Shown here: piece by piece, positions 1 to 59,728 of the stretch
Numbering within the stretch: the first letter of the stretch is position 1
How the letters are laid out: each line of letters opens with the position of its first letter
DNA from: a virus
IMG/VR virus record: IMGVR_UViG_3300009104_000024
Coordinates: 1-59,728 of that record
Length of the DNA: 59,728 nucleotides
Direction: 5' to 3' (one strand)
Notes under the pieces: model-generated
What the model was told of the DNA's origin: nothing
Databases searched by the model: none
Seen by the model: only the letters and a program-made list of their open reading frames with translations
Made by a program: the position numbers and the translations under genes

Positions 1-230
1 TATTAAGTAACCCCCCCTTTTATATATAAAGACCCAGGATTCCTAGACCCCCATATTATTTTTTTTAAAAAACTATTGCTTTTTTTGTGAAGGGGGTGCA
101 ATATGTTAAAATCTTGTAGTTCCTATACCTAGTAATTATTACTTAATAAGTAAATACCTAATATATTAGGTACTTATTAAAGATTTTATTTAAGAAGTAT
201 TTATTAAATAAGTATATACTATCTATATGT
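1..230. promoter_or_regulatory. Control region upstream of terL with three palindromes
   Basis: Noncoding, very AT-rich leader between the contig end and terL. It contains an odd palindrome TTACTTAATAAGTAA (139-153), a perfect 18-bp palindrome TACCTAATATATTAGGTA (155-172) and AGTATATACT (211-220). The 16-mer AAGTATTTATTAAATA (195-210) matches 15 of 16 bases at 48856-48871, upstream of the primase-helicase. Early bases hold C-runs (12-18 and 46-50) like those at the right contig end. No clear -35/-10 pair stands out. The palindromes read as operators for a dimeric regulator; that is inference. Confidence 0.55.
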
Positions 231-1727
231 ATGAATAAAAAAGTTCTTAGTAAGGTAAAGAATTTATCTCCTGTTCAGAAACAAGAGTTATTGTCTTTAC
301 TTGAAGAATTAGAACAAGCCAAGAATAGAGAGAAATGCCACGATGATTTTATGACCTTTGTTGGGGAGATGTGGTCAGCTTTTATTCATGGTAAACACCA
401 CGAAATAATGGCTGATGCGTTTGAGAGGGTCGCTAAAGGCGATTTAAAGCGTTTAATCATCAATATGCCTCCTAGACACACTAAGAGTGAGTTTGCTTCT
501 TATTTGCTTCCTGCGTGGTTTCTAGGTAAATACCCAGATAAGAAGATAATTCAGACTGCTCACACGGCTGAATTAGCTGTAGGCTTTGGTAGGAAGGTTA
601 GAAACCTAGTAAATAGCAAAGATTATAAAGAAGTCTTTCCAGATGTTAGCTTACAATCTGATAGCAAAGCAGCAGGTAGGTGGAATACAAACAAAGGTGG
701 CGAATACTTTGCGATAGGTGTGGGTGGTGCAGTAACTGGTAAAGGTGCTGACCTCCTAATCATTGATGACCCACATTCAGAACAAGAAGGTGCAAGTGCC
801 GACATAAACGTATTCAATAGAACATACGAGTGGTACACATCAGGTCCAAGACAGCGTTTGCAACCAAATGGTTCTATCGTTGTGGTAATGACAAGGTGGC
901 ACAATAAAGATTTAACTGGTCAGGTAGTAGATGCCAGCATAAAACGTGGTGGTGCTGACCAATGGGAAGTAATAGAACTTCCTGCCATTATGCCTTCAGG
1001 TAATCCTTTGTGGGCAGAATTTTGGAAAATGGAAGAATTACAGGCTTTGAAAGCCGAGCTACCCAATAGTAAGTGGATGGCTCAATACCAGCAAGACCCT
1101 ACTTCAGAAGAAGGAGCGTTGGTTAAAAGAGAATGGTGGCAGGTTTGGCAAGGCAGAGAGCCACCTCAATGCGAGTTTGTTATCCAATCTTGGGATACGG
1201 CTTTTATGAAGAATCAAAGAGCTGACTATTCTGCTTGCACTACCTGGGGTGTCTTCTATAGAGAAGATGATGACGGAATGCTAGCACCTAACCTTATACT
1301 GTTAGATGCCTATAAAGAGCGTTTAGAGTTTCCAGATTTAAAGAAAATGGCTTTTGAGAAGTACAATGCTTATAAGCCTGATGCGTTCATTGTGGAAGCA
1401 AAAGCAGCAGGTATGCCTTTAATCTTTGAATTAAGGGCAATAGGAATACCAGTACAAGAATACACTCCTAGCAGAGGAAATGATAAGATATCAAGGGTAA
1501 ACGCTGTATCTGATTTATTTGCTTCAGGTGTAGTTTGGGCTCCAGAAACACGCTGGGCAGAAGAAACAATAGAAGAGTTTGCTGGATTTCCAAATATGGA
1601 ACATGACGATTTAGTTGATAGCACCACGCAAGCTCTGTTAAGATTCAGACAAGGTGGTTTTATTTCATTGCATTCTGACGAAGAAGATGAGCCTTTGGAA
1701 CATAACCGAATTGCAAATTATTATTAA
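231..1727 (+). CDS. terL: Terminase large subunit (TerL)
   Basis: ATP-driven DNA-packaging motor and headful or cos nuclease, docking on the portal. The N-terminal ATPase shows a Walker A-like PPRHTKSE (residues 80-87), Walker B LLIIDD (175-180) and a TRWH coupling motif (221-224). The C-terminal RNase H-like nuclease shows D322 in QSWDTAF, E389 in VEAKA and the acidic cluster EHDDLVDS (457-464). The 498-residue length is normal for the family. No Shine-Dalgarno sequence precedes the ATG, so start use or leader structure is unusual. The portal follows after 16 nt. TerS lies at the opposite contig end, which fits a circular or circularly permuted genome. Confidence 0.95.
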   Translation: MNKKVLSKVKNLSPVQKQELLSLLEELEQAKNREKCHDDFMTFVGEMWSAFIHGKHHEIMADAFERVAKGDLKRLIINMPPRHTKSEFASYLLPAWFLGKYPDKKIIQTAHTAELAVGFGRKVRNLVNSKDYKEVFPDVSLQSDSKAAGRWNTNKGGEYFAIGVGGAVTGKGADLLIIDDPHSEQEGASADINVFNRTYEWYTSGPRQRLQPNGSIVVVMTRWHNKDLTGQVVDASIKRGGADQWEVIELPAIMPSGNPLWAEFWKMEELQALKAELPNSKWMAQYQQDPTSEEGALVKREWWQVWQGREPPQCEFVIQSWDTAFMKNQRADYSACTTWGVFYREDDDGMLAPNLILLDAYKERLEFPDLKKMAFEKYNAYKPDAFIVEAKAAGMPLIFELRAIGIPVQEYTPSRGNDKISRVNAVSDLFASGVVWAPETRWAEETIEEFAGFPNMEHDDLVDSTTQALLRFRQGGFISLHSDEEDEPLEHNRIANYY

Positions 1728-1743
1728 GGTATAAAATGAAAAC

Positions 1744-4224
1744 ATGGCGATAGAAAGAAAACCAGCTACACCTATAGATGGTACTATAGAACAAGAACCT
1801 GAAGAAGAACTTACGATTGCTATTGAAAACCCTGAATCAGTCTCTATAGATACTGACGATGGTGGCATGATAATCGACTTTGATCCTAACGCCAAAGAGG
1901 TTGGCGATGAGGATTTTGATTCTAATTTAGCTGAGTTCATGGAAGACCAGAAATTAAGTGAACTAGGTAACGAATTAATAAGTGCTTATAACGGAGATAA
2001 AGAATCACGTTCTGAATGGGAAGAGACTTATACTAAAGGACTAGATCAGCTAGGATTAAAAATAGAAGAAAGAACACAACCTTGGTCTGGTGCTTGTGGA
2101 GTATTTCACCCAATGCTTTCAGAGGCAGTAATACGTTTTCAGTCACAATCAATAACGGAAATGTTTCCAGCTCAAGGACCTGTAAGAACAAAAATAGTTG
2201 GCAAAATTACTGACGATAAAGAAAAACAGGCACAAAGAGTAGAAGATTACTTAAACTACTTACTGACGTATGAAATGTCAGAATATAGAACTGAAACAGA
2301 AAAGATGTTGTTTTCATTGCCTTTAGCTGGTTCAGCTTTCCGAAAAGTTTACTTTGACCCCAGTTTAGATAGACCTAGTTCTATATTCGTTCCAGCAGAA
2401 GATGTAGTAGTTAATTATGGTGCTAGCGATTTAGAAACTTGTGAACGTGCTACTCATGTAATGCGTAAATCTTCTAATACAATTAGAAAGATGCAAGTCA
2501 ATGGTTTCTATAGAGATGTGGAGTTACCTGAAGGTTCGCAGAATATCTCCGATATTACGAAGAAATACAATGATATAACAGGAGAACAAGACACTTATAA
2601 CTACGATCAAAGCCATACTATCCTAGAAATGCAGGTAGATTTGGACTTAGAAGGGTTTGAAGACACAGATGAACAAGGAGAACAAACAGGTATAGCTATA
2701 CCATACGTTGTCACTATTGATTGTCCTAGTGGAGTTATACTAAGTATTCGTAGAAATTATTACCAAGATGATGTCAAGAAGATTAGAAGAATGCACTTTG
2801 TTCATTATCAATATCTACCAGGATTAGGATTTTATGGGTTTGGTTTAATACATATGGTAGGTGGTTTAGCTAAATCAGCTACGTCTATACTAAGACAACT
2901 TGTAGATGCAGGAACATTATCTAATCTTCCTGGTGGTTTAAAAGCAAGAGGCTTGCGTATAAAAGGCGATGATACCCCAATAATGCCTGGAGAGTTTAGA
3001 GATGTTGATGTGCCAGGTGGTGCTATTCGAGATAATATAACTTTCTTACCATACAAAGAACCATCAGGAACTCTTTATCAGCTATTACAGAACATAGTAG
3101 AAGAAGGTAGGCGTTTTGCTAGCATATCTGACATGAAGATATCTGACATGAATAACCAAGCTCCTGTAGGAACAACACTTGCATTACTTGAACGAAATCA
3201 AAAGGTTATGAGTGCAGTACAAGCTAGACTCCATGCTTCTATGAGAAAAGAATTTGATATCTTAGTAGGTATAGTTAAAGACTTTACTGAGCCTGCATAT
3301 CCTTATGAAATGGATGAGGAAGAATATATTAAAGCTGAAGATTTTGATAATAGAGTTGATATATTGCCTGTATCAGACCCGAATGCAGCAACTATGGCTC
3401 AAAGGATAATGCAATATCAAGCTGCTATGCAATTAGCACAATCATCTCCTGAAATGTATAACTTACCAGAATTACATAGACAGATGTTAGAAGTATTGGG
3501 CATAGAAGATGTTGATGCAATTGTGCCTGACGGAAATGATATTAAACCTGTTGATCCTATTACAGCAGTACAAAATTTAATCAATGGGAAACCTGTTAAA
3601 GCATTTATAGAGCAAGACCATGAAGCACATATAGAGACCTTACTTTCAACTCAACAAAATCCTGAAATAATGCAGATTGTTGAACAGAGTCCTAAAGCAC
3701 CAATAATACTTGCAGCAGCATCCGACTATGTTAATCAACATCTAACAATGTTATTTAGAAAACAAGTTGAACAAGAAATGGGTATAGAGCTTCCACCTGA
3801 AGGTGAACCTTTACCAGCAGACGTTGAAAAACGTATTTCAACACTTGTAGCAGAAGCAGCACAAAGAGTTGCTGGTACATCGCAACAAAGAGCTGAACAA
3901 GAAAGGATAGAAGAACAACAGAAAGACCCACTTATTCAAATGAAAGAAAGAGAGGTTGCTGTTAAAGAGGCTGAAGTTCAGCGTAAGGCTGCTGAAGGTC
4001 AAGGCAGATTACAGCTTGATGCAGTAAAAGCAGCTAGTAGAGATGAACTGGAAAAAGAAAGATTGAAGTCTCAAAATGAATTAGCTGGTATAAAAGTTGG
4101 TCAACAAATTGCAAGCGATTTGCAAGAAAATGAACAAGAAAATAAGAAACAAAAAAGAGAAGATTACAAGTTAGGGCTTGACATTGGAATAGATTTAGCT
4201 AAAGATATCAATAAGAATGAGTAA
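1744..4224 (+). CDS. Portal protein (P22-like, large podovirus type)
   Basis: Dodecameric head vertex ring through which DNA enters and leaves. The 826-residue size, position right after terL and overall character (acidic N-terminus, mixed central domain around 150-600, long helical tail) fit the large P22-like portals of podoviruses. Residues about 715-826 are rich in Glu, Lys and Gln and look like a coiled coil, as in portals with a helical barrel. The last 8 nt overlap the next small gene. I recognise the family by context and general sequence, not by a catalytic motif. Confidence 0.8.
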   Translation: MAIERKPATPIDGTIEQEPEEELTIAIENPESVSIDTDDGGMIIDFDPNAKEVGDEDFDSNLAEFMEDQKLSELGNELISAYNGDKESRSEWEETYTKGLDQLGLKIEERTQPWSGACGVFHPMLSEAVIRFQSQSITEMFPAQGPVRTKIVGKITDDKEKQAQRVEDYLNYLLTYEMSEYRTETEKMLFSLPLAGSAFRKVYFDPSLDRPSSIFVPAEDVVVNYGASDLETCERATHVMRKSSNTIRKMQVNGFYRDVELPEGSQNISDITKKYNDITGEQDTYNYDQSHTILEMQVDLDLEGFEDTDEQGEQTGIAIPYVVTIDCPSGVILSIRRNYYQDDVKKIRRMHFVHYQYLPGLGFYGFGLIHMVGGLAKSATSILRQLVDAGTLSNLPGGLKARGLRIKGDDTPIMPGEFRDVDVPGGAIRDNITFLPYKEPSGTLYQLLQNIVEEGRRFASISDMKISDMNNQAPVGTTLALLERNQKVMSAVQARLHASMRKEFDILVGIVKDFTEPAYPYEMDEEEYIKAEDFDNRVDILPVSDPNAATMAQRIMQYQAAMQLAQSSPEMYNLPELHRQMLEVLGIEDVDAIVPDGNDIKPVDPITAVQNLINGKPVKAFIEQDHEAHIETLLSTQQNPEIMQIVEQSPKAPIILAAASDYVNQHLTMLFRKQVEQEMGIELPPEGEPLPADVEKRISTLVAEAAQRVAGTSQQRAEQERIEEQQKDPLIQMKEREVAVKEAEVQRKAAEGQGRLQLDAVKAASRDELEKERLKSQNELAGIKVGQQIASDLQENEQENKKQKREDYKLGLDIGIDLAKDINKNE

Positions 4225-4420
4225 TGATATCACACAGCTATCACTTTCAGAACATATGAAATTGAAGTTGCGTGGTATGATGAATGAACACGCTGATCAT
4301 ATAGCTTCAGGTGCTTGCAAAGATTATAGTGAGTATCAGAAGATGACTGGCGTTATCGAGGGTTTAGCCCTCGCAGAGCGAGAACTTCTAGATTATGTCG
4401 AAAGAGTTCTCACAGAATAG
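4217..4420 (+). CDS. Small hypothetical protein next to portal
   Basis: A 67-residue, largely helical protein that overlaps the portal stop by 8 nt, suggesting translational coupling. It has no recognisable motif, signal peptide or membrane segment. Helices around 8-24 and 40-65 are predicted by eye. Its place between portal and co-chaperonin suggests a head-assembly accessory, but no function can be assigned. Confidence 0.6.
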   Translation: MSNDITQLSLSEHMKLKLRGMMNEHADHIASGACKDYSEYQKMTGVIEGLALAERELLDYVERVLTE

Positions 4421-4450
4421 GAACTCGACTCCTTAAAGTCGTGCAATAAT

Positions 4451-4852
4451 ATGAGTAAAGCTGAAGTAAAGATACCAGAGCCAGAAAGTGTTGAAACACC
4501 CAAGATTGATGTAGATGTTAAAAGTCAACTGCCTGAACCTAAAGGTTGGAAGATTTTAATTGCTATGCCAAAGGCGGATGAGAAAACTGATGGTGGTATT
4601 GTTAAAGCTTCCCAAACCATGAAAGACGAAGAAGTAAGTAATATTTGCGGATACGTTATAAAGTTAGGACCTGAGTGTTATAAAGATACCAATAGATTTC
4701 CGAGTGGACCTTGGTGTCAATCAGGTGATTGGGTTGTATTTCGTGCTTACTCTGGCACTCGCATGAAAATGTACGGACAAGAGTTTCGCTTAATTAATGA
4801 CGATACTGTAGAAGCAGTAGTAGATGACCCAACAGGAGTGGTTAGAGCATGA
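4451..4852 (+). CDS. GroES-like co-chaperonin
   Basis: Resembles the Cpn10/GroES family, the lid of the GroEL folding chamber. After a 30-residue acidic and proline-rich extension comes GWKILIAMPKADEKTDGGIV (residues 33-52), matching the GroES start and the GGIV mobile-loop region that contacts GroEL. Later come a GYVIKLGP strand, GDWVVFRAYSGT, and a terminal strand with EFRLINDDTVEAVV. The length (133) exceeds GroES (about 97) because of the N-terminal extension and an insert around 80-88. T4 gp31 and related phage proteins replace GroES for capsid folding, so its place just before scaffold and capsid genes fits that role. The stop overlaps the next start (ATGA). Confidence 0.8.
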   Translation: MSKAEVKIPEPESVETPKIDVDVKSQLPEPKGWKILIAMPKADEKTDGGIVKASQTMKDEEVSNICGYVIKLGPECYKDTNRFPSGPWCQSGDWVVFRAYSGTRMKMYGQEFRLINDDTVEAVVDDPTGVVRA

Positions 4853-5868
4853 GTGAAACAGAAATAATAAACGAAGAACCTAATATTCCAGAAAGAGTTC
4901 CTCAATCACAAGAGGATAAATTTTTTGGCAAACATACGGAAATTGACAACGAAATACCTGAAGGCTTAGAGGTTGAGGTAATTAATGATATTCCTATAGA
5001 AGATCGTAGACCAGAGAGAGAAGATGATTCTTCTCCTGATATTGACGAAGAAGCCTTAGATAAAGAAATAGCCGATTACAGCGATAGAGCTGGAAAAAGA
5101 ATAGCTAAAATTAAATACGAATATCACGAAGAGCGTAGAGCAAAAGAAGCTGCAACACGAGAATCTCAAGAAGCAGTACAACGCTTACAAACATTAATGT
5201 CTGAAAATCAGCGATTGCAGGCTATGGTTGCCCAAGGTGGAGAAGTCTTAAATAAACAAGCACATAACAATGCTTTGTGGGCAAAACAAAATGCACAAGA
5301 AGCATTTAAAAAAGCTTACGAAGAAGGCAATGCTGATGAAATGACTAAGGCTCAAGAGTTATTATCAAAAGCTACATTAGCTGAACAACAATCACCTAAT
5401 ATGGCTGCAAGCCTTCAACAACAAATTGCACAAAATTTACCTGAAGCACAAATACCAGCACGAGAACAACTCGATCCTGATATGCAAGAGTGGTCATCTA
5501 AAAATCCTTGGTTTATGAGCACAGTACCCGAACACAAAGAAATGACATCTTATGCTTTTACAATAGATACAAGATTACGCAATCAAAAAATACTGCCTGA
5601 AGAAAATCCAAAGGCATATTATGAAGAAGTAGATAAAGCTATGCGTAGAGAATACCCCAGTTTCTTTGGTGTATCTTCTGAAGAGGTAGGAATACCTGAA
5701 GAAGAAACATCAAAACGACAACCTTCAACAGTTGTTGCATCCGCAACGAGGGATAGCGGAAACAAAAAACCCACGCAAATCCGTCTTACTCAGACACAAG
5801 TTAAGCTAGCTCGCCAACTTGGAATTAGTCCTGAGCAATACGCAAATCAATTATTAAAGGAGACTTAA
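4849..5868 (+). CDS. Scaffolding protein candidate
   Basis: A 339-residue acidic, highly helical protein. Residues 1-75 are rich in Glu and Asp. Residues about 85-190 form a long Glu/Gln/Ala coiled coil, and the C-terminus (about 300-339) turns basic with a short helix ending in QLLKET. Scaffolds typically combine a coiled-coil body with a basic capsid-binding tail and sit just upstream of the capsid gene, as here. It overlaps the GroES-like gene by 4 nt. The assignment rests on position and composition. Confidence 0.7.
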   Translation: MSETEIINEEPNIPERVPQSQEDKFFGKHTEIDNEIPEGLEVEVINDIPIEDRRPEREDDSSPDIDEEALDKEIADYSDRAGKRIAKIKYEYHEERRAKEAATRESQEAVQRLQTLMSENQRLQAMVAQGGEVLNKQAHNNALWAKQNAQEAFKKAYEEGNADEMTKAQELLSKATLAEQQSPNMAASLQQQIAQNLPEAQIPAREQLDPDMQEWSSKNPWFMSTVPEHKEMTSYAFTIDTRLRNQKILPEENPKAYYEEVDKAMRREYPSFFGVSSEEVGIPEEETSKRQPSTVVASATRDSGNKKPTQIRLTQTQVKLARQLGISPEQYANQLLKET

Positions 5869-5869
5869 T

Positions 5870-6391
5870 ATGTCAGAAGAAAATAATAACACTAATGAAG
5901 TGGAGGCAGTTTCTACTGATACTCCTGTAGACCAAGAGCGTACTCCTAGAGAGACAGAAAGCCGAGAGGCTACTCAGCACACAGAAAGCTGGGAAAATCC
6001 TACTAATTTACCTACCCCAACACCTCAAGAAGGCTGGGTTTTTAGGTACATCAGAACAGCCTTATTAGGTCAAGCTGATAATCCTAATGTATCCAGACGT
6101 TTTCGTGAAGGGTGGATTCCATGCGAACTTCAAGATCATCCTGAACTTCAAATTACCATGATGGACCACGGCTCTGAATGGGCAAAAAAGGGAAATATAG
6201 AAATTGGTGGGCAATTATTATGCAAAATGCCAGCAGAAAAGGCGAAAGCTAGAGATGAACATTTCGGAAGAATGGCACAATCTCAAATGGAATCTGTTGA
6301 TAATGTATATTTTAAAGATCAGGATAATAGAATGGCGACCAAACAAGTGTTTGAGCGTAATTCTAAAACAACTTTTGGCAAAGATTCTTAG
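5870..6391 (+). CDS. Head-module hypothetical protein
   Basis: A 173-residue soluble protein with a disordered, charged N-terminus (1-50), then a compact domain containing GWVFRYIRTALLGQADNPNV and a basic helical end. It follows the scaffold candidate by 1 nt with a good AAGGAG ribosome site and precedes the capsid genes. Similar proteins sit between scaffold and capsid in other marine podoviruses, but I know of no proven function. A minor head or capsid-maturation role is an inference. Confidence 0.6.
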   Translation: MSEENNNTNEVEAVSTDTPVDQERTPRETESREATQHTESWENPTNLPTPTPQEGWVFRYIRTALLGQADNPNVSRRFREGWIPCELQDHPELQITMMDHGSEWAKKGNIEIGGQLLCKMPAEKAKARDEHFGRMAQSQMESVDNVYFKDQDNRMATKQVFERNSKTTFGKDS

Positions 6392-6427
6392 AATCTTTAA
6401 TAATTAATTTAATTTAAGGAGACAATT

Positions 6428-7015
6428 ATGTCATCTAGTGCAACTCCTCACGGAGCTAGACCAGTTGGAACAGTTGTTGGAAGCCCTTATCAAGGAAAAG
6501 TTACTCACTACAAAATTAAAAATGCGTATGGAACTTCTATATTCTATGGCGATTTTGTAAAGTGGGGTGATGACAACCCTAATACCACTATTCAAAAAGA
6601 TACTGGTACTACGGCTTGTACCCCTATTGGCGTTTTTCTTGGCTGTGCTTACACTGACCCTACTACTGGTCAATTCACACCCAATCAATATTTCCCAGCT
6701 TCAACTGCTGCGGATGATATTGTTGCGTATGTTGCCACTGATCCTTACATTGTTATGCAAATGCAATGCGATGGTGCTGCTGACCAAGACGATCTTGGAA
6801 AGAATTGTGCTGTTGTTCAAACCGCAGGTAGCACAGCAATCGGAACAAGCAAAAATTCGGTTGATATATCTACTGTAGCAACCACTAACACATTACCTGT
6901 GAAAATCATCGATTTTGTTGATGGTCCAGATAGTGCAGTTGGTGATTCCTATACAGATGTATTGGTAATGTTTAACGTAGGGCATCAATTGCTCAACACA
7001 ACAGGTATTGGTTAA
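6428..7015 (+). CDS. Probable capsid decoration protein
   Basis: A 195-residue Gly/Thr/Asp-rich beta protein without signal peptide or membrane segment. The N-terminus PHGARPVGTVVGSPYQGKVT leads into alternating beta-strand sequence throughout. It is preceded by TTAAGGAGACA, a strong ribosome site, and ends 11 nt before the major capsid gene, which has an equally strong site; both are expected to be highly expressed. Decoration or cement proteins usually occupy this slot. No enzyme motif is visible. Confidence 0.6.
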   Translation: MSSSATPHGARPVGTVVGSPYQGKVTHYKIKNAYGTSIFYGDFVKWGDDNPNTTIQKDTGTTACTPIGVFLGCAYTDPTTGQFTPNQYFPASTAADDIVAYVATDPYIVMQMQCDGAADQDDLGKNCAVVQTAGSTAIGTSKNSVDISTVATTNTLPVKIIDFVDGPDSAVGDSYTDVLVMFNVGHQLLNTTGIG

Positions 7016-7026
7016 GGAGTACAATT

Positions 7027-7941
7027 ATGGCAGCTATATCAAGAGCTAATGAGCTCAAGCAGCTTCTCCCAGGACTTAATGCCCTGTTTGGAGAGGAATA
7101 CAATAACTACGAGAATGAGCATGAAGAAATCTATGTAACTGAGAACTCTGAAAGAAGTTTTGAAGAGGAACTCAAGTTATCAGGTTTTGGAGCTGCTCCA
7201 GTAAAAGATGAAGGTTCGGCTATCAATTACGATACTGCACAAGAATCTTTTGTGGCTCGTTACACACACGAAACAATAGCTATGGGCTATTCAATCACAG
7301 AAGAAGCTATGGAGGATAACCTCTATGTTTCTCTCTCTGGTAGATATACTAAAGCTTTGGCTCGTGCAATGGCTTACACAAAACAAGTTAAAGGAGCGTA
7401 TCCATTAAACAATGGATTCTCAACTACTTTTTCTTCAGGTGATGGTGTTGCTTTATTTAGCACAGCTCACCCACTTGTAAGTGGTGGAACTAACAGCAAT
7501 AGACCTTCTTCAGGTGCTGACTTGAATGAAACATCTTTAGAAGATGCAATTATTCAAATCAGTAAATATACTGATGAAAGAGGTCTTAAAATTGCAGCTA
7601 GACCAAGAAAACTAATAGTACCAACTGATCTTCAGTTTGTTGCTACTAGACTATTGCAAAGTGACTACAGAGTCGGTACTGCTGACAATGATGTTAATGC
7701 AATCAAAACAAATGGCGTGATCCCAGAAGGCTACGCAGTTAATCATTATTTAACTGATACTAATGCTTTCTTCATCACAACAGATGTACCTGATGGCATG
7801 AAGCATTTCGTCAGAGCACCAATGACTACATCTATGGATGGTGACTTTGATACTGGTAATGTTAGATACAAAGCTAGAGAAAGATATTCCTTTGGAGTAT
7901 CTGATCCACTAGGTATCTTCGGATCACCAGGTAGTTCGTAA
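7027..7941 (+). CDS. Major capsid protein
   Basis: HK97-fold-type major head protein by position, length (304) and style. A long N-terminal helix (1-40) is followed by an E-loop-like region, YTHETIAMGYSITEEAMEDN and AMAYTKQVKGAYPLNNGF (spine-helix region), and a C-terminal beta region with RERYSFGVSDPLGIFG. Such 'ERYSFG.sD..G..G' endings are typical of Mu gpT-like and related capsids. A strong AAGGAG ribosome site precedes it and a textbook terminator follows it 10 nt after the stop, consistent with the most abundant structural transcript ending here. Confidence 0.85.
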   Translation: MAAISRANELKQLLPGLNALFGEEYNNYENEHEEIYVTENSERSFEEELKLSGFGAAPVKDEGSAINYDTAQESFVARYTHETIAMGYSITEEAMEDNLYVSLSGRYTKALARAMAYTKQVKGAYPLNNGFSTTFSSGDGVALFSTAHPLVSGGTNSNRPSSGADLNETSLEDAIIQISKYTDERGLKIAARPRKLIVPTDLQFVATRLLQSDYRVGTADNDVNAIKTNGVIPEGYAVNHYLTDTNAFFITTDVPDGMKHFVRAPMTTSMDGDFDTGNVRYKARERYSFGVSDPLGIFGSPGSS

Positions 7942-7950
7942 GAACTTTAA

Positions 7951-7981
7951 GGGAGACTCTTTATGGGTCTCCCTTTTTTTT
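7951..7981 (+). terminator. Rho-independent terminator after the capsid gene
   Basis: Perfect 7-bp stem GGGAGAC (7951-7957) with GTCTCCC (7967-7973), a 9-nt loop and then eight T residues (7974-7981). It closes the packaging and head transcript. The next gene starts 82 nt further on with its own AGGAGG ribosome site. Confidence 0.93.
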
Positions 7982-8063
7982 ATCTAGGGATTTTTTTTAA
8001 TTTGTCTATCAACTGCCCTAGCAGACTTGCCAAGATGATAGACTTTTTCCTTTAGGAGGAAAT

Positions 8064-8621
8064 ATGGCTAACACAACTTTTAATGGTCCAGTTAGATCAG
8101 AAGGCGGATTTGAACAAATCAGCAAGAGCTCTAGCACAGGAGCAGTAACAACTAATTTAGATGTAGATACAAGTGGTAATTTAGTTACTACAGGTTATGT
8201 ATCTTCTTATGATAATGTTGTTTCAATTGAAGATGCTACTTATTCAGTAGAGTCAACTCAATCTGGAGCAGTATTTACTCTAAATAGAGCAGGAGGTATT
8301 GTAGTAACATTACCTACAGCAGCAGCAGGTTTACAATATACATTTATTGTAGGCACAACTTTCACAGGTGCAGGACAAATCAATACAGACAATTCCAGTG
8401 ACTTATTCTCTGGTTTTGCTACGATCTTTGATCCAGCAACTGCAACCGATAACAACACTTTCATTCCTGATGCCAGTGATGACGATACTATTGATTTAGG
8501 AACGGCAGCTCAGGGTTGGCTTGTAGGCGGAATTATCCGTTTAAAAGCAACCACAGCAGCAGTATGGCACTGTGAAGCCTTTCTTCATGGTGATGGTACA
8601 CTAGCTACTCCATTCGAGTAA
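8064..8621 (+). CDS. Virion structural protein, fibre-like
   Basis: A 185-residue Thr/Ser/Gly-rich beta protein. The first 55 residues resemble the repetitive 'GPV.SEGGF..IS.....G....NLDVDTSGNL' modules of phage head or tail fibres, and the rest looks like a small beta domain with a GGIVVTLPTAAAGLQYTFIV core. It has a strong TTTAGGAGGAAAT ribosome site and starts a new transcription unit after the terminator at 7981. A head-fibre or decoration role is inferred. Confidence 0.6.
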   Translation: MANTTFNGPVRSEGGFEQISKSSSTGAVTTNLDVDTSGNLVTTGYVSSYDNVVSIEDATYSVESTQSGAVFTLNRAGGIVVTLPTAAAGLQYTFIVGTTFTGAGQINTDNSSDLFSGFATIFDPATATDNNTFIPDASDDDTIDLGTAAQGWLVGGIIRLKATTAAVWHCEAFLHGDGTLATPFE

Positions 8622-8632
8622 GGGGGTAACTA

Positions 8633-9040
8633 ATGGCTGATGCAGTAACTTCACAAACCATCATTGATGGTGAAAGAAACTGTATTATGAAGTTTACCAA
8701 TGTCAGCGATGGCACAGGCGAATCAGCAGTAGCTAAAGTAGATGTTTCTGCTTTAACTTCTAACTCTGAAGGAGTTTCTTGCTCTGAAGTAAGAGTAATG
8801 AGGGTTAGCCATGCCATTGTTGGTATGTCGGTTCAATTGTTTCTTAATGCAACAAGCAATGTTTTACTTATGGAACTAGCTGAAAGCAGTAATGGGCATA
8901 TGGACTTTAAGGATTTCGGTGGTATTCCTAATAATGCAGGGAGTGGTAAAAATGGAGACATCCTTTTTACTACTAAAGGTCACAGTTCAGGAGATACTTA
9001 TTCCATAGTTTTAGAAATGGTAAAAGTATATTCTGATTAA
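8633..9040 (+). CDS. Hypothetical structural protein
   Basis: A 135-residue beta-rich protein without recognisable motifs. It begins 11 nt after the previous stop with a GGGGGT-type ribosome site and looks co-transcribed with the fibre-like protein before it. Strands alternate through the whole length and the Cys residues are isolated. A minor capsid component is plausible; the function is unknown. Confidence 0.55.
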   Translation: MADAVTSQTIIDGERNCIMKFTNVSDGTGESAVAKVDVSALTSNSEGVSCSEVRVMRVSHAIVGMSVQLFLNATSNVLLMELAESSNGHMDFKDFGGIPNNAGSGKNGDILFTTKGHSSGDTYSIVLEMVKVYSD

Positions 9041-9052
9041 TTTGGAGAAATT

Positions 9053-9370
9053 ATGGCTAAAAAACAATATGTAATTTCAGAAACTGGTGAATTCCCAGCA
9101 CAATATAAAGTTCTTAAATTGGATGATGACGGAATCTATAGACCTGTATTTGGTCCTGATCCTGACTTGGAAGATGCAGAACGTAAGTGCGATGAGATGA
9201 ATGGTGAAAGGGCTAAAAATGATAAAGGTCATTTTATAGCTGACGATCCATCTACGCCTGATGTTAATGAAGCTTATGTTGGTGGTAAAGCACCAAAGAA
9301 AAAAGCTGCTAAAAAAGCACCAGCTAAGAAGAAAGCACCAGCTAAGAAAAAATCTGTTAAAAAGAAATAA
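9053..9370 (+). CDS. Small protein with histone H1-like lysine/alanine tail
   Basis: A 105-residue protein with two parts. Residues 1-80 form an acidic, folded-looking domain (QYVISETGEFPAQYKVLKLD, then a DPDLEDAERKCDEMN helix). Residues 81-105 are almost only Lys, Ala and Pro in a repeated KKAPAKK pattern, as in bacterial and eukaryotic H1-type DNA-binding tails. A good GGAG ribosome site precedes it. It opens a run of four small basic proteins (9053-9848). DNA compaction inside the head or nucleic-acid tethering is inferred from composition only. Confidence 0.65.
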   Translation: MAKKQYVISETGEFPAQYKVLKLDDDGIYRPVFGPDPDLEDAERKCDEMNGERAKNDKGHFIADDPSTPDVNEAYVGGKAPKKKAAKKAPAKKKAPAKKKSVKKK

Positions 9371-9388
9371 TTTTAACCTAGTATGTTT

Positions 9389-9416
9389 ATAATGCCTTGT
9401 TAGTTCAAGGTATTAT
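9389..9416 (+). other. Stem-loop between small basic genes
   Basis: ATAATGCCTTG (9389-9399) pairs with CAAGGTATTAT (9406-9416): 11 bp including one G-U pair, with loop TTAGTT. There is no T-tract afterwards, so it is more likely an RNA-processing or stability element than a terminator. Confidence 0.6.
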
Positions 9417-9442
9417 AGATGTATGCAATTTAAGGAAAAACT

Positions 9443-9607
9443 ATGAGTAAAGGACTTGGTAGAAATACTAGATTTAAACAAAAAAATAAAAAAGTTGCCA
9501 GTAAAGGCAAAAAATCTTATATGGGCGGAGGAGCTACCGAAGTAGGTAAGCAAGCTCAATCTTATAAGGAATATGTCAAAAAAACATTTGGCGGTGGCAA
9601 AACTTAA
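9443..9607 (+). CDS. Tiny basic protein (54 aa)
   Basis: ATG with an upstream TTTAAGGAAA ribosome site. It encodes 54 residues rich in Lys and Gly with a basic N-terminus (about ten Lys in the first 24 residues), a [19 protein letters not shown] core and a GGGK end. It lies in line with other tiny basic genes, with 2 nt to the next. I recognise no family. A nucleic-acid-binding or minor virion role is possible. Confidence 0.6.
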
Positions 9608-9609
9608 TC

Positions 9610-9738
9610 ATGCCTCTTTCAGTAGGTCGTTCTAGAAAAGTAATTAGTAAGAATATTTCTAAATTAATTAAAGAAGGAACACCAAAGAAACAAGCTGTTG
9701 CTATAGCTTTAGATAAAGCAGGGAAGAAAAAGAAATGA
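9610..9738 (+). CDS. Tiny conserved phage protein (MPLxxGxSxxxISxNI type, 42 aa)
   Basis: Encodes 42 residues with the pattern [20 protein letters not shown] (positions 3-22), then [19 protein letters not shown]. Short proteins of this pattern are widespread in phage genomes near head genes and have no known function. The stop overlaps the next start (ATGA), so the two are translationally coupled. Confidence 0.72.
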
Positions 9739-9848
9739 CTACTAAAAAAAAGAACAGAGTTACAGTTGCACCTGCATCAAAAAGAAATAAAAAAATACAG
9801 ACTACTAAATCTGGTATAACAATAACTAGAGTTAAAAAGGATAAATAA
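9735..9848 (+). CDS. Tiny basic protein (37 aa)
   Basis: Begins in the ATGA overlap with the preceding gene and ends in a TAATG overlap with the next, so it sits in a translationally coupled chain. The 37 residues include about 13 Lys/Arg and otherwise mainly Thr and Val. No family is recognised. Reading-frame conservation by coupling is the main support. Confidence 0.55.
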
Positions 9849-10546
9849 TGGCTACAAGTGGAACTACATCATTTACCTTAGATATAAGCGATATAATGGA
9901 AGAAGCTTATGATCTTTGTGGTCTAGAATTACGTTCTGGCTATAGTTATCGTGGTGCTAAGAGAGCATTAAATCTTGTTTTTCTAGAATGGCAGAATAAA
10001 GGATTAAATCTTTGGACTATAGAGCAAGGAACAGCAACAATGACTGCTGGTACAAGTAGTTATACAGCAGATTCAAGTGCTTTAGATATAGTTGATGTTT
10101 TCGTCAGAACTGATGCTGGCAATACAAGCAAACAGTTTGATCAAAGGTTAAATCGTATTTCTAGAACTGAATATAATCATCAGGCTAATAAGTTAGTGCA
10201 AGCTAAACCAACACAATTTTATGTAGATAAGGATAATGATGCAGTCAAAATAGTGGTTTGGTCTGTTCCAGATGCAGCAGATACTTATACGTTAGTTTAC
10301 GATTACGTTAAAAAAATAGAAGATGTTGGAACTATTGCTAGCAATAATGCTGATGTGCCAACAAGATATCTTCCTTGTTTAACATATGCTTTGGCATATA
10401 ACATTGCTTGTAAATCACCTGAAGCACAGAATAGAATCCCTATGATAAAACAAAGATATGATGAGCTTTGGAGAGATGTAAGTGATGCTGATAGAGAAAA
10501 AGCAGCAGTTAGATTTGTTCCTGATTTATCTATAAGTGGTTATTAA
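9848..10546 (+). CDS. Head-tail adaptor, P22 gp4-like candidate
   Basis: A 232-residue protein. The N-terminal helical part, DISDIMEEAYDLCGLELRSG then YRGAKRALNLVFLEWQNKGLNLW (about 12-56), is followed by a beta region and a helical C-terminus with RYLPCLTYALAYNIACKSPE. This order (helical bundle, small beta domain, helices that pack under the portal) matches connector proteins that close the portal after packaging, such as P22 gp4. It overlaps its neighbours by single nucleotides (TAATG). Exact family membership needs a profile search. Confidence 0.65.
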   Translation: MATSGTTSFTLDISDIMEEAYDLCGLELRSGYSYRGAKRALNLVFLEWQNKGLNLWTIEQGTATMTAGTSSYTADSSALDIVDVFVRTDAGNTSKQFDQRLNRISRTEYNHQANKLVQAKPTQFYVDKDNDAVKIVVWSVPDAADTYTLVYDYVKKIEDVGTIASNNADVPTRYLPCLTYALAYNIACKSPEAQNRIPMIKQRYDELWRDVSDADREKAAVRFVPDLSISGY

Positions 10547-10887
10547 TGGCATACGCAAAAGCAAGCAAGGCATTAGGGCAATGTGATCGTTGTGGGTTTT
10601 CTTATAAACTCAATACTTTGCAGTATCAAATAGAAGATAGTAAAAGAAATGGATTACGAGTTTGTTATGATTGTTTAGATGAAGACCAACCTCAATTAAA
10701 ATTAGGTGAAGTAGACACATCTGATCCACAAAATTTATACAACGCAAGAGTGGATACAGGTAAGGCAAGTTCTACAACATATGCTGCTTTTGACCCTATT
10801 GGAGGAGGTGTTACTGAATTTGGTTCTTCAACAATGGGTTTAGATATTAAAGGCGAAGTTGGTAAATTAACAGTGAGTACAGAATGA
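10546..10887 (+). CDS. Zinc-ribbon virion protein
   Basis: A 113-residue protein with two Cys pairs, C13-x2-C16 (CDRC) and C40-x2-C43 (CYDC), spaced as a zinc ribbon with a basic linker between them. It is followed by a flexible Gly/Ser-rich tail. Similar small zinc-ribbon proteins sit between adaptor genes in other podoviruses. It overlaps the adaptors on both sides by 1 and 4 nt, so it is probably a stoichiometric part of the connector. No enzymatic role is visible. Confidence 0.65.
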   Translation: MAYAKASKALGQCDRCGFSYKLNTLQYQIEDSKRNGLRVCYDCLDEDQPQLKLGEVDTSDPQNLYNARVDTGKASSTTYAAFDPIGGGVTEFGSSTMGLDIKGEVGKLTVSTE

Positions 10888-11528
10888 GTTGGACATACAC
10901 GACATTAAAATCGGCTATACAAGATTATACGCAAAATACTGAATCAACTTTTGTAGCTGATTTAGGAACTATTATTAAACAGGCAGAAGATAGAATAGTT
11001 AAATCTGTCGAATTGCCTAATTTTAGAAAAAATGTAACTGGTTCATTAACAAGTGGCAATCAGTATTTATCAACACCATCTGATTATTTATATCCTTTTT
11101 CTTTAGCAGTCTTAGATAGCGATAGTGCATACACTTATCTTTTGAGCACAGACGTAAGTTTTATAAGAGAAGCATATCCATCAGCTTCTTCTACAGGAGT
11201 GCCAAAACACTATGCACAGTTTGACGATAATACTTTTATTGTTGGACCTACACCTAATGCAAATTTAACTGCTGAATTGCACTATTATTATATTCCACAA
11301 TCAATAACAGAATCATCTGACGGCACTAGCTGGTTAGGAACAAATGCTCCAGAATTATTATTATACGGAAGTTTATTAGAAGCTTATACATTTATGAAAG
11401 GTGAGCCTGACATAATGGTCAATTATGAAAAAAGATTCCAGGAAGCATTACAAAGACTTACTTTATTATCTGATGGATATAATAGAAAAGATGCTTATAG
11501 GGATGGTCAAAGAAAACTAGATGTCTAA
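10884..11528 (+). CDS. Second head-tail adaptor-like protein
   Basis: A 214-residue protein beginning SWTYTTLKSAIQDYTQNTES, typical of phage adaptor proteins, with an early helix pair, then a beta domain (STPSDYLYPFSLAVLD and HYAQFDDNTFIVGPTPNANL) and a helical end. It has the same general architecture as the gene at 9848, suggesting two adaptor rings, as in many short-tailed phages. It overlaps the zinc-ribbon gene by 4 nt and the next gene by 8 nt. Confidence 0.6.
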   Translation: MSWTYTTLKSAIQDYTQNTESTFVADLGTIIKQAEDRIVKSVELPNFRKNVTGSLTSGNQYLSTPSDYLYPFSLAVLDSDSAYTYLLSTDVSFIREAYPSASSTGVPKHYAQFDDNTFIVGPTPNANLTAELHYYYIPQSITESSDGTSWLGTNAPELLLYGSLLEAYTFMKGEPDIMVNYEKRFQEALQRLTLLSDGYNRKDAYRDGQRKLDV

Positions 11529-12258
11529 TGATTCCATAACAACGCTAGAAGGCAAAAATATTGCAATTGTAGCTATGGGTCAAAGTCAAATAGATTTTCA
11601 TCTTTCACAGACACATAGCGTTGAATTTGACGAAGTTTGGGCTATTAATGCAATGATAGGAGTTCTACCTAATATAGACAGGGCTTTTATATTAGACCCA
11701 ATGAGTAGATTTTTAGACACAGAAGATGCTGGCACAATGACTTCAATGATGAGAAATAAACTGCCATTAGTTGATTATCCTATTTATTCTTGTGAATTAG
11801 ATGAAAGAGTACCTGCTGTGGAAGAATATCCTTTAAAACAAATAATTAAATATTCTAGAAGTGCTTACTTAAATAATACAGTAGCTTATGCAATAGCTTA
11901 TGCTTTATGGAGTAAAGTAAAACAAATATCTATTTTTGGTGTAGATTTTACTTATCAAACTAATATGCACTTTGCAGAAGCTGGAAGAGGATGTGTAGAA
12001 TTTTGGATCGGAAAATGTATTAATCAAGGTATAAAAGTGGGGATAGCACCACGATCATCTCTTTTAGATACAGATGTAGACACAAAAAATAAACTATATG
12101 GATATCATAGACTGAATAATCCACAAGTTACTTTCCAAGATAATTATGGCAATATAAATGTTTGTAAATGGTCTGATATGCAACAAACTGAAATAAAAAA
12201 ACCAATAGGTATAATAGGTAGAGAAGATTTAAAACCAGTAGAGCCAAAGGAATATTAA
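11521..12258 (+). CDS. Rossmann-like protein, possible glycosyltransferase-related
   Basis: A 245-residue soluble protein. The N-terminus NIAIVAMGQSQIDFHL looks like a nucleotide-binding beta-alpha start. Later VKQISIFGVDFTY and FAEAGRGCVEFWIGKCINQG resemble motifs of DUF115/MAF-type and CST-like sugar transferases (GVD.TY, aromatic helix). The similarity is weak and from memory. Homologues appear in tail regions of marine phages. It is embedded in the adaptor cluster by short overlaps, so it is probably made with virion parts, perhaps modifying a virion or host glycan. Confidence 0.45.
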   Translation: MSNDSITTLEGKNIAIVAMGQSQIDFHLSQTHSVEFDEVWAINAMIGVLPNIDRAFILDPMSRFLDTEDAGTMTSMMRNKLPLVDYPIYSCELDERVPAVEEYPLKQIIKYSRSAYLNNTVAYAIAYALWSKVKQISIFGVDFTYQTNMHFAEAGRGCVEFWIGKCINQGIKVGIAPRSSLLDTDVDTKNKLYGYHRLNNPQVTFQDNYGNINVCKWSDMQQTEIKKPIGIIGREDLKPVEPKEY

Positions 12259-12548
12259 TGCAAACAGATAAATTTGAATTATCAATAGGTGATTTAGGAG
12301 TAACTACTACTCATAATAGAGGTCATTCTGTTGAAGAATTAGCTGAAATGGCTACAAATAAACTAATTTCTATAAGTGATGACGCTGATCCTATGGTAAA
12401 AGCACAGGCTCACGCATTTAGAGATAGATGTAAATGGATCATTCAATTCTATGTAAATGAAGGAATAAAAAACCACATTTGCACAGTATGTAATGAATTA
12501 GAAAAACAAGGTCATAAAGACCTATCAAATATAATAAGGAGACTATAA
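12258..12548 (+). CDS. Hypothetical protein (96 aa)
   Basis: Mostly helical. Residues 20-95 carry HSVEELAEMATNKLISIS and a CKWIIQFYVNEGIKNHICTVCNEL stretch with a Cys-x2-Cys pair near the end. It overlaps neighbours on both sides (TAATG). It probably belongs to the virion assembly module, with no identified function. Confidence 0.55.
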   Translation: MQTDKFELSIGDLGVTTTHNRGHSVEELAEMATNKLISISDDADPMVKAQAHAFRDRCKWIIQFYVNEGIKNHICTVCNELEKQGHKDLSNIIRRL

Positions 12549-12979
12549 TGGCAATTACACAAGCAATGTGTACTTCTTTTAAAAGTGAACTTTTACAGGC
12601 AGTACATAATTTTAAAGCTTCTGGAGGTAACTCTTTTAAGCTGGCTTTATACACAAGTTCTGCAACTATGACTGCAGCTACTACAGCGTATAGCACAAAC
12701 CAAGAAGCATCAGGAACAAACTATACTGCGGGTGGAGCGGCATTAACAAATGTTAATCCAACTACTTCTGGAACTACTGCGTTTACAGATTTTTCTGATT
12801 TGACTTTTGGTACAGCTACCATCACTGCTAGAGGTTGTATGATTTACAACGATACAGCATCTGGTGATCCAGCAGTAGCAGTATTTGATTTTGGTGCAGA
12901 TAAAACATCTACAGCAGGATCATTTACTATTACTTTTCCTACTGCTGATGCTTCAAACGCTGTTATTAGAATAGCTTAA
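12548..12979 (+). CDS. Phage structural beta protein (143 aa)
   Basis: The opening MAITQAMCTSFKSELLQAVH is followed by a jelly-roll-like, Thr/Ala/Gly-rich beta domain. Proteins of this type are common as single copies in tail or head-fibre modules of many phages and have no known enzyme function. An AAGGAGACT ribosome site lies directly before the ATG. It is probably a minor tail or decoration protein. Confidence 0.6.
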   Translation: MAITQAMCTSFKSELLQAVHNFKASGGNSFKLALYTSSATMTAATTAYSTNQEASGTNYTAGGAALTNVNPTTSGTTAFTDFSDLTFGTATITARGCMIYNDTASGDPAVAVFDFGADKTSTAGSFTITFPTADASNAVIRIA

Positions 12980-12991
12980 AGGAATTAGCCA

Positions 12992-13654
12992 ATGGCTAAT
13001 ATAACAGGCTGGGGTCGAGGCACTTGGGGTCAACTTACATGGGGTGAACCCATCCCCGTTGAACTCACGGGTCTTGCAGGAACTTCAGCATTAGGGTCTT
13101 TAGCAATAACGGCAGATGCTAATGTAGCAGAGACAGGGGTTGCAGCAACTGGAGCTTTAGGTACTGAAACTGTAACAGGTATTGCTAATGTTTTTCCTAC
13201 TACTGTAGTAGGAACTACTGCATTAGGCTCAGAAACAGTTAGTGGAGATGCTAATGTAGCAGAGACAGGATTAGCAGGAACAGGAGCTGTTGGAACTATA
13301 CTAGCTGCTGGTTTTGCAATTACTGGTGTTAGTGGTACTGCGTCTACTGTTGGACTTGGCGATGAAACTGTAACAGGTGATGCTAATGTTTATCCTACAA
13401 ATGTAGTAGGAACAACAGCTTTAGGTAGCATAAGCTTAGTAACTGTAAATATAATTGCAGTTACACTAGGAGCAGCAACAGGATCAGTAGGAAGCCTTAG
13501 TATAACAGCTCACGCAAATATCTATCCCACAGGAGTAGAAGGTATAGGTAGAATTACTAATCTTTTAGTTTGGGGTTTAATAGATGATTCACAAACACCA
13601 AACTATTCAACAATTTCTACAACTCAATCTCCTGATTGGAGCGAAGTGGCATAA
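12992..13654 (+). CDS. Repetitive fibre-like protein
   Basis: A 220-residue protein. It opens with a tryptophan-rich GWGRGTWGQLTWGEPIPV (5-22), then about five imperfect repeats of roughly 30-35 residues around GTTALGSETVSGDANV and ends in a short non-repeated part with NYSTISTTQSPDWSEV. The tryptophan-Gly leader recurs at 23984-24011 inside the hub gene, where it also precedes a beta region. It looks like a slender fibre or host-contact protein. The ribosome site is AAAGGAA. Confidence 0.55.
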   Translation: MANITGWGRGTWGQLTWGEPIPVELTGLAGTSALGSLAITADANVAETGVAATGALGTETVTGIANVFPTTVVGTTALGSETVSGDANVAETGLAGTGAVGTILAAGFAITGVSGTASTVGLGDETVTGDANVYPTNVVGTTALGSISLVTVNIIAVTLGAATGSVGSLSITAHANIYPTGVEGIGRITNLLVWGLIDDSQTPNYSTISTTQSPDWSEVA

Positions 13655-13685
13655 TAATATATAATTTTTTACAAGAGGAAAATAA

Positions 13686-15830
13686 ATGGCAAGTACATAC
13701 GTTAATGATCTAAGACTCAATGAAATGGCGACAGGTGATGCGTCAGGAACTTGGGGTACGACTACAAATACAAACTTAGAATTAATCGCAGAAGCTTTTA
13801 GTTATGGCACAGAAGCTATAACTACAAACGCTGACACACACACAACCACAATAGCAGATGGAGCAACTGATCCTGGTAGGTCTATGTTCCTTAAATACAC
13901 AGGTGCATTAGATTCTGCCTGTACTGTTACTATTGGACCTAATACAGTTTCAAAGATGTGGTTTATAGAAAACGCTACTACAGGTTCACAAAACTTAGTT
14001 ATTAGTCAAGGCACAGGTGCAAACATAACCATACCTGCTGGCGATACTAAAATTATTTATGCTGATGGTGCAGGTGCTGGTGGTGCTATGGTAGATGCAC
14101 TAGCTAGTATTTCTGCTGTTGATTTAAAAGTACAAGACGATTTAACAGTTACAGATGATGTAACTATAGGTGGTGATATAGACGTAGATGGCACAACTAA
14201 CCTAGATGTCGTAGATATAGACGGAGCTGTAGATATGGCTTCAACGCTAACATTAGCAGGAAATGCTGATTTTAACGGAGATTTAGATGTTGATGGCACT
14301 AGCAATTTAGATGTTGTTGATATTGACGGAGCTGTTGATATGGCTTCTACCTTAACCCTAGCTGGTAATGCAGACTTCAACGGAGATTTAGACGTAGACG
14401 GCACTAGCAATCTAGACGTTGTTGACATTGATGGTGCTGTGGATATGGCTTCTACATTAGCAGTAACAGGTATAGTTACACTAACTGACGACCTTATTAT
14501 TGGTGATGGCAAAACTATTGGCTCTGCATCAGATGTAGATGCTATGACTATTGCTTCTAATGGACAAGTAACATTTACACAAACACTTATTGGTACTGCT
14601 TTAGATATTTCAGGTGATGTAGATGTTGATGGAACACTAGAAACAGACAATTTAACAATCGGTAGTGCACAAGGTAGTGATGGACAAGTATTAACTTCAA
14701 CAGGAAGTGGGGTAGGTTGGGAAGACGCTGCTAGTGGTGGTGTGTCAGGACTAACAGGTTTAGTAGAAAATAATTCAATCTGGCTTGGTGATGACCCGTC
14801 AAGCACAACAGATACAGCTAGTTATAATGTAGCCCTCGGCACAACGGCTTTAGATGCTATAACGACTGCTGATAATTGCACAGCTATTGGTTATGCTGCT
14901 TTAGGAGCAAACACCACGGGGGCAGATAACGTAGCCGTTGGCTCAAGTGCTTTGTCAGCAGCAACTACAAGAGTAAATCTGACTGCTGTTGGTTTTGAAG
15001 CAGGTAAAGTAACCGAAGGTGCTTATGCTGGTAATAGTGTGTTTGTTGGTTATCAAGCTGGTGCAGCAGTAACAAACGCAGGAAACCTTATTTGTATAGG
15101 TTCAGGTGCTGCTGATACCGAAACAACAGGAAATGACTCTATATATATTGGCAAGGTCAGCAATGGTGGTAATAGTGCTTCAAATTCACAAAATACAGCA
15201 CTCGGTAATGAAACAATGGCAGCAGCCTCCGCAGGATATGGAAATACTGCAATCGGTTTCCAAGCTTTGAACGACCATACTTCTGGCATAAGCAATACTT
15301 GTGTAGGAAGAGAAGCGGGAGATAAAATAACCAGTGGTGGTAATAATGTTTGTATTGGTTATGACGCAGGGTCTGATGCTATGGAGAGCATAACAACTGA
15401 CAGTAATAATGTAATTATTGGTAATAACAGCATAAATAATGCAGAAGTAAAAGTAGACTGGACTGTAGGTTCTGATGAAAGAGATAAAACAGATATAGAA
15501 AATTTACCTAATAATGCAGGTTTAAATTTTGTTAATCAACTAAGACCAGTTACTTATGTTTGGGATAATAGAAGTAATTATTATAAACCTACAGATGAAA
15601 ACTTTGGCGAAAGAGACCACTCTAAAAAATCAACTACAAAACAAGTAGGTTTTATAGCCCAAGAAGTTAAAGCTATAGAAGAATCAATAGGCTGGACAGA
15701 TGACCATATTGTTAATACAAGCAATGAACAATCTTATAAATTAATGTATAGCCAAGTAATACCTATGCTAACTAAAGCAATACAAGAACTTTCAGCGAAA
15801 GTTGAAGAATTAGAAAATAAAGGAGAATAA
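13686..15830 (+). CDS. Tail fibre with S74-type self-cleaving chaperone
   Basis: A 714-residue host-recognition fibre. N-terminal head-binding-like part (1-150), then 35-residue repeats (166-262), then YadA-head-like repeats such as TAIGYAALGANTTGADNVAV (about 370-570). The C-terminus is an intramolecular chaperone of the S74 family: SDERDK carries S596 and K601, matching the Ser-Lys dyad that cuts the chaperone off after trimerisation, followed by RPVTYVWDN, KQVGFIAQEV and a final coiled coil. Predicted cut: just before S596. An AAGAGGA ribosome site precedes it. Confidence 0.85.
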   Translation: MASTYVNDLRLNEMATGDASGTWGTTTNTNLELIAEAFSYGTEAITTNADTHTTTIADGATDPGRSMFLKYTGALDSACTVTIGPNTVSKMWFIENATTGSQNLVISQGTGANITIPAGDTKIIYADGAGAGGAMVDALASISAVDLKVQDDLTVTDDVTIGGDIDVDGTTNLDVVDIDGAVDMASTLTLAGNADFNGDLDVDGTSNLDVVDIDGAVDMASTLTLAGNADFNGDLDVDGTSNLDVVDIDGAVDMASTLAVTGIVTLTDDLIIGDGKTIGSASDVDAMTIASNGQVTFTQTLIGTALDISGDVDVDGTLETDNLTIGSAQGSDGQVLTSTGSGVGWEDAASGGVSGLTGLVENNSIWLGDDPSSTTDTASYNVALGTTALDAITTADNCTAIGYAALGANTTGADNVAVGSSALSAATTRVNLTAVGFEAGKVTEGAYAGNSVFVGYQAGAAVTNAGNLICIGSGAADTETTGNDSIYIGKVSNGGNSASNSQNTALGNETMAAASAGYGNTAIGFQALNDHTSGISNTCVGREAGDKITSGGNNVCIGYDAGSDAMESITTDSNNVIIGNNSINNAEVKVDWTVGSDERDKTDIENLPNNAGLNFVNQLRPVTYVWDNRSNYYKPTDENFGERDHSKKSTTKQVGFIAQEVKAIEESIGWTDDHIVNTSNEQSYKLMYSQVIPMLTKAIQELSAKVEELENKGE
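14181..14471 (+). repeat. 35-residue tandem repeat in the tail fibre
   Basis: Three consecutive 105-nt units starting at 14181, 14286 and 14391 (the last partial) encode DVDGT-[TS]-NLDVVDIDGAVDM and then ASTLTLAGNADFNGDL. Units one and two differ in one residue, Thr to Ser, yet roughly 20 of 35 codons differ synonymously. The protein repeat is therefore conserved while the DNA has diverged. Confidence 0.85.
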
Positions 15831-15831
15831 T

Positions 15832-16101
15832 ATGTCAGCAGAATTTCCACTATCAAAATGGTATGCGTTAGCCGATGATTGTGCAGCTTTAATTAATGGT
15901 GTAGTAGCTGGAACTTGGGATATGTCTCAATGTGCTAGTGGACAAACACAAGCTGATTATACGGATTATGTAAAAAGAACAACTGATTCATTGGGGCAAA
16001 TACTTAAGAAGCCTGAAGTAGTGGCTGATAGTTCAACAGATAAATCATCTTACATAACAACTATTGCTGCTGGCGATAACTATGTAGAAACTCATTCATA
16101 A
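15832..16101 (+). CDS. Small fibre-associated hypothetical protein (89 aa)
   Basis: A helical protein with SKWYALADDCAALINGVVAG near the N-terminus and two Cys, following the fibre by 1 nt with an AAAGGAG ribosome site. The position fits a fibre assembly chaperone or small tail protein, but sequence alone gives no function. Confidence 0.55.
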   Translation: MSAEFPLSKWYALADDCAALINGVVAGTWDMSQCASGQTQADYTDYVKRTTDSLGQILKKPEVVADSSTDKSSYITTIAAGDNYVETHS

Positions 16102-16114
16102 CAAGGAGAAAAAT

Positions 16115-16270
16115 ATGGCAGTAACTAAAACATTAACTAACGCTATTTCTTTTGAAAAGGATAGTAAAGTTGAAAAGTGGGATGTTGTGTTTGCTAGTCA
16201 AGTAGATTCAGTTATTACAAATCCGCCAACAGTAAGCACAGCAGACGCAGATTTTAACGTACCTAGTTAA
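16115..16270 (+). CDS. Tiny protein (51 aa) before the oxygenase
   Basis: ATG preceded by ACAAGGAGAAAA, a strong ribosome site. It encodes 51 residues (MAVTKTLTNA start, VEKWDVVFASQVDSVIT core) and ends in a TAATG overlap with the oxygenase gene, so the oxygenase is probably translated by coupling. No family is recognised. Confidence 0.6.
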   Translation: MAVTKTLTNAISFEKDSKVEKWDVVFASQVDSVITNPPTVSTADADFNVPS

Positions 16271-17001
16271 TGGCTGAAGTAACAGTACATAATATGCCTA
16301 GTGTTTTTGTCATGGAGACACAAATGCCAGAAGGTATGGTTGAGGATTTGAATGATTATCTTGATGAATACGTTGAAGATGAAAATAAAAAATCTTTAGC
16401 AGATACTTTGGTTGGGCAAATAACACAAGGCGAACAGTTATTGATGGATAATAATGAACCTAGATTAAAAGAATACAATCAACTTATAAGTTCGCTAGGA
16501 GCAGATTATATAAACTTCTTTTCACAACAAACGGGCACAAGGTTAAAAGCACCTAAAGCAGTAGCTATAGATGAAACTTGGTCAGTACACAGCTATGAAG
16601 GCGACTACAATCCTATACACGATCACGGCACTAAAACCATTATGGGTATATCCACTACTGCTTGGACCAAAGTACCACAACAAATACTAGATCAACCGAC
16701 TGCTGCATCAGGTAATTATTCTTTATACAAAGCATCTGGTGATTGTGATGGTTACATAGCTTTTAATTATGGTTTGAATCAATTAATGGACACAGATAGA
16801 CTGCGACCACCGCAGTCTTTTGTAATGCAACCACAAGTAGGGAAGTTGTTGGTTTTTCCTTCTTGGTTGCAACACATGGTATATCCTTTTAAGGGAGAGG
16901 GCGAAAGAAGAACTGTTGCTTCCAACCTTAATTGTTGGGATATGCAAGAACAACCAACAGAAACAGAAACAGAAGGAGAAGAAAATGGAAATGATAGTTA
17001 A
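16270..17001 (+). CDS. 2OG-Fe(II) dioxygenase
   Basis: Resembles the non-haem iron, 2-oxoglutarate-dependent oxygenases of the 2OG-FeII_Oxy_5 type. Seen: NPIHDHGTKTIMGIS (H117, D118 and H119 as proximal metal ligands), then VGKLLVFPSWLQHMVYPF with distal H202, and GERRTVASNLN with R213 or R214 for 2-oxoglutarate binding. The length (243) is typical. A low-complexity acidic tail follows residue 227. Such enzymes are frequent in marine phages and hydroxylate proteins or nucleic acids; the substrate is unknown. Its position at the end of the fibre genes suggests a virion or host-surface target. Confidence 0.8.
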   Translation: MAEVTVHNMPSVFVMETQMPEGMVEDLNDYLDEYVEDENKKSLADTLVGQITQGEQLLMDNNEPRLKEYNQLISSLGADYINFFSQQTGTRLKAPKAVAIDETWSVHSYEGDYNPIHDHGTKTIMGISTTAWTKVPQQILDQPTAASGNYSLYKASGDCDGYIAFNYGLNQLMDTDRLRPPQSFVMQPQVGKLLVFPSWLQHMVYPFKGEGERRTVASNLNCWDMQEQPTETETEGEENGNDS

Positions 17002-17161
17002 TGCAATAACTGGGATAACCATAATTGTAACTGTTGCTAGTTTAATAGCAGCTTCAACACCAACACCTGTCGATGATAAATGGATTGGTAAATTGTATAA
17101 ATTACTAGATTTGCTAGCATTAAATATTGGTAAAGCTAAAGATAAAGCAATTAAAAAATAA
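16985..17161 (+). CDS. Single-membrane-segment peptide (58 aa), possible holin
   Basis: This start is chosen because GAAGGAGAAGAAA lies just before it; a longer in-frame start at 16916 lies fully inside the oxygenase and lacks a ribosome site. Residues 4-22 (IVNAITGITIIVTVASLIA) form a transmembrane helix, followed by a Pro-rich loop and a basic amphipathic helix ending in KDKAIKK. It overlaps the oxygenase by 17 nt and abuts the next gene. It heads a membrane and lysis cassette. Confidence 0.6.
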   Translation: MEMIVNAITGITIIVTVASLIAASTPTPVDDKWIGKLYKLLDLLALNIGKAKDKAIKK

Positions 17162-17344
17162 ATGGCAACTGCAAAAGATGCTCTTAATGCCATAGAATCA
17201 CATGAAAGAGAATGTAAACTCTTATATAAGAGTATTGATGCCAGGTTAGAAGCTGGTTCAAAAAGGTTTGACAAGCTAGAAGTAATGCTTTGGGCTGTTT
17301 ATCCTTTTATCGTAGCATCAGTTGTAGTTGCTAAATTTATATAA
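17162..17344 (+). CDS. XhlA-like membrane-associated protein
   Basis: A 60-residue protein: an amphipathic helix with ALNAIESHERECKLLYKSID and GSKRFDKLEVMLWAVYPFIV, then a C-terminal transmembrane helix (about 41-59). This resembles haemolysin XhlA-type phage proteins that associate with holins at the membrane. It starts directly after the previous stop. A role in timing or enhancing lysis is inferred from the family and position. Confidence 0.6.
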   Translation: MATAKDALNAIESHERECKLLYKSIDARLEAGSKRFDKLEVMLWAVYPFIVASVVVAKFI

Positions 17345-17375
17345 ATAAGTCAAAAATAACAAAAGGATATAGTTA

Positions 17376-17795
17376 ATGTATGAGTATGCTTGTAAAGTTG
17401 AAAGAGTTGTCGATGGTGACACTGTGGATGTTGTATTGGACCTTGGGTTTGATATTCTTCATAAGTGTCGTGTTCGTTTATATGGTATTGATACTCCCGA
17501 ATCACGCACTCGTAACTTGGATGAGAAAGCTAGAGGAAAAATGGCTGGAGCTTTCTTAAAAGATGCTATAGATACAGGAAAAAAGGTAGTAATCCAAACT
17601 AAGCTAAAAGATTCTAGAGGTAAATTTGGTAGAGTTTTAGGTAATATAATTGTAGATGGAAAAAATATTAACCAGTCAATGATAGACAACTATCACGCTG
17701 CTGCTTACTTTGGACAAAGTAAAGAAGCAATTGAAGCAGTGCATGATTCAAATAGAACAAGACTTATAGAGTTAGGATTATTTAAACCTGTTTAA
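17376..17795 (+). CDS. Staphylococcal nuclease-like (thermonuclease) protein
   Basis: A 139-residue SNase-fold nuclease that hydrolyses DNA or RNA with calcium. The family residues are visible: VVDGDTVDVVLDLGFD with D15, VRLYGIDTPESR with R34, D39 and E42, and KFGRVLG with R86, equivalent to D21, R35, D40, E43 and R87 of the staphylococcal enzyme. There is no signal peptide, so it acts inside the host or from the virion. It lies between two membrane-protein genes of the lysis region, with a GGATAT ribosome site. Host DNA breakdown is a plausible role. Confidence 0.85.
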   Translation: MYEYACKVERVVDGDTVDVVLDLGFDILHKCRVRLYGIDTPESRTRNLDEKARGKMAGAFLKDAIDTGKKVVIQTKLKDSRGKFGRVLGNIIVDGKNINQSMIDNYHAAAYFGQSKEAIEAVHDSNRTRLIELGLFKPV

Positions 17796-17809
17796 TTTGG
17801 GAAATATAT

Positions 17810-18199
17810 ATGAATGACAGTTCAGGCAGATTTGGTGGAGACATGGATAGAAATGAGGTCGAAATTGATCTCAATAAATTTATGGAATTATTACAAGAAC
17901 AATCCAGATTAAAGGATAGAATAAGAGAGTTAGAAGATGAAGGAACTAAAAACCCTCATCAAAAATGGATATTTTTAGCACAAGCAGTAGATTCATGGAG
18001 AATATTTCCAAGAGCATTTTTAACAGTGTATATCTTCTTGCTTTATTACACTGTCATGTGGTTTATGGAATTGGAAGCACCTAGTTTTGAACAATCAGGT
18101 TTAATCTCTATTGTCGTGGGTGCAGGTGCAGCTTGGTTTGGTCTTTATGCAGGAACTTCAGGTTCATCTAAAAGTTTTAAAGGTGAAAAAGATAAATAA
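17810..18199 (+). CDS. Two-membrane-segment protein, holin candidate
   Basis: A 129-residue protein: coiled-coil N-terminus (15-45), then two transmembrane helices at about 69-88 (AFLTVYIFLLYYTVMWFMEL) and 97-115 (GLISIVVGAGAAWFGLYAG), and a short basic cytoplasmic tail. Topology and length suit a class II-like holin, and a lysozyme gene is further downstream. It ends in a TAATG overlap with the next gene. Other membrane peptides in the cassette (16985, 17162, 21659) are rival candidates. Confidence 0.55.
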   Translation: MNDSSGRFGGDMDRNEVEIDLNKFMELLQEQSRLKDRIRELEDEGTKNPHQKWIFLAQAVDSWRIFPRAFLTVYIFLLYYTVMWFMELEAPSFEQSGLISIVVGAGAAWFGLYAGTSGSSKSFKGEKDK

Positions 18200-19338
18200 T
18201 GAAAAAGGATATTTACAAATTAATTCTTTTTGGATTAGTGTTTTTTAATGTTAATCTTTACGCTGATGCACCAGATCAGACTGGAACAGGATGTGCTAAT
18301 GGTACGCAATATTGTGAAAATAATAATTTAAATACCACAAATACTACGACTACAAATAATACAAACTCGAACACAAACACAAACACAAACACAAACTCGA
18401 ACACAAACACAAACACAAACACAAACACTACGACTGCAACAAATACTAATACTTCGACTTCAACTGCAACTAACTCGAACACAAACGTAAATACTTCGAC
18501 AGCTACGAATACAAATGTAAATACAACAACAGCTAATTCAACAGCTACAACAAGTAATACAAACGCAAACACTAATGTTAATACTTCGACATCAACATCT
18601 GAATCGACAGTAAATTCAACAGTAAATCAAACTGTTAATAACACTAGCACTACTGATAATACAAATACGAATGTAAACACTTCAACATCTACAAGTAACA
18701 ACACAAACGTAAACAAGAACGAAAGTAAGTCTGAATCAAACGTACAAACAAACAACGTAAACGAAAACAACAATAACACTAAATCAGACAATACAAATAG
18801 AAATATAAATGAGTCAAATTCAACTCAAACTATTAACCAAAATATTAAAACCGAAGCACCACCAGCTTCTGCTATCGCACCAAGTATCATGTCTTATTCA
18901 CAAGACCTTTGTACTGTTGGCAGATCAGGAGCATTTCAAGGACAAGTCTTTGGTATATCTGGCGGAAGAACAGTTACAGACGAAAATTGCGAAAGATTAA
19001 AATTAAGTAAATATATCTATGATATGGGTATGAAAGTTGCAGCAGTTTCTGTACTTTGCCAAGATACTAGGGTGTTCCAAGCAATGGAAATGGCAGGCAC
19101 TCCATGTCCTTATATGGGAAAAATAGGTAAAGAAGCTTCCGAAGGTTGGAAAAATAATCCTTCACAAAGACCTGATGCAAAAGAATATAAAGCTAATTGG
19201 ATAAAAAACTGTAAAAAAGGGTTAAACCCCAACGATACAGGATATAACAAAGATGTTGTAAGTGGTGTAAGAAAGGTTTTTACTAAGAAGAAAAAATCCA
19301 CCAAACAGTGTAAAAAAGAATGGAACAATGCCACATAA
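18199..19338 (+). CDS. Exported Asn/Thr-rich low-complexity protein
   Basis: A 379-residue protein. Residues 1-24 look like a signal peptide (KKD start, hydrophobic LILFGLVFFNVNLY, then ADA). Residues about 41-215 are almost entirely Asn, Thr and Ser. The C-terminal domain (about 215-379) contains APPASAIAPSIMSYSQDLCT, KLSKYIYDMGMKVAAVSVLC and six Cys, ending in a Lys-rich tail. The domain recurs in marine phages without known function. The tract is encoded partly by an exact 30-bp tandem duplication (18361-18420). Export with a disordered spacer suggests a periplasmic or surface role. Confidence 0.65.
   Translation: MKKDIYKLILFGLVFFNVNLYADAPDQTGTGCANGTQYCENNNLNTTNTTTTNNTNSNTNTNTNTNSNTNTNTNTNTTTATNTNTSTSTATNSNTNVNTSTATNTNVNTTTANSTATTSNTNANTNVNTSTSTSESTVNSTVNQTVNNTSTTDNTNTNVNTSTSTSNNTNVNKNESKSESNVQTNNVNENNNNTKSDNTNRNINESNSTQTINQNIKTEAPPASAIAPSIMSYSQDLCTVGRSGAFQGQVFGISGGRTVTDENCERLKLSKYIYDMGMKVAAVSVLCQDTRVFQAMEMAGTPCPYMGKIGKEASEGWKNNPSQRPDAKEYKANWIKNCKKGLNPNDTGYNKDVVSGVRKVFTKKKKSTKQCKKEWNNAT
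18361..18420 (+). repeat. Exact 30-bp tandem duplication in the Asn/Thr tract
   Basis: Positions 18361-18390 and 18391-18420 are identical, each ACAAACTCGA followed by ACACAAAC-type hexamers. The surrounding 18340-18440 is built of ACAAAC hexamers, a substrate for slippage that can lengthen or shorten the spacer in frame (hexamer = two codons). Confidence 0.9.
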
Positions 19339-21649
19339 AGATGAATGGCAAACTCTATGTTTTACTGCAAGTTTAGTTTTATCAGCAATCTTTGCATTAG
19401 GTGTTAATCAGCTTAAAGCTGAATATATTTATGAAGCTAATCAACCTTTATACCATTTACAAACGAATGCTAATAATTATGAAGGAGAGTTAGCTTACTC
19501 AATTTCAGATGATGGAGTTTCTCCCGCTATAGATTTATCTTTTAATTTTACTTTCTATGGAGAAACATTTAGTCAAGCTAGAATAGCAACTAATGGTTGT
19601 TTGCATTTTAAAACCACTGGTTCGTATTGTAATGACTACACTCCAGACCCAATAACAGGACAGCATACTTATACACTATATCCATTTTGGACAGACTTAA
19701 TTAGAGATAACAACTCAAGAATAAAGTCTTGGGGTGATTCTTCTAAGATGATATTTGGTTGGTACGATCTTAGAGAATACAACAGAAGCAATACAGATAA
19801 TAGTTTTGAAGTAATACTTTGGGCTAATAATACTTTTGAATACAGATATGGTGGCTTAAACGTAATTAACCACGATGTGTTAATAGGAGAGATTGGTAGC
19901 GGAACGTCAGAAAGCTATACTTATTTATACCATGACGAATGTAGCACAGGCACAACTAATTCTAGTTCTTGCGTAAATACTAATTGGAATAGCACTTCAT
20001 CTAATACATTATTAGAAAATGGTGGTTCTCTATATGGAGTGGGAACAGGTAATGCTATAGATTGCAGTGACCCTTTAAATAATGAATCTTGTTCAGGATA
20101 TGCAGCAGCTTACCTAACTCAACAATGTAACCTTACTCAACTTTATAGCGAATCTTGTCCTAATTATTGGGCAGCCTATGACGACCAACAATGTGATGAA
20201 GACCCACAGTATGCTCCTTTCTGTGCAGGTTACACACAAGAGGCATCAGTGGCTTACTATATAGAAGAAGAATTTGATTATGGTTATCAAGATGATATGC
20301 AGGGTGGAAACTTTAGTTTTGATGATGACTTTGGTTATGGAGAAGATATTTTTTCTTACATAGAAGAATTTGATTTTGAGCCAAACGAAGAAATATTAGT
20401 ATTTGAGTATGAAGAAGTTTTTATTGAGTTCGATTTTCAAGAACCTTTTTCAGAAGATATAGACCCTTTACCAGACTTTAATGTTATAGACGCTATCTAT
20501 GATATTCAAGTATTTGATGAACCTGAGTTTCTATTATCCCATAATGAATTTGAAAGAAATGATGTAATTACTATAAACCCAAGTGAGGAACTTATAGAAG
20601 AATTTATATTACAAGAAACTGTTTTAGTAGAAGATTTTGAACAGATTAATACTTTTATAGAGTTTGAAACCATTGAGGAATTAGAAGAATGGTTTGAAGA
20701 AGAAATTAGAGAAGAAATAGCAGAAGAAACAGAAGAAGCTGAAGAAGAACTTTATGCTGAAGAAGAAGTTTTTGAAGAAGAAGTGGTAGAAGAAATATTT
20801 GAAGAAATAGAGGAACAATTTGAGGAAGAAGAAAGAGTAGCTTTAGAGGAAAGGGAAGAAGAGGTTTTAGAGGAAGATGAGGTTGAATTAGTTGCTGAAG
20901 AGAGAACATCAAGAAGTGGAATAACTTCAACTATGTTAAATGTTGTTGGACAATCTATAAGAACAGCATCTAGCAGCAATACATCTTCTAGTAGTTCTTC
21001 TGGGGGTTATTCAAGTGGAAGTAATAGTGGTGGAAATTCTAGTAGTGTAAACAGTAGTGCTGTTAATTCTTCTGTTACAGGTGGTGGAATAAGTACAAGC
21101 AGTTCACCAAGTATGTCTGACCAAATAGCTTCTGCTAATGTGCAAACAAACACTATTCTTTCTTTAAGCCAAGACACAAGCAGTATGTCAGGGGGAAGCT
21201 CTCAAACAGTTAGTAGTGTTTCTACAGTTATAACGCCTATGCCAACATTTGATAATAACCCACAAGTAGTTATGGCAGATGTTCAGGTTCAGAATATGCA
21301 AGGTGAGATAGATACAGCAGTATCAGGAGTTATGACAGCTAGTGAAGCAGATCAAATAGCTGACGAAATTATTGCCAATAATATAAAAGAACAACAAGAA
21401 CAGGCAGAAAGTGAGCAACAAGAAACAGGACAATACGCAGACGAATCAACATTAATAGCTTATTTAGGTTATGTACCAGCATTTGAAGTATATAAGACTT
21501 ATGAAATACCTAAACAAGAAACTTGGTATCAATCTAGAGATATTTATAATGATATAAATATAAGTGATAATGTTAATGCTTTTTATAGTTTAGCAAGCAA
21601 TAATATAAGTTTAATGAATAATATGATTGGACAACAACCTAATTTATAG
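19328..21649 (+). CDS. Large membrane-anchored acidic protein with NIDO-like head
   Basis: A 773-residue protein. N-terminal hydrophobic segment (about 9-27) acts as signal or anchor. Residues 30-235 resemble a NIDO-like extracellular beta domain (FYGETFSQARIATNGCLHF, YPFWTDL). Residues 245-305 hold Cys-rich repeats of the form C-x-DP-x-C-x-GYAAAY. Residues about 310-545 are extremely acidic with repeated EEE..FEE motifs. A Ser/Gly-rich linker (550-620) leads to a conserved-looking C-terminus (640-773). It overlaps the previous gene by 11 nt. Surface adhesion or envelope interaction is suggested but unproven. Confidence 0.6.
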   Translation: MPHKDEWQTLCFTASLVLSAIFALGVNQLKAEYIYEANQPLYHLQTNANNYEGELAYSISDDGVSPAIDLSFNFTFYGETFSQARIATNGCLHFKTTGSYCNDYTPDPITGQHTYTLYPFWTDLIRDNNSRIKSWGDSSKMIFGWYDLREYNRSNTDNSFEVILWANNTFEYRYGGLNVINHDVLIGEIGSGTSESYTYLYHDECSTGTTNSSSCVNTNWNSTSSNTLLENGGSLYGVGTGNAIDCSDPLNNESCSGYAAAYLTQQCNLTQLYSESCPNYWAAYDDQQCDEDPQYAPFCAGYTQEASVAYYIEEEFDYGYQDDMQGGNFSFDDDFGYGEDIFSYIEEFDFEPNEEILVFEYEEVFIEFDFQEPFSEDIDPLPDFNVIDAIYDIQVFDEPEFLLSHNEFERNDVITINPSEELIEEFILQETVLVEDFEQINTFIEFETIEELEEWFEEEIREEIAEETEEAEEELYAEEEVFEEEVVEEIFEEIEEQFEEEERVALEEREEEVLEEDEVELVAEERTSRSGITSTMLNVVGQSIRTASSSNTSSSSSSGGYSSGSNSGGNSSSVNSSAVNSSVTGGGISTSSSPSMSDQIASANVQTNTILSLSQDTSSMSGGSSQTVSSVSTVITPMPTFDNNPQVVMADVQVQNMQGEIDTAVSGVMTASEADQIADEIIANNIKEQQEQAESEQQETGQYADESTLIAYLGYVPAFEVYKTYEIPKQETWYQSRDIYNDINISDNVNAFYSLASNNISLMNNMIGQQPNL

Positions 21650-21658
21650 GAGAATGAT

Positions 21659-22003
21659 ATGGATTGGTTTCAAAATAAAACAACGCAATTAATAGCTTTA
21701 GTATCGATTGTAGGTACTTTGGCTGGTTTTGGTTACACAGGAGCTACTTACGTTAATCGTTTAGAAAATCTTGAAGCTAAAATAGGTGGTTTAGGTGAGA
21801 CAGAAGATGCTCAACAAGCCATTGAAGAACGCTTTGCCAGTATAGAAACTCAAGTTACATATTTAGAAAAACAAATAAACAGTATAAAAATACCTGACAA
21901 TAGCGATATGCAAGCTTCTGTTGCTTCATTAACTAGCGATGTTGAAAGAATTTGGATTGAATTAGATAAGCTAGAAGATAGTAAAAATCCTTTAGCTAAC
22001 TAA
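21659..22003 (+). CDS. Membrane-anchored coiled-coil protein (114 aa)
   Basis: Transmembrane helix at about 10-31 (LIALVSIVGTLAGFGYTGAT), then a long coiled coil (33-108) with regular Leu/Ile heptads. The ribosome site is TAGGAGAATGAT. The architecture resembles inner-membrane spanins or holin partners. It is close to the true spanin pair at 22234-22924, so it may be a lysis accessory or an anchor for the acidic protein upstream. Confidence 0.6.
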   Translation: MDWFQNKTTQLIALVSIVGTLAGFGYTGATYVNRLENLEAKIGGLGETEDAQQAIEERFASIETQVTYLEKQINSIKIPDNSDMQASVASLTSDVERIWIELDKLEDSKNPLAN

Positions 22004-22234
22004 ATGGCAATAAAATTAAAATTAGTTTTAAACTGGTTTGTAGATTTATTTAAAACCAGATACAAAATAACAGTATCTTTTAATAAAGAATATGGAGATG
22101 CTGATGATAAAATTTATATAACAAAAAAAATTATTACTAAAAAAGAAAAACATTTAAAGTTTAAAGATGAAAATAATAATTTAATTGAATATAGAAGTGC
22201 ATCAGGTCTTAATTATATTATAGAGGATGTGTAA
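22004..22234 (+). CDS. Small conserved phage protein (76 aa)
   Basis: A basic, beta-rich protein whose second half, DKIYITKKIITKKEKHLKFK then ENNNLIEYRSASGLNYIIEDV, matches a short family I remember from marine phages, of unknown function. It begins immediately after the preceding stop and ends in a TAATG overlap with the inner spanin gene, so it is translated with the lysis genes. Confidence 0.6.
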   Translation: MAIKLKLVLNWFVDLFKTRYKITVSFNKEYGDADDKIYITKKIITKKEKHLKFKDENNNLIEYRSASGLNYIIEDV

Positions 22235-22629
22235 TGAATCAAGCATTAGCAGGAATAATAATAGTATTAGGATTTCTAACTTATTATTTATACAATCAAA
22301 ATCAAATACTTACAGCTAATAACATGGCATTAGAAGGTGCTATAGCTACACAAGAAGAAGCCATACAAAGTTTGCAAGATGACTTTGAGTTACAAACCAC
22401 ACAATTAAATGAACTTAATTTAAAAAGTCAGGCTGCTCAAAGAGAGTTAAATAGATATACACAGTTTATACAAAACTACGAGTTAGCAGCTAAAATACTT
22501 GCAGACCCTGTAGAAATGCAAAGGAAAATAAATAATGGAACTAAACACATTATGGAAGACATTGAGAAAATCAGCGTTACAATTGATAGTCTTGATGACG
22601 ATATGCAGTTGCAGTCTTATTCCAACTAA
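22234..22629 (+). CDS. Rz: Inner-membrane spanin (Rz-like)
   Basis: A 131-residue protein with an N-terminal signal-anchor (about 3-20, ALAGIIIVLGFLTYYLY) followed by a continuous coiled coil (25-85) and a helical end. This is the usual i-spanin design: anchored in the inner membrane with a periplasmic helix that contacts the outer-membrane partner. The o-spanin candidate starts inside it at 22535 in another frame, a classic Rz/Rz1 arrangement. Lysozyme follows downstream. Confidence 0.7.
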   Translation: MNQALAGIIIVLGFLTYYLYNQNQILTANNMALEGAIATQEEAIQSLQDDFELQTTQLNELNLKSQAAQRELNRYTQFIQNYELAAKILADPVEMQRKINNGTKHIMEDIEKISVTIDSLDDDMQLQSYSN

Positions 22630-22924
22630 ACAAATAGAAATATCTGCAAAACCTCTAGAGCGTAAAATTGCTCATCCTGTTATGCCAAGAGAAATAGATT
22701 TGCATGAACCTATGTGGATTACTATTACACCTGAGAATGTAGATGAGCAGTTAGCAAAAATAGAAAAACAAGAAGGTGAATTAGTTTTTCTGGCTATGAC
22801 AATACCTGACTATGAGGTAATGGCATATAATATGCAGGAGTTAAAGAGGTATATAACTGAATTAAAAGAAGTTGTTGTTTATTACAAAACAGTAACAACA
22901 CCTAAATCTAAAACAGGGGATTAA
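22535..22924 (+). CDS. Rz1: Outer-membrane spanin (Rz1-like lipoprotein)
   Basis: A 129-residue protein starting 95 nt inside the Rz-like gene in another frame, with AAGGA ten bases before its ATG. The N-terminal signal (LQLIVLMTICSCS) has a lipobox-like site at C26 (I-C-S-C), so it should be a lipoprotein. The rest is helical and moderately proline-containing. It is longer than typical Rz1 (about 60) and extends beyond Rz, an overlapped rather than nested layout. Spanin pairs fuse inner and outer membranes as the last step of Gram-negative lysis. Confidence 0.65.
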   Translation: MELNTLWKTLRKSALQLIVLMTICSCSLIPTKQIEISAKPLERKIAHPVMPREIDLHEPMWITITPENVDEQLAKIEKQEGELVFLAMTIPDYEVMAYNMQELKRYITELKEVVVYYKTVTTPKSKTGD

Positions 22925-22926
22925 AA

Positions 22927-23370
22927 ATGAATATATCAAGAGAAGGAATAGCTTTAATTAAAAAATTTGAAGGCTGTGAGCTACAGGCATATAAATGTCC
23001 AGCTGGTGTATGGACTATAGGTTATGGACACACAAAAGATGTGAAAGAAGGTGACAGAATAAATAAGGATGAAGCTAATCATTTGTTGGAAGAAGAAATG
23101 ATAGAGTATGAGAGCTATGTAAATGACATGGTTGATGTTGAGCTCAATCAAAATCAATTTGATTCGTTGTGTTCGTTTTGCTACAACTTGGGTCCACATA
23201 ACCTCAAATCATCTACACTTTTAAAAGTTTTGAATGACAAGAAATATCACGAAGTTCCTGCACAAATTAAAAGATGGAACAAAGCTGGAGGAAAGGTTTT
23301 AGATGGTTTAGTAAAAAGAAGAGAGGCTGAAGCTCTTTTGTTTGAAGGCAAAGAATGGATTGAGGTTTAA
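22927..23370 (+). CDS. Endolysin, GH24 lysozyme
   Basis: Cleaves peptidoglycan at lysis. GH24 residues are clear: FEGCELQAYKCPAGVWTIGY with E15 (acid), C24 in the position that is Asp or Cys in the family, and T30, then GHT. The conserved QFDSLCSFCYNLGP (about 77-90), RWNKAGG and LVKRREAE follow. At 147 residues it is complete and has no signal peptide or SAR segment, so it needs a holin. It starts 3 nt after the spanin stop. Confidence 0.92.
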   Translation: MNISREGIALIKKFEGCELQAYKCPAGVWTIGYGHTKDVKEGDRINKDEANHLLEEEMIEYESYVNDMVDVELNQNQFDSLCSFCYNLGPHNLKSSTLLKVLNDKKYHEVPAQIKRWNKAGGKVLDGLVKRREAEALLFEGKEWIEV

Positions 23371-23371
23371 T

Positions 23372-25243
23372 ATGCCTTTAGCTAAATATGTTTTTAAACC
23401 AGGAATAAATAAGGAAGGAACTAACTACTCAAATGAAGGTGGTTGGTTTGATGCTGATAAAGTAAGATTCCGTAAAGGCAAACCTGAAAGAATAGGTGGA
23501 TGGACAAAGTTTTCTACAGATGATTTTATAGGAACTTGTAGAAAATTATATCCGTATAAAGCAACAAGTGGTGAAAACTATGTAATTTTAGGAACACACC
23601 AAAAATTATATGTTTTAAATGGTTTTAATTATTACGATATAACACCTATAAGAGCAACAACTTCTGCTGGAGATGTTACTTTTTCTGCGAGTAATGGCAG
23701 TTCAACGATAACTGTAACCGATACAAGTCATGGTGCAGTAACGGGAGATTTTGTTACTTTTAGTGGTGCTGCTACTTTAGGAGGATTGGTTACTGCTACT
23801 GTATTAAATCAAGAATATCAAATAGATTTAGTCACCTCAGCGAATGCTTATACAATAACAGCTAAAGATACTTCTGATGCCACAGTTACAGCGAATGCGA
23901 GTGATTCAGGTAATGGCGGTAGTTCTGTAGTAGGTGCTTACCAAATTAATTCAGGTCTAGACGTTTATGTAAGAAGCACAGGCTGGGGTGTAAATACTTG
24001 GGGAGCAGGTGCATGGGGTGAAGAATCTGATTTATCTTTAACTAATCAATTAAGATTATGGTCTATAGATAATTTTGGTGATGACACTATAGCAGCTCCT
24101 AGAGGGGGTGCTTTGTATTTTTGGGATAAATCAGATGGTTTAACTACAAGAGCAGTTGCTTTATCAGCAGAATCAGGTGCTAGCGATGTGCCAACAATTT
24201 GTTTGCAAGTTATGACATCAGATGTTGATAAGCACGTTATCGCTTTTGGTTCTAACCCTATAGGAAGTTCTGCTATTGATCCTTTATTAGTTAGATTTTC
24301 AGATAGAGAAAGTGCAGTAGATTGGACTCCTACAGCTACTAATCAAGCGGGTGGTGTGCAGTTGTCACAAGGTTCTACAATAATAAGTGCATTAAGAACA
24401 AGACAAGAAATACTTATATGGACAGATGCAGGTATTGTTTCTATGCGTTTTGTTGGAGAGCCTTTTATATTTAGTTTTACAGAAGTAGCTGAAGGTGTAA
24501 GTTTAATATCGCCTAATGCTGCAACAAATGCCAATAATAGAGTGTATTTTATGGATCGCAGTGGTTTTCATGTCTATTCAGGAACATCACAAAGATTGCC
24601 TTGTACTGTGTTAGATTATGTTTTATCTGATTTAAACCAAGACCAGTCTCACAAAGTTTTTGCTGGTTCAAATGAAGGGGTTAATGAGGTTATATGGTTC
24701 TATCCTTCAGGCACTAATACAGAAATAGACAAATATGTTTTGTTTAATTACTTAGAAAATACTTGGTCAATTGGTACAACATCAGATAACTTTGTTAGAA
24801 CTGCATGGAATGAAGCATCTATATATGAGAATCCAATAGCAGCTAGCAAAAATAGCAGCACAGTAAATACAAATTATATATATAACCATGAAGTAGGTCA
24901 TGGAGATGGTAATGATGCTTTTACTGCCTATATAGAATCAAGTGATTTTGATTTAGCTCCTGATGGAGAAAACTTTACTTTTATATCTAAGTTAATACCT
25001 GATATAGAATTTAGAAATCAACAATCAACAAGTGATACTGTTACTTTTACAATAAAAGGCAGAGATTATCCTTTGCAAGATTTGTCTACTTTACAAACTA
25101 TAAATGTAACTCCAGCTTCTACTTTTGAAAATACTAGAGCTAGGAGTAGACAAGCAGCTATGCGTATATCTAATTCATCTAGTGATTATGGTTGGCGATT
25201 AGGTGATTTAAGGTTAGAAATTAGACCAGATGGGAAAAGATAA
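23372..25243 (+). CDS. Tail hub / packaged-DNA stabilisation protein, P22 gp10-like
   Basis: Start chosen at the ATG right after the lysozyme stop; an in-frame ATG 30 nt earlier lies inside the lysozyme gene. A 623-residue beta-rich protein that begins with a conserved PLAKYVFKPGINKEGTNYSN, then GGWFDADKVRFRKGKPERIGGW. Further features are a WGVNTWGAGAWGE Trp-Gly stretch (about 206-218) and LILE-type propeller strands (KHVIAFGSNPIG, IDPLLVRFSDRE). I place it with the P22 gp10-like hub proteins that connect adaptors to the needle or fibres. Confidence 0.65.
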   Translation: MPLAKYVFKPGINKEGTNYSNEGGWFDADKVRFRKGKPERIGGWTKFSTDDFIGTCRKLYPYKATSGENYVILGTHQKLYVLNGFNYYDITPIRATTSAGDVTFSASNGSSTITVTDTSHGAVTGDFVTFSGAATLGGLVTATVLNQEYQIDLVTSANAYTITAKDTSDATVTANASDSGNGGSSVVGAYQINSGLDVYVRSTGWGVNTWGAGAWGEESDLSLTNQLRLWSIDNFGDDTIAAPRGGALYFWDKSDGLTTRAVALSAESGASDVPTICLQVMTSDVDKHVIAFGSNPIGSSAIDPLLVRFSDRESAVDWTPTATNQAGGVQLSQGSTIISALRTRQEILIWTDAGIVSMRFVGEPFIFSFTEVAEGVSLISPNAATNANNRVYFMDRSGFHVYSGTSQRLPCTVLDYVLSDLNQDQSHKVFAGSNEGVNEVIWFYPSGTNTEIDKYVLFNYLENTWSIGTTSDNFVRTAWNEASIYENPIAASKNSSTVNTNYIYNHEVGHGDGNDAFTAYIESSDFDLAPDGENFTFISKLIPDIEFRNQQSTSDTVTFTIKGRDYPLQDLSTLQTINVTPASTFENTRARSRQAAMRISNSSSDYGWRLGDLRLEIRPDGKR

Positions 25244-25446
25244 TGGCTGATATCAAAACGATAGCATTACCAGCAGTAAATTTAGATTATGATGCTAATA
25301 ATGAAGCTGTTACACGCAGAACTATTGAACAAGCGATAGAAGATATAAATGTTAAGATAACAAACATACAAAGGATGCAATCAACAGTTACAAGTAAAGC
25401 TTCTAAACGACATCAATTTTTATTAATGGGGTTAAAACATGGCTGA
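25243..25446 (+). CDS. Small hypothetical tail protein (67 aa)
   Basis: Starts in a TAATG overlap with the hub gene and overlaps the next gene by 8 nt. It is mostly helical with TRRTIEQAIEDINVKITNIQ and a basic end. It is probably a minor tail protein. No recognised motif. Confidence 0.55.
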   Translation: MADIKTIALPAVNLDYDANNEAVTRRTIEQAIEDINVKITNIQRMQSTVTSKASKRHQFLLMGLKHG

Positions 25447-25777
25447 TAGCTTAAAAGTATTAGGTCAATTAGACCCTGCTGCAACAACTGTAACTACGCT
25501 TTATACAGTGCCAGATATGACGCAGACCACAATTAGTTCTATTATGGCAGCAAACAGAACAGGTTCAGCCATAACATTTAGACTAAGTGTTCATGTGGCT
25601 GGAGCAGGTGCAGATGATAAACAGTATTTATACTATGACAAATCAGTTGCAGCTAATGATTCATTGGCTATAGTTATAGGTATAACACTTAATCAAACAG
25701 ATGTATTAAAGGTTTATACAAGTGCGGTTGATATGAGTTTTAATGCCTTTGGTTGCGAAACTAAAGAGGAAAGATAA
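25439..25777 (+). CDS. Small beta-structured virion protein (112 aa)
   Basis: A Thr/Ala-rich beta domain with TLYTVPDMTQTTISSIMAAN and AITFRLSVHVAGAGADDKQY. Proteins of this pattern are found singly in tail modules of many phages and look like a small beta sandwich. It overlaps the preceding gene by 8 nt and abuts the next. The structural role is inferred. Confidence 0.6.
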   Translation: MADSLKVLGQLDPAATTVTTLYTVPDMTQTTISSIMAANRTGSAITFRLSVHVAGAGADDKQYLYYDKSVAANDSLAIVIGITLNQTDVLKVYTSAVDMSFNAFGCETKEER

Positions 25778-28700
25778 ATGGCAAATGAAAATGATACTTT
25801 AAAAACTTTTACTCCTTCAGTTGATGAAGGATTGTTTGATGTTAGTCCACAACTAACATTAGATGCTCTTTCAGGTATTTTAAATCCTTTTTCAAGACAA
25901 AACACTTTTAGAACACCTGCTAGAGAAGAAGATATAAGGAAAGAACTTAAATCTTCTCATATACCTGAATTTACAGATTTTCTTTTAAAAGGCGGTACTA
26001 GAGGTGTTGGCACAGATGATTTAGATAAAACTTATGCTAAAACAGATAATCCTTTAATTAAACAAGCTATTTTACGAGGAGATGATTTTGTTACAGGTAA
26101 TATTATAAGAAATAATTTTTATGGTCTTGATCTTGATGATAGAAATTTAATTTCTCAAGCGTATGTTATAAATGCTAGATTTAATCCTTTTAGTTCATTA
26201 GGTAAAACAAAAAAAGGTGAAGAAGTACCAAAAAATATAATAGCAGAATTTAATAAATTAAAAAAAGGTAAAAAAGATTTTGATGCTGGCAATATAACGG
26301 AAGAACAATATGAAACTATAAAAGGTAAATCTTATAGAAACCTTACAGAAAATATTAGTAAAGAAGCAAGTATGTCTTTATTTAAAGACCCAAGATCAAT
26401 GGAATCTATTCCTTTCAATGACCCTTATGCAGGTAAACCAAAATCAAGAAAAGCAGCTATAGAAGCAGGAATAGGTCCATTTGAACAAGGTTTTAGTGGT
26501 TTAAGGGCATATGATTTATCTCCATTAGAAGAATTACAATTAAAATCTAAGTATGGGTTTTCTCCTGAAGTGCCAAGTTATTTAGGTCCTCGTACTGGTA
26601 CTAATTATGTGCCAACCAAAAATCAAGAAAGGTTTAGAGTTATACCTCAAAGAAGTAAAGAAGGTTATGAAGGTTTTGAACCAGAAAGAAGAATAGACAG
26701 ATTGGAAGATTTTGTTTCTATGGAAGATTCTAATATGTTAAGTGGACCTGAAGGAGTTTATTATAATCCTGAAACAAAACAATTTTTAAGAGGAGAAACT
26801 ACATATGGTGAACCTCCTGTTTTACAAGGTTACAAATATGATCCAAGACTTATAGAATTAATGCAAATGCAAAGAAGTCCAGCTTTTGCAGAACAGTTTA
26901 AAAATAATGGCGGTTTAACACAATTAGCAAAAGGTGGAACTATGGATATACAACAACAAACTAAAAACGTAGCAGCACAAGGTCGTTATGGTGACTCTAT
27001 GCTTTTGCACGTTAATCCAGCAGAGGTAAAAGGATTAGCGTCAGCTATGCCTATAACAGTCAATCCACAAACAGGACAACCAGAAGCATTCTTACCTTTT
27101 CTAGCACCTTTATTAGGAAGTTGGGCTGGAAGTGCTTTATTAGGTGCAGGAACAGCAGCAGGATTAAGTACAGCAGCAGCAGCAGGTATTGGTGCAGGTC
27201 TAGCACAAACAGCAGTTACAGGTGATATTAAAGAAGGATTAAAAGCAGGTCTTATGGCAGGTTTTGGGTCAAAAATTCTTGGAGAAGCTGGAGCAGAACA
27301 AACAGGAGCACTAGAGGGAGCGGAAGCAACAAAACAGATATCATCAGCACACACACAAAACCTTTTAAAAGACCCTAAACTTACACAACCAGGTGAGCTT
27401 CTAGCTGGTCAAATAGGACCACCACCACCTGTTTTAAATGAATTAGGAAATGTTGAATTAAGTAATTTAATGGCAGATGCACAGAATCGTATAGGTGAGA
27501 GAGCACTAGGAGCTTCTTCTAAATTCTTAGAAGGCAATCCTTCAAACATAGATTCATTGAGAACTGCTTTTGCAGACCCAACAGGTGGTTATAATGTAGG
27601 GCAAGGACTTTCTAATATTGGTTCAGCAGCCATGAATGACCCATTAGCATTAGCTGCACTAGGAACTACTGGAACAATGTATGGCATGGATATGATGCAA
27701 GCTGATTACGAAGAACAAATGCGTAGAATTGAAGAAGAAAGGTTAGAAAGAAAAAGACAAAATGAATTGATGAATCCTGAACCTATACTTTTCTCAGCAG
27801 AAGGAGGAATAACTGGTTACGATCTTGGAGGCATGGTAAGAAGTAAATTTGGTGACTTGCCTGATAATATAGGTGGAGAATTGCCACAAATTTATGCTCC
27901 AGCAAGACAACCTTATCAAATTAATCCTGATTTTATGCCTGGTTTTTCACCTGAAACTATGTATTTTAATCCAGCCACAATATCAGCTCCTGCGTCAGGT
28001 TTACAAGCAGGTGCACCTTCAATAGGAGTAGATACATATGAAGGCTCTAAAGGCGGTTATGGAGGCAGACAGGCTTATATAGCTCCACAAGTATCTATTG
28101 ACCCATATGCTGCTTATACAGGTGAAGCACCAGAAGGATTAAAATTTGGTAAACAACCTAGACCTGTATTTGTAGGACCTGAATTACCAGACCAAGGACT
28201 TGTAAATCCAGGAATACCTGATTTTGATGGACCTGTTGGATTAGGTGGAAGAATAGGTATTCCTAATATAGGAAACTTAGATATGCAATCAATAATAGAT
28301 AGTCTTGACCAATATAATATTCCTGAAAGAGAAATTGGTTTAGGTGAGTTTATGAATCAACAAATTACACCATATCTTGATAATACTATGAATATTGCAC
28401 CTACTTTAGAAGTTGCTCCTAAACTAACTGACATGAGCGAAGACGATCTTCAACCTTTTATTGACGCAAGAAATGAAGCTGGAGGAACGGACAATATGTC
28501 AAGAAGTGTAGAGAATTTCTTACTTAGGTCAACTACTAGACTTTTAGAAAATGCAGGAATGATTCCTCCTTATGAAGATTCCGCTAATAAATATCCCATA
28601 AATACAACTAAATCCGCAGACGTTGTGCAACCTCGTACTCTTGGTAAACAACTACTACCAGGCACAGACAATGGAATAGATATTTCTCAATATTTAGGTG

Positions 28701-29710
28701 GTGATAATAGAGAAGATACATTAAAAGGCTTACAAGGTATTTTTGGTCCACAAGTAGAAGCTGGTAAACCTGAAGCTTTAATTGACCGAAATAATTTAAT
28801 TGAATATATGAAAAATCAAGGGCTTGAACCTGATTTTGCAAGTGGTGGCGATACTGGTTTATTTAGTGATCCTGTATTACTTCCTCCTACTATGCCTATG
28901 ACTGCTCCAGTAGCTCCTTTTGGAGTTAATCCTATGCCAGTAGATATAATGCCAATTCCTGCTTCTTCAAATCCAAATATTGAACCTTATACTCTAGGCT
29001 TTGTTTCTCCTCCTGATCCTGTTATTGCTCCTCCTCTTTCTCCTATTCCTGTTCCTACTGAAGCAGGAGCACTTGCTTCTGATTTAACTCCTGCTCCTGT
29101 TCTTACTCCTGTGATTGCTCCTGCTTCTAATTATGTGGGTGGTTTTAATCCTGCTTCTACTCCTGATATTCCTGTTGAACTATCATCTGTTATAAAACAA
29201 AATTTAGAAGATTTAAAAGAATCAGAACCTGATTTTGCAGGTGGTGGAAAAACTTTATCTAAAATGGGATATCAAGAAGGTGGTATGACAGATATGATGA
29301 GTGACCCTTTAACTCAAGAAGTTGCTAGGTTTATTTTGGGTGAATCTGATAATGAAGAAGCTTTAAATATGTTTTTAACTAAGTATGGAAATGAAGCCTT
29401 TATGGAACTTAGAGAAGCTGTATTGCAATCTATAGTTCCAGGTGCTCAAACAGAAGGTTTAATTGCAGGCGATGGCGAAGGTGGAATGGATGATGACCTC
29501 AGAGGAATGATAGGGAATAAAGAAAAAATAGCCGTATCTCAAGACGAATTTATAGTTCCTGCTGATGTAGTATCTATGTTAGGAGATGGTAGTTCAAATG
29601 CTGGTTCTCAAGAACTCTACGACATGATGGATAGAGTTAGACAAACTAAAACAGGAACTACTAAACAAGCACCTAGATTAGCTAATGCAGGAGGACTATT
29701 GCCAGCATGA
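25778..29710 (+). CDS. Large internal virion protein candidate (1310 aa)
   Basis: An Ala/Gly/Pro-rich protein with dispersed GG motifs: LAKGGTMD (about 387), SAEGGITGYDLGGM (about 676), FASGGDTGLF and FAGGGKTLS. An Ala/Gly-rich helix-hairpin region around 436-500 (AAAAGIGAGLAQTAV) could cross a membrane. The C-terminus AVSQDEFIVPADVVSMLGDG followed by YDMMDRVRQ matches a motif common at the ends of phage internal or tail proteins. It heads an internal-protein cluster overlapping by 4 nt. DNA-ejection function is inferred from context. Confidence 0.55.
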   Translation: MANENDTLKTFTPSVDEGLFDVSPQLTLDALSGILNPFSRQNTFRTPAREEDIRKELKSSHIPEFTDFLLKGGTRGVGTDDLDKTYAKTDNPLIKQAILRGDDFVTGNIIRNNFYGLDLDDRNLISQAYVINARFNPFSSLGKTKKGEEVPKNIIAEFNKLKKGKKDFDAGNITEEQYETIKGKSYRNLTENISKEASMSLFKDPRSMESIPFNDPYAGKPKSRKAAIEAGIGPFEQGFSGLRAYDLSPLEELQLKSKYGFSPEVPSYLGPRTGTNYVPTKNQERFRVIPQRSKEGYEGFEPERRIDRLEDFVSMEDSNMLSGPEGVYYNPETKQFLRGETTYGEPPVLQGYKYDPRLIELMQMQRSPAFAEQFKNNGGLTQLAKGGTMDIQQQTKNVAAQGRYGDSMLLHVNPAEVKGLASAMPITVNPQTGQPEAFLPFLAPLLGSWAGSALLGAGTAAGLSTAAAAGIGAGLAQTAVTGDIKEGLKAGLMAGFGSKILGEAGAEQTGALEGAEATKQISSAHTQNLLKDPKLTQPGELLAGQIGPPPPVLNELGNVELSNLMADAQNRIGERALGASSKFLEGNPSNIDSLRTAFADPTGGYNVGQGLSNIGSAAMNDPLALAALGTTGTMYGMDMMQADYEEQMRRIEEERLERKRQNELMNPEPILFSAEGGITGYDLGGMVRSKFGDLPDNIGGELPQIYAPARQPYQINPDFMPGFSPETMYFNPATISAPASGLQAGAPSIGVDTYEGSKGGYGGRQAYIAPQVSIDPYAAYTGEAPEGLKFGKQPRPVFVGPELPDQGLVNPGIPDFDGPVGLGGRIGIPNIGNLDMQSIIDSLDQYNIPEREIGLGEFMNQQITPYLDNTMNIAPTLEVAPKLTDMSEDDLQPFIDARNEAGGTDNMSRSVENFLLRSTTRLLENAGMIPPYEDSANKYPINTTKSADVVQPRTLGKQLLPGTDNGIDISQYLGGDNREDTLKGLQGIFGPQVEAGKPEALIDRNNLIEYMKNQGLEPDFASGGDTGLFSDPVLLPPTMPMTAPVAPFGVNPMPVDIMPIPASSNPNIEPYTLGFVSPPDPVIAPPLSPIPVPTEAGALASDLTPAPVLTPVIAPASNYVGGFNPASTPDIPVELSSVIKQNLEDLKESEPDFAGGGKTLSKMGYQEGGMTDMMSDPLTQEVARFILGESDNEEALNMFLTKYGNEAFMELREAVLQSIVPGAQTEGLIAGDGEGGMDDDLRGMIGNKEKIAVSQDEFIVPADVVSMLGDGSSNAGSQELYDMMDRVRQTKTGTTKQAPRLANAGGLLPA

Positions 29711-30180
29711 ATGAGCCAGCAATGAATCAAGAAGCTTCAGGTATTTATGAAATATCTTTAGTTCCAATAGAACAAATGCCTTTAATTTGGTCACAAGTTG
29801 AAGGATTTTTAAAAAAATCTGCTAAAAGATCAGGTGGCAGAACAAGAATTGAAGATATTTATTATGATTTAATAAATAACCAATCTCAATTATGGATAAT
29901 ATTTGATACAGGAGATTTAAAAATAAATGGAGTACAGATAACTTTATTTAATGATTATCCAACTGGTAAAAGAATGCTTAATCTTGAGCATACATCAGGC
30001 AAAAATATGCAAGATTGGGTCGAAGAAGGTATAGAAGTAATGATGAAATTTGCCAAATCTAATGGATGTGAAGGATTAGAAGGTATGGGTCGTCATGGTC
30101 AATGGAATTGGGTCAAAAACAAAAGAGGCTGGAAGAAGCCTGCAACATTTTACGAATATATATTTGAGGATGATAAATGA
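29707..30180 (+). CDS. GNAT-like internal virion protein
   Basis: A 157-residue protein with IWSQVEGFLKKSAKRSGGR, QLWIIFDTGDLKINGVQITL, MLNLEHTSGKNMQDWVEEGI and GCEGLEGMGRHGQWNWVKNK followed by GW. This matches the phage family placed near T7 gp13-type internal proteins, which share the GNAT acetyltransferase fold but usually lack proven activity. It overlaps both neighbours by 4 nt, so it is a constant part of the internal-protein operon. Confidence 0.6.
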   Translation: MNEPAMNQEASGIYEISLVPIEQMPLIWSQVEGFLKKSAKRSGGRTRIEDIYYDLINNQSQLWIIFDTGDLKINGVQITLFNDYPTGKRMLNLEHTSGKNMQDWVEEGIEVMMKFAKSNGCEGLEGMGRHGQWNWVKNKRGWKKPATFYEYIFEDDK

Positions 30181-31373
30181 AAAAATTTAAAGGTGGTGGT
30201 GGAAGTTCTGCACCAACAGAACAAACTGTATATAGCACAGACTTACCTGAATACGTTGAGCCGTATTTTAAACGGCTATTGCAACGTGGAGAGGCTGAAT
30301 CATTACAAGGATACACTCCTTATGGGGGTCAAAGGCTATCTTATTTTTCACCTGATGAATTAACCAGTCAGGCAATGACTAGAGGTTTTGCAACTGCTGG
30401 TACTCCACAACAATTTACAGATGCAGCAGCAAGATATGGTGACACACAAGGCTATGCTCCACAATATCAAGCAGGACAATTTGACCCTGGTTATACAGCA
30501 AGGACTAGAGATTCAGGTTATCAAGCTGGACAGGTTGGTCCATCTTATGCACCTATAAACTATGAACAAAACATACAAAGGTTTATGTCACCTTATCAGC
30601 AGAATGTTATAGACGTAGAAAAACGTGAAGCTATGCGTCAATCTGACATAATGGGCAAAGGTATAGGTGATGCAGCTACAGCTCAAGGTGGTTTAGGTGG
30701 TTACAGAGAGGCTATACAACAAGCAGAGCGAGAGCGTAATTTAGGACAGCAACTAGGTGATATACAAACTAGAGGCAGTCAAGCAGCATTCCAATCAGCT
30801 CAACAACAATTAGCAGCAGAAAGAGCTGCTGGTTTAGGTGCAGCTCAATTTGGATTGCAACAATATGGAGCAGGACAACAGGCTCAACAAACACAAGAAC
30901 AGTTAATGCAGTCTGCTATGCTAGCAGGTGAACAGGCAAGAATAGATGCAGCTAAACTTGGATTGACAGCTCAACAACAAGAGGAAGCAGCAAGACAACA
31001 ACAAGAAAAGTTTGGTCAAAGTGCTTATGATTTATCTAATCGTTATAACTTAGCTGCTGCACAAGGATTAATGGGTGCAGGTCAAACTATTGGTCAGGAT
31101 GCTTTATCTAGAATAGCTGCATTACAAGGAATAGGTTCACAGCAAAGAGCATTGAGTCAGGCTAGTATGGATATGGGTTATGAAGACTTTATGCGTCAAA
31201 GAGATTATGCCCAAAATAGACTTGGTATGTTTAGCAATATATTAAGAGGTGTTCCAGCAACTCCACAACAAACAGTTAGTCAATTTCAACAACAACCTGG
31301 ATTATTTCAACAAGCTATAGGAGCTGGTTTAACTGGTTTAGGATTATATAGAGGATTTGGAGGCGGAGGATAA
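30177..31373 (+). CDS. Gln/Ala-rich internal virion (ejection) protein
   Basis: A 398-residue protein. The N-terminus is Gly-rich and carries TDLPEYVEPYFKRLLQRGE. Residues about 90-130 contain YQAGQ repeats. Residues 140-310 are a very long Gln/Ala/Arg-rich amphipathic helix region, and the C-terminus is Gln-rich with a short hydrophobic Gly-rich end (FQQAIGAGLTGLGLYRGFGG). This composition matches phage ejection or pilot proteins that enter the host envelope with DNA. The stop overlaps the upstream region of the next gene closely. Confidence 0.6.
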   Translation: MKKFKGGGGSSAPTEQTVYSTDLPEYVEPYFKRLLQRGEAESLQGYTPYGGQRLSYFSPDELTSQAMTRGFATAGTPQQFTDAAARYGDTQGYAPQYQAGQFDPGYTARTRDSGYQAGQVGPSYAPINYEQNIQRFMSPYQQNVIDVEKREAMRQSDIMGKGIGDAATAQGGLGGYREAIQQAERERNLGQQLGDIQTRGSQAAFQSAQQQLAAERAAGLGAAQFGLQQYGAGQQAQQTQEQLMQSAMLAGEQARIDAAKLGLTAQQQEEAARQQQEKFGQSAYDLSNRYNLAAAQGLMGAGQTIGQDALSRIAALQGIGSQQRALSQASMDMGYEDFMRQRDYAQNRLGMFSNILRGVPATPQQTVSQFQQQPGLFQQAIGAGLTGLGLYRGFGGGG

Positions 31374-31374
31374 T

Positions 31375-32829
31375 ATGGCAAATTTAGTACAATTAGCAAA
31401 TGAATTAGAGTATGTGCCTAAAATGCAATTGGCAGAAATGGCTCAAGACCCTAATAATAGATTTCCACAATACTTAGTCTTGTCAGAAATACAAAGACGA
31501 ACTTTAAATGAAAGGGCTTATGCAGCAGCACAACCTCAACCTACTACTACAGTAGCAGAAGAAGTGGTGCAAAATTTTGTGCAGCCCAAGGGTTTGCAAG
31601 CAGGTATACCTTCTGAATCAGCTCCAACTGATGCTTTCTCTTCAGAGTCTATGGGTATGCCTGCCTCTGCTCCTATGCAACAACCAATGCAACCTCCTAT
31701 GGCTATGGCTTCTGGTGGTTTAACTGGTTATGCCAATCAAGGTAGAACTGCTTTGCCTGGAGTTTTACCAAGTTTAACTCCATATGCAGCATCTGAAGCC
31801 GAAGAATACGAAGAAGATGCTAATTCGTTAAAAGAAAGTTTTAAAAATTCCTTTCTTATGGATGCGTTAGTAAATTACATGATGCAGCAGCCTGCAGTTT
31901 CGTCAAGTCTTGATGCAACCATGGCTCTTCATAATATTAAAAAAGATGTTGAAGAATCTGATTATTCAGGACCTACAGGTGCTCAAATTGGAGGAGGTTT
32001 ACTTGCATTAGCAAGTGTAATACCTCATACAAGAAGGATTAAAGCAGCTGGGAAGTGGGGGAAAAATTTATATGAAAAAACAATAAAACCTTTTATGAAA
32101 AAACGATATGGAGCACAACCTGCATCATACCAATACACATCAGGTGTTAATCCTATTGTTGGCTCACAGGTTGCTGGATATACACCTAAAATGAGTGCTT
32201 TGAGAAAAACATTATTAGGAACAGGAGAAGGTAGATTTATTTCTTCAGCACTTCCTATAACGGCTGGCGGATATCTTATGTCAGGTTATAACCCTTTCAG
32301 CAGTGAAACAGGAGAAAATAAAGAACAAACTGAACTGACAAAAGAACAAAAAGATTATATAAAGATGTTGCAAGAAATAGAGTTAGCTAATGCAAAAGCC
32401 TCGCAAGAAAAATCTAAAAAAGGTTTAGATGGTGCTTTTAGTCCTACTGACCTTATACAATTAGGTGGTACTGTTATGGGTGCTAGAAATATAAGTGAGT
32501 TAGGACAAGGTATAGCTGGTGTAGCTGGTATAGCTTCTGAAAGAAAAACTAGAGCAGAAGAAGTTGAAATAAATAAAAGACTTAGAGAAGCACAAATAAG
32601 TCAATTAGAAACAGAGACAGCTTTATTGCCAGATAAACAACTTGCTGACGAAATAGAAGGTGTTACTGCTGCTATTAAACAGGCAGAGGAAGGTGGTGCT
32701 GATGAAGAAAGAATTGCTGAATTAAGACAATATTTACAATATTTACTACAACAACAAGCTATGGCTCGTGGCTATAATCCACAAGCTATGTCTGGCACAA
32801 ATCAAAGTCTTATAGCTTCATATACTTAA
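31375..32829 (+). CDS. Internal virion protein with phage-conserved N-terminal domain
   Basis: Start chosen at the ATG after GGCGGAGGATAAT; an earlier in-frame ATG lies inside the previous gene. The N-terminal ANELEYVPKMQLAEMAQDPN, then RFPQYLVLSEIQRR, is a widespread domain of phage internal or tail proteins. Residues 100-125 contain MASGGLTGYANQGR, echoing motifs in the 1310-residue protein. A hydrophobic stretch near 200-215 (AQIGGGLLALASVIPH) may insert in a membrane; the C-terminal third is a coiled coil. It is 484 residues and lies directly before the giant gene. Confidence 0.55.
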   Translation: MANLVQLANELEYVPKMQLAEMAQDPNNRFPQYLVLSEIQRRTLNERAYAAAQPQPTTTVAEEVVQNFVQPKGLQAGIPSESAPTDAFSSESMGMPASAPMQQPMQPPMAMASGGLTGYANQGRTALPGVLPSLTPYAASEAEEYEEDANSLKESFKNSFLMDALVNYMMQQPAVSSSLDATMALHNIKKDVEESDYSGPTGAQIGGGLLALASVIPHTRRIKAAGKWGKNLYEKTIKPFMKKRYGAQPASYQYTSGVNPIVGSQVAGYTPKMSALRKTLLGTGEGRFISSALPITAGGYLMSGYNPFSSETGENKEQTELTKEQKDYIKMLQEIELANAKASQEKSKKGLDGAFSPTDLIQLGGTVMGARNISELGQGIAGVAGIASERKTRAEEVEINKRLREAQISQLETETALLPDKQLADEIEGVTAAIKQAEEGGADEERIAELRQYLQYLLQQQAMARGYNPQAMSGTNQSLIASYT

Positions 32830-32830
32830 T

Positions 32831-35800
32831 ATGCAAAAAGTTAATCTGCCTGACGGAAGAACATTAAAAATTCCTAACGATTTATCTGCTGAAAAGCGAG
32901 ATGAGTTAGCTAATGCAGTTAAAGCAGAATATAACATTGACATTAATGAAGGTTCTTTAGGTGAATGGTTAATAGATAAACCTAAATCAGTAGTTAGAGG
33001 ATTATCGCAAATGATACCTACAGGAGTAAAAGGTATTGCTGGTTTAACATTAGGAAGCGATAGCGATATAGTTAAAGGCATATCTGATTATCAAAGATAT
33101 ATTGCTACAGAATCGCCATTAGCATCTGACCCTAAATATAGAGATACATTTGGAACAAAACTTTCTGAAGGTGCTGGTTCATTAATTGGTTTTGGTGGAC
33201 TTTCGTATGCAGGTAGAAGATTAGCAGCTAAGGGTGTATTGAGTGATAAAGCAGGTCGTTTTGGTGTTCCTGGTTCATTAGCTGTACCTATGGGCATGGG
33301 TGAACAAGTAGATAGATTGGAGCAATCTAGAGCGTTGGGAGAAGAATCACCAGGTTTTTTAGCTGAAAAAACAGCCATTCTTGCTGGTGGTGTTATAGGT
33401 TTAAGTGAATTAGCACCTTTAGAAAGATTGTTTAGAGGCATTCCCAAAAATGCTTTAAAGAATCCTACAGTACAACAGTTACTTAATACACGATTAAGGT
33501 CAGCGATAGCAACAGGAACTGCTGAAGCTATTCAAGAAGCTGGAGCTGGTGTATTACAAAACTTAACAGCAGCAGGATTATATAGTGATGAAATACCTAT
33601 ATTTGATAGTGCATTAGAAGAGTTTACTATTGGTGGCATTTTAGGAGCAAGTGCTGATTTACTTGTTAATAGTCTTGCCAACAGAAGAAGTATTAGCAGT
33701 CAGCAATTAAGGGATGCAGAAACGAAAGCTAGAGACAATAGAACTAGTCTTCAATCACAAGATAAATTTGCTAGAGCACAAGAGCAAGGAATGGTTGAAG
33801 AGTATCAAGAACCTATTATAAAAGAAAAACCTGAAATAGATGTTCCAGCTATTGTTGATGTAGCTCCACCTGATTTAGGAGTAATAGAAAATCCTGATGG
33901 TCAATTTTCAGTTGTTGATTATAACGACTTAGAAAATCCTATACTAAGCTCACACGCTACCGAAGTTGATGCTCTATTAGAAAAAAATAATCAACAAACA
34001 AATTACGAAAGGAAAGTTTTACAAGTACAAGTTGATAATGACACATACATGATGGGAATGCCTGATAGCGATTCAGCTAAAACATTAGGTAGAACTGTTC
34101 TTGACCCTAACATTACGCAAATAAATTTATCTACTTTAATAGGATATGATTCTTCTATTTCAGAAGATTTAAAAAAAGAATTAAATAAAGAAAAATCTGC
34201 CACATATCCAGCACAGCCATATAGGCAGATGCTTGAAAATAAAAGAAAGAATTTAGAAAAAACTGCTAAATATTTAGAAAGTAAAGGTTTAGATTTAAAA
34301 AGTAGTTTTTCAATGCCTGAAGCTAAAAAAGTTTTAAAGCCTAAAGACTATAATCTAATGTTAGAAAGTTTTGCTAATCATGCTTTTACTGCTTCTGAAA
34401 AAGCAGGTGAACCTTCTATAAGAGAAGATAAATTAGATGTAACAATAAAGAATATTAAAGCTATTGCTGAATCTAAAAATATAGAATTAGACTTTAAAGA
34501 CCCAGCAGTTCGTTATGCAGCAAAACAATGGACAGGTTTTGAAGATATACCTAAAACAAGAAACAGAGGTGCTAAAGAACTTTTCTTAGCCAGAATACAT
34601 TCTCTTCCTGCATTTAATAGTAAAACTAAATTTCCTGATTTTAGACCTAGAGCTTACACAGGTGTAGACATGGCTAACTTTGTGGCTTCTGCACAAGACA
34701 TACAATTTACTGATGCTGACTTATTGGTAGCTGGTCCTGAAAGTATTAGAAATAAACCAGAAAATGTTAAACAATTTTTAAATGATTTAATTGAAAGTGG
34801 TAGAGCTAAAAAAATAAAAAACACAAATAAATATGAATTAACTGATGACTTTGAATACACAGTCGCCAGAAGACAAGAAGGGTTTAATGAAACACCAGAT
34901 GAATTTCGTGCAAGATTAGAAAGAGATAGGTCATTAGGTAAAAATAAATTATCTGATGAAGCTATAGATAGTCTTGTTGCGTCTGAAGAAGTAAGGCAAG
35001 AAAAGGTATTGCCACCAAAAGAAATTGAGAAAAAACTTATAGACTTTAATGAAACAATTGAAGAAGGTCGTACAAATAAATTTGCTAAAGAGTTAAGGAA
35101 AAAACTAAATAAAGTAGGATTAAGAGACACAGGTATAGTTGTTAGTAATGATATTTTATCTACTACTACATTAGCCGAAACTGAAACTGGACAAATAATA
35201 TTTGACCCTAGAAAAACTAGAGAAACTGCTACAGAAGGTGCAGTAGAAGGAGAATACGATAGAGATACAGACATTATTTTCTTATCGCTTAACTCTGTAA
35301 ATCCTGATGGCACAGCTACTGATGAACAAATACTACAAAGGTTAGATAAGATTCTTGACCATGAAATGATTCATGCGTTTAGAAAGAAAGATTTAATTAC
35401 TGAAAAGGAATATCAATATTTAAGAAACGAAGTTAAACGTAAAAAAGTTCCTACTGAATATGATGCTTCCAGCAAGAATGAAACTTTTTACACTAGAAGT
35501 CAAAGAATTAATAGTGGCATGGTACGACAAGCCACATCAGAAGGTAGGGCAAAAGAAGAAATAGAAGAATTTTTAGTAGAAGAAGCTATAGCTGAAATGT
35601 ATAGAGCCAGGGAGTTCAAACCTGTTACACCAAAATCTAAAGGCATATTAAATAGAATAGTTGAGTTCTTTAAATCTATGGGTCAAGCCATGCGTGTATC
35701 AGGCTACAGAGATTCTTCTGAAATATTTGCTGATATAGAAAGAGGTAAAGTAGGAGCTAGAGAAAGAGGACAAATACGAACCTTGCAAGAGCTAGATAAA

Positions 35801-38800
35801 ATATCTATGGCTAGAGAACAAGGTATTGTTGGTGGGTTAGGCATAACGCCTTCTGCTGTGCCTGAAGAACCTCGTGGTGAGGATAAATTAGATACTTCTG
35901 ACCCTCAATCAATAGCAGATGAATGGGGTGAAGGTGTTTTAATTACTCCAACTGTATCTTTTAATGATGTTAAATCAGATACAGACCCTATAACAGGTGT
36001 TACGTTGCCTTTGGAAGCTAGACAAAGAGGGGGTTTATACAATAAATGGGAATTAACACCAGAAGAATATGAAGCTGATAGAAAACAAATTTTAGATGAA
36101 TTTTATAGACCAACTGGTATTGGTGATGGAATTGAAAATATTAAAAGTATAGAAGTATTAAAGTGGCTTAGTAAAAATGGACCAACAGAAGATTATAGAG
36201 TTATTGCCAATAGACTATTAGTTCAACAAAGAAAATTAAAAAGAATAGTTGGCATTGAGGGATACTTTGCAATATTTAATGATGAACACGGAGGAAAACA
36301 AAGATTTATTGGTAAAGGTACGGATTACCAAAGTTTTCTTGGTGTTTCATATGCACCTTTTTTAAATGATGGTAGTTATAATGTTAAAGATTATAATCCT
36401 TATGGCGATAGCAAATTAGTACAACAAGTATATTTAAAAGATACCTCTTACACATCTTCACCAGGTCATAATGGTGTAAGTTTTGATACTATGTTGCACG
36501 AATTAGTGCATCAAACTACACAAGCTGCTACTAATTTTTATAGAGGTAGTAGAGCAACTGAACAATCTAAAAAACTTGTAAAAGATTTAGAAGAAGTTAG
36601 AAAAGAATTAATAAAAGAAATTGAAAAAAGAACTGACACTAAAGGTTCTATTGTTGAGGGTCAATATGTCAATGAAGATGCTGAAAATAAATTAAAGAGT
36701 GAATTTGGACAAGACGGAGCAGCAAAAATAGTATATGCAGCAAGTAAAATACAAGAAACTTTAGCAGTTGGATTTACTAATAGATATGCTCAAGACTTTA
36801 TGGATAGTATTCCATATAAAGGAACTAAAAAAACTTTATGGGATAAGTTTACTGAATCAATAAGAAAGCTATTAAGTTTACCTGCTAAAACTAATAGTTT
36901 ATTTTCTGAATTTTTAAGGATAAGTGGAAAATTAACAAATTTATCTAACGCACAATTAGAAGAACTAAATAGAGTTGGTGCTGATTATGATTATGGTCCA
37001 CCTGTTGCTAGCCTTGAAATGTCCGACCCTTCTATAGAATCAGAACTTTCTGATTTAAGAAGAGAACTATATGATGCAGAAAGTTTAGAGTCTGCCGATA
37101 GAGGTTATGTAGATGTAGAGGTAGGCAATCGTAATATGAGAAGAGTACAAAATATAAGAAATAAAATTGAAAGACTTGAAGAACAATTAAAACGAGAAGC
37201 AGAATTAAAACAACCAGTCACACCAGAACAGTTGCCTTTATTTAGTAGAACTCAAAAAGATGAGAAAAAAATAAGAACTATAGCTAGAGAAAATAGAAAA
37301 AGATTAAAGGAAGAATACAAAAATGATCCTGATGCTGTAGATGAAATTATTAAAGAATTTGAAGGCGAAGAATTATTTAGTGATGGTAGTGGTTTTATAG
37401 AAGGAATTACTACAAATAGAGGATATATGGATGACATTCCCTTGTCTTTTTCTTCTGAAAGATTATCTAAAAAAGTATTAGAAGATTATGGTTATGAAGA
37501 AATATTTGAAGGAGAAATGTCATCAGAGTTAAGAGATAAAGATAATCAACAAAATTATTATGTAGATTTAGGACAGAATAAATTTAGAGTTTACTTTAAT
37601 CGTTATGGTAATAAAAGAAACCAAGCGACTATTACTAATCCTACTTTAGATGAGTTAATGAATGAATCATGGTTTGAAAAAGAACGTAGGTCTTCTGACA
37701 TTCCTTTATTTAGTAGAGGACCTAGAGATGAATCGTCAGGTCATTTAGCTGATTATGTGCCTGCAGAATATGGTCCACCTGCACATCAACTAGATATAGT
37801 ATATGGCGATGAAAAAACAAAAGATGGTTATTATCCAGTTAGTTATGGTTTTACATATCCTAAAACTTCTCCAGATTATAGAACAAGAGAATTTACAGTT
37901 TATAGCACAGCTAGAACACCACTAGAACAACAAGAAGAGCGTGAGTTTATAAATAAACTTATGGAAATAAGAGGCAATCCAAATGCAGAAATAACTATGT
38001 ATCAAGCTGCACCACAAAGAGATTTAAGAGAAGGAGATTTAATAACTCCATTTTTAAGTGAAGCTGAAGCTCTTGTAGAAGATTCTAAAGTTACACAACA
38101 AGAAATTAGAGAAGCAGATAGAGCTAGAAGAAGGCAAGAACAGATAGATAAAAAAGGTGCTGTAGATTTACAACAAGAAAGATTGTTTAATCAAATGGAA
38201 GGAATATCAGATATTCTTGGTAGACCTGAAGTTACTCCATCAACAATACATACTTTTAAATTAAAAGCAGGAGATGTTCGTTGGGATGGTAATAATGGTT
38301 GGGCAAGATGGGGTTACTTCCCAAGAATAAAAGCTGTAGAAGATTTACCTTTATTTAGTAGAGCTGCCACAGATACTAAGCCTCCATATATGGACTTTAA
38401 TCGTAAACAGATTAGGAATTTTAGTAGTAATAAAGTTGGTTTTTATGATGGAGTAGAAATACCTTTAACTCATGTTGCACGAATGCGAGTTGAAGATTTT
38501 TTAAAACTTACTACAGCCAATCAAGAGGTAATTGATAATATAATAACAGGAGGTCCAACAGTTGCTTTATCTTCAGAGCCTATGGGCTTACTTCCAGCTT
38601 CTATAAGAAATCCTGATGCTATATTTGACTCAGAAATAGCAGATACTGCAATAATTCCTTCATTACCAAATTTAGAAATTAGAGGAAATGGTCAAGTAAT
38701 TAGCCATGAAGGCAGACATAGAGTTGCATTAATAGGACAAGGAGGTGGTAGAACTGTTCCTGTATTTATAAATTTTCCTGAAGGTAATGTAGAACAAAAT

Positions 38801-41800
38801 ATACCTAATCCTAGTGGTCAAACTTTACAAGAACAAGGTGTTACTTTTTTAAGAAATCAGGAATTTAATAACTTTACTGTTCCTATAAATAGGTTAGGAG
38901 AAATTGCACCTTTACATAGAGATAGTGCCCAAACTAAAGATAAATTAGATTATGCAGTAGAGATTGCTAGTCAGCCTGACTTACTTGCACCCTCTGGAAA
39001 TATACCTTTATTTTCTAGGCAATCTAAAACACCTTCAATAAAAGAACTTCCTGGAGAAGTTTCTGAGTATCGTGATAATTACAATATAACAGATACAGAA
39101 TTACTAAATGCTATAGAAGCTACAGAAATGAGCAGAAAATCAGGAACAAGAGAAAATCCTGGTCAGTTAGATACTACTATAGTAGAAATATTTGAAAACA
39201 ATCCCAACCTTTTAGAAGCTAGTAAAAACTTTCTTAGAAAGTTTACTAATAAAAAAGGTAACTTAATTGTATACAGAGCTTTAAATATACCTGCCTCTAT
39301 GCGTATAAAAAACTATGGGCAGTTTCCTCAAGATATTTACGCAAGTGCAACTATAGACCATAGAGAAGCTAAACAAATAGCAAGTAGTGTAGAAATAAGG
39401 TCAAGAGCTAAAGAAGAAGCACAATCAGAAATACTTAGATTTGAAGTGCCAATGGATAGAGTAAAAGCTTATGTTCCATCTTTAATAGTGGCTGGTAGAG
39501 AGCGATTAATAGAGATGAAAGAACAAGAATTTATTGATGCAGGGATAGAAAGTGAAATGGATGAAGACTTTAATCCTGATGAATATAATGACTACACTAG
39601 AGAACAATACATAGAAGAATATGAAAATGATTTAGATGCTTCTATAGATGAAGCTGAAGTTTTAGTTGACTTACGAGGAATCAAACCAACTTATCAGTAC
39701 ACACCTGGTAGTGGTATAACAGGTAGAGAACCATCTATAACTAGAGATATACCTTTATTCTCAAGAGCCAGAAGATTTACAGGTGAAGCTAATACACAAG
39801 AAAAAGTAGCATTACAAAAGTCTACAGAAATAATTGAAGATTTTGTAAAGAAAACTCCTAGAGGTGAAATACCTTTATACAATACAAATGCCTCTGATGT
39901 TGCTTTAAAAGCTGCGTATGACTATATAAATGACCCTAGTGCTCCTACTATAAATGAACTTCCTAATTACTCTAGAGTTGAAAAAGAAATACCTGAAGAT
40001 TTACAAGGTGTAGTTAATAGAGGTGGGTATGTTGCTCCAAGGAAGCCTTGGTATGAAAGATTAATTAGTGATGTTTCTGACCCTGTAACTAATATTAGAA
40101 AGTTTTTTAAAGATACAAGACAAAACTATATTGATAAGTTAGATAAAGTAGAAAAGAAAATAGCACAAGGAAGTGAAGAGTTTGAAGAAGTAAGACTTTT
40201 AAATAATATAGCCGACACCTCTGCTATAGCTGCATTAAGAATGGCTGATAAAGCTAGAGGTATATTTCAAGGTATGCTTACAAGAGGATTTGCTACAGAT
40301 GTTATTGACGGAGAAGCTGCATTAACAACTACTGAAGAACTAGAAATAGATACAGTATATAACCCATACATTGATGGCGATACAGGTACTGGTGGTTTAT
40401 TACAAATTACTGCTCCTTTATTTTCTGACCCATTAGTAGATTTAGAAGGAATATTTGGAACATATGCCAAATTAAAAAGAGTTCAAGGATTTCAAAAACA
40501 AAATAGACAAGTTGAATCCCCTTTTACACAACAAGATTTAGAATTTATAAATAATATTGAAGCTAACTATCAAGTTGTTGTTGAGGTATATAACAACTAT
40601 CAAAAATGGAACAATAAATTAGTAGACTTTGCACAAGCTAAAGGCTTATTAAATGAAGCACAAGCTACAAAATGGAGAGAAGAATCAACTTACTATCCTT
40701 TTTATAGAGATATGGTTGAAGAAGAGGGTATAACTGCACCAAGAATAGGTGGTGGTTCTTTACCTAATAACCCATTAAATTTAAAACTTAAAGGTTCTGA
40801 AGCAGAAATAAATGTTTCTCCATTAGAAGCTATAGCAAGAAACTCTTTGTCTATTCTTACTGCTTCCATGAAAAATGACGGAGCAACAAAGTTAATAGAA
40901 AGTTTAGCAATTATGGGTGAAGCAGAATACATCACCCCACAACAATTAAAAAATAAACAAGGTGCAAAAACTATATTTGTTTTTGAAAATGGATTTAAAA
41001 AACACTACAACATAGAAGACCCTGATTTATTCCATAGTATCAGAGCATTAGGTGGAGCAGAAGTTGGATTTATAACTAAACTTTTAGCTATGCCAGCTAC
41101 GTTATTAAGAGATACAGTAACTCGTGACCCTGGATTTATAGCAGTAAACTTACTTAGAGATACGCTATCTGCAACTGTAACATCAGGTGTTAATTTATCA
41201 TCACCTTTTACAGGTGGTGATGGATTTGTGCCAATGATAGATACCATTAAAAATATGTTTGGCGACATGACAGACTTAGAAAAGTTTGGTGTTATTGGTG
41301 GATATGATTTCGCTAATGACGAAGGTGATGTTGTTGACTATATGGCACGAATAAGAAGACAACAAGGTCTTACGGCTAACAATGGTATGTCAGCAGAAAA
41401 AGCTTTCTTTTATGTTTGGGATGGTCTTGGTGGACTAACAACAAAATCTGATGGAGCTACTCGTAAAGGTGTGTTTGATGCAGTTTATAAACGCATGAAA
41501 AACACTATTGATGAAAGAACAGGTGAAGTTTACACAGATGCAGCAGCACAATCAGAAGCAGCTTTTCAATCCTTAGAGGTTATAAACTTTGGTCGTAGAG
41601 GACTATCACCAATGTTTAGAGTTATTACGTCTGCAATACCTTTTTTAAACGCTAGAATACAAGGTCTTGACGTTATATACAGGTCATTTAGAGGAACGTA
41701 TTCAGCACAAGATAAACTACAAGAAGGTGAAACTTTAGATGAATTAAAGAACAGAATAATGCGAAGAACTGCATTGAGAGGTGGAACTATTATGGCTTCT

Positions 41801-42781
41801 ACCTTAATTTACTATCTATTAGTTAGTGATACAGAAGAATACAAGGAAGCCAAGAGAGAACTAAGAGATGACAATTGGTTGATACCAACTCCATTTGATT
41901 ACACATTAAAAGTTCCTATTCCTTTTGAGATTGGAATGATGTTTAAGGCACTACCTGAGAGGTTCATAGACCTCGTTCTAGGAGAGAAAGTGTTAGGACT
42001 AAAGGAATCAGTAGAGAAAGACCCTATCGAGTCTATAAGGAGGCAATTAGGAACTTCTGCAAACATACCTTTCTTATCAGGTGACATCAGCATACAAGCA
42101 TTAAAGCCTATTTTTGAAGCTACAATTAATAGAAATTCTTTTACAGGTCAAGAAATTGTTCCTTACTATAAGCTGAAGAGAGAGCCAGGTTATCAAGCAT
42201 CTCCACAAACTAATGAACTAGCTAGAGTTATCGGTGAAGCCTTAAATATTTCACCAACTAAAATTGAGCACGTTATCAATGGATATACAGGAACACTCGG
42301 AGGTTATGTGTTGGATATTGTGGATTCACTAACTAGAACTGCAACAGGTTCTCCATACATACCAAATAATATTTTTAGTAACCCAACTAACTTTGCCCAA
42401 TACCCATTAATTAAAAGACTGGTCGTGGATAATAAAAAAATGGGAGGGTTGCAACAACAGTTCTATGAACTTAGAGGTGAGGTAGATAGAGCCGTTACGA
42501 CTATGAATAGTCTTAAACAAGAAAAAAGGTTTGATGAACTCAGAGCTTATAAGTCTGATGTAAAAGGCTTAATGAATGTCAAAGGCAGAGTAAGAGCAAT
42601 GGAAAGATACTTGGACAATTGGAGGAAGAGAAGAGATAGATTGATGCGTAGGACTGATATATCGGTTATGGTTAAAGCAGAAATGATTCAAGACTTAGAA
42701 GCAGAAAGAGATAAGCGTTTAGCGTTTATACCTGAACTAAGGAAGAAAGCTAACGTGCCTATCCTCCAGGGAGGACTGTAA
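32831..42781 (+). CDS. Giant polyvalent internal virion protein (3316 aa)
   Basis: Modular protein probably injected with DNA. N-terminus KVNLPDGRTLKIPNDLSAEK is a common internal-protein start. Zincin 1: HEMIH at 844-848 with later EEAIAEMY. Zincin 2: HELVH at 1223-1227. Then come five [LI]PLFSR motifs (1468, 1624, 1839, 2058 and 2307). Between them lie a degenerate ADP-ribosyltransferase-like module (Q1725, W1818), a ParB-like module (HEGRHR at 1959-1964) and an ART-like module with R2149, S2172-T2174 and E2274/E2276. Residues about 2650-3316 are helical and resemble the LPD38-type polyvalent domain. It overlaps the convergent minus-strand gene by 45 bp. Confidence 0.75.
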   Translation: MQKVNLPDGRTLKIPNDLSAEKRDELANAVKAEYNIDINEGSLGEWLIDKPKSVVRGLSQMIPTGVKGIAGLTLGSDSDIVKGISDYQRYIATESPLASDPKYRDTFGTKLSEGAGSLIGFGGLSYAGRRLAAKGVLSDKAGRFGVPGSLAVPMGMGEQVDRLEQSRALGEESPGFLAEKTAILAGGVIGLSELAPLERLFRGIPKNALKNPTVQQLLNTRLRSAIATGTAEAIQEAGAGVLQNLTAAGLYSDEIPIFDSALEEFTIGGILGASADLLVNSLANRRSISSQQLRDAETKARDNRTSLQSQDKFARAQEQGMVEEYQEPIIKEKPEIDVPAIVDVAPPDLGVIENPDGQFSVVDYNDLENPILSSHATEVDALLEKNNQQTNYERKVLQVQVDNDTYMMGMPDSDSAKTLGRTVLDPNITQINLSTLIGYDSSISEDLKKELNKEKSATYPAQPYRQMLENKRKNLEKTAKYLESKGLDLKSSFSMPEAKKVLKPKDYNLMLESFANHAFTASEKAGEPSIREDKLDVTIKNIKAIAESKNIELDFKDPAVRYAAKQWTGFEDIPKTRNRGAKELFLARIHSLPAFNSKTKFPDFRPRAYTGVDMANFVASAQDIQFTDADLLVAGPESIRNKPENVKQFLNDLIESGRAKKIKNTNKYELTDDFEYTVARRQEGFNETPDEFRARLERDRSLGKNKLSDEAIDSLVASEEVRQEKVLPPKEIEKKLIDFNETIEEGRTNKFAKELRKKLNKVGLRDTGIVVSNDILSTTTLAETETGQIIFDPRKTRETATEGAVEGEYDRDTDIIFLSLNSVNPDGTATDEQILQRLDKILDHEMIHAFRKKDLITEKEYQYLRNEVKRKKVPTEYDASSKNETFYTRSQRINSGMVRQATSEGRAKEEIEEFLVEEAIAEMYRAREFKPVTPKSKGILNRIVEFFKSMGQAMRVSGYRDSSEIFADIERGKVGARERGQIRTLQELDKISMAREQGIVGGLGITPSAVPEEPRGEDKLDTSDPQSIADEWGEGVLITPTVSFNDVKSDTDPITGVTLPLEARQRGGLYNKWELTPEEYEADRKQILDEFYRPTGIGDGIENIKSIEVLKWLSKNGPTEDYRVIANRLLVQQRKLKRIVGIEGYFAIFNDEHGGKQRFIGKGTDYQSFLGVSYAPFLNDGSYNVKDYNPYGDSKLVQQVYLKDTSYTSSPGHNGVSFDTMLHELVHQTTQAATNFYRGSRATEQSKKLVKDLEEVRKELIKEIEKRTDTKGSIVEGQYVNEDAENKLKSEFGQDGAAKIVYAASKIQETLAVGFTNRYAQDFMDSIPYKGTKKTLWDKFTESIRKLLSLPAKTNSLFSEFLRISGKLTNLSNAQLEELNRVGADYDYGPPVASLEMSDPSIESELSDLRRELYDAESLESADRGYVDVEVGNRNMRRVQNIRNKIERLEEQLKREAELKQPVTPEQLPLFSRTQKDEKKIRTIARENRKRLKEEYKNDPDAVDEIIKEFEGEELFSDGSGFIEGITTNRGYMDDIPLSFSSERLSKKVLEDYGYEEIFEGEMSSELRDKDNQQNYYVDLGQNKFRVYFNRYGNKRNQATITNPTLDELMNESWFEKERRSSDIPLFSRGPRDESSGHLADYVPAEYGPPAHQLDIVYGDEKTKDGYYPVSYGFTYPKTSPDYRTREFTVYSTARTPLEQQEEREFINKLMEIRGNPNAEITMYQAAPQRDLREGDLITPFLSEAEALVEDSKVTQQEIREADRARRRQEQIDKKGAVDLQQERLFNQMEGISDILGRPEVTPSTIHTFKLKAGDVRWDGNNGWARWGYFPRIKAVEDLPLFSRAATDTKPPYMDFNRKQIRNFSSNKVGFYDGVEIPLTHVARMRVEDFLKLTTANQEVIDNIITGGPTVALSSEPMGLLPASIRNPDAIFDSEIADTAIIPSLPNLEIRGNGQVISHEGRHRVALIGQGGGRTVPVFINFPEGNVEQNIPNPSGQTLQEQGVTFLRNQEFNNFTVPINRLGEIAPLHRDSAQTKDKLDYAVEIASQPDLLAPSGNIPLFSRQSKTPSIKELPGEVSEYRDNYNITDTELLNAIEATEMSRKSGTRENPGQLDTTIVEIFENNPNLLEASKNFLRKFTNKKGNLIVYRALNIPASMRIKNYGQFPQDIYASATIDHREAKQIASSVEIRSRAKEEAQSEILRFEVPMDRVKAYVPSLIVAGRERLIEMKEQEFIDAGIESEMDEDFNPDEYNDYTREQYIEEYENDLDASIDEAEVLVDLRGIKPTYQYTPGSGITGREPSITRDIPLFSRARRFTGEANTQEKVALQKSTEIIEDFVKKTPRGEIPLYNTNASDVALKAAYDYINDPSAPTINELPNYSRVEKEIPEDLQGVVNRGGYVAPRKPWYERLISDVSDPVTNIRKFFKDTRQNYIDKLDKVEKKIAQGSEEFEEVRLLNNIADTSAIAALRMADKARGIFQGMLTRGFATDVIDGEAALTTTEELEIDTVYNPYIDGDTGTGGLLQITAPLFSDPLVDLEGIFGTYAKLKRVQGFQKQNRQVESPFTQQDLEFINNIEANYQVVVEVYNNYQKWNNKLVDFAQAKGLLNEAQATKWREESTYYPFYRDMVEEEGITAPRIGGGSLPNNPLNLKLKGSEAEINVSPLEAIARNSLSILTASMKNDGATKLIESLAIMGEAEYITPQQLKNKQGAKTIFVFENGFKKHYNIEDPDLFHSIRALGGAEVGFITKLLAMPATLLRDTVTRDPGFIAVNLLRDTLSATVTSGVNLSSPFTGGDGFVPMIDTIKNMFGDMTDLEKFGVIGGYDFANDEGDVVDYMARIRRQQGLTANNGMSAEKAFFYVWDGLGGLTTKSDGATRKGVFDAVYKRMKNTIDERTGEVYTDAAAQSEAAFQSLEVINFGRRGLSPMFRVITSAIPFLNARIQGLDVIYRSFRGTYSAQDKLQEGETLDELKNRIMRRTALRGGTIMASTLIYYLLVSDTEEYKEAKRELRDDNWLIPTPFDYTLKVPIPFEIGMMFKALPERFIDLVLGEKVLGLKESVEKDPIESIRRQLGTSANIPFLSGDISIQALKPIFEATINRNSFTGQEIVPYYKLKREPGYQASPQTNELARVIGEALNISPTKIEHVINGYTGTLGGYVLDIVDSLTRTATGSPYIPNNIFSNPTNFAQYPLIKRLVVDNKKMGGLQQQFYELRGEVDRAVTTMNSLKQEKRFDELRAYKSDVKGLMNVKGRVRAMERYLDNWRKRRDRLMRRTDISVMVKAEMIQDLEAERDKRLAFIPELRKKANVPILQGGL
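37232..39766 (+). repeat. Five [LI]PLFSR boundary motifs in the giant protein
   Basis: The hexapeptide starts at nt 37232, 37700, 38345, 39002 and 39749 (residues 1468, 1624, 1839, 2058, 2307), with spacings of 156, 215, 219 and 249 residues. The first three share CCTTTATTTAGTAGA. The last two encode the same residues with other codons (TCTAGG, TCAAGA), so the peptide rather than the DNA is conserved. Each is preceded by an acidic or short flexible stretch and followed by polar residues, like protease-accessible linkers. Confidence 0.85.
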
Positions 42782-43102
42782 CTCTTTTATTAGCTTCTCT
42801 TCCTTCAAAGGTTTTAGTTTAAAGAAGTCTTTGTGTTCAGGGTTATAAGCGATAAATGTGCGAGCATAGAAGCATATGTAGTCATTACTTATCTTGAACT
42901 CACCTCCGTTAGTCTCTATCTCCCTGTTCCACCTTATGCGATTGATTATCGCCCAATGAGAGTAATGCTTTCTACCTGTAGCGATAGCTTCTAAAGTGTA
43001 CTCTTCAAACTTCTCATAGACTTGTGGGTTAGCGTTGTGCCAATCCCAAAAGTCTCTCTTCCTTTTCTGCAAATCATCTTTTAATTGTTCAACTAACATC
43101 AT
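42737..43102 (-). CDS. Conserved phage hypothetical protein (early operon)
   Basis: Start chosen at the ATG 7 nt after GAGGAG; an upstream in-frame ATG would place that site inside the gene. The 121-residue basic helical protein has KHYSHWAIINRIRWNREIET then DYICFYARTFIAYNPEHKDFF, a pattern found in many phages without assigned function. It is the last gene of the minus-strand operon and runs 45 bp into the 3' end of the giant gene on the other strand. A DNA-binding or nuclease-accessory role is only a guess. Confidence 0.65.
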   Translation of the reverse strand: MMLVEQLKDDLQKRKRDFWDWHNANPQVYEKFEEYTLEAIATGRKHYSHWAIINRIRWNREIETNGGEFKISNDYICFYARTFIAYNPEHKDFFKLKPLKEEKLIKELQSSLEDRHVSFLP

Positions 43103-43322
43103 AGTCATACTCCTCATTCAAGAAAATAGGTTGGTCTTTGCTTACAGTAGATAAAATTGCGTTAAAATACATATAATCCAAAGCCTCCTCTCTAGTCATT
43201 CCGTCACGTTCAATTAGTATATCCACGCATTTTTCAAAAGAATAAATAAGACGTTCTTCCTGAACTGCCATATCGTAGGTCTGTCCTATTATTGCTTTAT
43301 CAAATCCTTCTGCTTTTAACAT
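43089..43322 (-). CDS. Small conserved phage protein (77 aa)
   Basis: Start at the ATG inside the end of the resolvase gene (overlap 7 nt); an upstream TTG is less likely. The pattern AEGFDKAIIGQTY, LIYSFEKCVDILIERDGMTR then EEALDYMYFNAI belongs to a small family common in phages, function unknown. It overlaps the next gene as well, so it is part of the coupled operon. Confidence 0.65.
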   Translation of the reverse strand: MLKAEGFDKAIIGQTYDMAVQEERLIYSFEKCVDILIERDGMTREEALDYMYFNAILSTVSKDQPIFLNEEYDYDVS

Positions 43323-43729
43323 ATTTCTTTTATCGTTAATCTGCAACGAGGGTTTTCTTTATCCACCCCTCCATACACATAAGTTATAGATTTAATTTGT
43401 TTAGAACTATCATCTTCTAAGATTCCAACTTTCACCAAAGCATCACAAGTAAACTTGTCTATAATAGAACAAGGATTACTCACATCTACTCTTCGATTAC
43501 TCTTGGCATAATAAACGTATTCCAAATCCACAGGATTATCAAAACGAGGTATGTCATCCCATTTCTCTTTGATGAATAAATTCTTAATCATTTCTACCAA
43601 GTCATCTGAATAAGTTTTCTTTGCAATAGATAAAACCCTGTAATGAGCGTTCCTGTAATTGTTAAGATTCAAAATAAACTTCTTCTTTTTAGAATAAAAA
43701 ACCTCTAAAGGCAGTATTAAAGTTACCAT
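43316..43729 (-). CDS. RusA-like Holliday junction resolvase
   Basis: A 137-residue protein with the RusA pattern: NLNNYRNAHY near the N-terminus, then SNRRVDVSNPCSIIDKFTCD with acidic residues D82, D91 and D96, and VKVGILEDDSSKQI with D106 and D107, near a GGVDKENPR element. RusA uses conserved Asp residues to bind metal and cut four-way junctions, resolving recombination intermediates or branched DNA before packaging. AGGAG lies just before the ATG. It ends in an overlap with a small gene. Confidence 0.8.
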   Translation of the reverse strand: MVTLILPLEVFYSKKKKFILNLNNYRNAHYRVLSIAKKTYSDDLVEMIKNLFIKEKWDDIPRFDNPVDLEYVYYAKSNRRVDVSNPCSIIDKFTCDALVKVGILEDDSSKQIKSITYVYGGVDKENPRCRLTIKEIC

Positions 43730-43770
43730 CTCAGCTCCTGCTGGAAAAAAATATTCCTAGTCGCCAGAAA

Positions 43771-43790
43771 AAACAGCAAGTTTCTTGCAC
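43771..43790 (-). terminator. Weak terminator-like hairpin on minus strand
   Basis: Read on the minus strand, GCAAG-AAA-CTTGC is followed by TGTTTTTT, directly after the stop of the 85-residue gene at 43790. The stem is only 5 bp, so it is a weak or partial terminator ahead of the resolvase gene. Confidence 0.4.
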
Positions 43791-44047
43791 TAAAAAAAAA
43801 TATAGTCATTTAATTTGTCCTTTATATGTTGTGGTAGAAACTCATATAAATGTGGTTTATCTTCTACTAATTTATTAACAGTATTGTAAGAATAGTAAGT
43901 GTGAAATTTGTTTTTAGCGTACTCTCTAATTATTTCTTTTTGTTCATCACTCAATATCCAATTTTTACTCAATAACATTTCTATCTTTTTTTCATAAATA
44001 GAAGACATGTGACAAGCCGTCTTGTGAGACAATCTAACTGTACTCAT
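43790..44047 (-). CDS. Hypothetical protein (85 aa)
   Basis: A basic helical protein with LSKNWILSDEQKEIIREYAKNKF and a Tyr-rich middle. No family is recognised. It begins in a TAATG overlap with the gene upstream. It may assist DNA recombination, given its neighbours, but no motif shows this. Confidence 0.5.
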   Translation of the reverse strand: MSTVRLSHKTACHMSSIYEKKIEMLLSKNWILSDEQKEIIREYAKNKFHTYYSYNTVNKLVEDKPHLYEFLPQHIKDKLNDYIFF

Positions 44048-44361
44048 TACGATAATTTAAAAAGGATATCATTTAGTTTTTTTGTGTATAGCCATTCCTT
44101 AAACATTTCTATTTCTTCATCTGTAAATTCCTCTAATGGGTTAACAGTTAAGTCATCTACTGTTTTAATTGTTTCTTCTATCCAGTTTTTTAAATTAGTA
44201 TGATTTTTATTGTTTAACCTAGTTCTTTTTTTATTAACAAATTCTCGGATTGCTCGGTCACTTATATTGCCACAATGTTTACTGATTGAAGATGCAGTAA
44301 AACCATGCTCTTTAAGTTTTTTTAAATCTTTACGCATCTGTATAGCTTCAATTTCTTTCAT
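44047..44361 (-). CDS. Possible HTH protein (104 aa)
   Basis: Residues 12-45 (LKKLKEHGFTASSISKHCGN then ISDRAIREFVNKKRTRLNNK) read as helix-turn-helix with a basic wing. The rest is an acidic helical tail. It overlaps both neighbours (ATGA, TAATG) in the coupled operon. A phage regulator acting on early promoters is plausible; the resemblance is by eye only. Confidence 0.45.
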   Translation of the reverse strand: MKEIEAIQMRKDLKKLKEHGFTASSISKHCGNISDRAIREFVNKKRTRLNNKNHTNLKNWIEETIKTVDDLTVNPLEEFTDEEIEMFKEWLYTKKLNDILFKLS

Positions 44362-44558
44362 TTTTTCTTCTTTTCTAATTTGTTTCTAATTTTATTCAGT
44401 TCATAATTTTCTTTATTCTGCATATAAATCAAGGCTCTTGTAACTTGCTCTCGTAGTCTTTGTTGGTCTTCTCTGGTCGGTATTGAACATGTATCACATT
44501 TACATATGGGTATAGCTGTAGTTCCTATTTGCGGAGGATCATATTTAATACACTTCAT
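44358..44558 (-). CDS. Small Cys-rich basic protein (66 aa)
   Basis: Contains CKCDTC (about 19-24) followed by a basic coiled coil ending in KIRNKLEKKKK. The Cys group could bind a metal ion with C3. It overlaps the HNH gene and the HTH candidate by 4 nt each. Function unknown. Confidence 0.5.
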   Translation of the reverse strand: MKCIKYDPPQIGTTAIPICKCDTCSIPTREDQQRLREQVTRALIYMQNKENYELNKIRNKLEKKKK

Positions 44559-44860
44559 TTTTTTTCTCCAATTAATTCTTCAACTTGAGATAACAGTTCT
44601 TGTTCTGTTCCGTATCTCCTCTCAAACTCTTTCTTCCAGGGATGCCTACTCACCCACAAGCCATTAAATGTTCCTTCTCTATGATGCCTATAACATAAAG
44701 GCAAAACCTTGAAGTGTGCGTTCTCCTTAGTCTTGCCTTCTATATGGTGTATATCACAAGGCACAAAGTCGTTACCCTGATTCTTACAAACAATGCACCC
44801 TAATTGACTAACCTTGTCCATATGCCTTTTCTCTTTAGCAGTAGGGTTTCTTCCTTTCAT
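44555..44860 (-). CDS. HNH/Ref-like nuclease
   Basis: A 101-residue protein with a Cys pair GCIVC (about 21-25), CDIHHIEGKT (H38, H39) and VLPLCYRHHREGTFN, then a conserved VSRHPWKKEFERRYGTEQEL. This matches the phage Ref/DUF968-like HNH group, including P1 Ref, a RecA-dependent nuclease, and NinG-like proteins. It sits between recombination genes and overlaps both neighbours by 4 nt. It is probably a structure- or RecA-dependent DNA endonuclease. Confidence 0.75.
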   Translation of the reverse strand: MKGRNPTAKEKRHMDKVSQLGCIVCKNQGNDFVPCDIHHIEGKTKENAHFKVLPLCYRHHREGTFNGLWVSRHPWKKEFERRYGTEQELLSQVEELIGEKK

Positions 44861-45192
44861 GCACCATATCTAGCTTGTTCTTTCCTAGCTGATACTTGTT
44901 TAGTTCTCCACTCCTCAAAACCTACCTCTAATCCTTTCAGATTCACCTTTAGAGCAGATAAAGTTCCTTTAGCCACACCTACCCTCAATCTAGCTTGATA
45001 TAACTCCTCAGAGGCTTCTGCGTAGGTTTCCTGTGCTGATGTTGTTTTGATGCCCTCACCTAAAGCCTTTAGCTTTAACTGTGCTTGTAGTTTCTTTACT
45101 TCTGCTTCGCACTTGTAAACCTCATACTCAGTCTTTTCCATTGTCGGAGCAAGACTCCTGATTTGGTGCATCCAAGTTTCTTGTTGTTCCAT
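44857..45192 (-). CDS. Coiled-coil hypothetical protein (111 aa)
   Basis: Helical throughout, with KTEYEVYKCEAEVKKLQAQL then RLRVGVAKGTLSALKVNLKG and EEWRTKQVSARKEQARYG at the end. I remember similar proteins next to recombination genes in marine podoviruses, but with no proven role. GGGAG lies before the ATG; the stop overlaps the HNH gene (ATGA). A structural or recombination-mediator function is possible. Confidence 0.55.
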   Translation of the reverse strand: MEQQETWMHQIRSLAPTMEKTEYEVYKCEAEVKKLQAQLKLKALGEGIKTTSAQETYAEASEELYQARLRVGVAKGTLSALKVNLKGLEVGFEEWRTKQVSARKEQARYGA

Positions 45193-45197
45193 AATTT

Positions 45198-45344
45198 CTA
45201 CTCCCTTAATTTCTCACGACTAGGAATATTTTTCTCAGGATACCTTTTCCTCCTGGGATATTTTTTTTTCCTTTGGAAAATTCGGTCAAAGTTTTCTTCA
45301 AACTTATCCCTATCTTTTGTTCTATCTTTACTTCCTTTGCTCAA
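45198..45344 (-). CDS. Small basic protein (48 aa) with TTG start
   Basis: Easily missed: it starts at a TTG overlapping the previous stop (TTGA) with AGGTGA six bases upstream. It encodes SKGSKDRTKDRDKFEENFDR then IFQRKKKYPRRKRYPEK and ends before the coiled-coil gene. Short proteins starting SKGS or SKGD with a conserved 'F.DNWD.IF'-like core occur in many podoviruses at this operon position. Function unknown. It contains the repeat element AAAAATATTCCTAGTCG. Confidence 0.6.
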   Translation of the reverse strand: MSKGSKDRTKDRDKFEENFDRIFQRKKKYPRRKRYPEKNIPSREKLRE

Positions 45345-45529
45345 AATATATCACCTAATTTTTCCAACAAAGGTTTATTTCCGTATTGTTCACTAAAGAT
45401 TCTTCTTCCTATAGTTATAGAATGTGGTTCTTCATTGTTTTCTCTTTTCTCTTTTTCGTTCATTCGATACCACCTGTTAAAATTATCTTCGTAAGAAGCC
45501 TTATCGTTATATTCAAATATTTCACTCAT
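45341..45529 (-). CDS. Hypothetical protein (62 aa)
   Basis: A charged helical protein with YEDNFNRWYRMNEKEKREN and a SEQYGNKPLLEKLGDIF end. It starts in an ATGA overlap with the upstream gene, and its stop overlaps the TTG start of the next. No family is recognised; retention in the coupled operon is the main support. Confidence 0.5.
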   Translation of the reverse strand: MSEIFEYNDKASYEDNFNRWYRMNEKEKRENNEEPHSITIGRRIFSEQYGNKPLLEKLGDIF

Positions 45530-45846
45530 TTCTCCCCCCTTATTTCTACAATTTCATCAACTATTCTTTTGAGTTTTCCAAACGTACTGTGCAATTCATT
45601 AGAATAATTATCAGAATTTATTTGAAAACCATTATCTGAAGCGTTAGATTCATGTTCAATACAGTAATCTAACCTGTTCACTATATCTTTTATTTTATCC
45701 TTGATGTCTTTTAGCCTACATTCAGGACACCCATAGCCTTTTAAATGTTCTTCAGGTGTGCATAAAAAATCACCATGTTGAGGACACCCAATCGTTGTGT
45801 CCTCATCCATAATGATATATTTGTCGCTAAAATGGGATATCGTCAT
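45526..45846 (-). CDS. Zinc-ribbon protein with CPxHG motif
   Basis: Start chosen at the internal ATG overlapping the SSB gene by 20 nt; an upstream TTG is alternative. The 106-residue protein has TIGCPQHGDFLCTPEEHLKG then YGCPECRL (about 20-46), a zinc-ribbon pattern common in phage nucleases and DNA-binding proteins. A coiled-coil tail follows. The domain alone here suggests a DNA-binding accessory or a remnant of a larger endonuclease. Confidence 0.6.
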   Translation of the reverse strand: MTISHFSDKYIIMDEDTTIGCPQHGDFLCTPEEHLKGYGCPECRLKDIKDKIKDIVNRLDYCIEHESNASDNGFQINSDNYSNELHSTFGKLKRIVDEIVEIRGEK

Positions 45847-46150
45847 CTGATAATTCAGGTGTTTCTTCAACAACAGGAGTTATAGGCTTCTCCCTTTTTT
45901 GTTCAGGTATATCCATTCTTGTATAAAAATATTTATTACCTTTCTTAGAAAGGTTATCCCATAAAGCCACCCTTACTTTAACTCCCCCCTCTTCTTCTAC
46001 CTCTCCATTTTTCATCTTATCTACTATTTCTTTCAATAAAGGTTTAGAGATTTCAATGCTTCCTGTAAAGTCGGGTTGTTTAGTTCCTGATTCTTTATAG
46101 TTATTTGGATATATTGCTCCACTTGATTGTGGTTTATCTTCGTATGCCAT
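45827..46150 (-). CDS. ssb: Single-stranded DNA-binding protein candidate
   Basis: A 107-residue protein with SGAIYPNNYKESGTKQPDFT, KVRVALWDNLSKKGNKYFYT and a disordered acidic end PELSDDDIPF. The last residues match the DDDIPF tip by which bacterial SSB recruits host replication and repair proteins. The core looks like a small OB-fold. A strong GAGGAGGTG ribosome site precedes it, and the SSAP and exonuclease lie upstream. It probably coats ssDNA and loads host and phage partners. Confidence 0.7.
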   Translation of the reverse strand: MAYEDKPQSSGAIYPNNYKESGTKQPDFTGSIEISKPLLKEIVDKMKNGEVEEEGGVKVRVALWDNLSKKGNKYFYTRMDIPEQKREKPITPVVEETPELSDDDIPF

Positions 46151-46151
46151 T

Positions 46152-46853
46152 TTATTTCACCTCCTCAGATGTTTCTTTAGCTTTTAAATTTTCAACTAAC
46201 TGTGTAGCTAGTTTGTCTAGTCTTTCTTTCTGTTCAGGAAACCTTTCTTTCAGAACACTTATTGATTCAGCGTTTGACTTGTATTGTTTCTTAACATCAT
46301 CAGGAGTCTCGGCTAATCCTGAAACAGATTTAATAAAACCTTCAACAAAAACATTCGCCCATGCTTCATCAAAATCTGCTACTTTATCTTCTTCGCCTGG
46401 TTCTTCCTTCTTAGGTTCAGGCTTCTTTCCAACAGGCTTCTCTTCTTTAGCATCAGCATCAGGCAAGTCTTCACCCGCATAAATGTAATGCCCTAAACCC
46501 CACATACCTAAACACTTAGTAAGACACCTCATCTTAGAAGTGTTTACTTGAAATGAATTAGGATTGATTACAGGTTGGTTCTTATGGTTCATTATGGGTA
46601 GCCACATTTCCCTAACAAGATCACCTATTGAAACTCTACACCTAACTTCACACGTTCCGTCAGGCAAGGTAACAAAAGGAACATGGTTATCATCCTCATA
46701 GAAACTATACTTAGCTTCAGGATAATGCTCCATTAATATACCCCATGCCCATGCCCAAGAAAGATAAGTTAGTTTCATCTTCTTCTCTGTATGATCAGAT
46801 ACATCTACCTTAGATAAAGTATCCCATACATCCTTATAAGTTAAATCAGCCAT
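46152..46853 (-). CDS. Single-strand annealing protein (DUF1071-like)
   Basis: A 233-residue protein. Residues about 25-125 carry KMKLTYLSWAWAWGILMEHY, RCRVSIGDLVREMWLPIMNH and VNTSKMRCLTKCLGMWGLGH, the pattern of DUF1071 phage annealing proteins related to Rad52-type SSAPs. A disordered Lys/Glu/Pro linker (125-160) precedes a helical tail. With the exonuclease and SSB candidate it would form a Red-like recombination set. It begins in a TAATG overlap. Confidence 0.75.
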   Translation of the reverse strand: MADLTYKDVWDTLSKVDVSDHTEKKMKLTYLSWAWAWGILMEHYPEAKYSFYEDDNHVPFVTLPDGTCEVRCRVSIGDLVREMWLPIMNHKNQPVINPNSFQVNTSKMRCLTKCLGMWGLGHYIYAGEDLPDADAKEEKPVGKKPEPKKEEPGEEDKVADFDEAWANVFVEGFIKSVSGLAETPDDVKKQYKSNAESISVLKERFPEQKERLDKLATQLVENLKAKETSEEVK

Positions 46854-47206
46854 TACGCTACCTCCTTAATATATTTATTTATGTTCTTTTTATTAGGCTC
46901 AAAGTTCCCTTGTGCATCAGCTATAATATTTTCTAGCTTCCACCCTCCAAGATGTTTTACTAATACCTCATATTCTTTCTTTGTTAATTGTTGGATGTTG
47001 CATATAGTCACAATCCTACAATCACTCCACCACCAACCATCATCGTCTTGGTCTATATAACCAAATTGCCATGCAAGGAAGCAGACTTCCCAAAAGTTTT
47101 TATTTTCGTTTAGTTCTTCAAAAGTCATTTCAGTTTCAACAGGAACGTGATCGTAGTATTCATGTTCACCATCCCTGTTCTTGTCCATTATTAAAAAGTA
47201 ATTCAT
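46853..47206 (-). CDS. Hypothetical protein (117 aa)
   Basis: An acidic, aromatic-rich protein with TFEELNENKNFWEVCFLAWQ then DDDGWWWSDCRIVTICNI. It overlaps the SSAP and exonuclease genes by single nucleotides (TAATG). Its consistent place between exonuclease and annealing protein suggests a partner role, but the sequence gives no function. Confidence 0.5.
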   Translation of the reverse strand: MNYFLIMDKNRDGEHEYYDHVPVETEMTFEELNENKNFWEVCFLAWQFGYIDQDDDGWWWSDCRIVTICNIQQLTKKEYEVLVKHLGGWKLENIIADAQGNFEPNKKNINKYIKEVA

Positions 47207-47973
47207 TATTCACCCACCTCACTAGGGTCATAGTTTTTAGTTAGTTTCCAATATGTTAATAAAGCATTAAACATATCCTTGTGTTTGGAATGAGTCTCTT
47301 CATCCCATACATGACAAGCTATTAAACTTGTGTCCTCCCTATCAACAAAGATAGAAATTCTTTCTGCCTTATCAAACCCACATCCTTGAACGTAGGCTGA
47401 TAACTGCATACCATGTTCGTCAAAAACCAATCTCTTAGGGTCTTTGCCTCTAAGGTCATCTTTGGTTTTAAAATCTATAAATATTCCACTCTCGGAATAC
47501 AAGTCTATCTTCCCCCCATAACCTTCTTTAGCACAAAAGGAATCCTCTGCTATCCAGGTCTCTAAAGGGTAATGTGTATCTAACCAATCAAGTATAGCTA
47601 AATATGAATCTGATTCTTTTCCTGATGCAAAACCTTCTTCAATCTCGTAGTGTATTTCACTACCTCTCTCTGCTGATTTTTGCCCTACTAATTTTGAATG
47701 CTCTCTGCATCTTCTAACGTATTCATCTATGGTTTCATCAGACTCTATATTCAAAACCATTGCTGATTTAATTCCTTCTTTTATTTTCCATTCTTCCAAT
47801 CCTGGTTTTGCAGACACACCAATAATGCCTGTGACTGAAGGAACAAGTCCTAGCTTTCGTGCATCAGCTAATGTTGTATTTCTTTCCTTACCATTTGCAC
47901 CAACAATGGTATACATAGGCTCACCTTCTTGTGTGTACCAATGCCCTGATTCTGAAGTGTGTTTATCTGTCAT
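47206..47973 (-). CDS. RecB-family PD-(D/E)xK exonuclease
   Basis: Start at ATG with GGGAGAG five bases upstream; an earlier in-frame start lies inside the neighbour. The 255-residue protein has SAERGSEIHYEIEEGFASGK with H108, GYGGKIDLYSESGIFIDFKT with D157, D167 and K169, and GMQLSAYVQG (Q190, Y194), the order of the RecB/Cas4-type nuclease core (H, D, D-x-K, Q-x3-Y). It probably resects dsDNA for the annealing protein next door. Confidence 0.78.
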   Translation of the reverse strand: MTDKHTSESGHWYTQEGEPMYTIVGANGKERNTTLADARKLGLVPSVTGIIGVSAKPGLEEWKIKEGIKSAMVLNIESDETIDEYVRRCREHSKLVGQKSAERGSEIHYEIEEGFASGKESDSYLAILDWLDTHYPLETWIAEDSFCAKEGYGGKIDLYSESGIFIDFKTKDDLRGKDPKRLVFDEHGMQLSAYVQGCGFDKAERISIFVDREDTSLIACHVWDEETHSKHKDMFNALLTYWKLTKNYDPSEVGE

Positions 47974-48223
47974 CTTCACTCTCCCATTTTTTAATTTGCT
48001 CAAGTAAAGCATTAGCAGACTCGACTCTACCTTCTATGATGTCGTCTGTTCCGTCTGTGCATTTAGGTCGTAAACCACCTTCATACTCATTAATAACTTC
48101 CTGTCCTTCTGCTTCTTGCTCTAGCCATTCAGTTATTTTGTCTAATATATCATTGAGATAGAACACTTGATTCCTCAAGTCATTTATCTCGTTATCCATT
48201 AGTTTCATTTCATGTTTACTCAT
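47963..48223 (-). CDS. Hypothetical coiled-coil protein (86 aa)
   Basis: Start at the ATG in an ATGA overlap with the upstream gene; a GTG three codons earlier is the alternative. Mostly helical (MKLMDNEINDLRNQVFYLND) with a GGLRPKCTDGTDD turn near the middle. It overlaps the exonuclease gene by 11 nt. Function unknown. Confidence 0.5.
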   Translation of the reverse strand: MSKHEMKLMDNEINDLRNQVFYLNDILDKITEWLEQEAEGQEVINEYEGGLRPKCTDGTDDIIEGRVESANALLEQIKKWESEDDR

Positions 48224-48462
48224 ATTCTCCACACTCCTACACCTTCATCTTGGGTTAGGACACGGAATCTAAAGTCAGGGTTTTTGTGTGTGTATCTAAG
48301 ACAATAGTTTCTGATTATCTTAATCTCTTGACGTATCTTGCTCTTGGGTAGTTCAATCATTATATGGTCTCCCTTCTTCATCTGCTCCAAAGGTAAGTCA
48401 TACTTTCTAGGCTTGCCTCTACCTACAGGTAAGGGAATGCCTTCTTTAATTTCAAACTTCAT
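48220..48462 (-). CDS. Small conserved phage protein, first gene of the minus operon
   Basis: An 80-residue basic protein, KFEIKEGIPLPVGRGKPRKY, PLEQMKKGDHIMIELPKSKI and FRVLTQDEGVGVWRI, of a type repeatedly seen in podovirus early regions (GRKPKYPL...GVRVWRI pattern). GGAGT precedes its ATG. It leads the recombination operon at 42737-48462, so the operon promoter must lie in 48463-48540 or further upstream. Confidence 0.6.
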   Translation of the reverse strand: MKFEIKEGIPLPVGRGKPRKYDLPLEQMKKGDHIMIELPKSKIRQEIKIIRNYCLRYTHKNPDFRFRVLTQDEGVGVWRI

Positions 48463-48537
48463 TTTTTACTCCTGATAGCTCCAACTATTTATGATGTATT
48501 AGTGATGATAACATGAGGTCTTGCTAATGTGCAAGTA
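48463..48537. promoter_or_regulatory. Divergent intergenic region
   Basis: The only gap between the minus recombination operon and the plus primase operon, 75 nt and AT-rich with a repeated ATGATG-type stretch. On the minus strand TTGCAC and TTATCA are 17 bp apart and could be a weak sigma-70 promoter. The evidence is positional. Confidence 0.4.
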
Positions 48538-48831
48538 ATGATTTATAGTTTCTGCATGGAGAGAAACTTAGTGATTTTAGATTCTTTAATAGTCAAACAA
48601 GCTGTTAGAGATGTCGCTAGTAAAGACGTTAATACATCTAAAAAAGCACTCTTCTACTTTACCTCAAAAGACTTTAAAAATCTATGCCAAAGAAATAAAA
48701 TTGACGTAGATAAAATTCTTTTGAGCATAAAGGCATTGAATGAATATCCCTTATTGTCACGAAAAAAATTATCTAATGACATAGCAAAAGTTATAGATGA
48801 ATGTTTTGTGGAAGAGGTATTTAGTAAGTAG
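48538..48831 (+). CDS. Hypothetical protein (97 aa)
   Basis: A helical protein with SLIVKQAVRDVASKDVNTSK, FTSKDFKNLCQRNKIDVDKI and an acidic end. A GTG three codons upstream and an ATG six codons downstream are alternative starts; no clear ribosome site decides. It lies alone before the primase-helicase, and its 3' end is inside the palindrome at 48821-48844. Function unknown. Confidence 0.5.
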   Translation: MIYSFCMERNLVILDSLIVKQAVRDVASKDVNTSKKALFYFTSKDFKNLCQRNKIDVDKILLSIKALNEYPLLSRKKLSNDIAKVIDECFVEEVFSK

Positions 48832-48880
48832 AAATACTTACTAAGATTTAATAATAAGTATTTACTAAATATAGTAAGTA
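48821..48880. promoter_or_regulatory. Two inverted repeats before the primase-helicase
   Basis: TTAGTAAGTA (48821-48830) and TACTTACTAA (48835-48844) form a perfect 10-bp inverted repeat with a 4-nt spacer. TTACTA (48862-48867) and TAGTAA (48872-48877) form a second, also with a 4-nt spacer. The element AAGTATTTACTAAATA (48856-48871) recurs with one change upstream of terL. These look like tandem operators for one dimeric regulator. Confidence 0.65.
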
Positions 48881-48904
48881 TAAATAACTATAATGGAGAA
48901 AAGT

Positions 48905-50683
48905 ATGCTAAGTCAAGAGCAACAGGAAAAAAATGATATAAGGAATCATATCAATCACAATCCTAAAACTAACAATCAAGCACACGGACAATACAAAATA
49001 ACTTGTCCTAATTGTCAGAGAGAAAGAACAAAGAACAAAGGTGACACACCTTTATCAGTTAATATAAATTCAGAGACTATTGTTTATCATTGTCATCATT
49101 GTGGCATTCAAGGAGCAATGTCTAAATCCCAGGGAGCAACAATGAAAGTAGTTAAAACAGAATCAAAACCAGTAAAAGAAATATCAGTTCCTCCAATAGA
49201 TAAGAAAGGAAAGGCTTCTCAATGGCTGAAAGATAGAGGAATTAGTGTAGAAGTAGCTGAAATGTCAGGTTGCACTCTAACAGAGAAAAATAAAAAACCA
49301 GTCATAGGATTTACATTTGAAAAAGATAGCAAAGCGATAGCAGTTAAGTGGAGAACTTGTAACGGAGAAAAAAGTTATTGGTGGGATAATTCCGCTTCTC
49401 GTCTATGGGGTCGTCAAGTTTACAATGACAGTTTACCTACAGTTGAATCAACAATAGTGATTACAGAAGGCGAATTAGATATGCTTGCAATCAAGGAAGC
49501 GTTTAAAGACCATGCCAACATAGATGTATATAGCGTTCCCAATGGAGCACCAAACAAGATAACAGAGAACAAGATAGACCCTTCTGAAGAAGGAAGATTT
49601 AAGTATATATGGGAAGATAGACACCTTTTTGAAGGAGTAGATAGGGTAGTTTTAGCTACAGATGACGATAAGAACGGAGAGATATTGGCTTCAGAGTTGT
49701 CCAGGAGACTCAATAAAGCTAGATGTTATATTGTTGATTATAAAGGGCATAAGGATGCGAATGAGTTATTAGTTGAGTCAGATGCAGAAACAGTCAGACA
49801 TCAGGTTTTAAATGCAGAGCCTGTTCCTCTTCACGGATTAAACAACATAGACTTTTATGCAGATGAATTTCAAAGTTTGTATGACCAAGGACACCCCAAA
49901 GGCATATCAACAGGGTTTGATTCAGTTGATAAGCTATTTTCTTTGCAAACAGGCTACTTAACTGTAGTTACAGGCTATCCTGGTGACGGAAAGAGTATAT
50001 TTTTAGACAATATTATTATAAATGCCTGTAAAAATTATGGTTGGAAGGCTACCTATTGCAGTTTTGAAAAACCTCCTACGCTTCATGCCGTTCAATTGGC
50101 TCAAATCATAACTTCTAAGCCATTTTTTTCTGGACTGAACCAAAGAATGACACAGGAAGAGAAAGACTATGCACAGAAATTTATAAACGACCATATACTT
50201 TTTCAAGACTATCAAGACGGAGGTATGCCTACGATAGAATCTATCTTAGAAAAGAATGCACAGAGTATTATGAGGACAGGTAGTAGAATACTTGTCATAG
50301 ACCCCTTTAACTTTGTTCAAACAAACGATAAGTATGCTTTAGAAACAGATATGGTTAGTGATATGCTTACGAAAGTTCAGCTTCATTGTAAGCAATATGA
50401 TTGTCTTTGTTTCTTTGTCGCACACCCCACGAAACCACAGATGCGTGACGGAAAAAAGAATATTGTCACAGGAGTTGATGTTGCAAAGTCTATGGCATTC
50501 TTCTCTAAATGTGACACAGGGTTGACAGTTTACAGAGGAGAAGGCACAGTAGATATACATTGTTGGAAAGCAAGGTGGCAATGGCAATCTTCTTTAGGAG
50601 TTGCTAGCTTAACTTTTAACCCTGTTAATAACAGATATGCAGAAGCACAACAAATCAAAGACGACTACGATTGGGAGTTCTGA
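48905..50683 (+). CDS. Primase-helicase (T7 gp4-like)
   Basis: Start chosen at ATG five bases after GGAGA; an ATG four codons earlier lacks a ribosome site. 592 residues. Zinc ribbon: C34, C37, C63, C66. TOPRIM primase: VITEGELDML (E188/E190) and ATDDDKNGE (D253-D255). RecA-type hexameric helicase: GYPGDGKS Walker A (357-364), RILVIDPFNF Walker B (D466), VAHPTK (H507). It synthesises primers and unwinds the fork. No polymerase gene is visible, so it must serve the host polymerase, unlike T7. Confidence 0.92.
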   Translation: MLSQEQQEKNDIRNHINHNPKTNNQAHGQYKITCPNCQRERTKNKGDTPLSVNINSETIVYHCHHCGIQGAMSKSQGATMKVVKTESKPVKEISVPPIDKKGKASQWLKDRGISVEVAEMSGCTLTEKNKKPVIGFTFEKDSKAIAVKWRTCNGEKSYWWDNSASRLWGRQVYNDSLPTVESTIVITEGELDMLAIKEAFKDHANIDVYSVPNGAPNKITENKIDPSEEGRFKYIWEDRHLFEGVDRVVLATDDDKNGEILASELSRRLNKARCYIVDYKGHKDANELLVESDAETVRHQVLNAEPVPLHGLNNIDFYADEFQSLYDQGHPKGISTGFDSVDKLFSLQTGYLTVVTGYPGDGKSIFLDNIIINACKNYGWKATYCSFEKPPTLHAVQLAQIITSKPFFSGLNQRMTQEEKDYAQKFINDHILFQDYQDGGMPTIESILEKNAQSIMRTGSRILVIDPFNFVQTNDKYALETDMVSDMLTKVQLHCKQYDCLCFFVAHPTKPQMRDGKKNIVTGVDVAKSMAFFSKCDTGLTVYRGEGTVDIHCWKARWQWQSSLGVASLTFNPVNNRYAEAQQIKDDYDWEF

Positions 50684-51185
50684 TACACCAATTCATGTTA
50701 ATGATGTTGGCAGTCCACATCTGCACAAACATCACGAAGTAGTAATAAGAGTATTCAATAATACTAGAGTTGGCAGAGCAGTTGTTCTTGACCAACATTT
50801 AATAGATGTTTTGTTTCATAAAGATTTATTAGATACTAGACAACACAATGTCTGCGATAAGTATTTAGGAATAATTTCTAAATCAGGATGTTTTGCCCAA
50901 TCAAGTTCTGCCGTCAGCGAAAAAATATTTACGACTGGTAGCAGGAAAACAGGCACTATACCCCAAGCCTGTATTCTTCTTGGTGTGCAAAAGAACATAA
51001 AAAATATATGTGGAAATAAAAAAGAAGGTATTTTTTGGAAGTTGATGACTGAAAATCCAAATAGAATCAATCACTTAGAGTTAAGTGTAATTAAAGAATG
51101 TGCTGATGCACTTCTAACTTATTGGTATATCAGTCCTGAAAGTCCAGTTTCTTTGTTTCAGCAATCCCTGTTAAACCCTTCGTAA
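50637..51185 (+). CDS. Hypothetical protein following primase (up to 182 aa)
   Basis: Overlaps the primase end by 47 nt; the exact start is uncertain. The stretch GSPHLHKHHEVVIRVFNNTR, VLFHKDLLDTRQHNVCDKYL and a basic end resembles a protein found after primase or helicase genes in other podoviruses (no known function). Its 3' end overlaps the convergent gene at 51130 by 56 bp. The His-rich start suggests nucleic-acid or metal binding. Confidence 0.5.
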   Translation: MQKHNKSKTTTIGSSDTPIHVNDVGSPHLHKHHEVVIRVFNNTRVGRAVVLDQHLIDVLFHKDLLDTRQHNVCDKYLGIISKSGCFAQSSSAVSEKIFTTGSRKTGTIPQACILLGVQKNIKNICGNKKEGIFWKLMTENPNRINHLELSVIKECADALLTYWYISPESPVSLFQQSLLNPS

Positions 51186-51453
51186 TAGGAGTAGTTTCAC
51201 TTGTAATACTGCCTGAATAAATCTCCTTACCTATCTGTTCAGACATATCTTCTTCTAATCCTACTGCTTCTTTTGACTCTTTCATAAGCCTGTTCACTTC
51301 AGAAATTTGTTGAAGCGACAAGCCTTTCTCTTCAGCCAGGGTATGTATCATATGAATAATCTGCTTGTTTAAAGAACGACTTTCTTTTTTTGCCAGTTCG
51401 TGTGCAAGGTCGTATGTTTCTTGCGAACATCTAATGAATAGACTTTTGCTCAT
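51130..51453 (-). CDS. Ribbon-helix-helix-like protein (107 aa)
   Basis: The N-terminus KSLFIRCSQETYDLAHELAK then KESRSLNKQIIHMIHTLAEE fits an Arc/MetJ-type ribbon-helix-helix DNA-binding fold (beta strand, two helices). An acidic helical tail follows. GAGGAT precedes the ATG. A phage transcription regulator is plausible, and it could be what binds the palindromic operators elsewhere. The overlap with the opposite-strand gene at its 3' end is odd but tolerated by both. Confidence 0.6.
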   Translation of the reverse strand: MSKSLFIRCSQETYDLAHELAKKESRSLNKQIIHMIHTLAEEKGLSLQQISEVNRLMKESKEAVGLEEDMSEQIGKEIYSGSITSETTPITKGLTGIAETKKLDFQD

Positions 51454-51766
51454 CTTTTATATCCTCGTTTAATTCATCTTCGTAAACTATCACAGGTGAT
51501 TCTTGCACCTCGGCAATAGCTACACTCTCTCGACCTACTTGATAGAACCTATCTTCTTCTAATTGACGTATGGCAGATTCTAATAGCCACTCGTTTGAGG
51601 TTATCAAAGGGTCATCTAATAATGAAATAGCAAAACTTAAAGCATCCATTTCGGTATCAAAAACCCAAACTAAATGAACCCACTTAGCACTACTCTCTTG
51701 TGAGAAAACATTCTTAGGGTCTGGAATATCTAATTGGTATGTGTGTCTTACTACTGCAAACATCAT
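51431..51766 (-). CDS. Hypothetical protein (111 aa)
   Basis: A mixed alpha/beta protein with WVHLVWVFDTEMDALSFAIS and an acidic end. It overlaps the RHH-like gene by 23 nt. It starts with two ATGs without a ribosome site, and TATAAT lies only 3 nt upstream (51770-51775 on the plus strand), hinting at a leaderless transcript. Function unknown. Confidence 0.5.
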   Translation of the reverse strand: MMFAVVRHTYQLDIPDPKNVFSQESSAKWVHLVWVFDTEMDALSFAISLLDDPLITSNEWLLESAIRQLEEDRFYQVGRESVAIAEVQESPVIVYEDELNEDIKDEQKSIH

Positions 51767-51890
51767 TACATTATAGGCAAAATGCTATCAAATTGAAAGC
51801 CACATGAAAAATTCTCAGTAGCTCACATCCATACGGAAAAAAAATATTTATGCGACTGGTATTTTGAGCTACGCCAGTAAACTGCTTCTA

Positions 51891-51906
51891 CGTTTCATGT
51901 GAAACA
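51891..51906. other. parS-like palindrome
   Basis: CGTTTCATGTGAAACA. It matches the bacterial chromosomal parS consensus TGTTTCACGTGAAACA in 14 of 16 positions, with one central C to T change. Host ParB could bind it; no phage ParB or ParA is seen. Confidence 0.45.
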
Positions 51907-51908
51907 TA

Positions 51909-51931
51909 GACTATCTTAAACGACTATCTTA
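51909..51931. repeat. GACTATCTTA direct repeats, locus 1
   Basis: Two copies at 51909-51918 and 51922-51931 (13-bp period), directly after the parS-like site. The same decamer recurs at 57011-57036 and 59406-59458. Confidence 0.75.
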
Positions 51932-52014
51932 TACGATAAAAAAATGGATAAAAAAAAGGGATGAGTTCTAGGAAAACCCACCCCTTTTAACATCTACTAA
52001 CTAGACATGGAGGT

Positions 52015-52041
52015 TATCTTGTTCTAAGTCTTAACAAGATA
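52015..52041. repeat. Inverted repeat TATCTTGTT ... AACAAGATA
   Basis: Perfect 9-bp arms (52015-52023 and 52033-52041) around a 9-nt spacer. The TATCTTGTTCTA part recurs in the noncoding region upstream of terS (around 58782). A protein-binding site or structured RNA are both possible. Confidence 0.6.
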
Positions 52042-52078
52042 TAAATACTGTAATACTTTCGATTGCATAATGCAAGTG

Positions 52079-52110
52079 TTATCCACAAGTTATTCACACA
52101 GTTATCCACA
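52079..52110 (+). other. Three DnaA boxes in tandem
   Basis: TTATCCACA at 52079-52087, TTATTCACA at 52090-52098 and TTATCCACA at 52102-52110, all in the same orientation and 11-12 bp apart (about one helical turn). Two match the E. coli R1 box exactly and the third fits TTATNCACA. An AT-rich segment follows (52129-52145). Strong candidate for host DnaA-dependent initiation. Confidence 0.85.
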
Positions 52111-52293
52111 GGTTTTCCAGACTCATCCATAAAAATAAATATTCCTAGTTTTTTGCACGCCCACTATATCTTGTGTTGATTAGTTGAGAACACCACTAGA
52201 TATAGACGGAGGACTTCCTGCGACTGGGAAAATATTTCCCTGGGAGCTACAACAGCTCATCAAAACGTAGCAGTAGGTTAGGTTTCAGATTTC

Positions 52294-52319
52294 CTACAGG
52301 TAATTTTATCTACCTGTAG
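52294..52319. repeat. Hairpin CTACAGGTA / TACCTGTAG
   Basis: Perfect 9-bp inverted repeat (52294-52302 and 52311-52319) with an 8-nt spacer. A TTTTTT tract follows 6 nt later on the plus strand, so it may act as a weak plus-strand terminator. Confidence 0.55.
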
Positions 52320-52337
52320 TATTTGCTTTTTTCAGAC

Positions 52338-52385
52338 CAAAAAAAAAGGCAACAACCACTTATTAAAGTAGTTATTGCCTTATTT
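52338..52385 (-). terminator. Terminator of the minus-strand early unit
   Basis: On the minus strand a long stem, AAGGCAATAACTACTT against AAGTGGTTGTTGCCTT, with a TAAT loop, is followed by about nine T residues (A tract at 52339-52347 on plus). It ends transcription from 52427-52973 and protects the origin region. T-rich DNA on the other side makes it possibly bidirectional. Confidence 0.88.
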
Positions 52386-52426
52386 ATTTTAAAGTTAATT
52401 GTTATGAACCCATTGATGAATTTTAT

Positions 52427-52726
52427 TCATATACGTTCCTCCCTTAATTCACACTCTTCTCTAGTACGAATAAAGGCTAGTCTCCTTGCCCTGGTCATTT
52501 CTATAGAATCCTTAGATTCAAACCTCTCAGGATAAAGTTTATCTAACCACCTTTCGACTACGAATATATTTTCGTTATAGAAACTTAGTAAATCAAAGAA
52601 TTCAGCAGACTTACTGCTTGGCTCACCTGATAATTCCTCAATATTAGTGCCTATAATTTTAGTGTAGATATTAGAGTTAATATCTATAAGAGCCTTCAAA
52701 GACTCCTCAAGAATTTCTTTACTCAT
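52427..52726 (-). CDS. Hypothetical early protein (99 aa)
   Basis: Start chosen at the third of three consecutive ATGs, eight bases after AAGGAG; a longer ORF extends upstream but lacks this site. Helical, with SLKALIDINSNIYTKIIGTN and EMTRARRLAFIRTREECELR. It overlaps the upstream gene. It is the last gene of the minus unit before the terminator. No family is recognised. Confidence 0.55.
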   Translation of the reverse strand: MSKEILEESLKALIDINSNIYTKIIGTNIEELSGEPSSKSAEFFDLLSFYNENIFVVERWLDKLYPERFESKDSIEMTRARRLAFIRTREECELREERI

Positions 52727-52973
52727 CATCATCACTCCTTGGAAATGCTTGTATGTCGTCAGGTTCAATATCACAACCTGATATACCAAATTCATGACAA
52801 AGTTCGTAATATGGGTCTCGACAAGTTGCAAAAATATCAGCTTGTCTTTCCCAGTCAAAATTTTCTTCTGCTACGTTTAAAGCCTCATTAAGTTCACTTG
52901 CCTCAACAACTTGTGTGAAGATAGCATTATCTTTGTTGGTTTTTATAACCAACCATTCTGTTTTATTACTCAT
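52719..52973 (-). CDS. Acidic hypothetical protein (84 aa)
   Basis: Contains NEALNVAEENFDWERQADIF and FGISGCDIEPDDIQAFPRSD, ending in SDDDE. Strong GGAGG ribosome site. It lies just after the structured intergenic element at 53005-53143, which might regulate it. Very acidic small early proteins can be host-takeover factors or DNA mimics, but this is speculation. Confidence 0.55.
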   Translation of the reverse strand: MSNKTEWLVIKTNKDNAIFTQVVEASELNEALNVAEENFDWERQADIFATCRDPYYELCHEFGISGCDIEPDDIQAFPRSDDDE

Positions 52974-53004
52974 AATTTTTCCTCCATTTTAAGTAATAGT
53001 TAGT

Positions 53005-53143
53005 AAAACTAATTTCGACCCTTTTGGGTCATCATCAGGGAAAATACACATTTTCCGATTAGTTTTTGTAAATTGAACCTCCACACTTCGTTTCTTAGAG
53101 CGAAACTGAAGGCAAGTTGACCTGGGATATCTCCCAAATCAAC
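53005..53143 (-). ncRNA. Structured RNA element with four stem-loops
   Basis: AAAACTAAT (53005-53013) pairs with ATTAGTTTT (53058-53066), enclosing two perfect hairpins: GACCC-TTTT-GGGTC (53017-53030) and GGAAAAT-ACAC-ATTTTCC (53039-53056), a three-way junction. Two more follow: CTTCGTTTC with GAAACTGAAG (53086-53111, one bulge) and GTTGA/TCAAC enclosing GGGA-TATC-TCCC (53116-53143). The element fills the gap between the VWA gene and the 84-residue gene. No T-run follows the outer stem, so a leader, riboswitch-like or small RNA is likelier than a terminator. Confidence 0.55.
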
Positions 53144-53161
53144 CTACCCTTAGAATCGTTT

Positions 53162-54412
53162 CTATGCTACGAGACTATTCTTATCCACATAAATAACTTC
53201 ACCAAAAGGTAAATTATTAGAATAAGAACTTTCCTCCGTAACGCACCATATAACAGGAACTTCAGGCTGAACGTCAGCATCAACCAATCCGAATCCGTCT
53301 GTAAAATAAACGAATGCTTTTACATCCTGGACTTCATCCGAATAATCATTGAAGAGATTAAAAGGAGGATTAAATTCTGTTCCTCCTCCTCCTCTAGCTT
53401 CAAGTTTTACCTCTTCGCCCTGGTCAAGTTCATACACATCCCACCATTCACCATTAGAATTTTTTCTTACGACTGTATCGCAATAACAAACTCTAATTTT
53501 TTCTAAACCACACGATTCAGCCATTGAAATAATTTCAGTAGTGAATATGTTTAGTTCGTCTTGGTCAATTGAACAAGATGTATCTATGGCTATAGCTAAC
53601 TCACCTCCCTGGGAAGATTTAACTTTACTAGGTAAATATAAATTTCTCCAGGTATGACGTTTATTAGGTCTCGCCCACGTTCTATCGTCAGCCATAGAAC
53701 TTGAAAGAAAATCGCTTAACAGTTCATGCCAGTTAAAATTGATTTCCTGTAATTCTTGCATTCTGCGACCTATCGCAGAGCCTGAATCACTTCCTATAGA
53801 TTTCTCCAGTTTGTCAGCTTTAGATACTGCATTCCTGATTTCAGTTTGAAGATCAGACAATTCTGAATCACCTAAAGGTTTTCCTTCTTCGTCTTGAGCC
53901 TGTATGACTTCACCTACTGGCACAGGAAGTTCATCCCATTCAGTAGAGGAAACGTCTATCCCCTCACCTTCATGTCCTGTAATATCATCTACAGTATCTT
54001 GTAAAGAATCATCATCTTCTGCCAAAATTTGATACACCTTTTCAGCAGTCATACCTCTATATTTATTATCAAGTAAACCACCTTCAGGTAATTTCATTCC
54101 TAAATCCCACCTAAGATAAGCATTAATTATATAGTCAGTTGCGTAATTCCATAGAACGTGATGCCTACTACTTCCTTTTCGCAAGGGATGTTCCCATATG
54201 ACGTGGCTAGCTTCGTGAACTAAGACTGCTTGTAATTCCTTAACAGAAATACTTTTGACAAAATCTTTATTCCAAAAAATTCTTTGTCCGTCAGTAGCTA
54301 ACGTATCAAAAGAAGCATCTTCAACCAGTTCTAAGTTGAGCAACATTGAAGCCATACCAATATTACCCTTCATTAGTTTTGCTCTAGCTTTTATAAGTTT
54401 TTGTTCAGTCAT
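53162..54412 (-). CDS. VWA metallopeptidase-like protein
   Basis: Start at the ATG six bases after GGAGG; an ATG four codons earlier would bury that site. A 416-residue protein. A zincin HEASH motif (66-70, with HVIWEH) lies in the N-terminal half, followed by a helical and acidic middle, then a C-terminal von Willebrand A domain with a DTSCS MIDAS (277-281). This is the DUF2201-like 'metallopeptidase plus VWA' arrangement. VWA proteins of this type work with a MoxR AAA+ partner, which is encoded upstream at 55482-56570. N4-like phages carry comparable gene pairs. Confidence 0.75.
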   Translation of the reverse strand: MTEQKLIKARAKLMKGNIGMASMLLNLELVEDASFDTLATDGQRIFWNKDFVKSISVKELQAVLVHEASHVIWEHPLRKGSSRHHVLWNYATDYIINAYLRWDLGMKLPEGGLLDNKYRGMTAEKVYQILAEDDDSLQDTVDDITGHEGEGIDVSSTEWDELPVPVGEVIQAQDEEGKPLGDSELSDLQTEIRNAVSKADKLEKSIGSDSGSAIGRRMQELQEINFNWHELLSDFLSSSMADDRTWARPNKRHTWRNLYLPSKVKSSQGGELAIAIDTSCSIDQDELNIFTTEIISMAESCGLEKIRVCYCDTVVRKNSNGEWWDVYELDQGEEVKLEARGGGGTEFNPPFNLFNDYSDEVQDVKAFVYFTDGFGLVDADVQPEVPVIWCVTEESSYSNNLPFGEVIYVDKNSLVA

Positions 54413-55358
54413 CTTTACCTCCAAAAGCCTTATTAAAGAAACTTCCTTTAAGGTCTCCTACAGAACTTTCTAAATCATCTGCAACCTTCTTTCGTTTAGC
54501 TTCTCCCAATTCAGTTTCATCTCTAAGAGAATCATAAGAATTGATTGAGGCAAAAACAGAAACAAGACTTTGATGAGCATTAGATATGTCTGCATCATTC
54601 CCTAAAATGTCAGAGTTAATTGAGGGAAGCATATCAATAGACTGTTTTAATTTCTCAAAACTGGTCTTATGAAATGTTTCACCATTCTTTAACTTATCGA
54701 CAATATGATTTACTTGTTCAAGTAAAGCCTCAACAGTAACCTTAAAAACATTTCTTACATTGTTTGCAAGTCTGTTTTCAGTCTCTTGTTGAATGCTAGC
54801 TTTCATTTTGTCAGAGACATTTAAACGAATATCAGAAGATTTAGTTATGTCCTGAATTAGTTCTTTCTTAAAATCAAAAACAAATTTGCTTCTAAGTTTT
54901 TCAACGTCAGGATAATCTTCTTCATTAAATGCAGAGCCTAATTTTCTTTCAGCTACAGAAACAAAAGAATCATAATTTTCAAGAAAACTTTCTGCTTCCT
55001 CAAAAAAATCATCTTTAGCTTCTTGCATTTTCTCGTCTAGCAAATCTAATTGTGTACTTGGACACAATCTCCACCCACTAGTGCTAGTTGAATCAGAATC
55101 CGATTCACTATCGCTCCAGGGAACAGTTAAAGCATAATAGTATTCTCTACGAATCCTATTCGTTATACGTCTGAATATCTTATTAATATTCTCTCCGTAC
55201 ATATGCTTAGAAACGTGCAATGTTCTTTCATCTGCACCTACGTTACTTTCTAACCCTTCTCGTAAACTTTTATCTACCTTAATACCACTAGGATGTTTAA
55301 CAGTTAAACTAACCAGTAATGCTTGTTTAGATAAAAGGTTTTTATTATTTTTATTCAT
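54405..55358 (-). CDS. DUF3150-like coiled-coil protein (middle gene of AAA/VWA set)
   Basis: A 317-residue protein. It opens with ALLVSLTVKHPSGIKVDKSL, then a helical coiled-coil body (100-220) and a Ser/Asp-rich segment around 82-93. This resembles DUF3150-type proteins that sit between MoxR and VWA genes. GGAGGGT precedes the ATG in a leader shared with the gene at 58468. It overlaps the VWA gene by 8 nt. Possibly an adaptor or substrate of the AAA+ machine. Confidence 0.55.
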   Translation of the reverse strand: MNKNNKNLLSKQALLVSLTVKHPSGIKVDKSLREGLESNVGADERTLHVSKHMYGENINKIFRRITNRIRREYYYALTVPWSDSESDSDSTSTSGWRLCPSTQLDLLDEKMQEAKDDFFEEAESFLENYDSFVSVAERKLGSAFNEEDYPDVEKLRSKFVFDFKKELIQDITKSSDIRLNVSDKMKASIQQETENRLANNVRNVFKVTVEALLEQVNHIVDKLKNGETFHKTSFEKLKQSIDMLPSINSDILGNDADISNAHQSLVSVFASINSYDSLRDETELGEAKRKKVADDLESSVGDLKGSFFNKAFGGKDD

Positions 55359-55447
55359 AAACCCTCCAGTCTATATTATTAATAATCTGTTTCGCATGAC
55401 CCATAAATGAACAGGTCGCTCTTCAGTATGGTTAATTCCATATACAG

Positions 55448-55475
55448 AAAAAAACGGAGGGCATTTCTGCCCTCC
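55448..55475 (-). terminator. Terminator after the AAA+ gene
   Basis: GGAGGGC (55456-55462) pairs with GCCCTCC (55469-55475) around a 6-nt loop; on the minus strand it is followed by G and seven T residues. It separates the AAA+ gene from the DUF3150-like and VWA genes, which therefore need their own promoter or depend on read-through. Confidence 0.93.
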
Positions 55476-55481
55476 ATAATT

Positions 55482-56570
55482 TTATACCTCTAAGTCTTGA
55501 TGCTTAACTTTGAACTCATTGAAAGTTGTTGTTTCAACAAGTTCAGTTCTTGCATTGATTAGAGAACGAACAAAAAATACTTCGTATTCAGGAGTTGGAA
55601 ATTGCTCTATATATTTCAGAGCATTTTCAAAATAACTTTCAACCAAAGAATCGCTAACTTCTTTAATTACAGTTATCAGCGCAACGACTGTAGCAAAATA
55701 TATTCCGTTCTGTTTTTTCTTATCCTTAGCCTTTTCAGGAGAATCAATTTTCCCCTCACAAATTTTTTGCAAGTCAGGAACATCTTCTTTGAGTTGCAAG
55801 AAAGATGCAAATTCAATTGATGCAGTTTCGCCTACATTAATGTCTGCGAATTTCTGTATAAATGAATTTTCAGGATTAGTCTTTAAAGTGCTAGACAATC
55901 TTGTCCAGGAACGAGGGCAAGGCTGAGGAGCAATGACTTTAGGATCAAAAACATTCAACCAGTTAGGCTGATAATTTAAGAATCCTAAAATGTCAGGATG
56001 AACATCATTCTTGACTGCCCAATTGAACCAGTCGTTAGAATCGTGAACGAACTCAATCATTGCACACCTGGAATAGCAATGAGAAGGAATCTTATTAGAC
56101 CCCGCCCTATCGCTAGCCTTATTGGAAGCACAAACAATTACCCAATTACCTTTTCCATTTTCAGGAGTTGGTAATTCATAATCTCCTATTCTTTTCTCAT
56201 ACATAAGTTGAGATAGAACAGTTTGCATTGAATGGTGAGACTGCCCAAATTCATCCAGGAAAAGCATACCTTCTCCACTAACAGGAAGATTACCTAAAAA
56301 GGCTCTCTTCTGTTTGCCTTCCTCAATATAAGGAATGCCTGATAGGTCATAAGACTCATACAAACTACTTCTAAAATCTATCCAACCATATTCTTTTGCA
56401 GTTGGATTGACTTTATCTGTAACCACTTTTCTTCCTTCAGCCAAGATGTCTCGCACCTCTTCGACTATTGCAGACTTTCCAATACCAGTTCCTCCTAAAA
56501 GGAATGGCGTATTGTTAGCCTTTATTTCGCATTGCATCATATACAACGCTTCACTAGGTTTATATTTCAT
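55482..56570 (-). CDS. MoxR-type AAA+ ATPase
   Basis: A 362-residue ATPase with Walker A GGTGIGKS (26-33), Walker B MLFLDEFG (102-109), sensor 1 around VIVCASNKASDRAG and an Arg-finger-like YSRC. The order and length fit the MoxR/dynein-like group. MoxR proteins remodel partners through a VWA protein, which here is the third gene of the set. GGAGG ribosome site; promoter candidate just upstream. Confidence 0.82.
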   Translation of the reverse strand: MKYKPSEALYMMQCEIKANNTPFLLGGTGIGKSAIVEEVRDILAEGRKVVTDKVNPTAKEYGWIDFRSSLYESYDLSGIPYIEEGKQKRAFLGNLPVSGEGMLFLDEFGQSHHSMQTVLSQLMYEKRIGDYELPTPENGKGNWVIVCASNKASDRAGSNKIPSHCYSRCAMIEFVHDSNDWFNWAVKNDVHPDILGFLNYQPNWLNVFDPKVIAPQPCPRSWTRLSSTLKTNPENSFIQKFADINVGETASIEFASFLQLKEDVPDLQKICEGKIDSPEKAKDKKKQNGIYFATVVALITVIKEVSDSLVESYFENALKYIEQFPTPEYEVFFVRSLINARTELVETTTFNEFKVKHQDLEV

Positions 56571-56574
56571 TTTA

Positions 56575-56616
56575 CCTCCATGAAATAATTATAGTTAAGT
56601 TAGCAGAAATGCTAAC
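56575..56616 (-). promoter_or_regulatory. Promoter with overlapping operator for the AAA+ gene
   Basis: On the minus strand GTTAGCA-TTTC-TGCTAAC (56599-56616, perfect 7-bp arms) lies 5 nt upstream of TATAAT (56588-56593), with GGAGG and the start codon following. A palindrome against the -10 box suggests a repressor site. No good -35 hexamer is obvious. Confidence 0.5.
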
Positions 56617-56718
56617 ACCAATAGAAAACCTTTTTACAGGCTAGAGATACCTCTATTTAATTTCTTTCGTATTGTTTCAAATACTCTTCAGTTGGTTTAA
56701 TAAACAATATTGAATGCC

Positions 56719-56922
56719 TTATTTAAAATGTAAAAAATTTCTCAACATTGCCCTGTTTCCCTCCCAATCTTCAAAATCCTCTAATTGAAATTCTTTTGCT
56801 ATGTCTAAAGCAGTCAACATTCTTTTGACCGAGGACTTGTTCCATTTTTTGTAATAATTTCTTTCAAGTGTAATTCTTACACCTGTGTCGATAATATCTT
56901 TTTCAATTAAATTTCTAGCCAT
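56719..56922 (-). CDS. Small hypothetical protein (67 aa)
   Basis: A basic helical protein with VRITLERNYYKKWNKSSVKR and DWEGNRAMLRNFLHFK. GGAGA lies eight bases before the ATG. It stands alone between two noncoding stretches. No family is recognised. Confidence 0.5.
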   Translation of the reverse strand: MARNLIEKDIIDTGVRITLERNYYKKWNKSSVKRMLTALDIAKEFQLEDFEDWEGNRAMLRNFLHFK

Positions 56923-57010
56923 TAGCCTTTCTCCTTATTAATATTTTTTTTTCGATAATTAGTTTCTTGAACCCTATAATTAGGATTCTCTTCAGCACGT
57001 TAATTCGTGG

Positions 57011-57036
57011 ACTATCTTATTCAACGACTATCTCAA
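57011..57036. repeat. GACTATCTTA direct repeats, locus 2
   Basis: GACTATCTTA at 57011-57020 and GACTATCTCA at 57027-57036 (16-bp period). Same decamer as at 51909 and 59406. Confidence 0.7.
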
Positions 57037-57090
57037 ACAATTTTAAAAATAAAAAAAATAATAAAAAAAAATACAAAAAAAAAGAAACAA

Positions 57091-57117
57091 AAAAAATGCT
57101 ACTCCGTTAAGAGTAGC
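57091..57117 (-). terminator. Terminator after the early-gene run
   Basis: GCTACTC (57098-57104) pairs with GAGTAGC (57111-57117). On the minus strand the stem is followed by ATTTTTTTG. It ends the transcript of 57132-58468. Confidence 0.9.
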
Positions 57118-57131
57118 ATTAATTTCCTCCT

Positions 57132-57533
57132 CTATTTATCTAACCATCCTTCCTGGATAGCTTCGTATTTAGCAAGTGAAATATCCCCACTTCCAAAAGT
57201 TATACAATCCAAGTCAACGTGATAATTAATTGCAGTATCAGAATCTATAACCAGGCTTTTATCTTTAAAATTTAAAACCTGGTTGTAGTTCTTTTGCTGA
57301 ATTGAAATAGGATAAGAAAGAATTTCAAACAGGGAATTTAATCTTTCCCTGGTTGTCCTTGTTGTCCATCCACACAAAGAAAAAGATAATATCTTTCCGT
57401 TATGGTCGTTATCCCAATTAGCGATTTTATGACCATGCAGATAATATCCAAACTCATCTGTATGTGTGTTGGAAATAGTTTTAGTTCTCCTATCTCTAAA
57501 CGCAGAAGCAATAACCCTAGATATATTTCTCAT
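57132..57533 (-). CDS. Conserved phage hypothetical protein (133 aa)
   Basis: Contains TKTISNTHTDEFGYYLHGHK, SFSLCGWTTRTTRERLNSLF and an acidic end. The order 'Asn-Thr ... LHG..IA ... GW.TRTTR.RLN' matches a family common in phage early regions without known function. Starts in an overlap with the 62-residue gene. Confidence 0.65.
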   Translation of the reverse strand: MRNISRVIASAFRDRRTKTISNTHTDEFGYYLHGHKIANWDNDHNGKILSFSLCGWTTRTTRERLNSLFEILSYPISIQQKNYNQVLNFKDKSLVIDSDTAINYHVDLDCITFGSGDISLAKYEAIQEGWLDK

Positions 57534-57721
57534 TAGGTTTTCTCCTCATAAATACAAGCATAAGCTTCCTCAATTTCAAAATCATCAAGGCTTTCAGGCT
57601 CGTTGCCTTCTGCTACTCTCCATTCATTATGGTCTACTAACCATTTATCTAAATTGTTAGTAGTAGCTACATAGTCACGATTGCCACAGCCGTCATGCCA
57701 ATAAATATTAAATATTTCCAT
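57533..57721 (-). CDS. Small acidic protein (62 aa)
   Basis: Start at the ATG in a TAATG overlap with the gene upstream; an upstream TTG would lie inside it. Contains YWHDGCGNRDYVATTNNLDK and an acidic end. Small acidic early protein of unknown role. Confidence 0.5.
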   Translation of the reverse strand: MEIFNIYWHDGCGNRDYVATTNNLDKWLVDHNEWRVAEGNEPESLDDFEIEEAYACIYEEKT

Positions 57722-57978
57722 TAGCAAGACTCCTCTATGAATTGAATCAGTTCCTCCAGTTCTTCAGTTCGCTGAATCTCGTCAGGTAAACCTTTAAACT
57801 TTGGAAAGAAATTTTCTAACGCTCCCTGGATAAGAGTTATTTCAGATTCTGTAAAAATCTCATTCAAGTCAACTGCATCCCTATAAGTGTTCGCTTCTTC
57901 CTCAATCGCTTCTTCAAGTTCTTTTGGAATTGATACACTAGCAGTAATACTGCCATTTTCATGGTGTACTATTTTCAT
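57721..57978 (-). CDS. Acidic early protein (85 aa)
   Basis: Start at the ATG in the ATGA overlap of the duplicated 20-bp junction; an upstream in-frame start would lie inside the neighbour. Contains KIVHHENGSITASVSIPKEL then EEAIEEEANTYRD and LIQGALENFFPKFKG, mostly helical and acidic. The beta strand plus helices at the N-terminus recall antitoxin-like RHH proteins, but the resemblance is weak. Confidence 0.5.
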   Translation of the reverse strand: MKIVHHENGSITASVSIPKELEEAIEEEANTYRDAVDLNEIFTESEITLIQGALENFFPKFKGLPDEIQRTEELEELIQFIEESC

Positions 57979-58238
57979 ATTTCCCTCGCTTCTAGTTCTT
58001 CCATAAATTCCCAATCTTCATCATACAACTGATTAATTCTTTCATAATCAACTATGAATTTATGAAGTGTTATTGTTCTGTTATAACCATCTACAATGGT
58101 ATTGCCTTCCTCTCCACTAGGTTTAAAAATCCCAGTATCTAAAAAGTTATTCACATAGTATCTGCCTACACTTCCCTCTAACTGTAAAAATAATCCACTA
58201 TTAACATTTTCTAAATGATTTTCATAAAACTCACTCAT
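57975..58238 (-). CDS. Hypothetical early protein (87 aa)
   Basis: Contains NVNSGLFLQLEGSVGRYYVN and NRTITLHKFIVDYERINQLY; it ends in EAREI, as does the gene upstream of it. It lies between two copies of the same 20-bp junction, so it might be a cassette inserted by recombination. Function unknown. Confidence 0.5.
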   Translation of the reverse strand: MSEFYENHLENVNSGLFLQLEGSVGRYYVNNFLDTGIFKPSGEEGNTIVDGYNRTITLHKFIVDYERINQLYDEDWEFMEELEAREI

Positions 58239-58468
58239 ATTTCCCTCGCTTCTATTTCATCCTCATCTTTTTTAGAGACAAGAAAATCAGATTCAACAAG
58301 TTGCTCAAGAATATCTTCAGGCATTTCTGCTAGAACCCTTGTAACCTCATTAATCATAAAAGCATAAAGACTATAATCCAAGTCTCTAAATCTTGCACAA
58401 AGTCTGTAATGCAATAAATCCAATGGGGATAATTTTATACTTATAGTTTTCGTTTTTTCTTTATTCAT
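58235..58468 (-). CDS. Small hypothetical protein (77 aa), first gene of the rightmost operon
   Basis: Start at the ATG nine bases after GGAGG; a longer ORF (to 58570) lacks support. NKEKTKTISIKLSPLDLLHY then RLCARFRDLDYSLYAFMINE resembles a ribbon-helix-helix-like layout (strand, then two helices). The leader AGACTGGAGGGT recurs before 55358. It is a possible early regulator. Confidence 0.5.
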   Translation of the reverse strand: MNKEKTKTISIKLSPLDLLHYRLCARFRDLDYSLYAFMINEVTRVLAEMPEDILEQLVESDFLVSKKDEDEIEAREI

Positions 58469-58906
58469 AATATAGACCCTCCAGTCTGTTTCGTTTTTAA
58501 AATTGGCTAGAGGCAATAAACTTAGATTTGTCTTAACAATGCACGTTTTATATTCGTAGGCATTGACCACATAAATTTATTACCTCACTCATTCAGCTAA
58601 CAGAAGCCACCTGTTAGGACATTGGAGGATGTCACTACTGTCCGATTATCGTTAACGCCTCCCCAACTTAGATTGTGTTGGTTCTTTGGGTACGCATTTT
58701 GTTTTGAAGCTTTACTTCTATCTTCGTGGGTAATTCTTGAGACCCTCATCTTCAGTTAAGCCCTGTCACGACCTGAAGCACTATCTTGTTCTACTCTATA
58801 AAACCTCCATTGGTTTAATTGAATATTTAATAATACAGGAACACACCATAATAGCTAGCATAATGTGAGCATTACATAACCAGGGAAAAAGGAACATAAT
58901 GCAAGC
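58469..58906. other. Noncoding region with several stem-loops upstream of terS
   Basis: About 440 nt without a credible gene. Hairpins: CTAACAG-CTGTTAG (58597-58617), GACAT-ATGTC (58618-58633), CCAAC-GTTGG (58663-58681), and CTTCAG with CTGAAG (58750-58778). The 3' part repeats CATAATG three times before terS. It likely contains the divergent promoters of the rightmost minus operon and of terS, and possibly a structured RNA. Confidence 0.5.
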
Positions 58907-58910
58907 ATGA
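58899..58910 (+). promoter_or_regulatory. Three-codon upstream ORF at the terS start
   Basis: AAAGGA (58889-58893 area) is well placed for ATGCAAGCATGA (58899-58910), encoding M-Q-A-stop. Its TGA overlaps the terS ATG (58907). Ribosomes would probably initiate there first and then restart on terS. Confidence 0.5.
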
Positions 58911-59395
58911 AGGAAAATAAAAAAACCAGTCTCAAAATTGTTGGGAAGGAAGACGACCTAACAATTAAACAAAGAAAATTCGTTGATGCAATTGTTAAAG
59001 GGACTTACCCCACATATAAAGAAGCCTACTTCAATAGCTATGATGTTAAGCCTAACAAGAATGGAAGCATACCTAAATGGGTAGAAGTAGAAGCCAGTAG
59101 ACTACTTAGCACTAACCCTAAGATAACCCAAAGTATCAGGAAGGCATTAGAGAGGAAGGAGGATCATGCAGTTGCTTCAAGCATACGGACAAGGAGTTAC
59201 GTTCTTGAGAGACTATATAAAGAATCTACTGAAGCAGATACGTCAGCATCTAAAATTAGAGCATTAGAGCTGTTAGGCAAAAGTGTGGCATTGTTTAGTG
59301 ATGTAGTAGAGACAAAAGAAGCACGAGCAAGCACGGACATAGAAGCAGATATAGAGGAAAAGATTAATACCCTGTTAGATAGCCAGGAAGATTAA
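58907..59395 (+). CDS. terS: Terminase small subunit (TerS)
   Basis: A 162-residue protein resembling the Terminase_2 type: DLTIKQRKFVDAIVKGTYPT, YKEAYFNSYDVKP, EASRLLSTNPKITQSIRKAL (HTH DNA-binding region), then a helical part with SKIRALELLGKSVALFSDVV and an acidic C-terminus. It recognises the packaging site and feeds TerL. Being next to the contig end with terL at the other end, it completes a terS-site-terL order. The start is coupled to a tiny upstream ORF. Confidence 0.82.
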   Translation: MKENKKTSLKIVGKEDDLTIKQRKFVDAIVKGTYPTYKEAYFNSYDVKPNKNGSIPKWVEVEASRLLSTNPKITQSIRKALERKEDHAVASSIRTRSYVLERLYKESTEADTSASKIRALELLGKSVALFSDVVETKEARASTDIEADIEEKINTLLDSQED

Positions 59396-59570
59396 CCAGG
59401 CATAAGACTATCTTAATCAATTATAAGACTACCTTAATCAATCATAAGACTACCTTAATCTAGGACTAAATTAATTCATTCCTGGTTGTTCCCTGGACAA
59501 GAGAAATTAACCAGGCGAATTGACCAGGGAGCTACTCCAGGTATTTGACCAGAGCGAAAGATATTCCAGG
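59383..59570. other. Cluster of eight CCWGG sites (packaging region candidate)
   Basis: CCAGG or CCTGG at 59383, 59396, 59481, 59492, 59511, 59524, 59537 and 59566. Only about 0.1 would be expected by chance in this AT-rich stretch, so the cluster is not random. Adjacent to terS, it may be the TerS-binding or cut site, or be linked to Dcm-type methylation. Confidence 0.6.
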
Positions 59571-59728
59571 CGAATTTATACGGATATGTGCGTAGTTGTA
59601 AGGTATTTAAAATTATATAAGTTCTTTTCTTTTCTTGAACCCTACCTTTTTCCTGAGAAAGACTGCTTGACATTAGACCCCCCACCCCCCTGTGTATAAT
59701 TACGTTACTTGACTGACTATAATACATA
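59396..59728. other. Noncoding packaging region between terS and the contig end
   Basis: Holds the 21-bp triple repeat, the CCWGG cluster and, near the end, a CCCCCCACCCCCC run (59678 onward), matching C-runs at positions 12-18. A minus-strand ORF across it (59476-59727) has no family, ribosome site or neighbours and is judged spurious. Confidence 0.6.
59401..59463. repeat. Three 21-bp tandem repeats, GACTATCTTA locus 3
   Basis: Units at 59401-59421, 59422-59442 and 59443-59463, each close to [CT]ATAAGACTA[CT]CTTAATC plus four bases. Each contains the GACTA[CT]CTTA decamer. Placed right behind terS, they could be TerS or regulator binding sites. Confidence 0.85.

What the first reader, a model, noticed from the sequence alone, without database searches (positions are those of the whole stretch)
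37232..39766. Five [LI]PLFSR motifs divide a giant phage protein into separate enzyme-like modules
Seen: the hexapeptide occurs five times in residues 1468-2312, about 155-250 residues apart, and each gap holds a different small domain (degenerate ART-like, ParB-like, ART-like). Two copies use different codons, so selection is on the peptide. Known: polyvalent phage proteins carry several effectors that enter the host with DNA. Inferred: the motif is a processing or linker site that releases individual effectors after injection.
Basis: partly seen in the sequence, partly recalled or inferred. Interest (0 to 1): 0.82.

Follow-up and report, generated by a model that had tools for sequence, protein, structure and literature searches.

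The report
Motif-bounded effector cassettes with built-in protease
A giant protein of uncultured phages is built from swappable modules, nearly all fenced off by the same short peptide, and that peptide is gone from relatives whose built-in protease-like domain is broken, so it is most likely where the protein cuts itself to free its parts.

Summary
The 3316-aa LPD38 polyvalent protein has five [LI]PLFSR copies plus a sixth, LPNYSR (aa 2377). The strict motif [LIVM]Px[FYW]S[RK] occurs 123 times in 46 non-redundant family proteins (about 0.9 expected) and never in 25 other LPD38 proteins.

(1) The motifs bound exchangeable modules: 99 modules, 21 families, 29 arrays; sister phages share near-identical flanks but carry unrelated modules between the same two motifs, with DNA divergence starting within a few bases of them. 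(2) The motif tracks one of two HEXXH metallopeptidase-like domains, MPTase1. Of 37 proteins with intact HEXXH there, 35 carry a strict motif and one a variant; of 5 with destroyed catalytic residues none does, and the orthologous sites are eroded. MPTase2 shows no such link. The C-terminal tree gives two independent losses; a tree of the MPTase1 domain does not exclude one.

Best reading: MPTase1 cuts at or beside the motif, releasing modules, a phage analogue of MARTX effector arrays. Cleavage was not shown; site, timing and targets are unknown, and some joints lack the motif. Iyer et al. 2017 predicted such processing in general; my searches found no cleavage code or module seam in print.

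The parts
32831..42781 (+). polyvalent protein gene, 3316 aa, C-terminal LPD38
   Evidence: ORF; PF18857 2.3e-29 at aa 3002-3173
35168..35710 (+). MPTase1, putative zincin-like metallopeptidase domain (aa 780-960)
   Evidence: HEMIH aa 844-848 plus EEAIAE aa 917-922; HEXXH intact in the 35 strict-motif proteins in which it could be read, degenerate in 5 relatives without the motif. No Pfam or PDB match, so the fold is inferred from residues and helix pattern
35360..35374 (+). HEMIH putative zinc/catalytic motif of MPTase1
36341..36820 (+). MPTase2, second HEXXH domain (HELVH, aa 1223-1227)
   Evidence: HEXXH; middling structural match of model residues ~314-615 to the zincin domain of one solved protein, five entries, Z 6.2-6.8; not linked with the motif
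37232..37249 (+). motif 1 LPLFSR (left anchor, PEQLPLFSR)
37250..37699 (+). module m1 (family I, 150 aa), unknown fold
37700..37717 (+). motif 2 IPLFSR
37718..38344 (+). module m2 (family C, 209 aa); next to MPTase1 or further on in relatives
38345..38362 (+). motif 3 LPLFSR
38363..39001 (+). module m3 (family D, 213 aa), ParB-like HEGRHR
   Evidence: weak ParB matches
39002..39019 (+). motif 4 IPLFSR (codons TCT AGG)
39020..39748 (+). module m4 (family B, 243 aa), probable ADP-ribosyltransferase fold with conserved R, S-x-T and E-x-E
39749..39766 (+). motif 5 IPLFSR (codons TTC TCA AGA)
39767..39958 (+). module m5 (family A, 64 aa), near-constant right-hand module
39959..39976 (+). motif 6 LPNYSR (right anchor)

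Best explanation
The gene encodes a self-processing, modular cargo protein. A fixed N-terminal part carries a metallopeptidase-like domain (MPTase1). A variable middle holds 0 to about 4 exchangeable modules plus a near-constant 64-aa module, and a fixed LPD38 C-terminal part follows. Most joints carry [DQEN][IVL]P[LTN][FYW]S[RK] in a predicted flexible linker. MPTase1 most likely cuts at or next to this peptide and frees the modules (an ART-fold enzyme, a ParB-like domain and others). The same short sequence is also the seam at which modules are swapped between phages, so a new module arrives already fitted with its release sites. Shown: motif, enrichment, module exchange at the motif, co-loss with MPTase1. 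Inferred: that MPTase1 is an active protease, that it cuts here, and when and where this happens.
For: Enrichment: 123 strict copies in 46 non-redundant proteins (114,780 aa) against 0.9 in shuffles; of the permuted patterns the best gave 16, median 0. 0 in 25 other LPD38 proteins (11 of 51 phage records matched; 14 of 20 bacterial-genome hits).
Modules: in the first nine proteins alignments start and stop at the motifs; 411 of 824 local alignment ends lie within 10 aa of a motif (relaxed pattern), null mean 118, maximum 141 in 200 draws (ends are not independent). L063, L064 and L066 carry B-A, H-A and D-A; L063 and L064 (there L004, L005) are 97-100% identical in both flanks, and their DNA diverges within a few bases after the left motif and before the right one.
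Co-loss: of 37 proteins with intact MPTase1 HEXXH, 35 have a strict motif, L034 a variant (TPLFSR), L016 none. Of 5 with destroyed HEXXH (AQVIH twice, GQVIH, GQIIH, KEVVS) none has one, even with a relaxed pattern. At the two orthologous joints flanking m5 the strict motif stands in 25 (left) and 32 (right) of 36 intact rows and in 0 and 0 of 5 dead rows, which read for example PEQRDLFSP, KLPELKM, DVSGFNE.
Controls: proteins with no module but m5 and an intact MPTase1 keep motifs (L009, L072, L078-L080, L083); L086 keeps module m1 but has lost MPTase1 residues and the motifs at the module's borders. MPTase2 dissociates both ways: intact in the 5 motif-less dead-MPTase1 proteins; undetected in 7 intact-MPTase1 proteins, 6 of which have strict or variant motifs.
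Flexibility: all five PLFSR in coil with pLDDT under 50.
Prior expectation: Iyer et al. 2017 (PMC5512222, section 8 read) predicted processing by embedded MPTases.
Against: No cleavage observed. Few evolutionary events: the C-terminal tree gives two losses and rejects a single clade (p-AU 0.0007), but a tree of the MPTase1 domain itself does not reject one clade (p 0.51; L086 has a long branch). L016 (distant) has HETIH but no motif. In intact proteins 11 of 36 lack the strict motif left of m5 (2 of these have LALFSR or ISTFSR) and 4 of 36 at the right anchor (DIPTFSI, DIPTFSV, DIPTFLK, IPRRFNR), so not every joint is fitted with it. MPTase1 has no significant family or structural match, so its protease nature rests on HEXXH plus a downstream glutamate motif. 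Motif codons are more uniform than codon usage predicts (CCT 109 of 123 against 53.5%; no CGN for Arg), which points to shared DNA descent as well as peptide selection.
Confidence: 0.66

Rival explanations
1. Recombination seam only: the repeated 18 bp are merely the homology through which modules are swapped; the peptide has no function.
For: In the pair compared at DNA level divergence starts within a few bases of the motif; CCT and AGR codons exceed codon usage; alignment ends cluster at motifs.
Against: Serine is coded by both codon classes (66 AGY, 57 TCN) among 123 copies with 55 distinct 18-mers (the pattern itself fixes P and S); the right anchor, which lies beyond the variable modules, has the strict motif in 32 of 36 intact rows; a mere seam gives no reason to vanish when the MPTase1 active site is lost.
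Confidence: 0.13
2. Docking or packaging tag: the peptide binds a virion or host protein (for example for head entry or ejection) and is not cut.
For: Short, with conservation falling off outside about seven residues, in predicted disordered linkers; the left anchor resembles the bacterial beta-clamp motif QLxLF (motif recalled, from no call).
Against: Q at -1 in only 19 of 113 contexts, and S-R is not part of a clamp motif as recalled; found at most module borders rather than once per protein; co-loss with a peptidase-like active site is unexplained.
Confidence: 0.11
3. The motif is cut by another protease (phage prohead protease or host), as DarA of P1 is by Pro.
For: P1 DarA is cut by the prohead protease Pro (PMC12810830, passages read).
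Against: The link with MPTase1 residues would be coincidental. No separate protease gene came up in the nine window ORFs scanned, but the head protein has weak matches to combined head/protease families and not all window genes were scanned.
Confidence: 0.1

Closest known systems
Phage polyvalent proteins with MPTase, ART and DdrB-ParB domains (Iyer et al. 2017, PMC5512222)
   Same: Giant multidomain phage protein, LPD38, HEXXH domains, ART and ParB-like modules; processing by embedded MPTases was predicted there
   Different: Here a defined, repeated joint peptide, one of two HEXXH domains linked with it, and module exchange at that peptide. In the main text words beginning with 'FSR', 'linker', 'shuffl' and the phrase 'processing site' were not found; supplements and figures were not seen
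MARTX toxin effector arrays with the CPD autoprotease (PMC6315884, passages read)
   Same: Several effector modules in one chain, released by a protease domain of the same chain that cuts between them
   Different: Cysteine protease activated by InsP6, secreted toxin of cellular bacteria; here an HEXXH-type domain, a phage protein and a conserved joint peptide. No sequence relation was tested or claimed
P1 DarA/DdrB internal head proteins (PMC5512222 section 8; PMC12810830 passages)
   Same: Phage internal proteins that are proteolytically processed; P1 Dar proteins are ejected with DNA
   Different: DarA loses an N-terminal piece to the prohead protease Pro; no repeated motif is described in the passages read
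Polyproteins of RNA viruses
   Same: Parts released by embedded proteases (Iyer et al. draw the analogy, passage)
   Different: Here modules are swapped between phages and the array is optional

Membership tests
LPD38 phage polyvalent proteins (PF18857) | LPD38 domain above the curated cut-off | tested here: met
   103.3 bits against cut-off 27
LPD38 phage polyvalent proteins (PF18857) | several enzymatic or nucleic-acid-binding domains in one chain | tested here: met
   probable ART fold in m4, two HEXXH domains, ParB-like m3 (weak)
zincin-like MPTase (MPTase1) | HEXXH plus downstream glutamate helix | tested here: met
   HEMIH and EEAIAE in the window; HEXXH in 37 of 42 family members in which the site could be read
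zincin-like MPTase (MPTase1) | zincin fold | tested here: inconclusive
   HEMIH lies in a helix, pLDDT about 74-87 round the site; no significant PDB match
zincin-like MPTase (MPTase1) | proteolytic activity | not testable with these tools
   needs biochemistry
ADP-ribosyltransferase (module m4) | ART fold | tested here: met
   VIA-align: ranks 1-20 are all entries of ADP-ribosylating toxins or Tpt1/KptA, Z 5.9-7.5 (best: 127 aligned, rmsd 3.1), mostly over aa ~2136-2308; caveat: Z under 8, and Foldseek alone not significant
ADP-ribosyltransferase (module m4) | R, S-T-S-like and E-x-E residues (recalled class definition) | tested here: met
   R2149, the S and second T-position of YASAT (2170-2174) and the E-x-E of DEAEV (2273-2277) lie in columns invariant in 4 of 4
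MARTX-like effector array | in-chain protease releases effectors by cutting interdomain regions | not testable with these tools
   works-like claim only; co-loss supports it
MARTX-like effector array | cysteine protease domain with RTX repeats | not tested
   no directed search; a Pfam scan of the whole chain listed only LPD38 at E 0.1

The most novel reading that the evidence does not exclude
An intragenic cassette system in phages: a roughly 18-bp sequence is at once the DNA seam for exchanging effector modules and the in-frame recognition site of the chain's own metallopeptidase, so that a captured module is released automatically; protease and cleavage code evolve together and decay together.
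Probability: 0.48. Interest if true: 0.87.

Novelty: new variant of a known kind. Interest (0 to 1): 0.77.

Why it matters
Polyvalent phage proteins were predicted in 2017 to be cut into parts by embedded metallopeptidases, but I found no cut site in print. A repeated short code that disappears together with one peptidase-like active site makes that prediction directly testable in one expression experiment. If true, the motif also marks module borders, so that phage effectors can be cut out of giant proteins and tested one by one.

Tried and rejected
Generality: from memory I expected an [IV]RFSR-like linker in polyvalent proteins at large. In 25 other LPD38 proteins the FSR core is not enriched (36 against a permutation mean of 31) and the strict motif is absent. 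These 25 are 11 of the 51 phage records matched and 14 of the 20 distinct genome hits; the rest were not fetched. One of them (L126) has EPRFSL and DIRFSL on either side of its ART-PolyVal hit; left as an anecdote.

Beta-clamp binding motif: considered for QLPLF and rejected as the main reading. Other proteins: of 159 other ORFs (100,485 aa) three hold the strict motif: two upstream ORFs with IPDFSR/IPDFSK, and L053, which is a truncated family member. The profile was made from strict matches, so its P, [FYW], S and [RK] positions are fixed by the pattern; only position -1, the choice at 1 and 3 and the fall-off outside are information.

Family and fold searches that led nowhere: Pfam and NCBIfam for modules and MPTase1, PDB by sequence for MPTase1, tblastn of MPTase1 in phages, Foldseek PDB for both models (nothing under E 0.001), tblastn of the middle region in phages (E 5 and above), the A3 scan, the first genome scan. 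The second genome scan gave a Pelagibacter-labelled contig with an array, and an Azospirillum locus whose LAMFSR I did not count as a joint motif; tblastn with that locus in phages and plasmids gave nothing.

The first alignment for folding (A6) was misaligned at the motifs and replaced by A7, whose rows were trimmed of the motifs; m1 stayed poorly aligned. Rows dropped before counts: 90 proteins were reduced to 46 at 95% identity; four partial proteins without a readable MPTase1 (L048, L096, L102, L104) are left out of the co-loss counts; L016 has no m5 match and is missing from the 45 rows; L016 and L034 were left out of the trees, and L097 was not in the tree.
Full report
1. The observation. 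Shuffling gives 0.0005 such copies per protein. A sixth copy, LPNYSR at aa 2377-2382, is orthologous to IPNYSR, IPKFSR, IPTFSR and IPNFSR in relatives. The window is a phage contig: of nine ORFs scanned, four match terminase, portal, major head protein and tail spike or fibre families, and one, two genes upstream of this gene, weakly matches a DNA-ejection family. No near DNA relative is in the phage collection; relatives came from IMG/VR contigs. One further member lies on a contig binned with a Pelagibacter genome; this is only a hint at the hosts.

2. The family. From 90 proteins I kept 46 at 95% identity. They hold 123 strict motifs; shuffles give 0.9, and the best of the permuted patterns 16, median 0. 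In 113 distinct contexts of strict matches, position -1 is D, Q, E or N in 112, position 3 is mostly L, T or N, and conservation falls off outside (the other positions are fixed by the pattern). Twenty-five other LPD38 proteins, 11 from named phages and 14 from bacterial genomes, have none. The motif is therefore a trait of this phage family and not of LPD38 proteins in general.

3. The motif bounds exchangeable modules. In an all-against-all comparison of the first nine proteins the alignable stretches begin and end at or close to the motifs. Cutting the 46 proteins at strict and near-strict motifs gives 99 modules in 21 families and 29 distinct arrays; a few single-member families (such as Q, S and U) come from relaxed matches outside the array or lost joints. 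The window is I-C-D-B-A; its sisters L063, L064 and L066 carry B-A, H-A and D-A. L063 and L064 (there L004 and L005) share left and right flanks at 97-100%, and their DNA diverges within a few bases after the left motif and before the right one. Module m2 sits directly after MPTase1 in some proteins and further on in others, with a motif or near-motif before and after it in the ten relatives listed. Of 824 ends of local alignments, 411 lie within 10 aa of a relaxed motif, against 118 expected; these ends are not independent.

4. Peptide or DNA? There are 55 distinct 18-mers among 123 copies, and serine is coded by AGY 66 times and TCN 57 times, which needs selection on the peptide or repeated origin. 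Yet CCT (109 of 123) and AGR-only arginine exceed codon usage, as expected if copies also spread as DNA. Both appear to be true.

5. A metallopeptidase-like domain goes with the motif. MPTase1 (aa 780-960; HEMIH 844, EEAIAE 917) could be read in 42 of 46 proteins. In 37 HEXXH is intact: 35 of these have a strict motif, L034 has TPLFSR, and L016, the most distant, has none. In five it is destroyed: L105 and L106 (AQVIH), L100 (GQVIH), L094 (GQIIH), L086 (KEVVS), each also changed in EEAIAE. None of the five has a motif, strict or relaxed. At the two joints flanking m5 the strict motif stands in 25 and 32 of 36 intact rows and in 0 and 0 of 5 dead rows. The dead rows still align there: PEQLPLFSR reads PEQRDLFSP, PEQKDLFIP or PEQKDLFNA, and the right anchor reads KLPELKM, KLPELNM, KLTELNM, KMPVNES or DVSGFNE. 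Against this, 11 of 36 intact rows lack the strict motif left of m5 (two of them have LALFSR or ISTFSR) and 4 of 36 at the right anchor. Absence of modules is not the cause of loss: L009, L072, L078-L080 and L083 have no module but m5 and keep motifs with an intact MPTase1, whereas L086 still has module m1 but no motif at its borders. MPTase2 does not follow the motif: it is intact in the five motif-less proteins with a dead MPTase1 and undetected (BLAST) in seven with an intact MPTase1, six of which have strict or variant motifs; both are found in 30, all with motifs. Six further non-redundant proteins that carry a relative of module m3 but no detectable MPTase1 homologue have no motif either; five of the six have other HEXXH stretches.

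6. How many events? A tree of the C-terminal part places the five in two groups and rejects one clade (p-AU 0.0007), but a tree of the MPTase1 domain does not (p 0.51). The lesions differ (A/G-Q with the second His kept, against K-E with the second His lost), which favours two. Two events cannot reach significance in a sign test; the strength lies in several eroded sites per protein and in the controls above. Searches for more dead relatives found only contigs already held.

7. Structure. In the model of aa 1440-2400 (mean pLDDT 66) all five PLFSR lie in coil with pLDDT under 50; modules m2-m4 reach about 85-95, m1 only about 65, and the sixth motif is at about 48-60. The other rows of the alignment had been trimmed of the motifs, which lowers confidence there. 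Module m4 most likely has an ADP-ribosyltransferase fold: its 20 best structural neighbours are all entries of ADP-ribosylating toxins or Tpt1/KptA, Z 5.9-7.5, and the class residues are invariant in four relatives. Foldseek alone gave no significant PDB match. Module m3 has HEGRHR and weak ParB-like matches. MPTase2 resembles the zincin domain of anthrax lethal factor at Z 6.2-6.8 in five entries, a middling score. MPTase1 has no structural match, so its zincin nature rests on its residues and on HEXXH lying in a helix (pLDDT about 76-82).

8. What is known. Iyer et al. (PMC5512222; section 8 read in full, passages elsewhere) predicted that embedded MPTases process polyvalent proteins before packaging, in the head or after injection. 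In its main text words beginning with 'FSR', 'linker' or 'shuffl' and the phrase 'processing site' do not occur. A full-text search for PLFSR gave four papers, unrelated by title and abstract; searches combining large polyvalent protein with phage and metallopeptidase gave only that paper, and polyvalent protein with proteolytic, phage, capsid and ejection gave none. MARTX toxins are the closest working analogue: effector domains released by an in-chain protease (PMC6315884, passages; listings). P1 DarA is cut by the prohead protease (PMC12810830, passages).

9. Verdict. Cleavage itself, its exact bond and its timing remain to be shown.

Noticed in passing
L001 (ORF at 2, aa 200) and L099 (ORF at 2, aa 47): An upstream ORF carries ADVTIPDFSR/ADVKIPDFSK (in L001 in a proline-rich stretch), the only strict motif copies found outside the polyvalent family among 159 ORFs; a possible second substrate.
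   Followed up: partly
L126 aa 2119, 2403, 2674: A bacterial-genome LPD38 protein has DVRFSL, EPRFSL and DIRFSL, the last two on either side of its ART-PolyVal hit; perhaps a parallel joint motif in another lineage.
   Followed up: partly
L111 (NZIO01000027.1): A contig binned with a Pelagibacter genome encodes a member with a module array, a hint at the hosts.
   Followed up: no
module m4, window 39020-39748: A structural neighbour of the ART-fold module is a chain of the cyanophage A4 pre-ejectosome (9k3a, Z 5.0), a hint that ART-like domains occur in ejected phage proteins.
   Followed up: partly
L086 aa 1123-1270: Module m1 is kept at 48% identity although both its border motifs and the MPTase1 active site are lost, so a module can persist without release sites.
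   Followed up: partly

Follow-up and report, generated by a model that had tools for sequence, protein, structure and literature searches.

In the window, the whole stretch of 59,728 nucleotides analyzed here, the 660-nt gap at positions 51767 to 52426 appears to be a compact control region for host proteins, and we propose, at a probability of about 0.42, that replication starts here with the help of DnaA and is carried out by the host replisome. The gap is flanked by minus-strand ORFs and separates the primase-helicase module from another conserved operon. At its core is an array of DnaA boxes (Table 1), which we consider, from its conservation among relatives, to be a genuine, selected site for host DnaA, whose binding is predicted. 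The region points to a marine phage group seemingly dependent on the host replisome, for which the exact sites are given below.

Table 1. Features of the control region and of associated genes, in window coordinates.
Feature	Position	Strand	Sequence or description	Basis
Primase-helicase gene	48893-50683	+	Toprim, DnaB/Twinkle-like helicase	Family matches
Small Arc-like protein gene	51130-51453	-	Ribbon-helix-helix	phrog_228, E = 1.3e-4; 21 aligned members
parS-like palindrome	51891-51906		CGTTTCATGTGAAACA, 14/16 to TGTTTCACGTGAAACA (two mismatches)	Consensus from general knowledge
Predicted small RNA	51950-52046	-	~97 nt beyond the -10: two hairpins separated by an exposed ACCUCC, then an intrinsic terminator	
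Intrinsic terminator of small RNA	51954-51988	-		Terminator prediction
Block with linker ACCUCC and second hairpin	51990-52015	-	ACATCTACTAACTAGACATGGAGGTT (plus strand)	Invariant among close relatives
-10 element	52047-52052	-	TACAGT, 17 nt from -35	TATATT or TATAGT in most relatives
Palindrome holding the predicted -35	52063-52075		TTGCATAATGCAA, with TTGCAT of the minus-strand promoter	Conserved in near and distant relatives
DnaA box 1	52079-52087	+	TTATCCACA	Motif scan
DnaA box 2	52090-52098	+	TTATTCACA	Motif scan
DnaA box 3	52102-52110	+	TTATCCACA	Motif scan
Degenerate fourth DnaA-like box	52113-52121	+	TTTTCCAGA	Comparison of relatives' loci
Short AT-rich element, possible unwinding element	52130-52155		AAATATT-CCTAGT type	Conserved beside boxes in relatives
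Predicted tandem NrdR boxes	52161-52208		CCACTATATCTTGTGT (52161-52176) and CCACTAGATATAGACG (52193-52208), 16-bp spacer	Pair scoring
Terminator closing the minus-strand operon right of the region	52346-52381	-		Conserved stem
Genes for VWA-like protein, DUF3150-like protein, and MoxR-type ATPase	53162-56570	-	Ribosome sites match the small-RNA linker	Families

The three boxes of the array (52079 to 52110) are arranged head-to-tail, with box-to-box spacings of 11 and 12 bp that place them in helical phase. The original prediction had described three clustered DnaA boxes at helical-turn spacing in a noncoding gap of 660 nt, and this description proved exact. A first-order Markov model gives ~4e-6 such triples within 32 bp expected by chance per window. 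Single DnaA boxes are not enriched across the window and occur as frequently as chance predicts, which would suit a chance cluster in AT-rich noncoding DNA; this explanation is nevertheless refuted by the ~4e-6 expectation and by the conservation of phase and position in 20 distinct loci, and we regard it as highly improbable.

We then looked for relatives by scanning IMG/VR with the primase-helicase, which yielded 23 loci. Among those with a primase-helicase of at least 74% identity (L002 to L013), two to four boxes were found in 12/12 loci, 1.2 to 1.7 kb downstream of the helicase gene. The divergent array carriers L069, L071, L074, L076, and L079 came from a DNA pattern scan that demanded a DnaA box, and was thereby biased to box-bearing loci, and that also required box 1 to be next to the -35 palindrome. 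The phase of the array (0/11/22-23) is kept in nearly all of the 20 distinct related loci while the flanking sequence diverges, and it is shared even with relatives whose primase-helicases are 60 to 63% identical. L004/L064 has an intact fourth box (TTATTCACA) where the window has the degenerate TTTTCCAGA, and in many loci the AT-rich element adjoins a TTATCCACA box that is followed by GG.

AT-rich DNA next to the boxes had also been claimed, and this was borne out in part. A short element is present, and positions 52119 to 52150 are 75% AT versus 65% genome-wide, but the effect is modest, since a 28-nt dip in DNA stability at 52128 falls in the lowest 1.6% whereas over 50 nt the value is only at the 29th percentile. 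Base skew, which had been put forward as a check, indicates no origin at 52 kb: the fits of the strand-corrected skew were inconsistent and revealed no switch there, and a small phage genome may show none.

We evaluated the apparent lack of a DNA polymerase. Profiles of family A, B, and C polymerases had no match in the window, and no polymerase turned up when all likely genes above 300 aa, and many smaller ones, were compared with PHROGs and/or Pfam, in agreement with the original prediction; a search for family B_2 gave no match but was uninformative, as its control gave none either. PolA, a core gene of HTVC023P-type pelagiphages, was not found in the window, and none of the 23 relatives had a polA match in a search that does find polA in HTVC027P and HTVC023P. 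The cultured cyanophage Pag-Yong1 likewise gave no polA match. The lack of a recognizable polymerase, as judged by these profiles, is a trait of the lineage that is common to Pag-Yong1, and not the oddity of one phage. Any survey relying on polA as its marker gene would overlook this lineage.

A polymerase hidden by an incomplete genome, an escape that the original prediction had itself named, was ruled out because whole relatives with the same gene order run through both ends of the window. The genome is therefore essentially complete, with a TerS-TerL gap of 564 nt versus about 450 to 500 nt (448 to 497 nt) in relatives, and no recognizable initiator gene was found in it. Family matches confirmed the claimed primase-helicase and recombination enzymes (Sak annealing protein, exonuclease, and RusA) as well as the SSB-like protein, for which the match is weak. 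The large ORFs at 19328 to 21649, 25778 to 29710, and 31357 to 32829 had no usable family match. We rejected the first as the polymerase of the lineage, as G007 and G017 have no homologue of it, and we also rejected ORF 50637-51185 as a helicase loader, its AlphaFold model being of moderate quality (pLDDT 68) and without a fold match. The block at 18199 to 22234 includes a 773-aa ORF whose homologues were seen in G020 and were missing from G007 and G017; it looks as if a module of the tail region had been exchanged.

We propose that host DnaA would bind the phased boxes and open the adjacent AT-rich element, that the phage's own primase-helicase would be loaded, or would load itself, at the opened site, and that host polymerase III, put forward as the copier because the phage has no polymerase, would then replicate the genome. 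The phase of the array, its conservation, and the neighboring AT element keep it a good candidate for an origin. DnaA-dependent plasmid origins (P1 oriR, pSC101, and F) also have a few DnaA boxes beside AT-rich DNA, and they depend on a plasmid Rep protein together with iterons; in contrast, no Rep was recognized here, and a predicted small-RNA promoter abuts the boxes. Repeats of the AAATATTTACTGGT type were rejected as iterons, since they lie in the early regions of relatives and are only degenerate in the window. In the early region of G007, G020, and other relatives, AAATATTTACTGGT or ACCAGTAAATATTT is repeated, with many copies in gene gaps.

Several observations lower our confidence in an origin. 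The array is not kept throughout the relatives with the same replication module: it is absent from the related contigs G017, G020, G022, and G023, which themselves have no polA match. In this lineage, a DnaA origin therefore does not follow from the want of a polymerase, and, on these contigs, such an origin cannot be its universal answer to that lack. The contigs without polA and without the array mostly retain the remainder of the control region, and on the tree the presence of the array is patchy, in both deep branches. This patchiness weakens the claim and does not exclude it, since origins can turn over. In addition, what appear to be NrdR boxes occupy the place of the array beside the same palindrome in L014, L016, L018, and L020, which argues against an origin, and DnaA may be dispensable for the loading of a Twinkle-like primase-helicase. 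From the original proposal of an origin served by host DnaA and the host replisome, the conserved boxes and the missing polymerase stand, but the absence of the array from polA-less relatives counts against it, and neither the base skew nor the modest AT content clearly favors it.

The array abuts the -35 element of a predicted minus-strand promoter, followed by a small RNA whose strong terminator ends near 51950. The -10 element was missed by a simple consensus scan. Single-sequence folding of the RNA gave z-scores of -4.0 to -6.8, and the RNA folds well in 6/6 relatives tested. The first hairpin varies in sequence and keeps its fold, as seen in separate folds only of a poorly aligned region, and RNAalifold on a MAFFT alignment backs both the terminator and the hairpin preceding it, the second one, although just four pairs are changed on both sides. 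No Rfam family matched the RNA, and no tRNA was found. With a conserved promoter, a structured body, and an intrinsic terminator, all in prediction, it has the makings of a bacterial-type small RNA, and we consider it a probable small RNA gene. Its linker is complementary to the ribosome sites of DUF3150 and MoxR, over nine bases for MoxR in the window, with longer lineage-specific matches elsewhere (12 bases in L071, 10 in the L016/L017 lineage, and 11 in L018). The conserved element beside the array is a candidate for a new phage RNA, and a target for it is predicted. The conserved Arc-like protein encoded beside the region is a candidate binder of the palindrome TTGCATAATGCAA.

About 50 bp beyond the DnaA array starts a putative pair of NrdR boxes, which score 14/16 and 11/16 and make up the top-scoring pair of the genome over spacings of 20 to 44 bp. 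This score was reached by 0/2000 simulated 661-nt stretches and by 1/60 simulated whole genomes. Taken alone, the pair in the window is suggestive, and it is conservation that convinces: most relatives have it, with a 15- or 16-bp spacer, or one of 25 bp in L018 and G017. NrdR binds pairs with spacers of 14 to 17 or 24 to 27 bp, and other spacings are bound about hundredfold more weakly (PMC12051234). With two 16-bp palindromes and spacers inside the tolerated ranges, the pairs resemble bacterial NrdR operators; unlike them, they occur in a phage without a reductase gene. No gene for a large subunit of ribonucleotide reductase was found in the window, and the pair does not precede any reductase gene there. 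In a motif scan of bacterial genomes, the NrdR motif precedes ribonucleotide reductase genes, as 7/8 Pfam-checked neighboring proteins, chosen from 14 bacterial loci examined, are reductases. In distant relatives that have no DnaA boxes, the pair lies directly beside the palindrome of the small-RNA promoter.

A parS-like palindrome lies 190 bp left of the array, and at two mismatches or fewer from TGTTTCACGTGAAACA, which we take to be the parS consensus, chance would yield 0.025 sites in 60 kb. Palindromic variants are found in related loci at the same or another place, and the site is absent or weak in several. HTVC027P (MN698241, position 16412) has a parS-like CGTTTCACGTGAAACA and HTVC023P (MN698239, position 29137) a parS-like palindrome, both in gene gaps. 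No phage-encoded ParB was found in the window, and host ParB may be involved at these sites.

The original prediction had read the boxes as an origin only, but they also lie directly upstream of the conserved small-RNA promoter, so that another role is possible. Host DnaA, with NrdR beside it, could switch this promoter, so that the phage would sense the replication and nucleotide state of its host, with ACCUCC pairing to the DUF3150 and MoxR ribosome sites. Such an upstream regulatory site is possible, if somewhat unlikely. It accounts for the 3-bp distance that separates box 1 from the -35 palindrome, both here and in loci found without that constraint, for the replacement of the array by NrdR boxes at that place in distant relatives, and for the well-folded RNA. 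It also fits the linkers, which match the ribosome sites of their own lineage better (score of 85) than those of other lineages in shuffled pairs (mean of 69, p = 0.0005), although the lineages are related and the match could instead reflect a lineage-wide style of ribosome site. Promoter and RNA are, however, predicted, some NrdR boxes lie elsewhere than at the promoter (L071:1284 and L069:2414), and three or four tightly phased boxes exceed what most single promoters use.

Alternatively, multiplying phage genomes may act as a decoy that titrates host DnaA and NrdR, perhaps also ParB, so that host initiation would be slowed, host reductase derepressed, and deoxynucleoside triphosphates (dNTPs) raised. 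For a phage carrying no reductase gene, the NrdR boxes would offer a possible direct route to increase the host dNTP supply, and their NrdR-required spacer, the seven bacterial loci in which the same motif precedes a reductase gene, and the parS-like site all favor this explanation. So does HTVC027P, which also has no nrd genes and raises host nrdA 3.1- to 8.9-fold and nrdB 2.5- to 5.8-fold (PMC12753301), but this phage has no clear NrdR pair, so its induction of nrd needs another cause. Moreover, one array per genome would probably titrate only late, at high copy number, and the parS-like site is missing or weak in several relatives; overall, we regard titration as quite unlikely. Small-RNA control and titration are serious competitors of the origin reading, and all three can coexist. 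It is conceivable, though fairly unlikely, that the region is a multi-input hub that lets a phage with no polymerase read or capture the host regulators DnaA, NrdR, and perhaps ParB and couple them to a small RNA controlling the MoxR/VWA operon.

DnaA-box origins and NrdR operators are already-known kinds of site. In a limited literature search, we found no phage in which the two are combined with a small RNA, and no direct precedent for phage DnaA origins, phage NrdR boxes, or pelagiphage parS. The Planktothrix phage Pag-Yong1 (OL906435) has its genes laid out as in the phage studied here, with a giant polyvalent protein, minus-strand recombination genes, a plus-strand primase-helicase, VWA/ATPase genes, TerL, portal, GroES, and capsid. 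It differs in sequence (45% identity for TerL and 30% for the primase-helicase), and no DnaA array, NrdR pair, or parS-like site was found in it. The Pelagibacter phages HTVC027P and HTVC023P share terminases of 52 to 58% identity, similarly ordered GroES and capsid genes, and intergenic parS-like palindromes, whereas in them polA is accompanied by a primase and a helicase that are separate from each other, and they have no DnaA array.

The large polyvalent protein of the window (32831 to 42781) has 3316 aa and contains an LPD38 domain. In HTVC010P (KC465898), no DNA polymerase is annotated in the first 34 kb. In the polA-bearing relative 023Pt_psg01 (MW574966, position 17718), a near-perfect NrdR-like box (ACACAACATCTAGTGT) is located in the gap before TerL.
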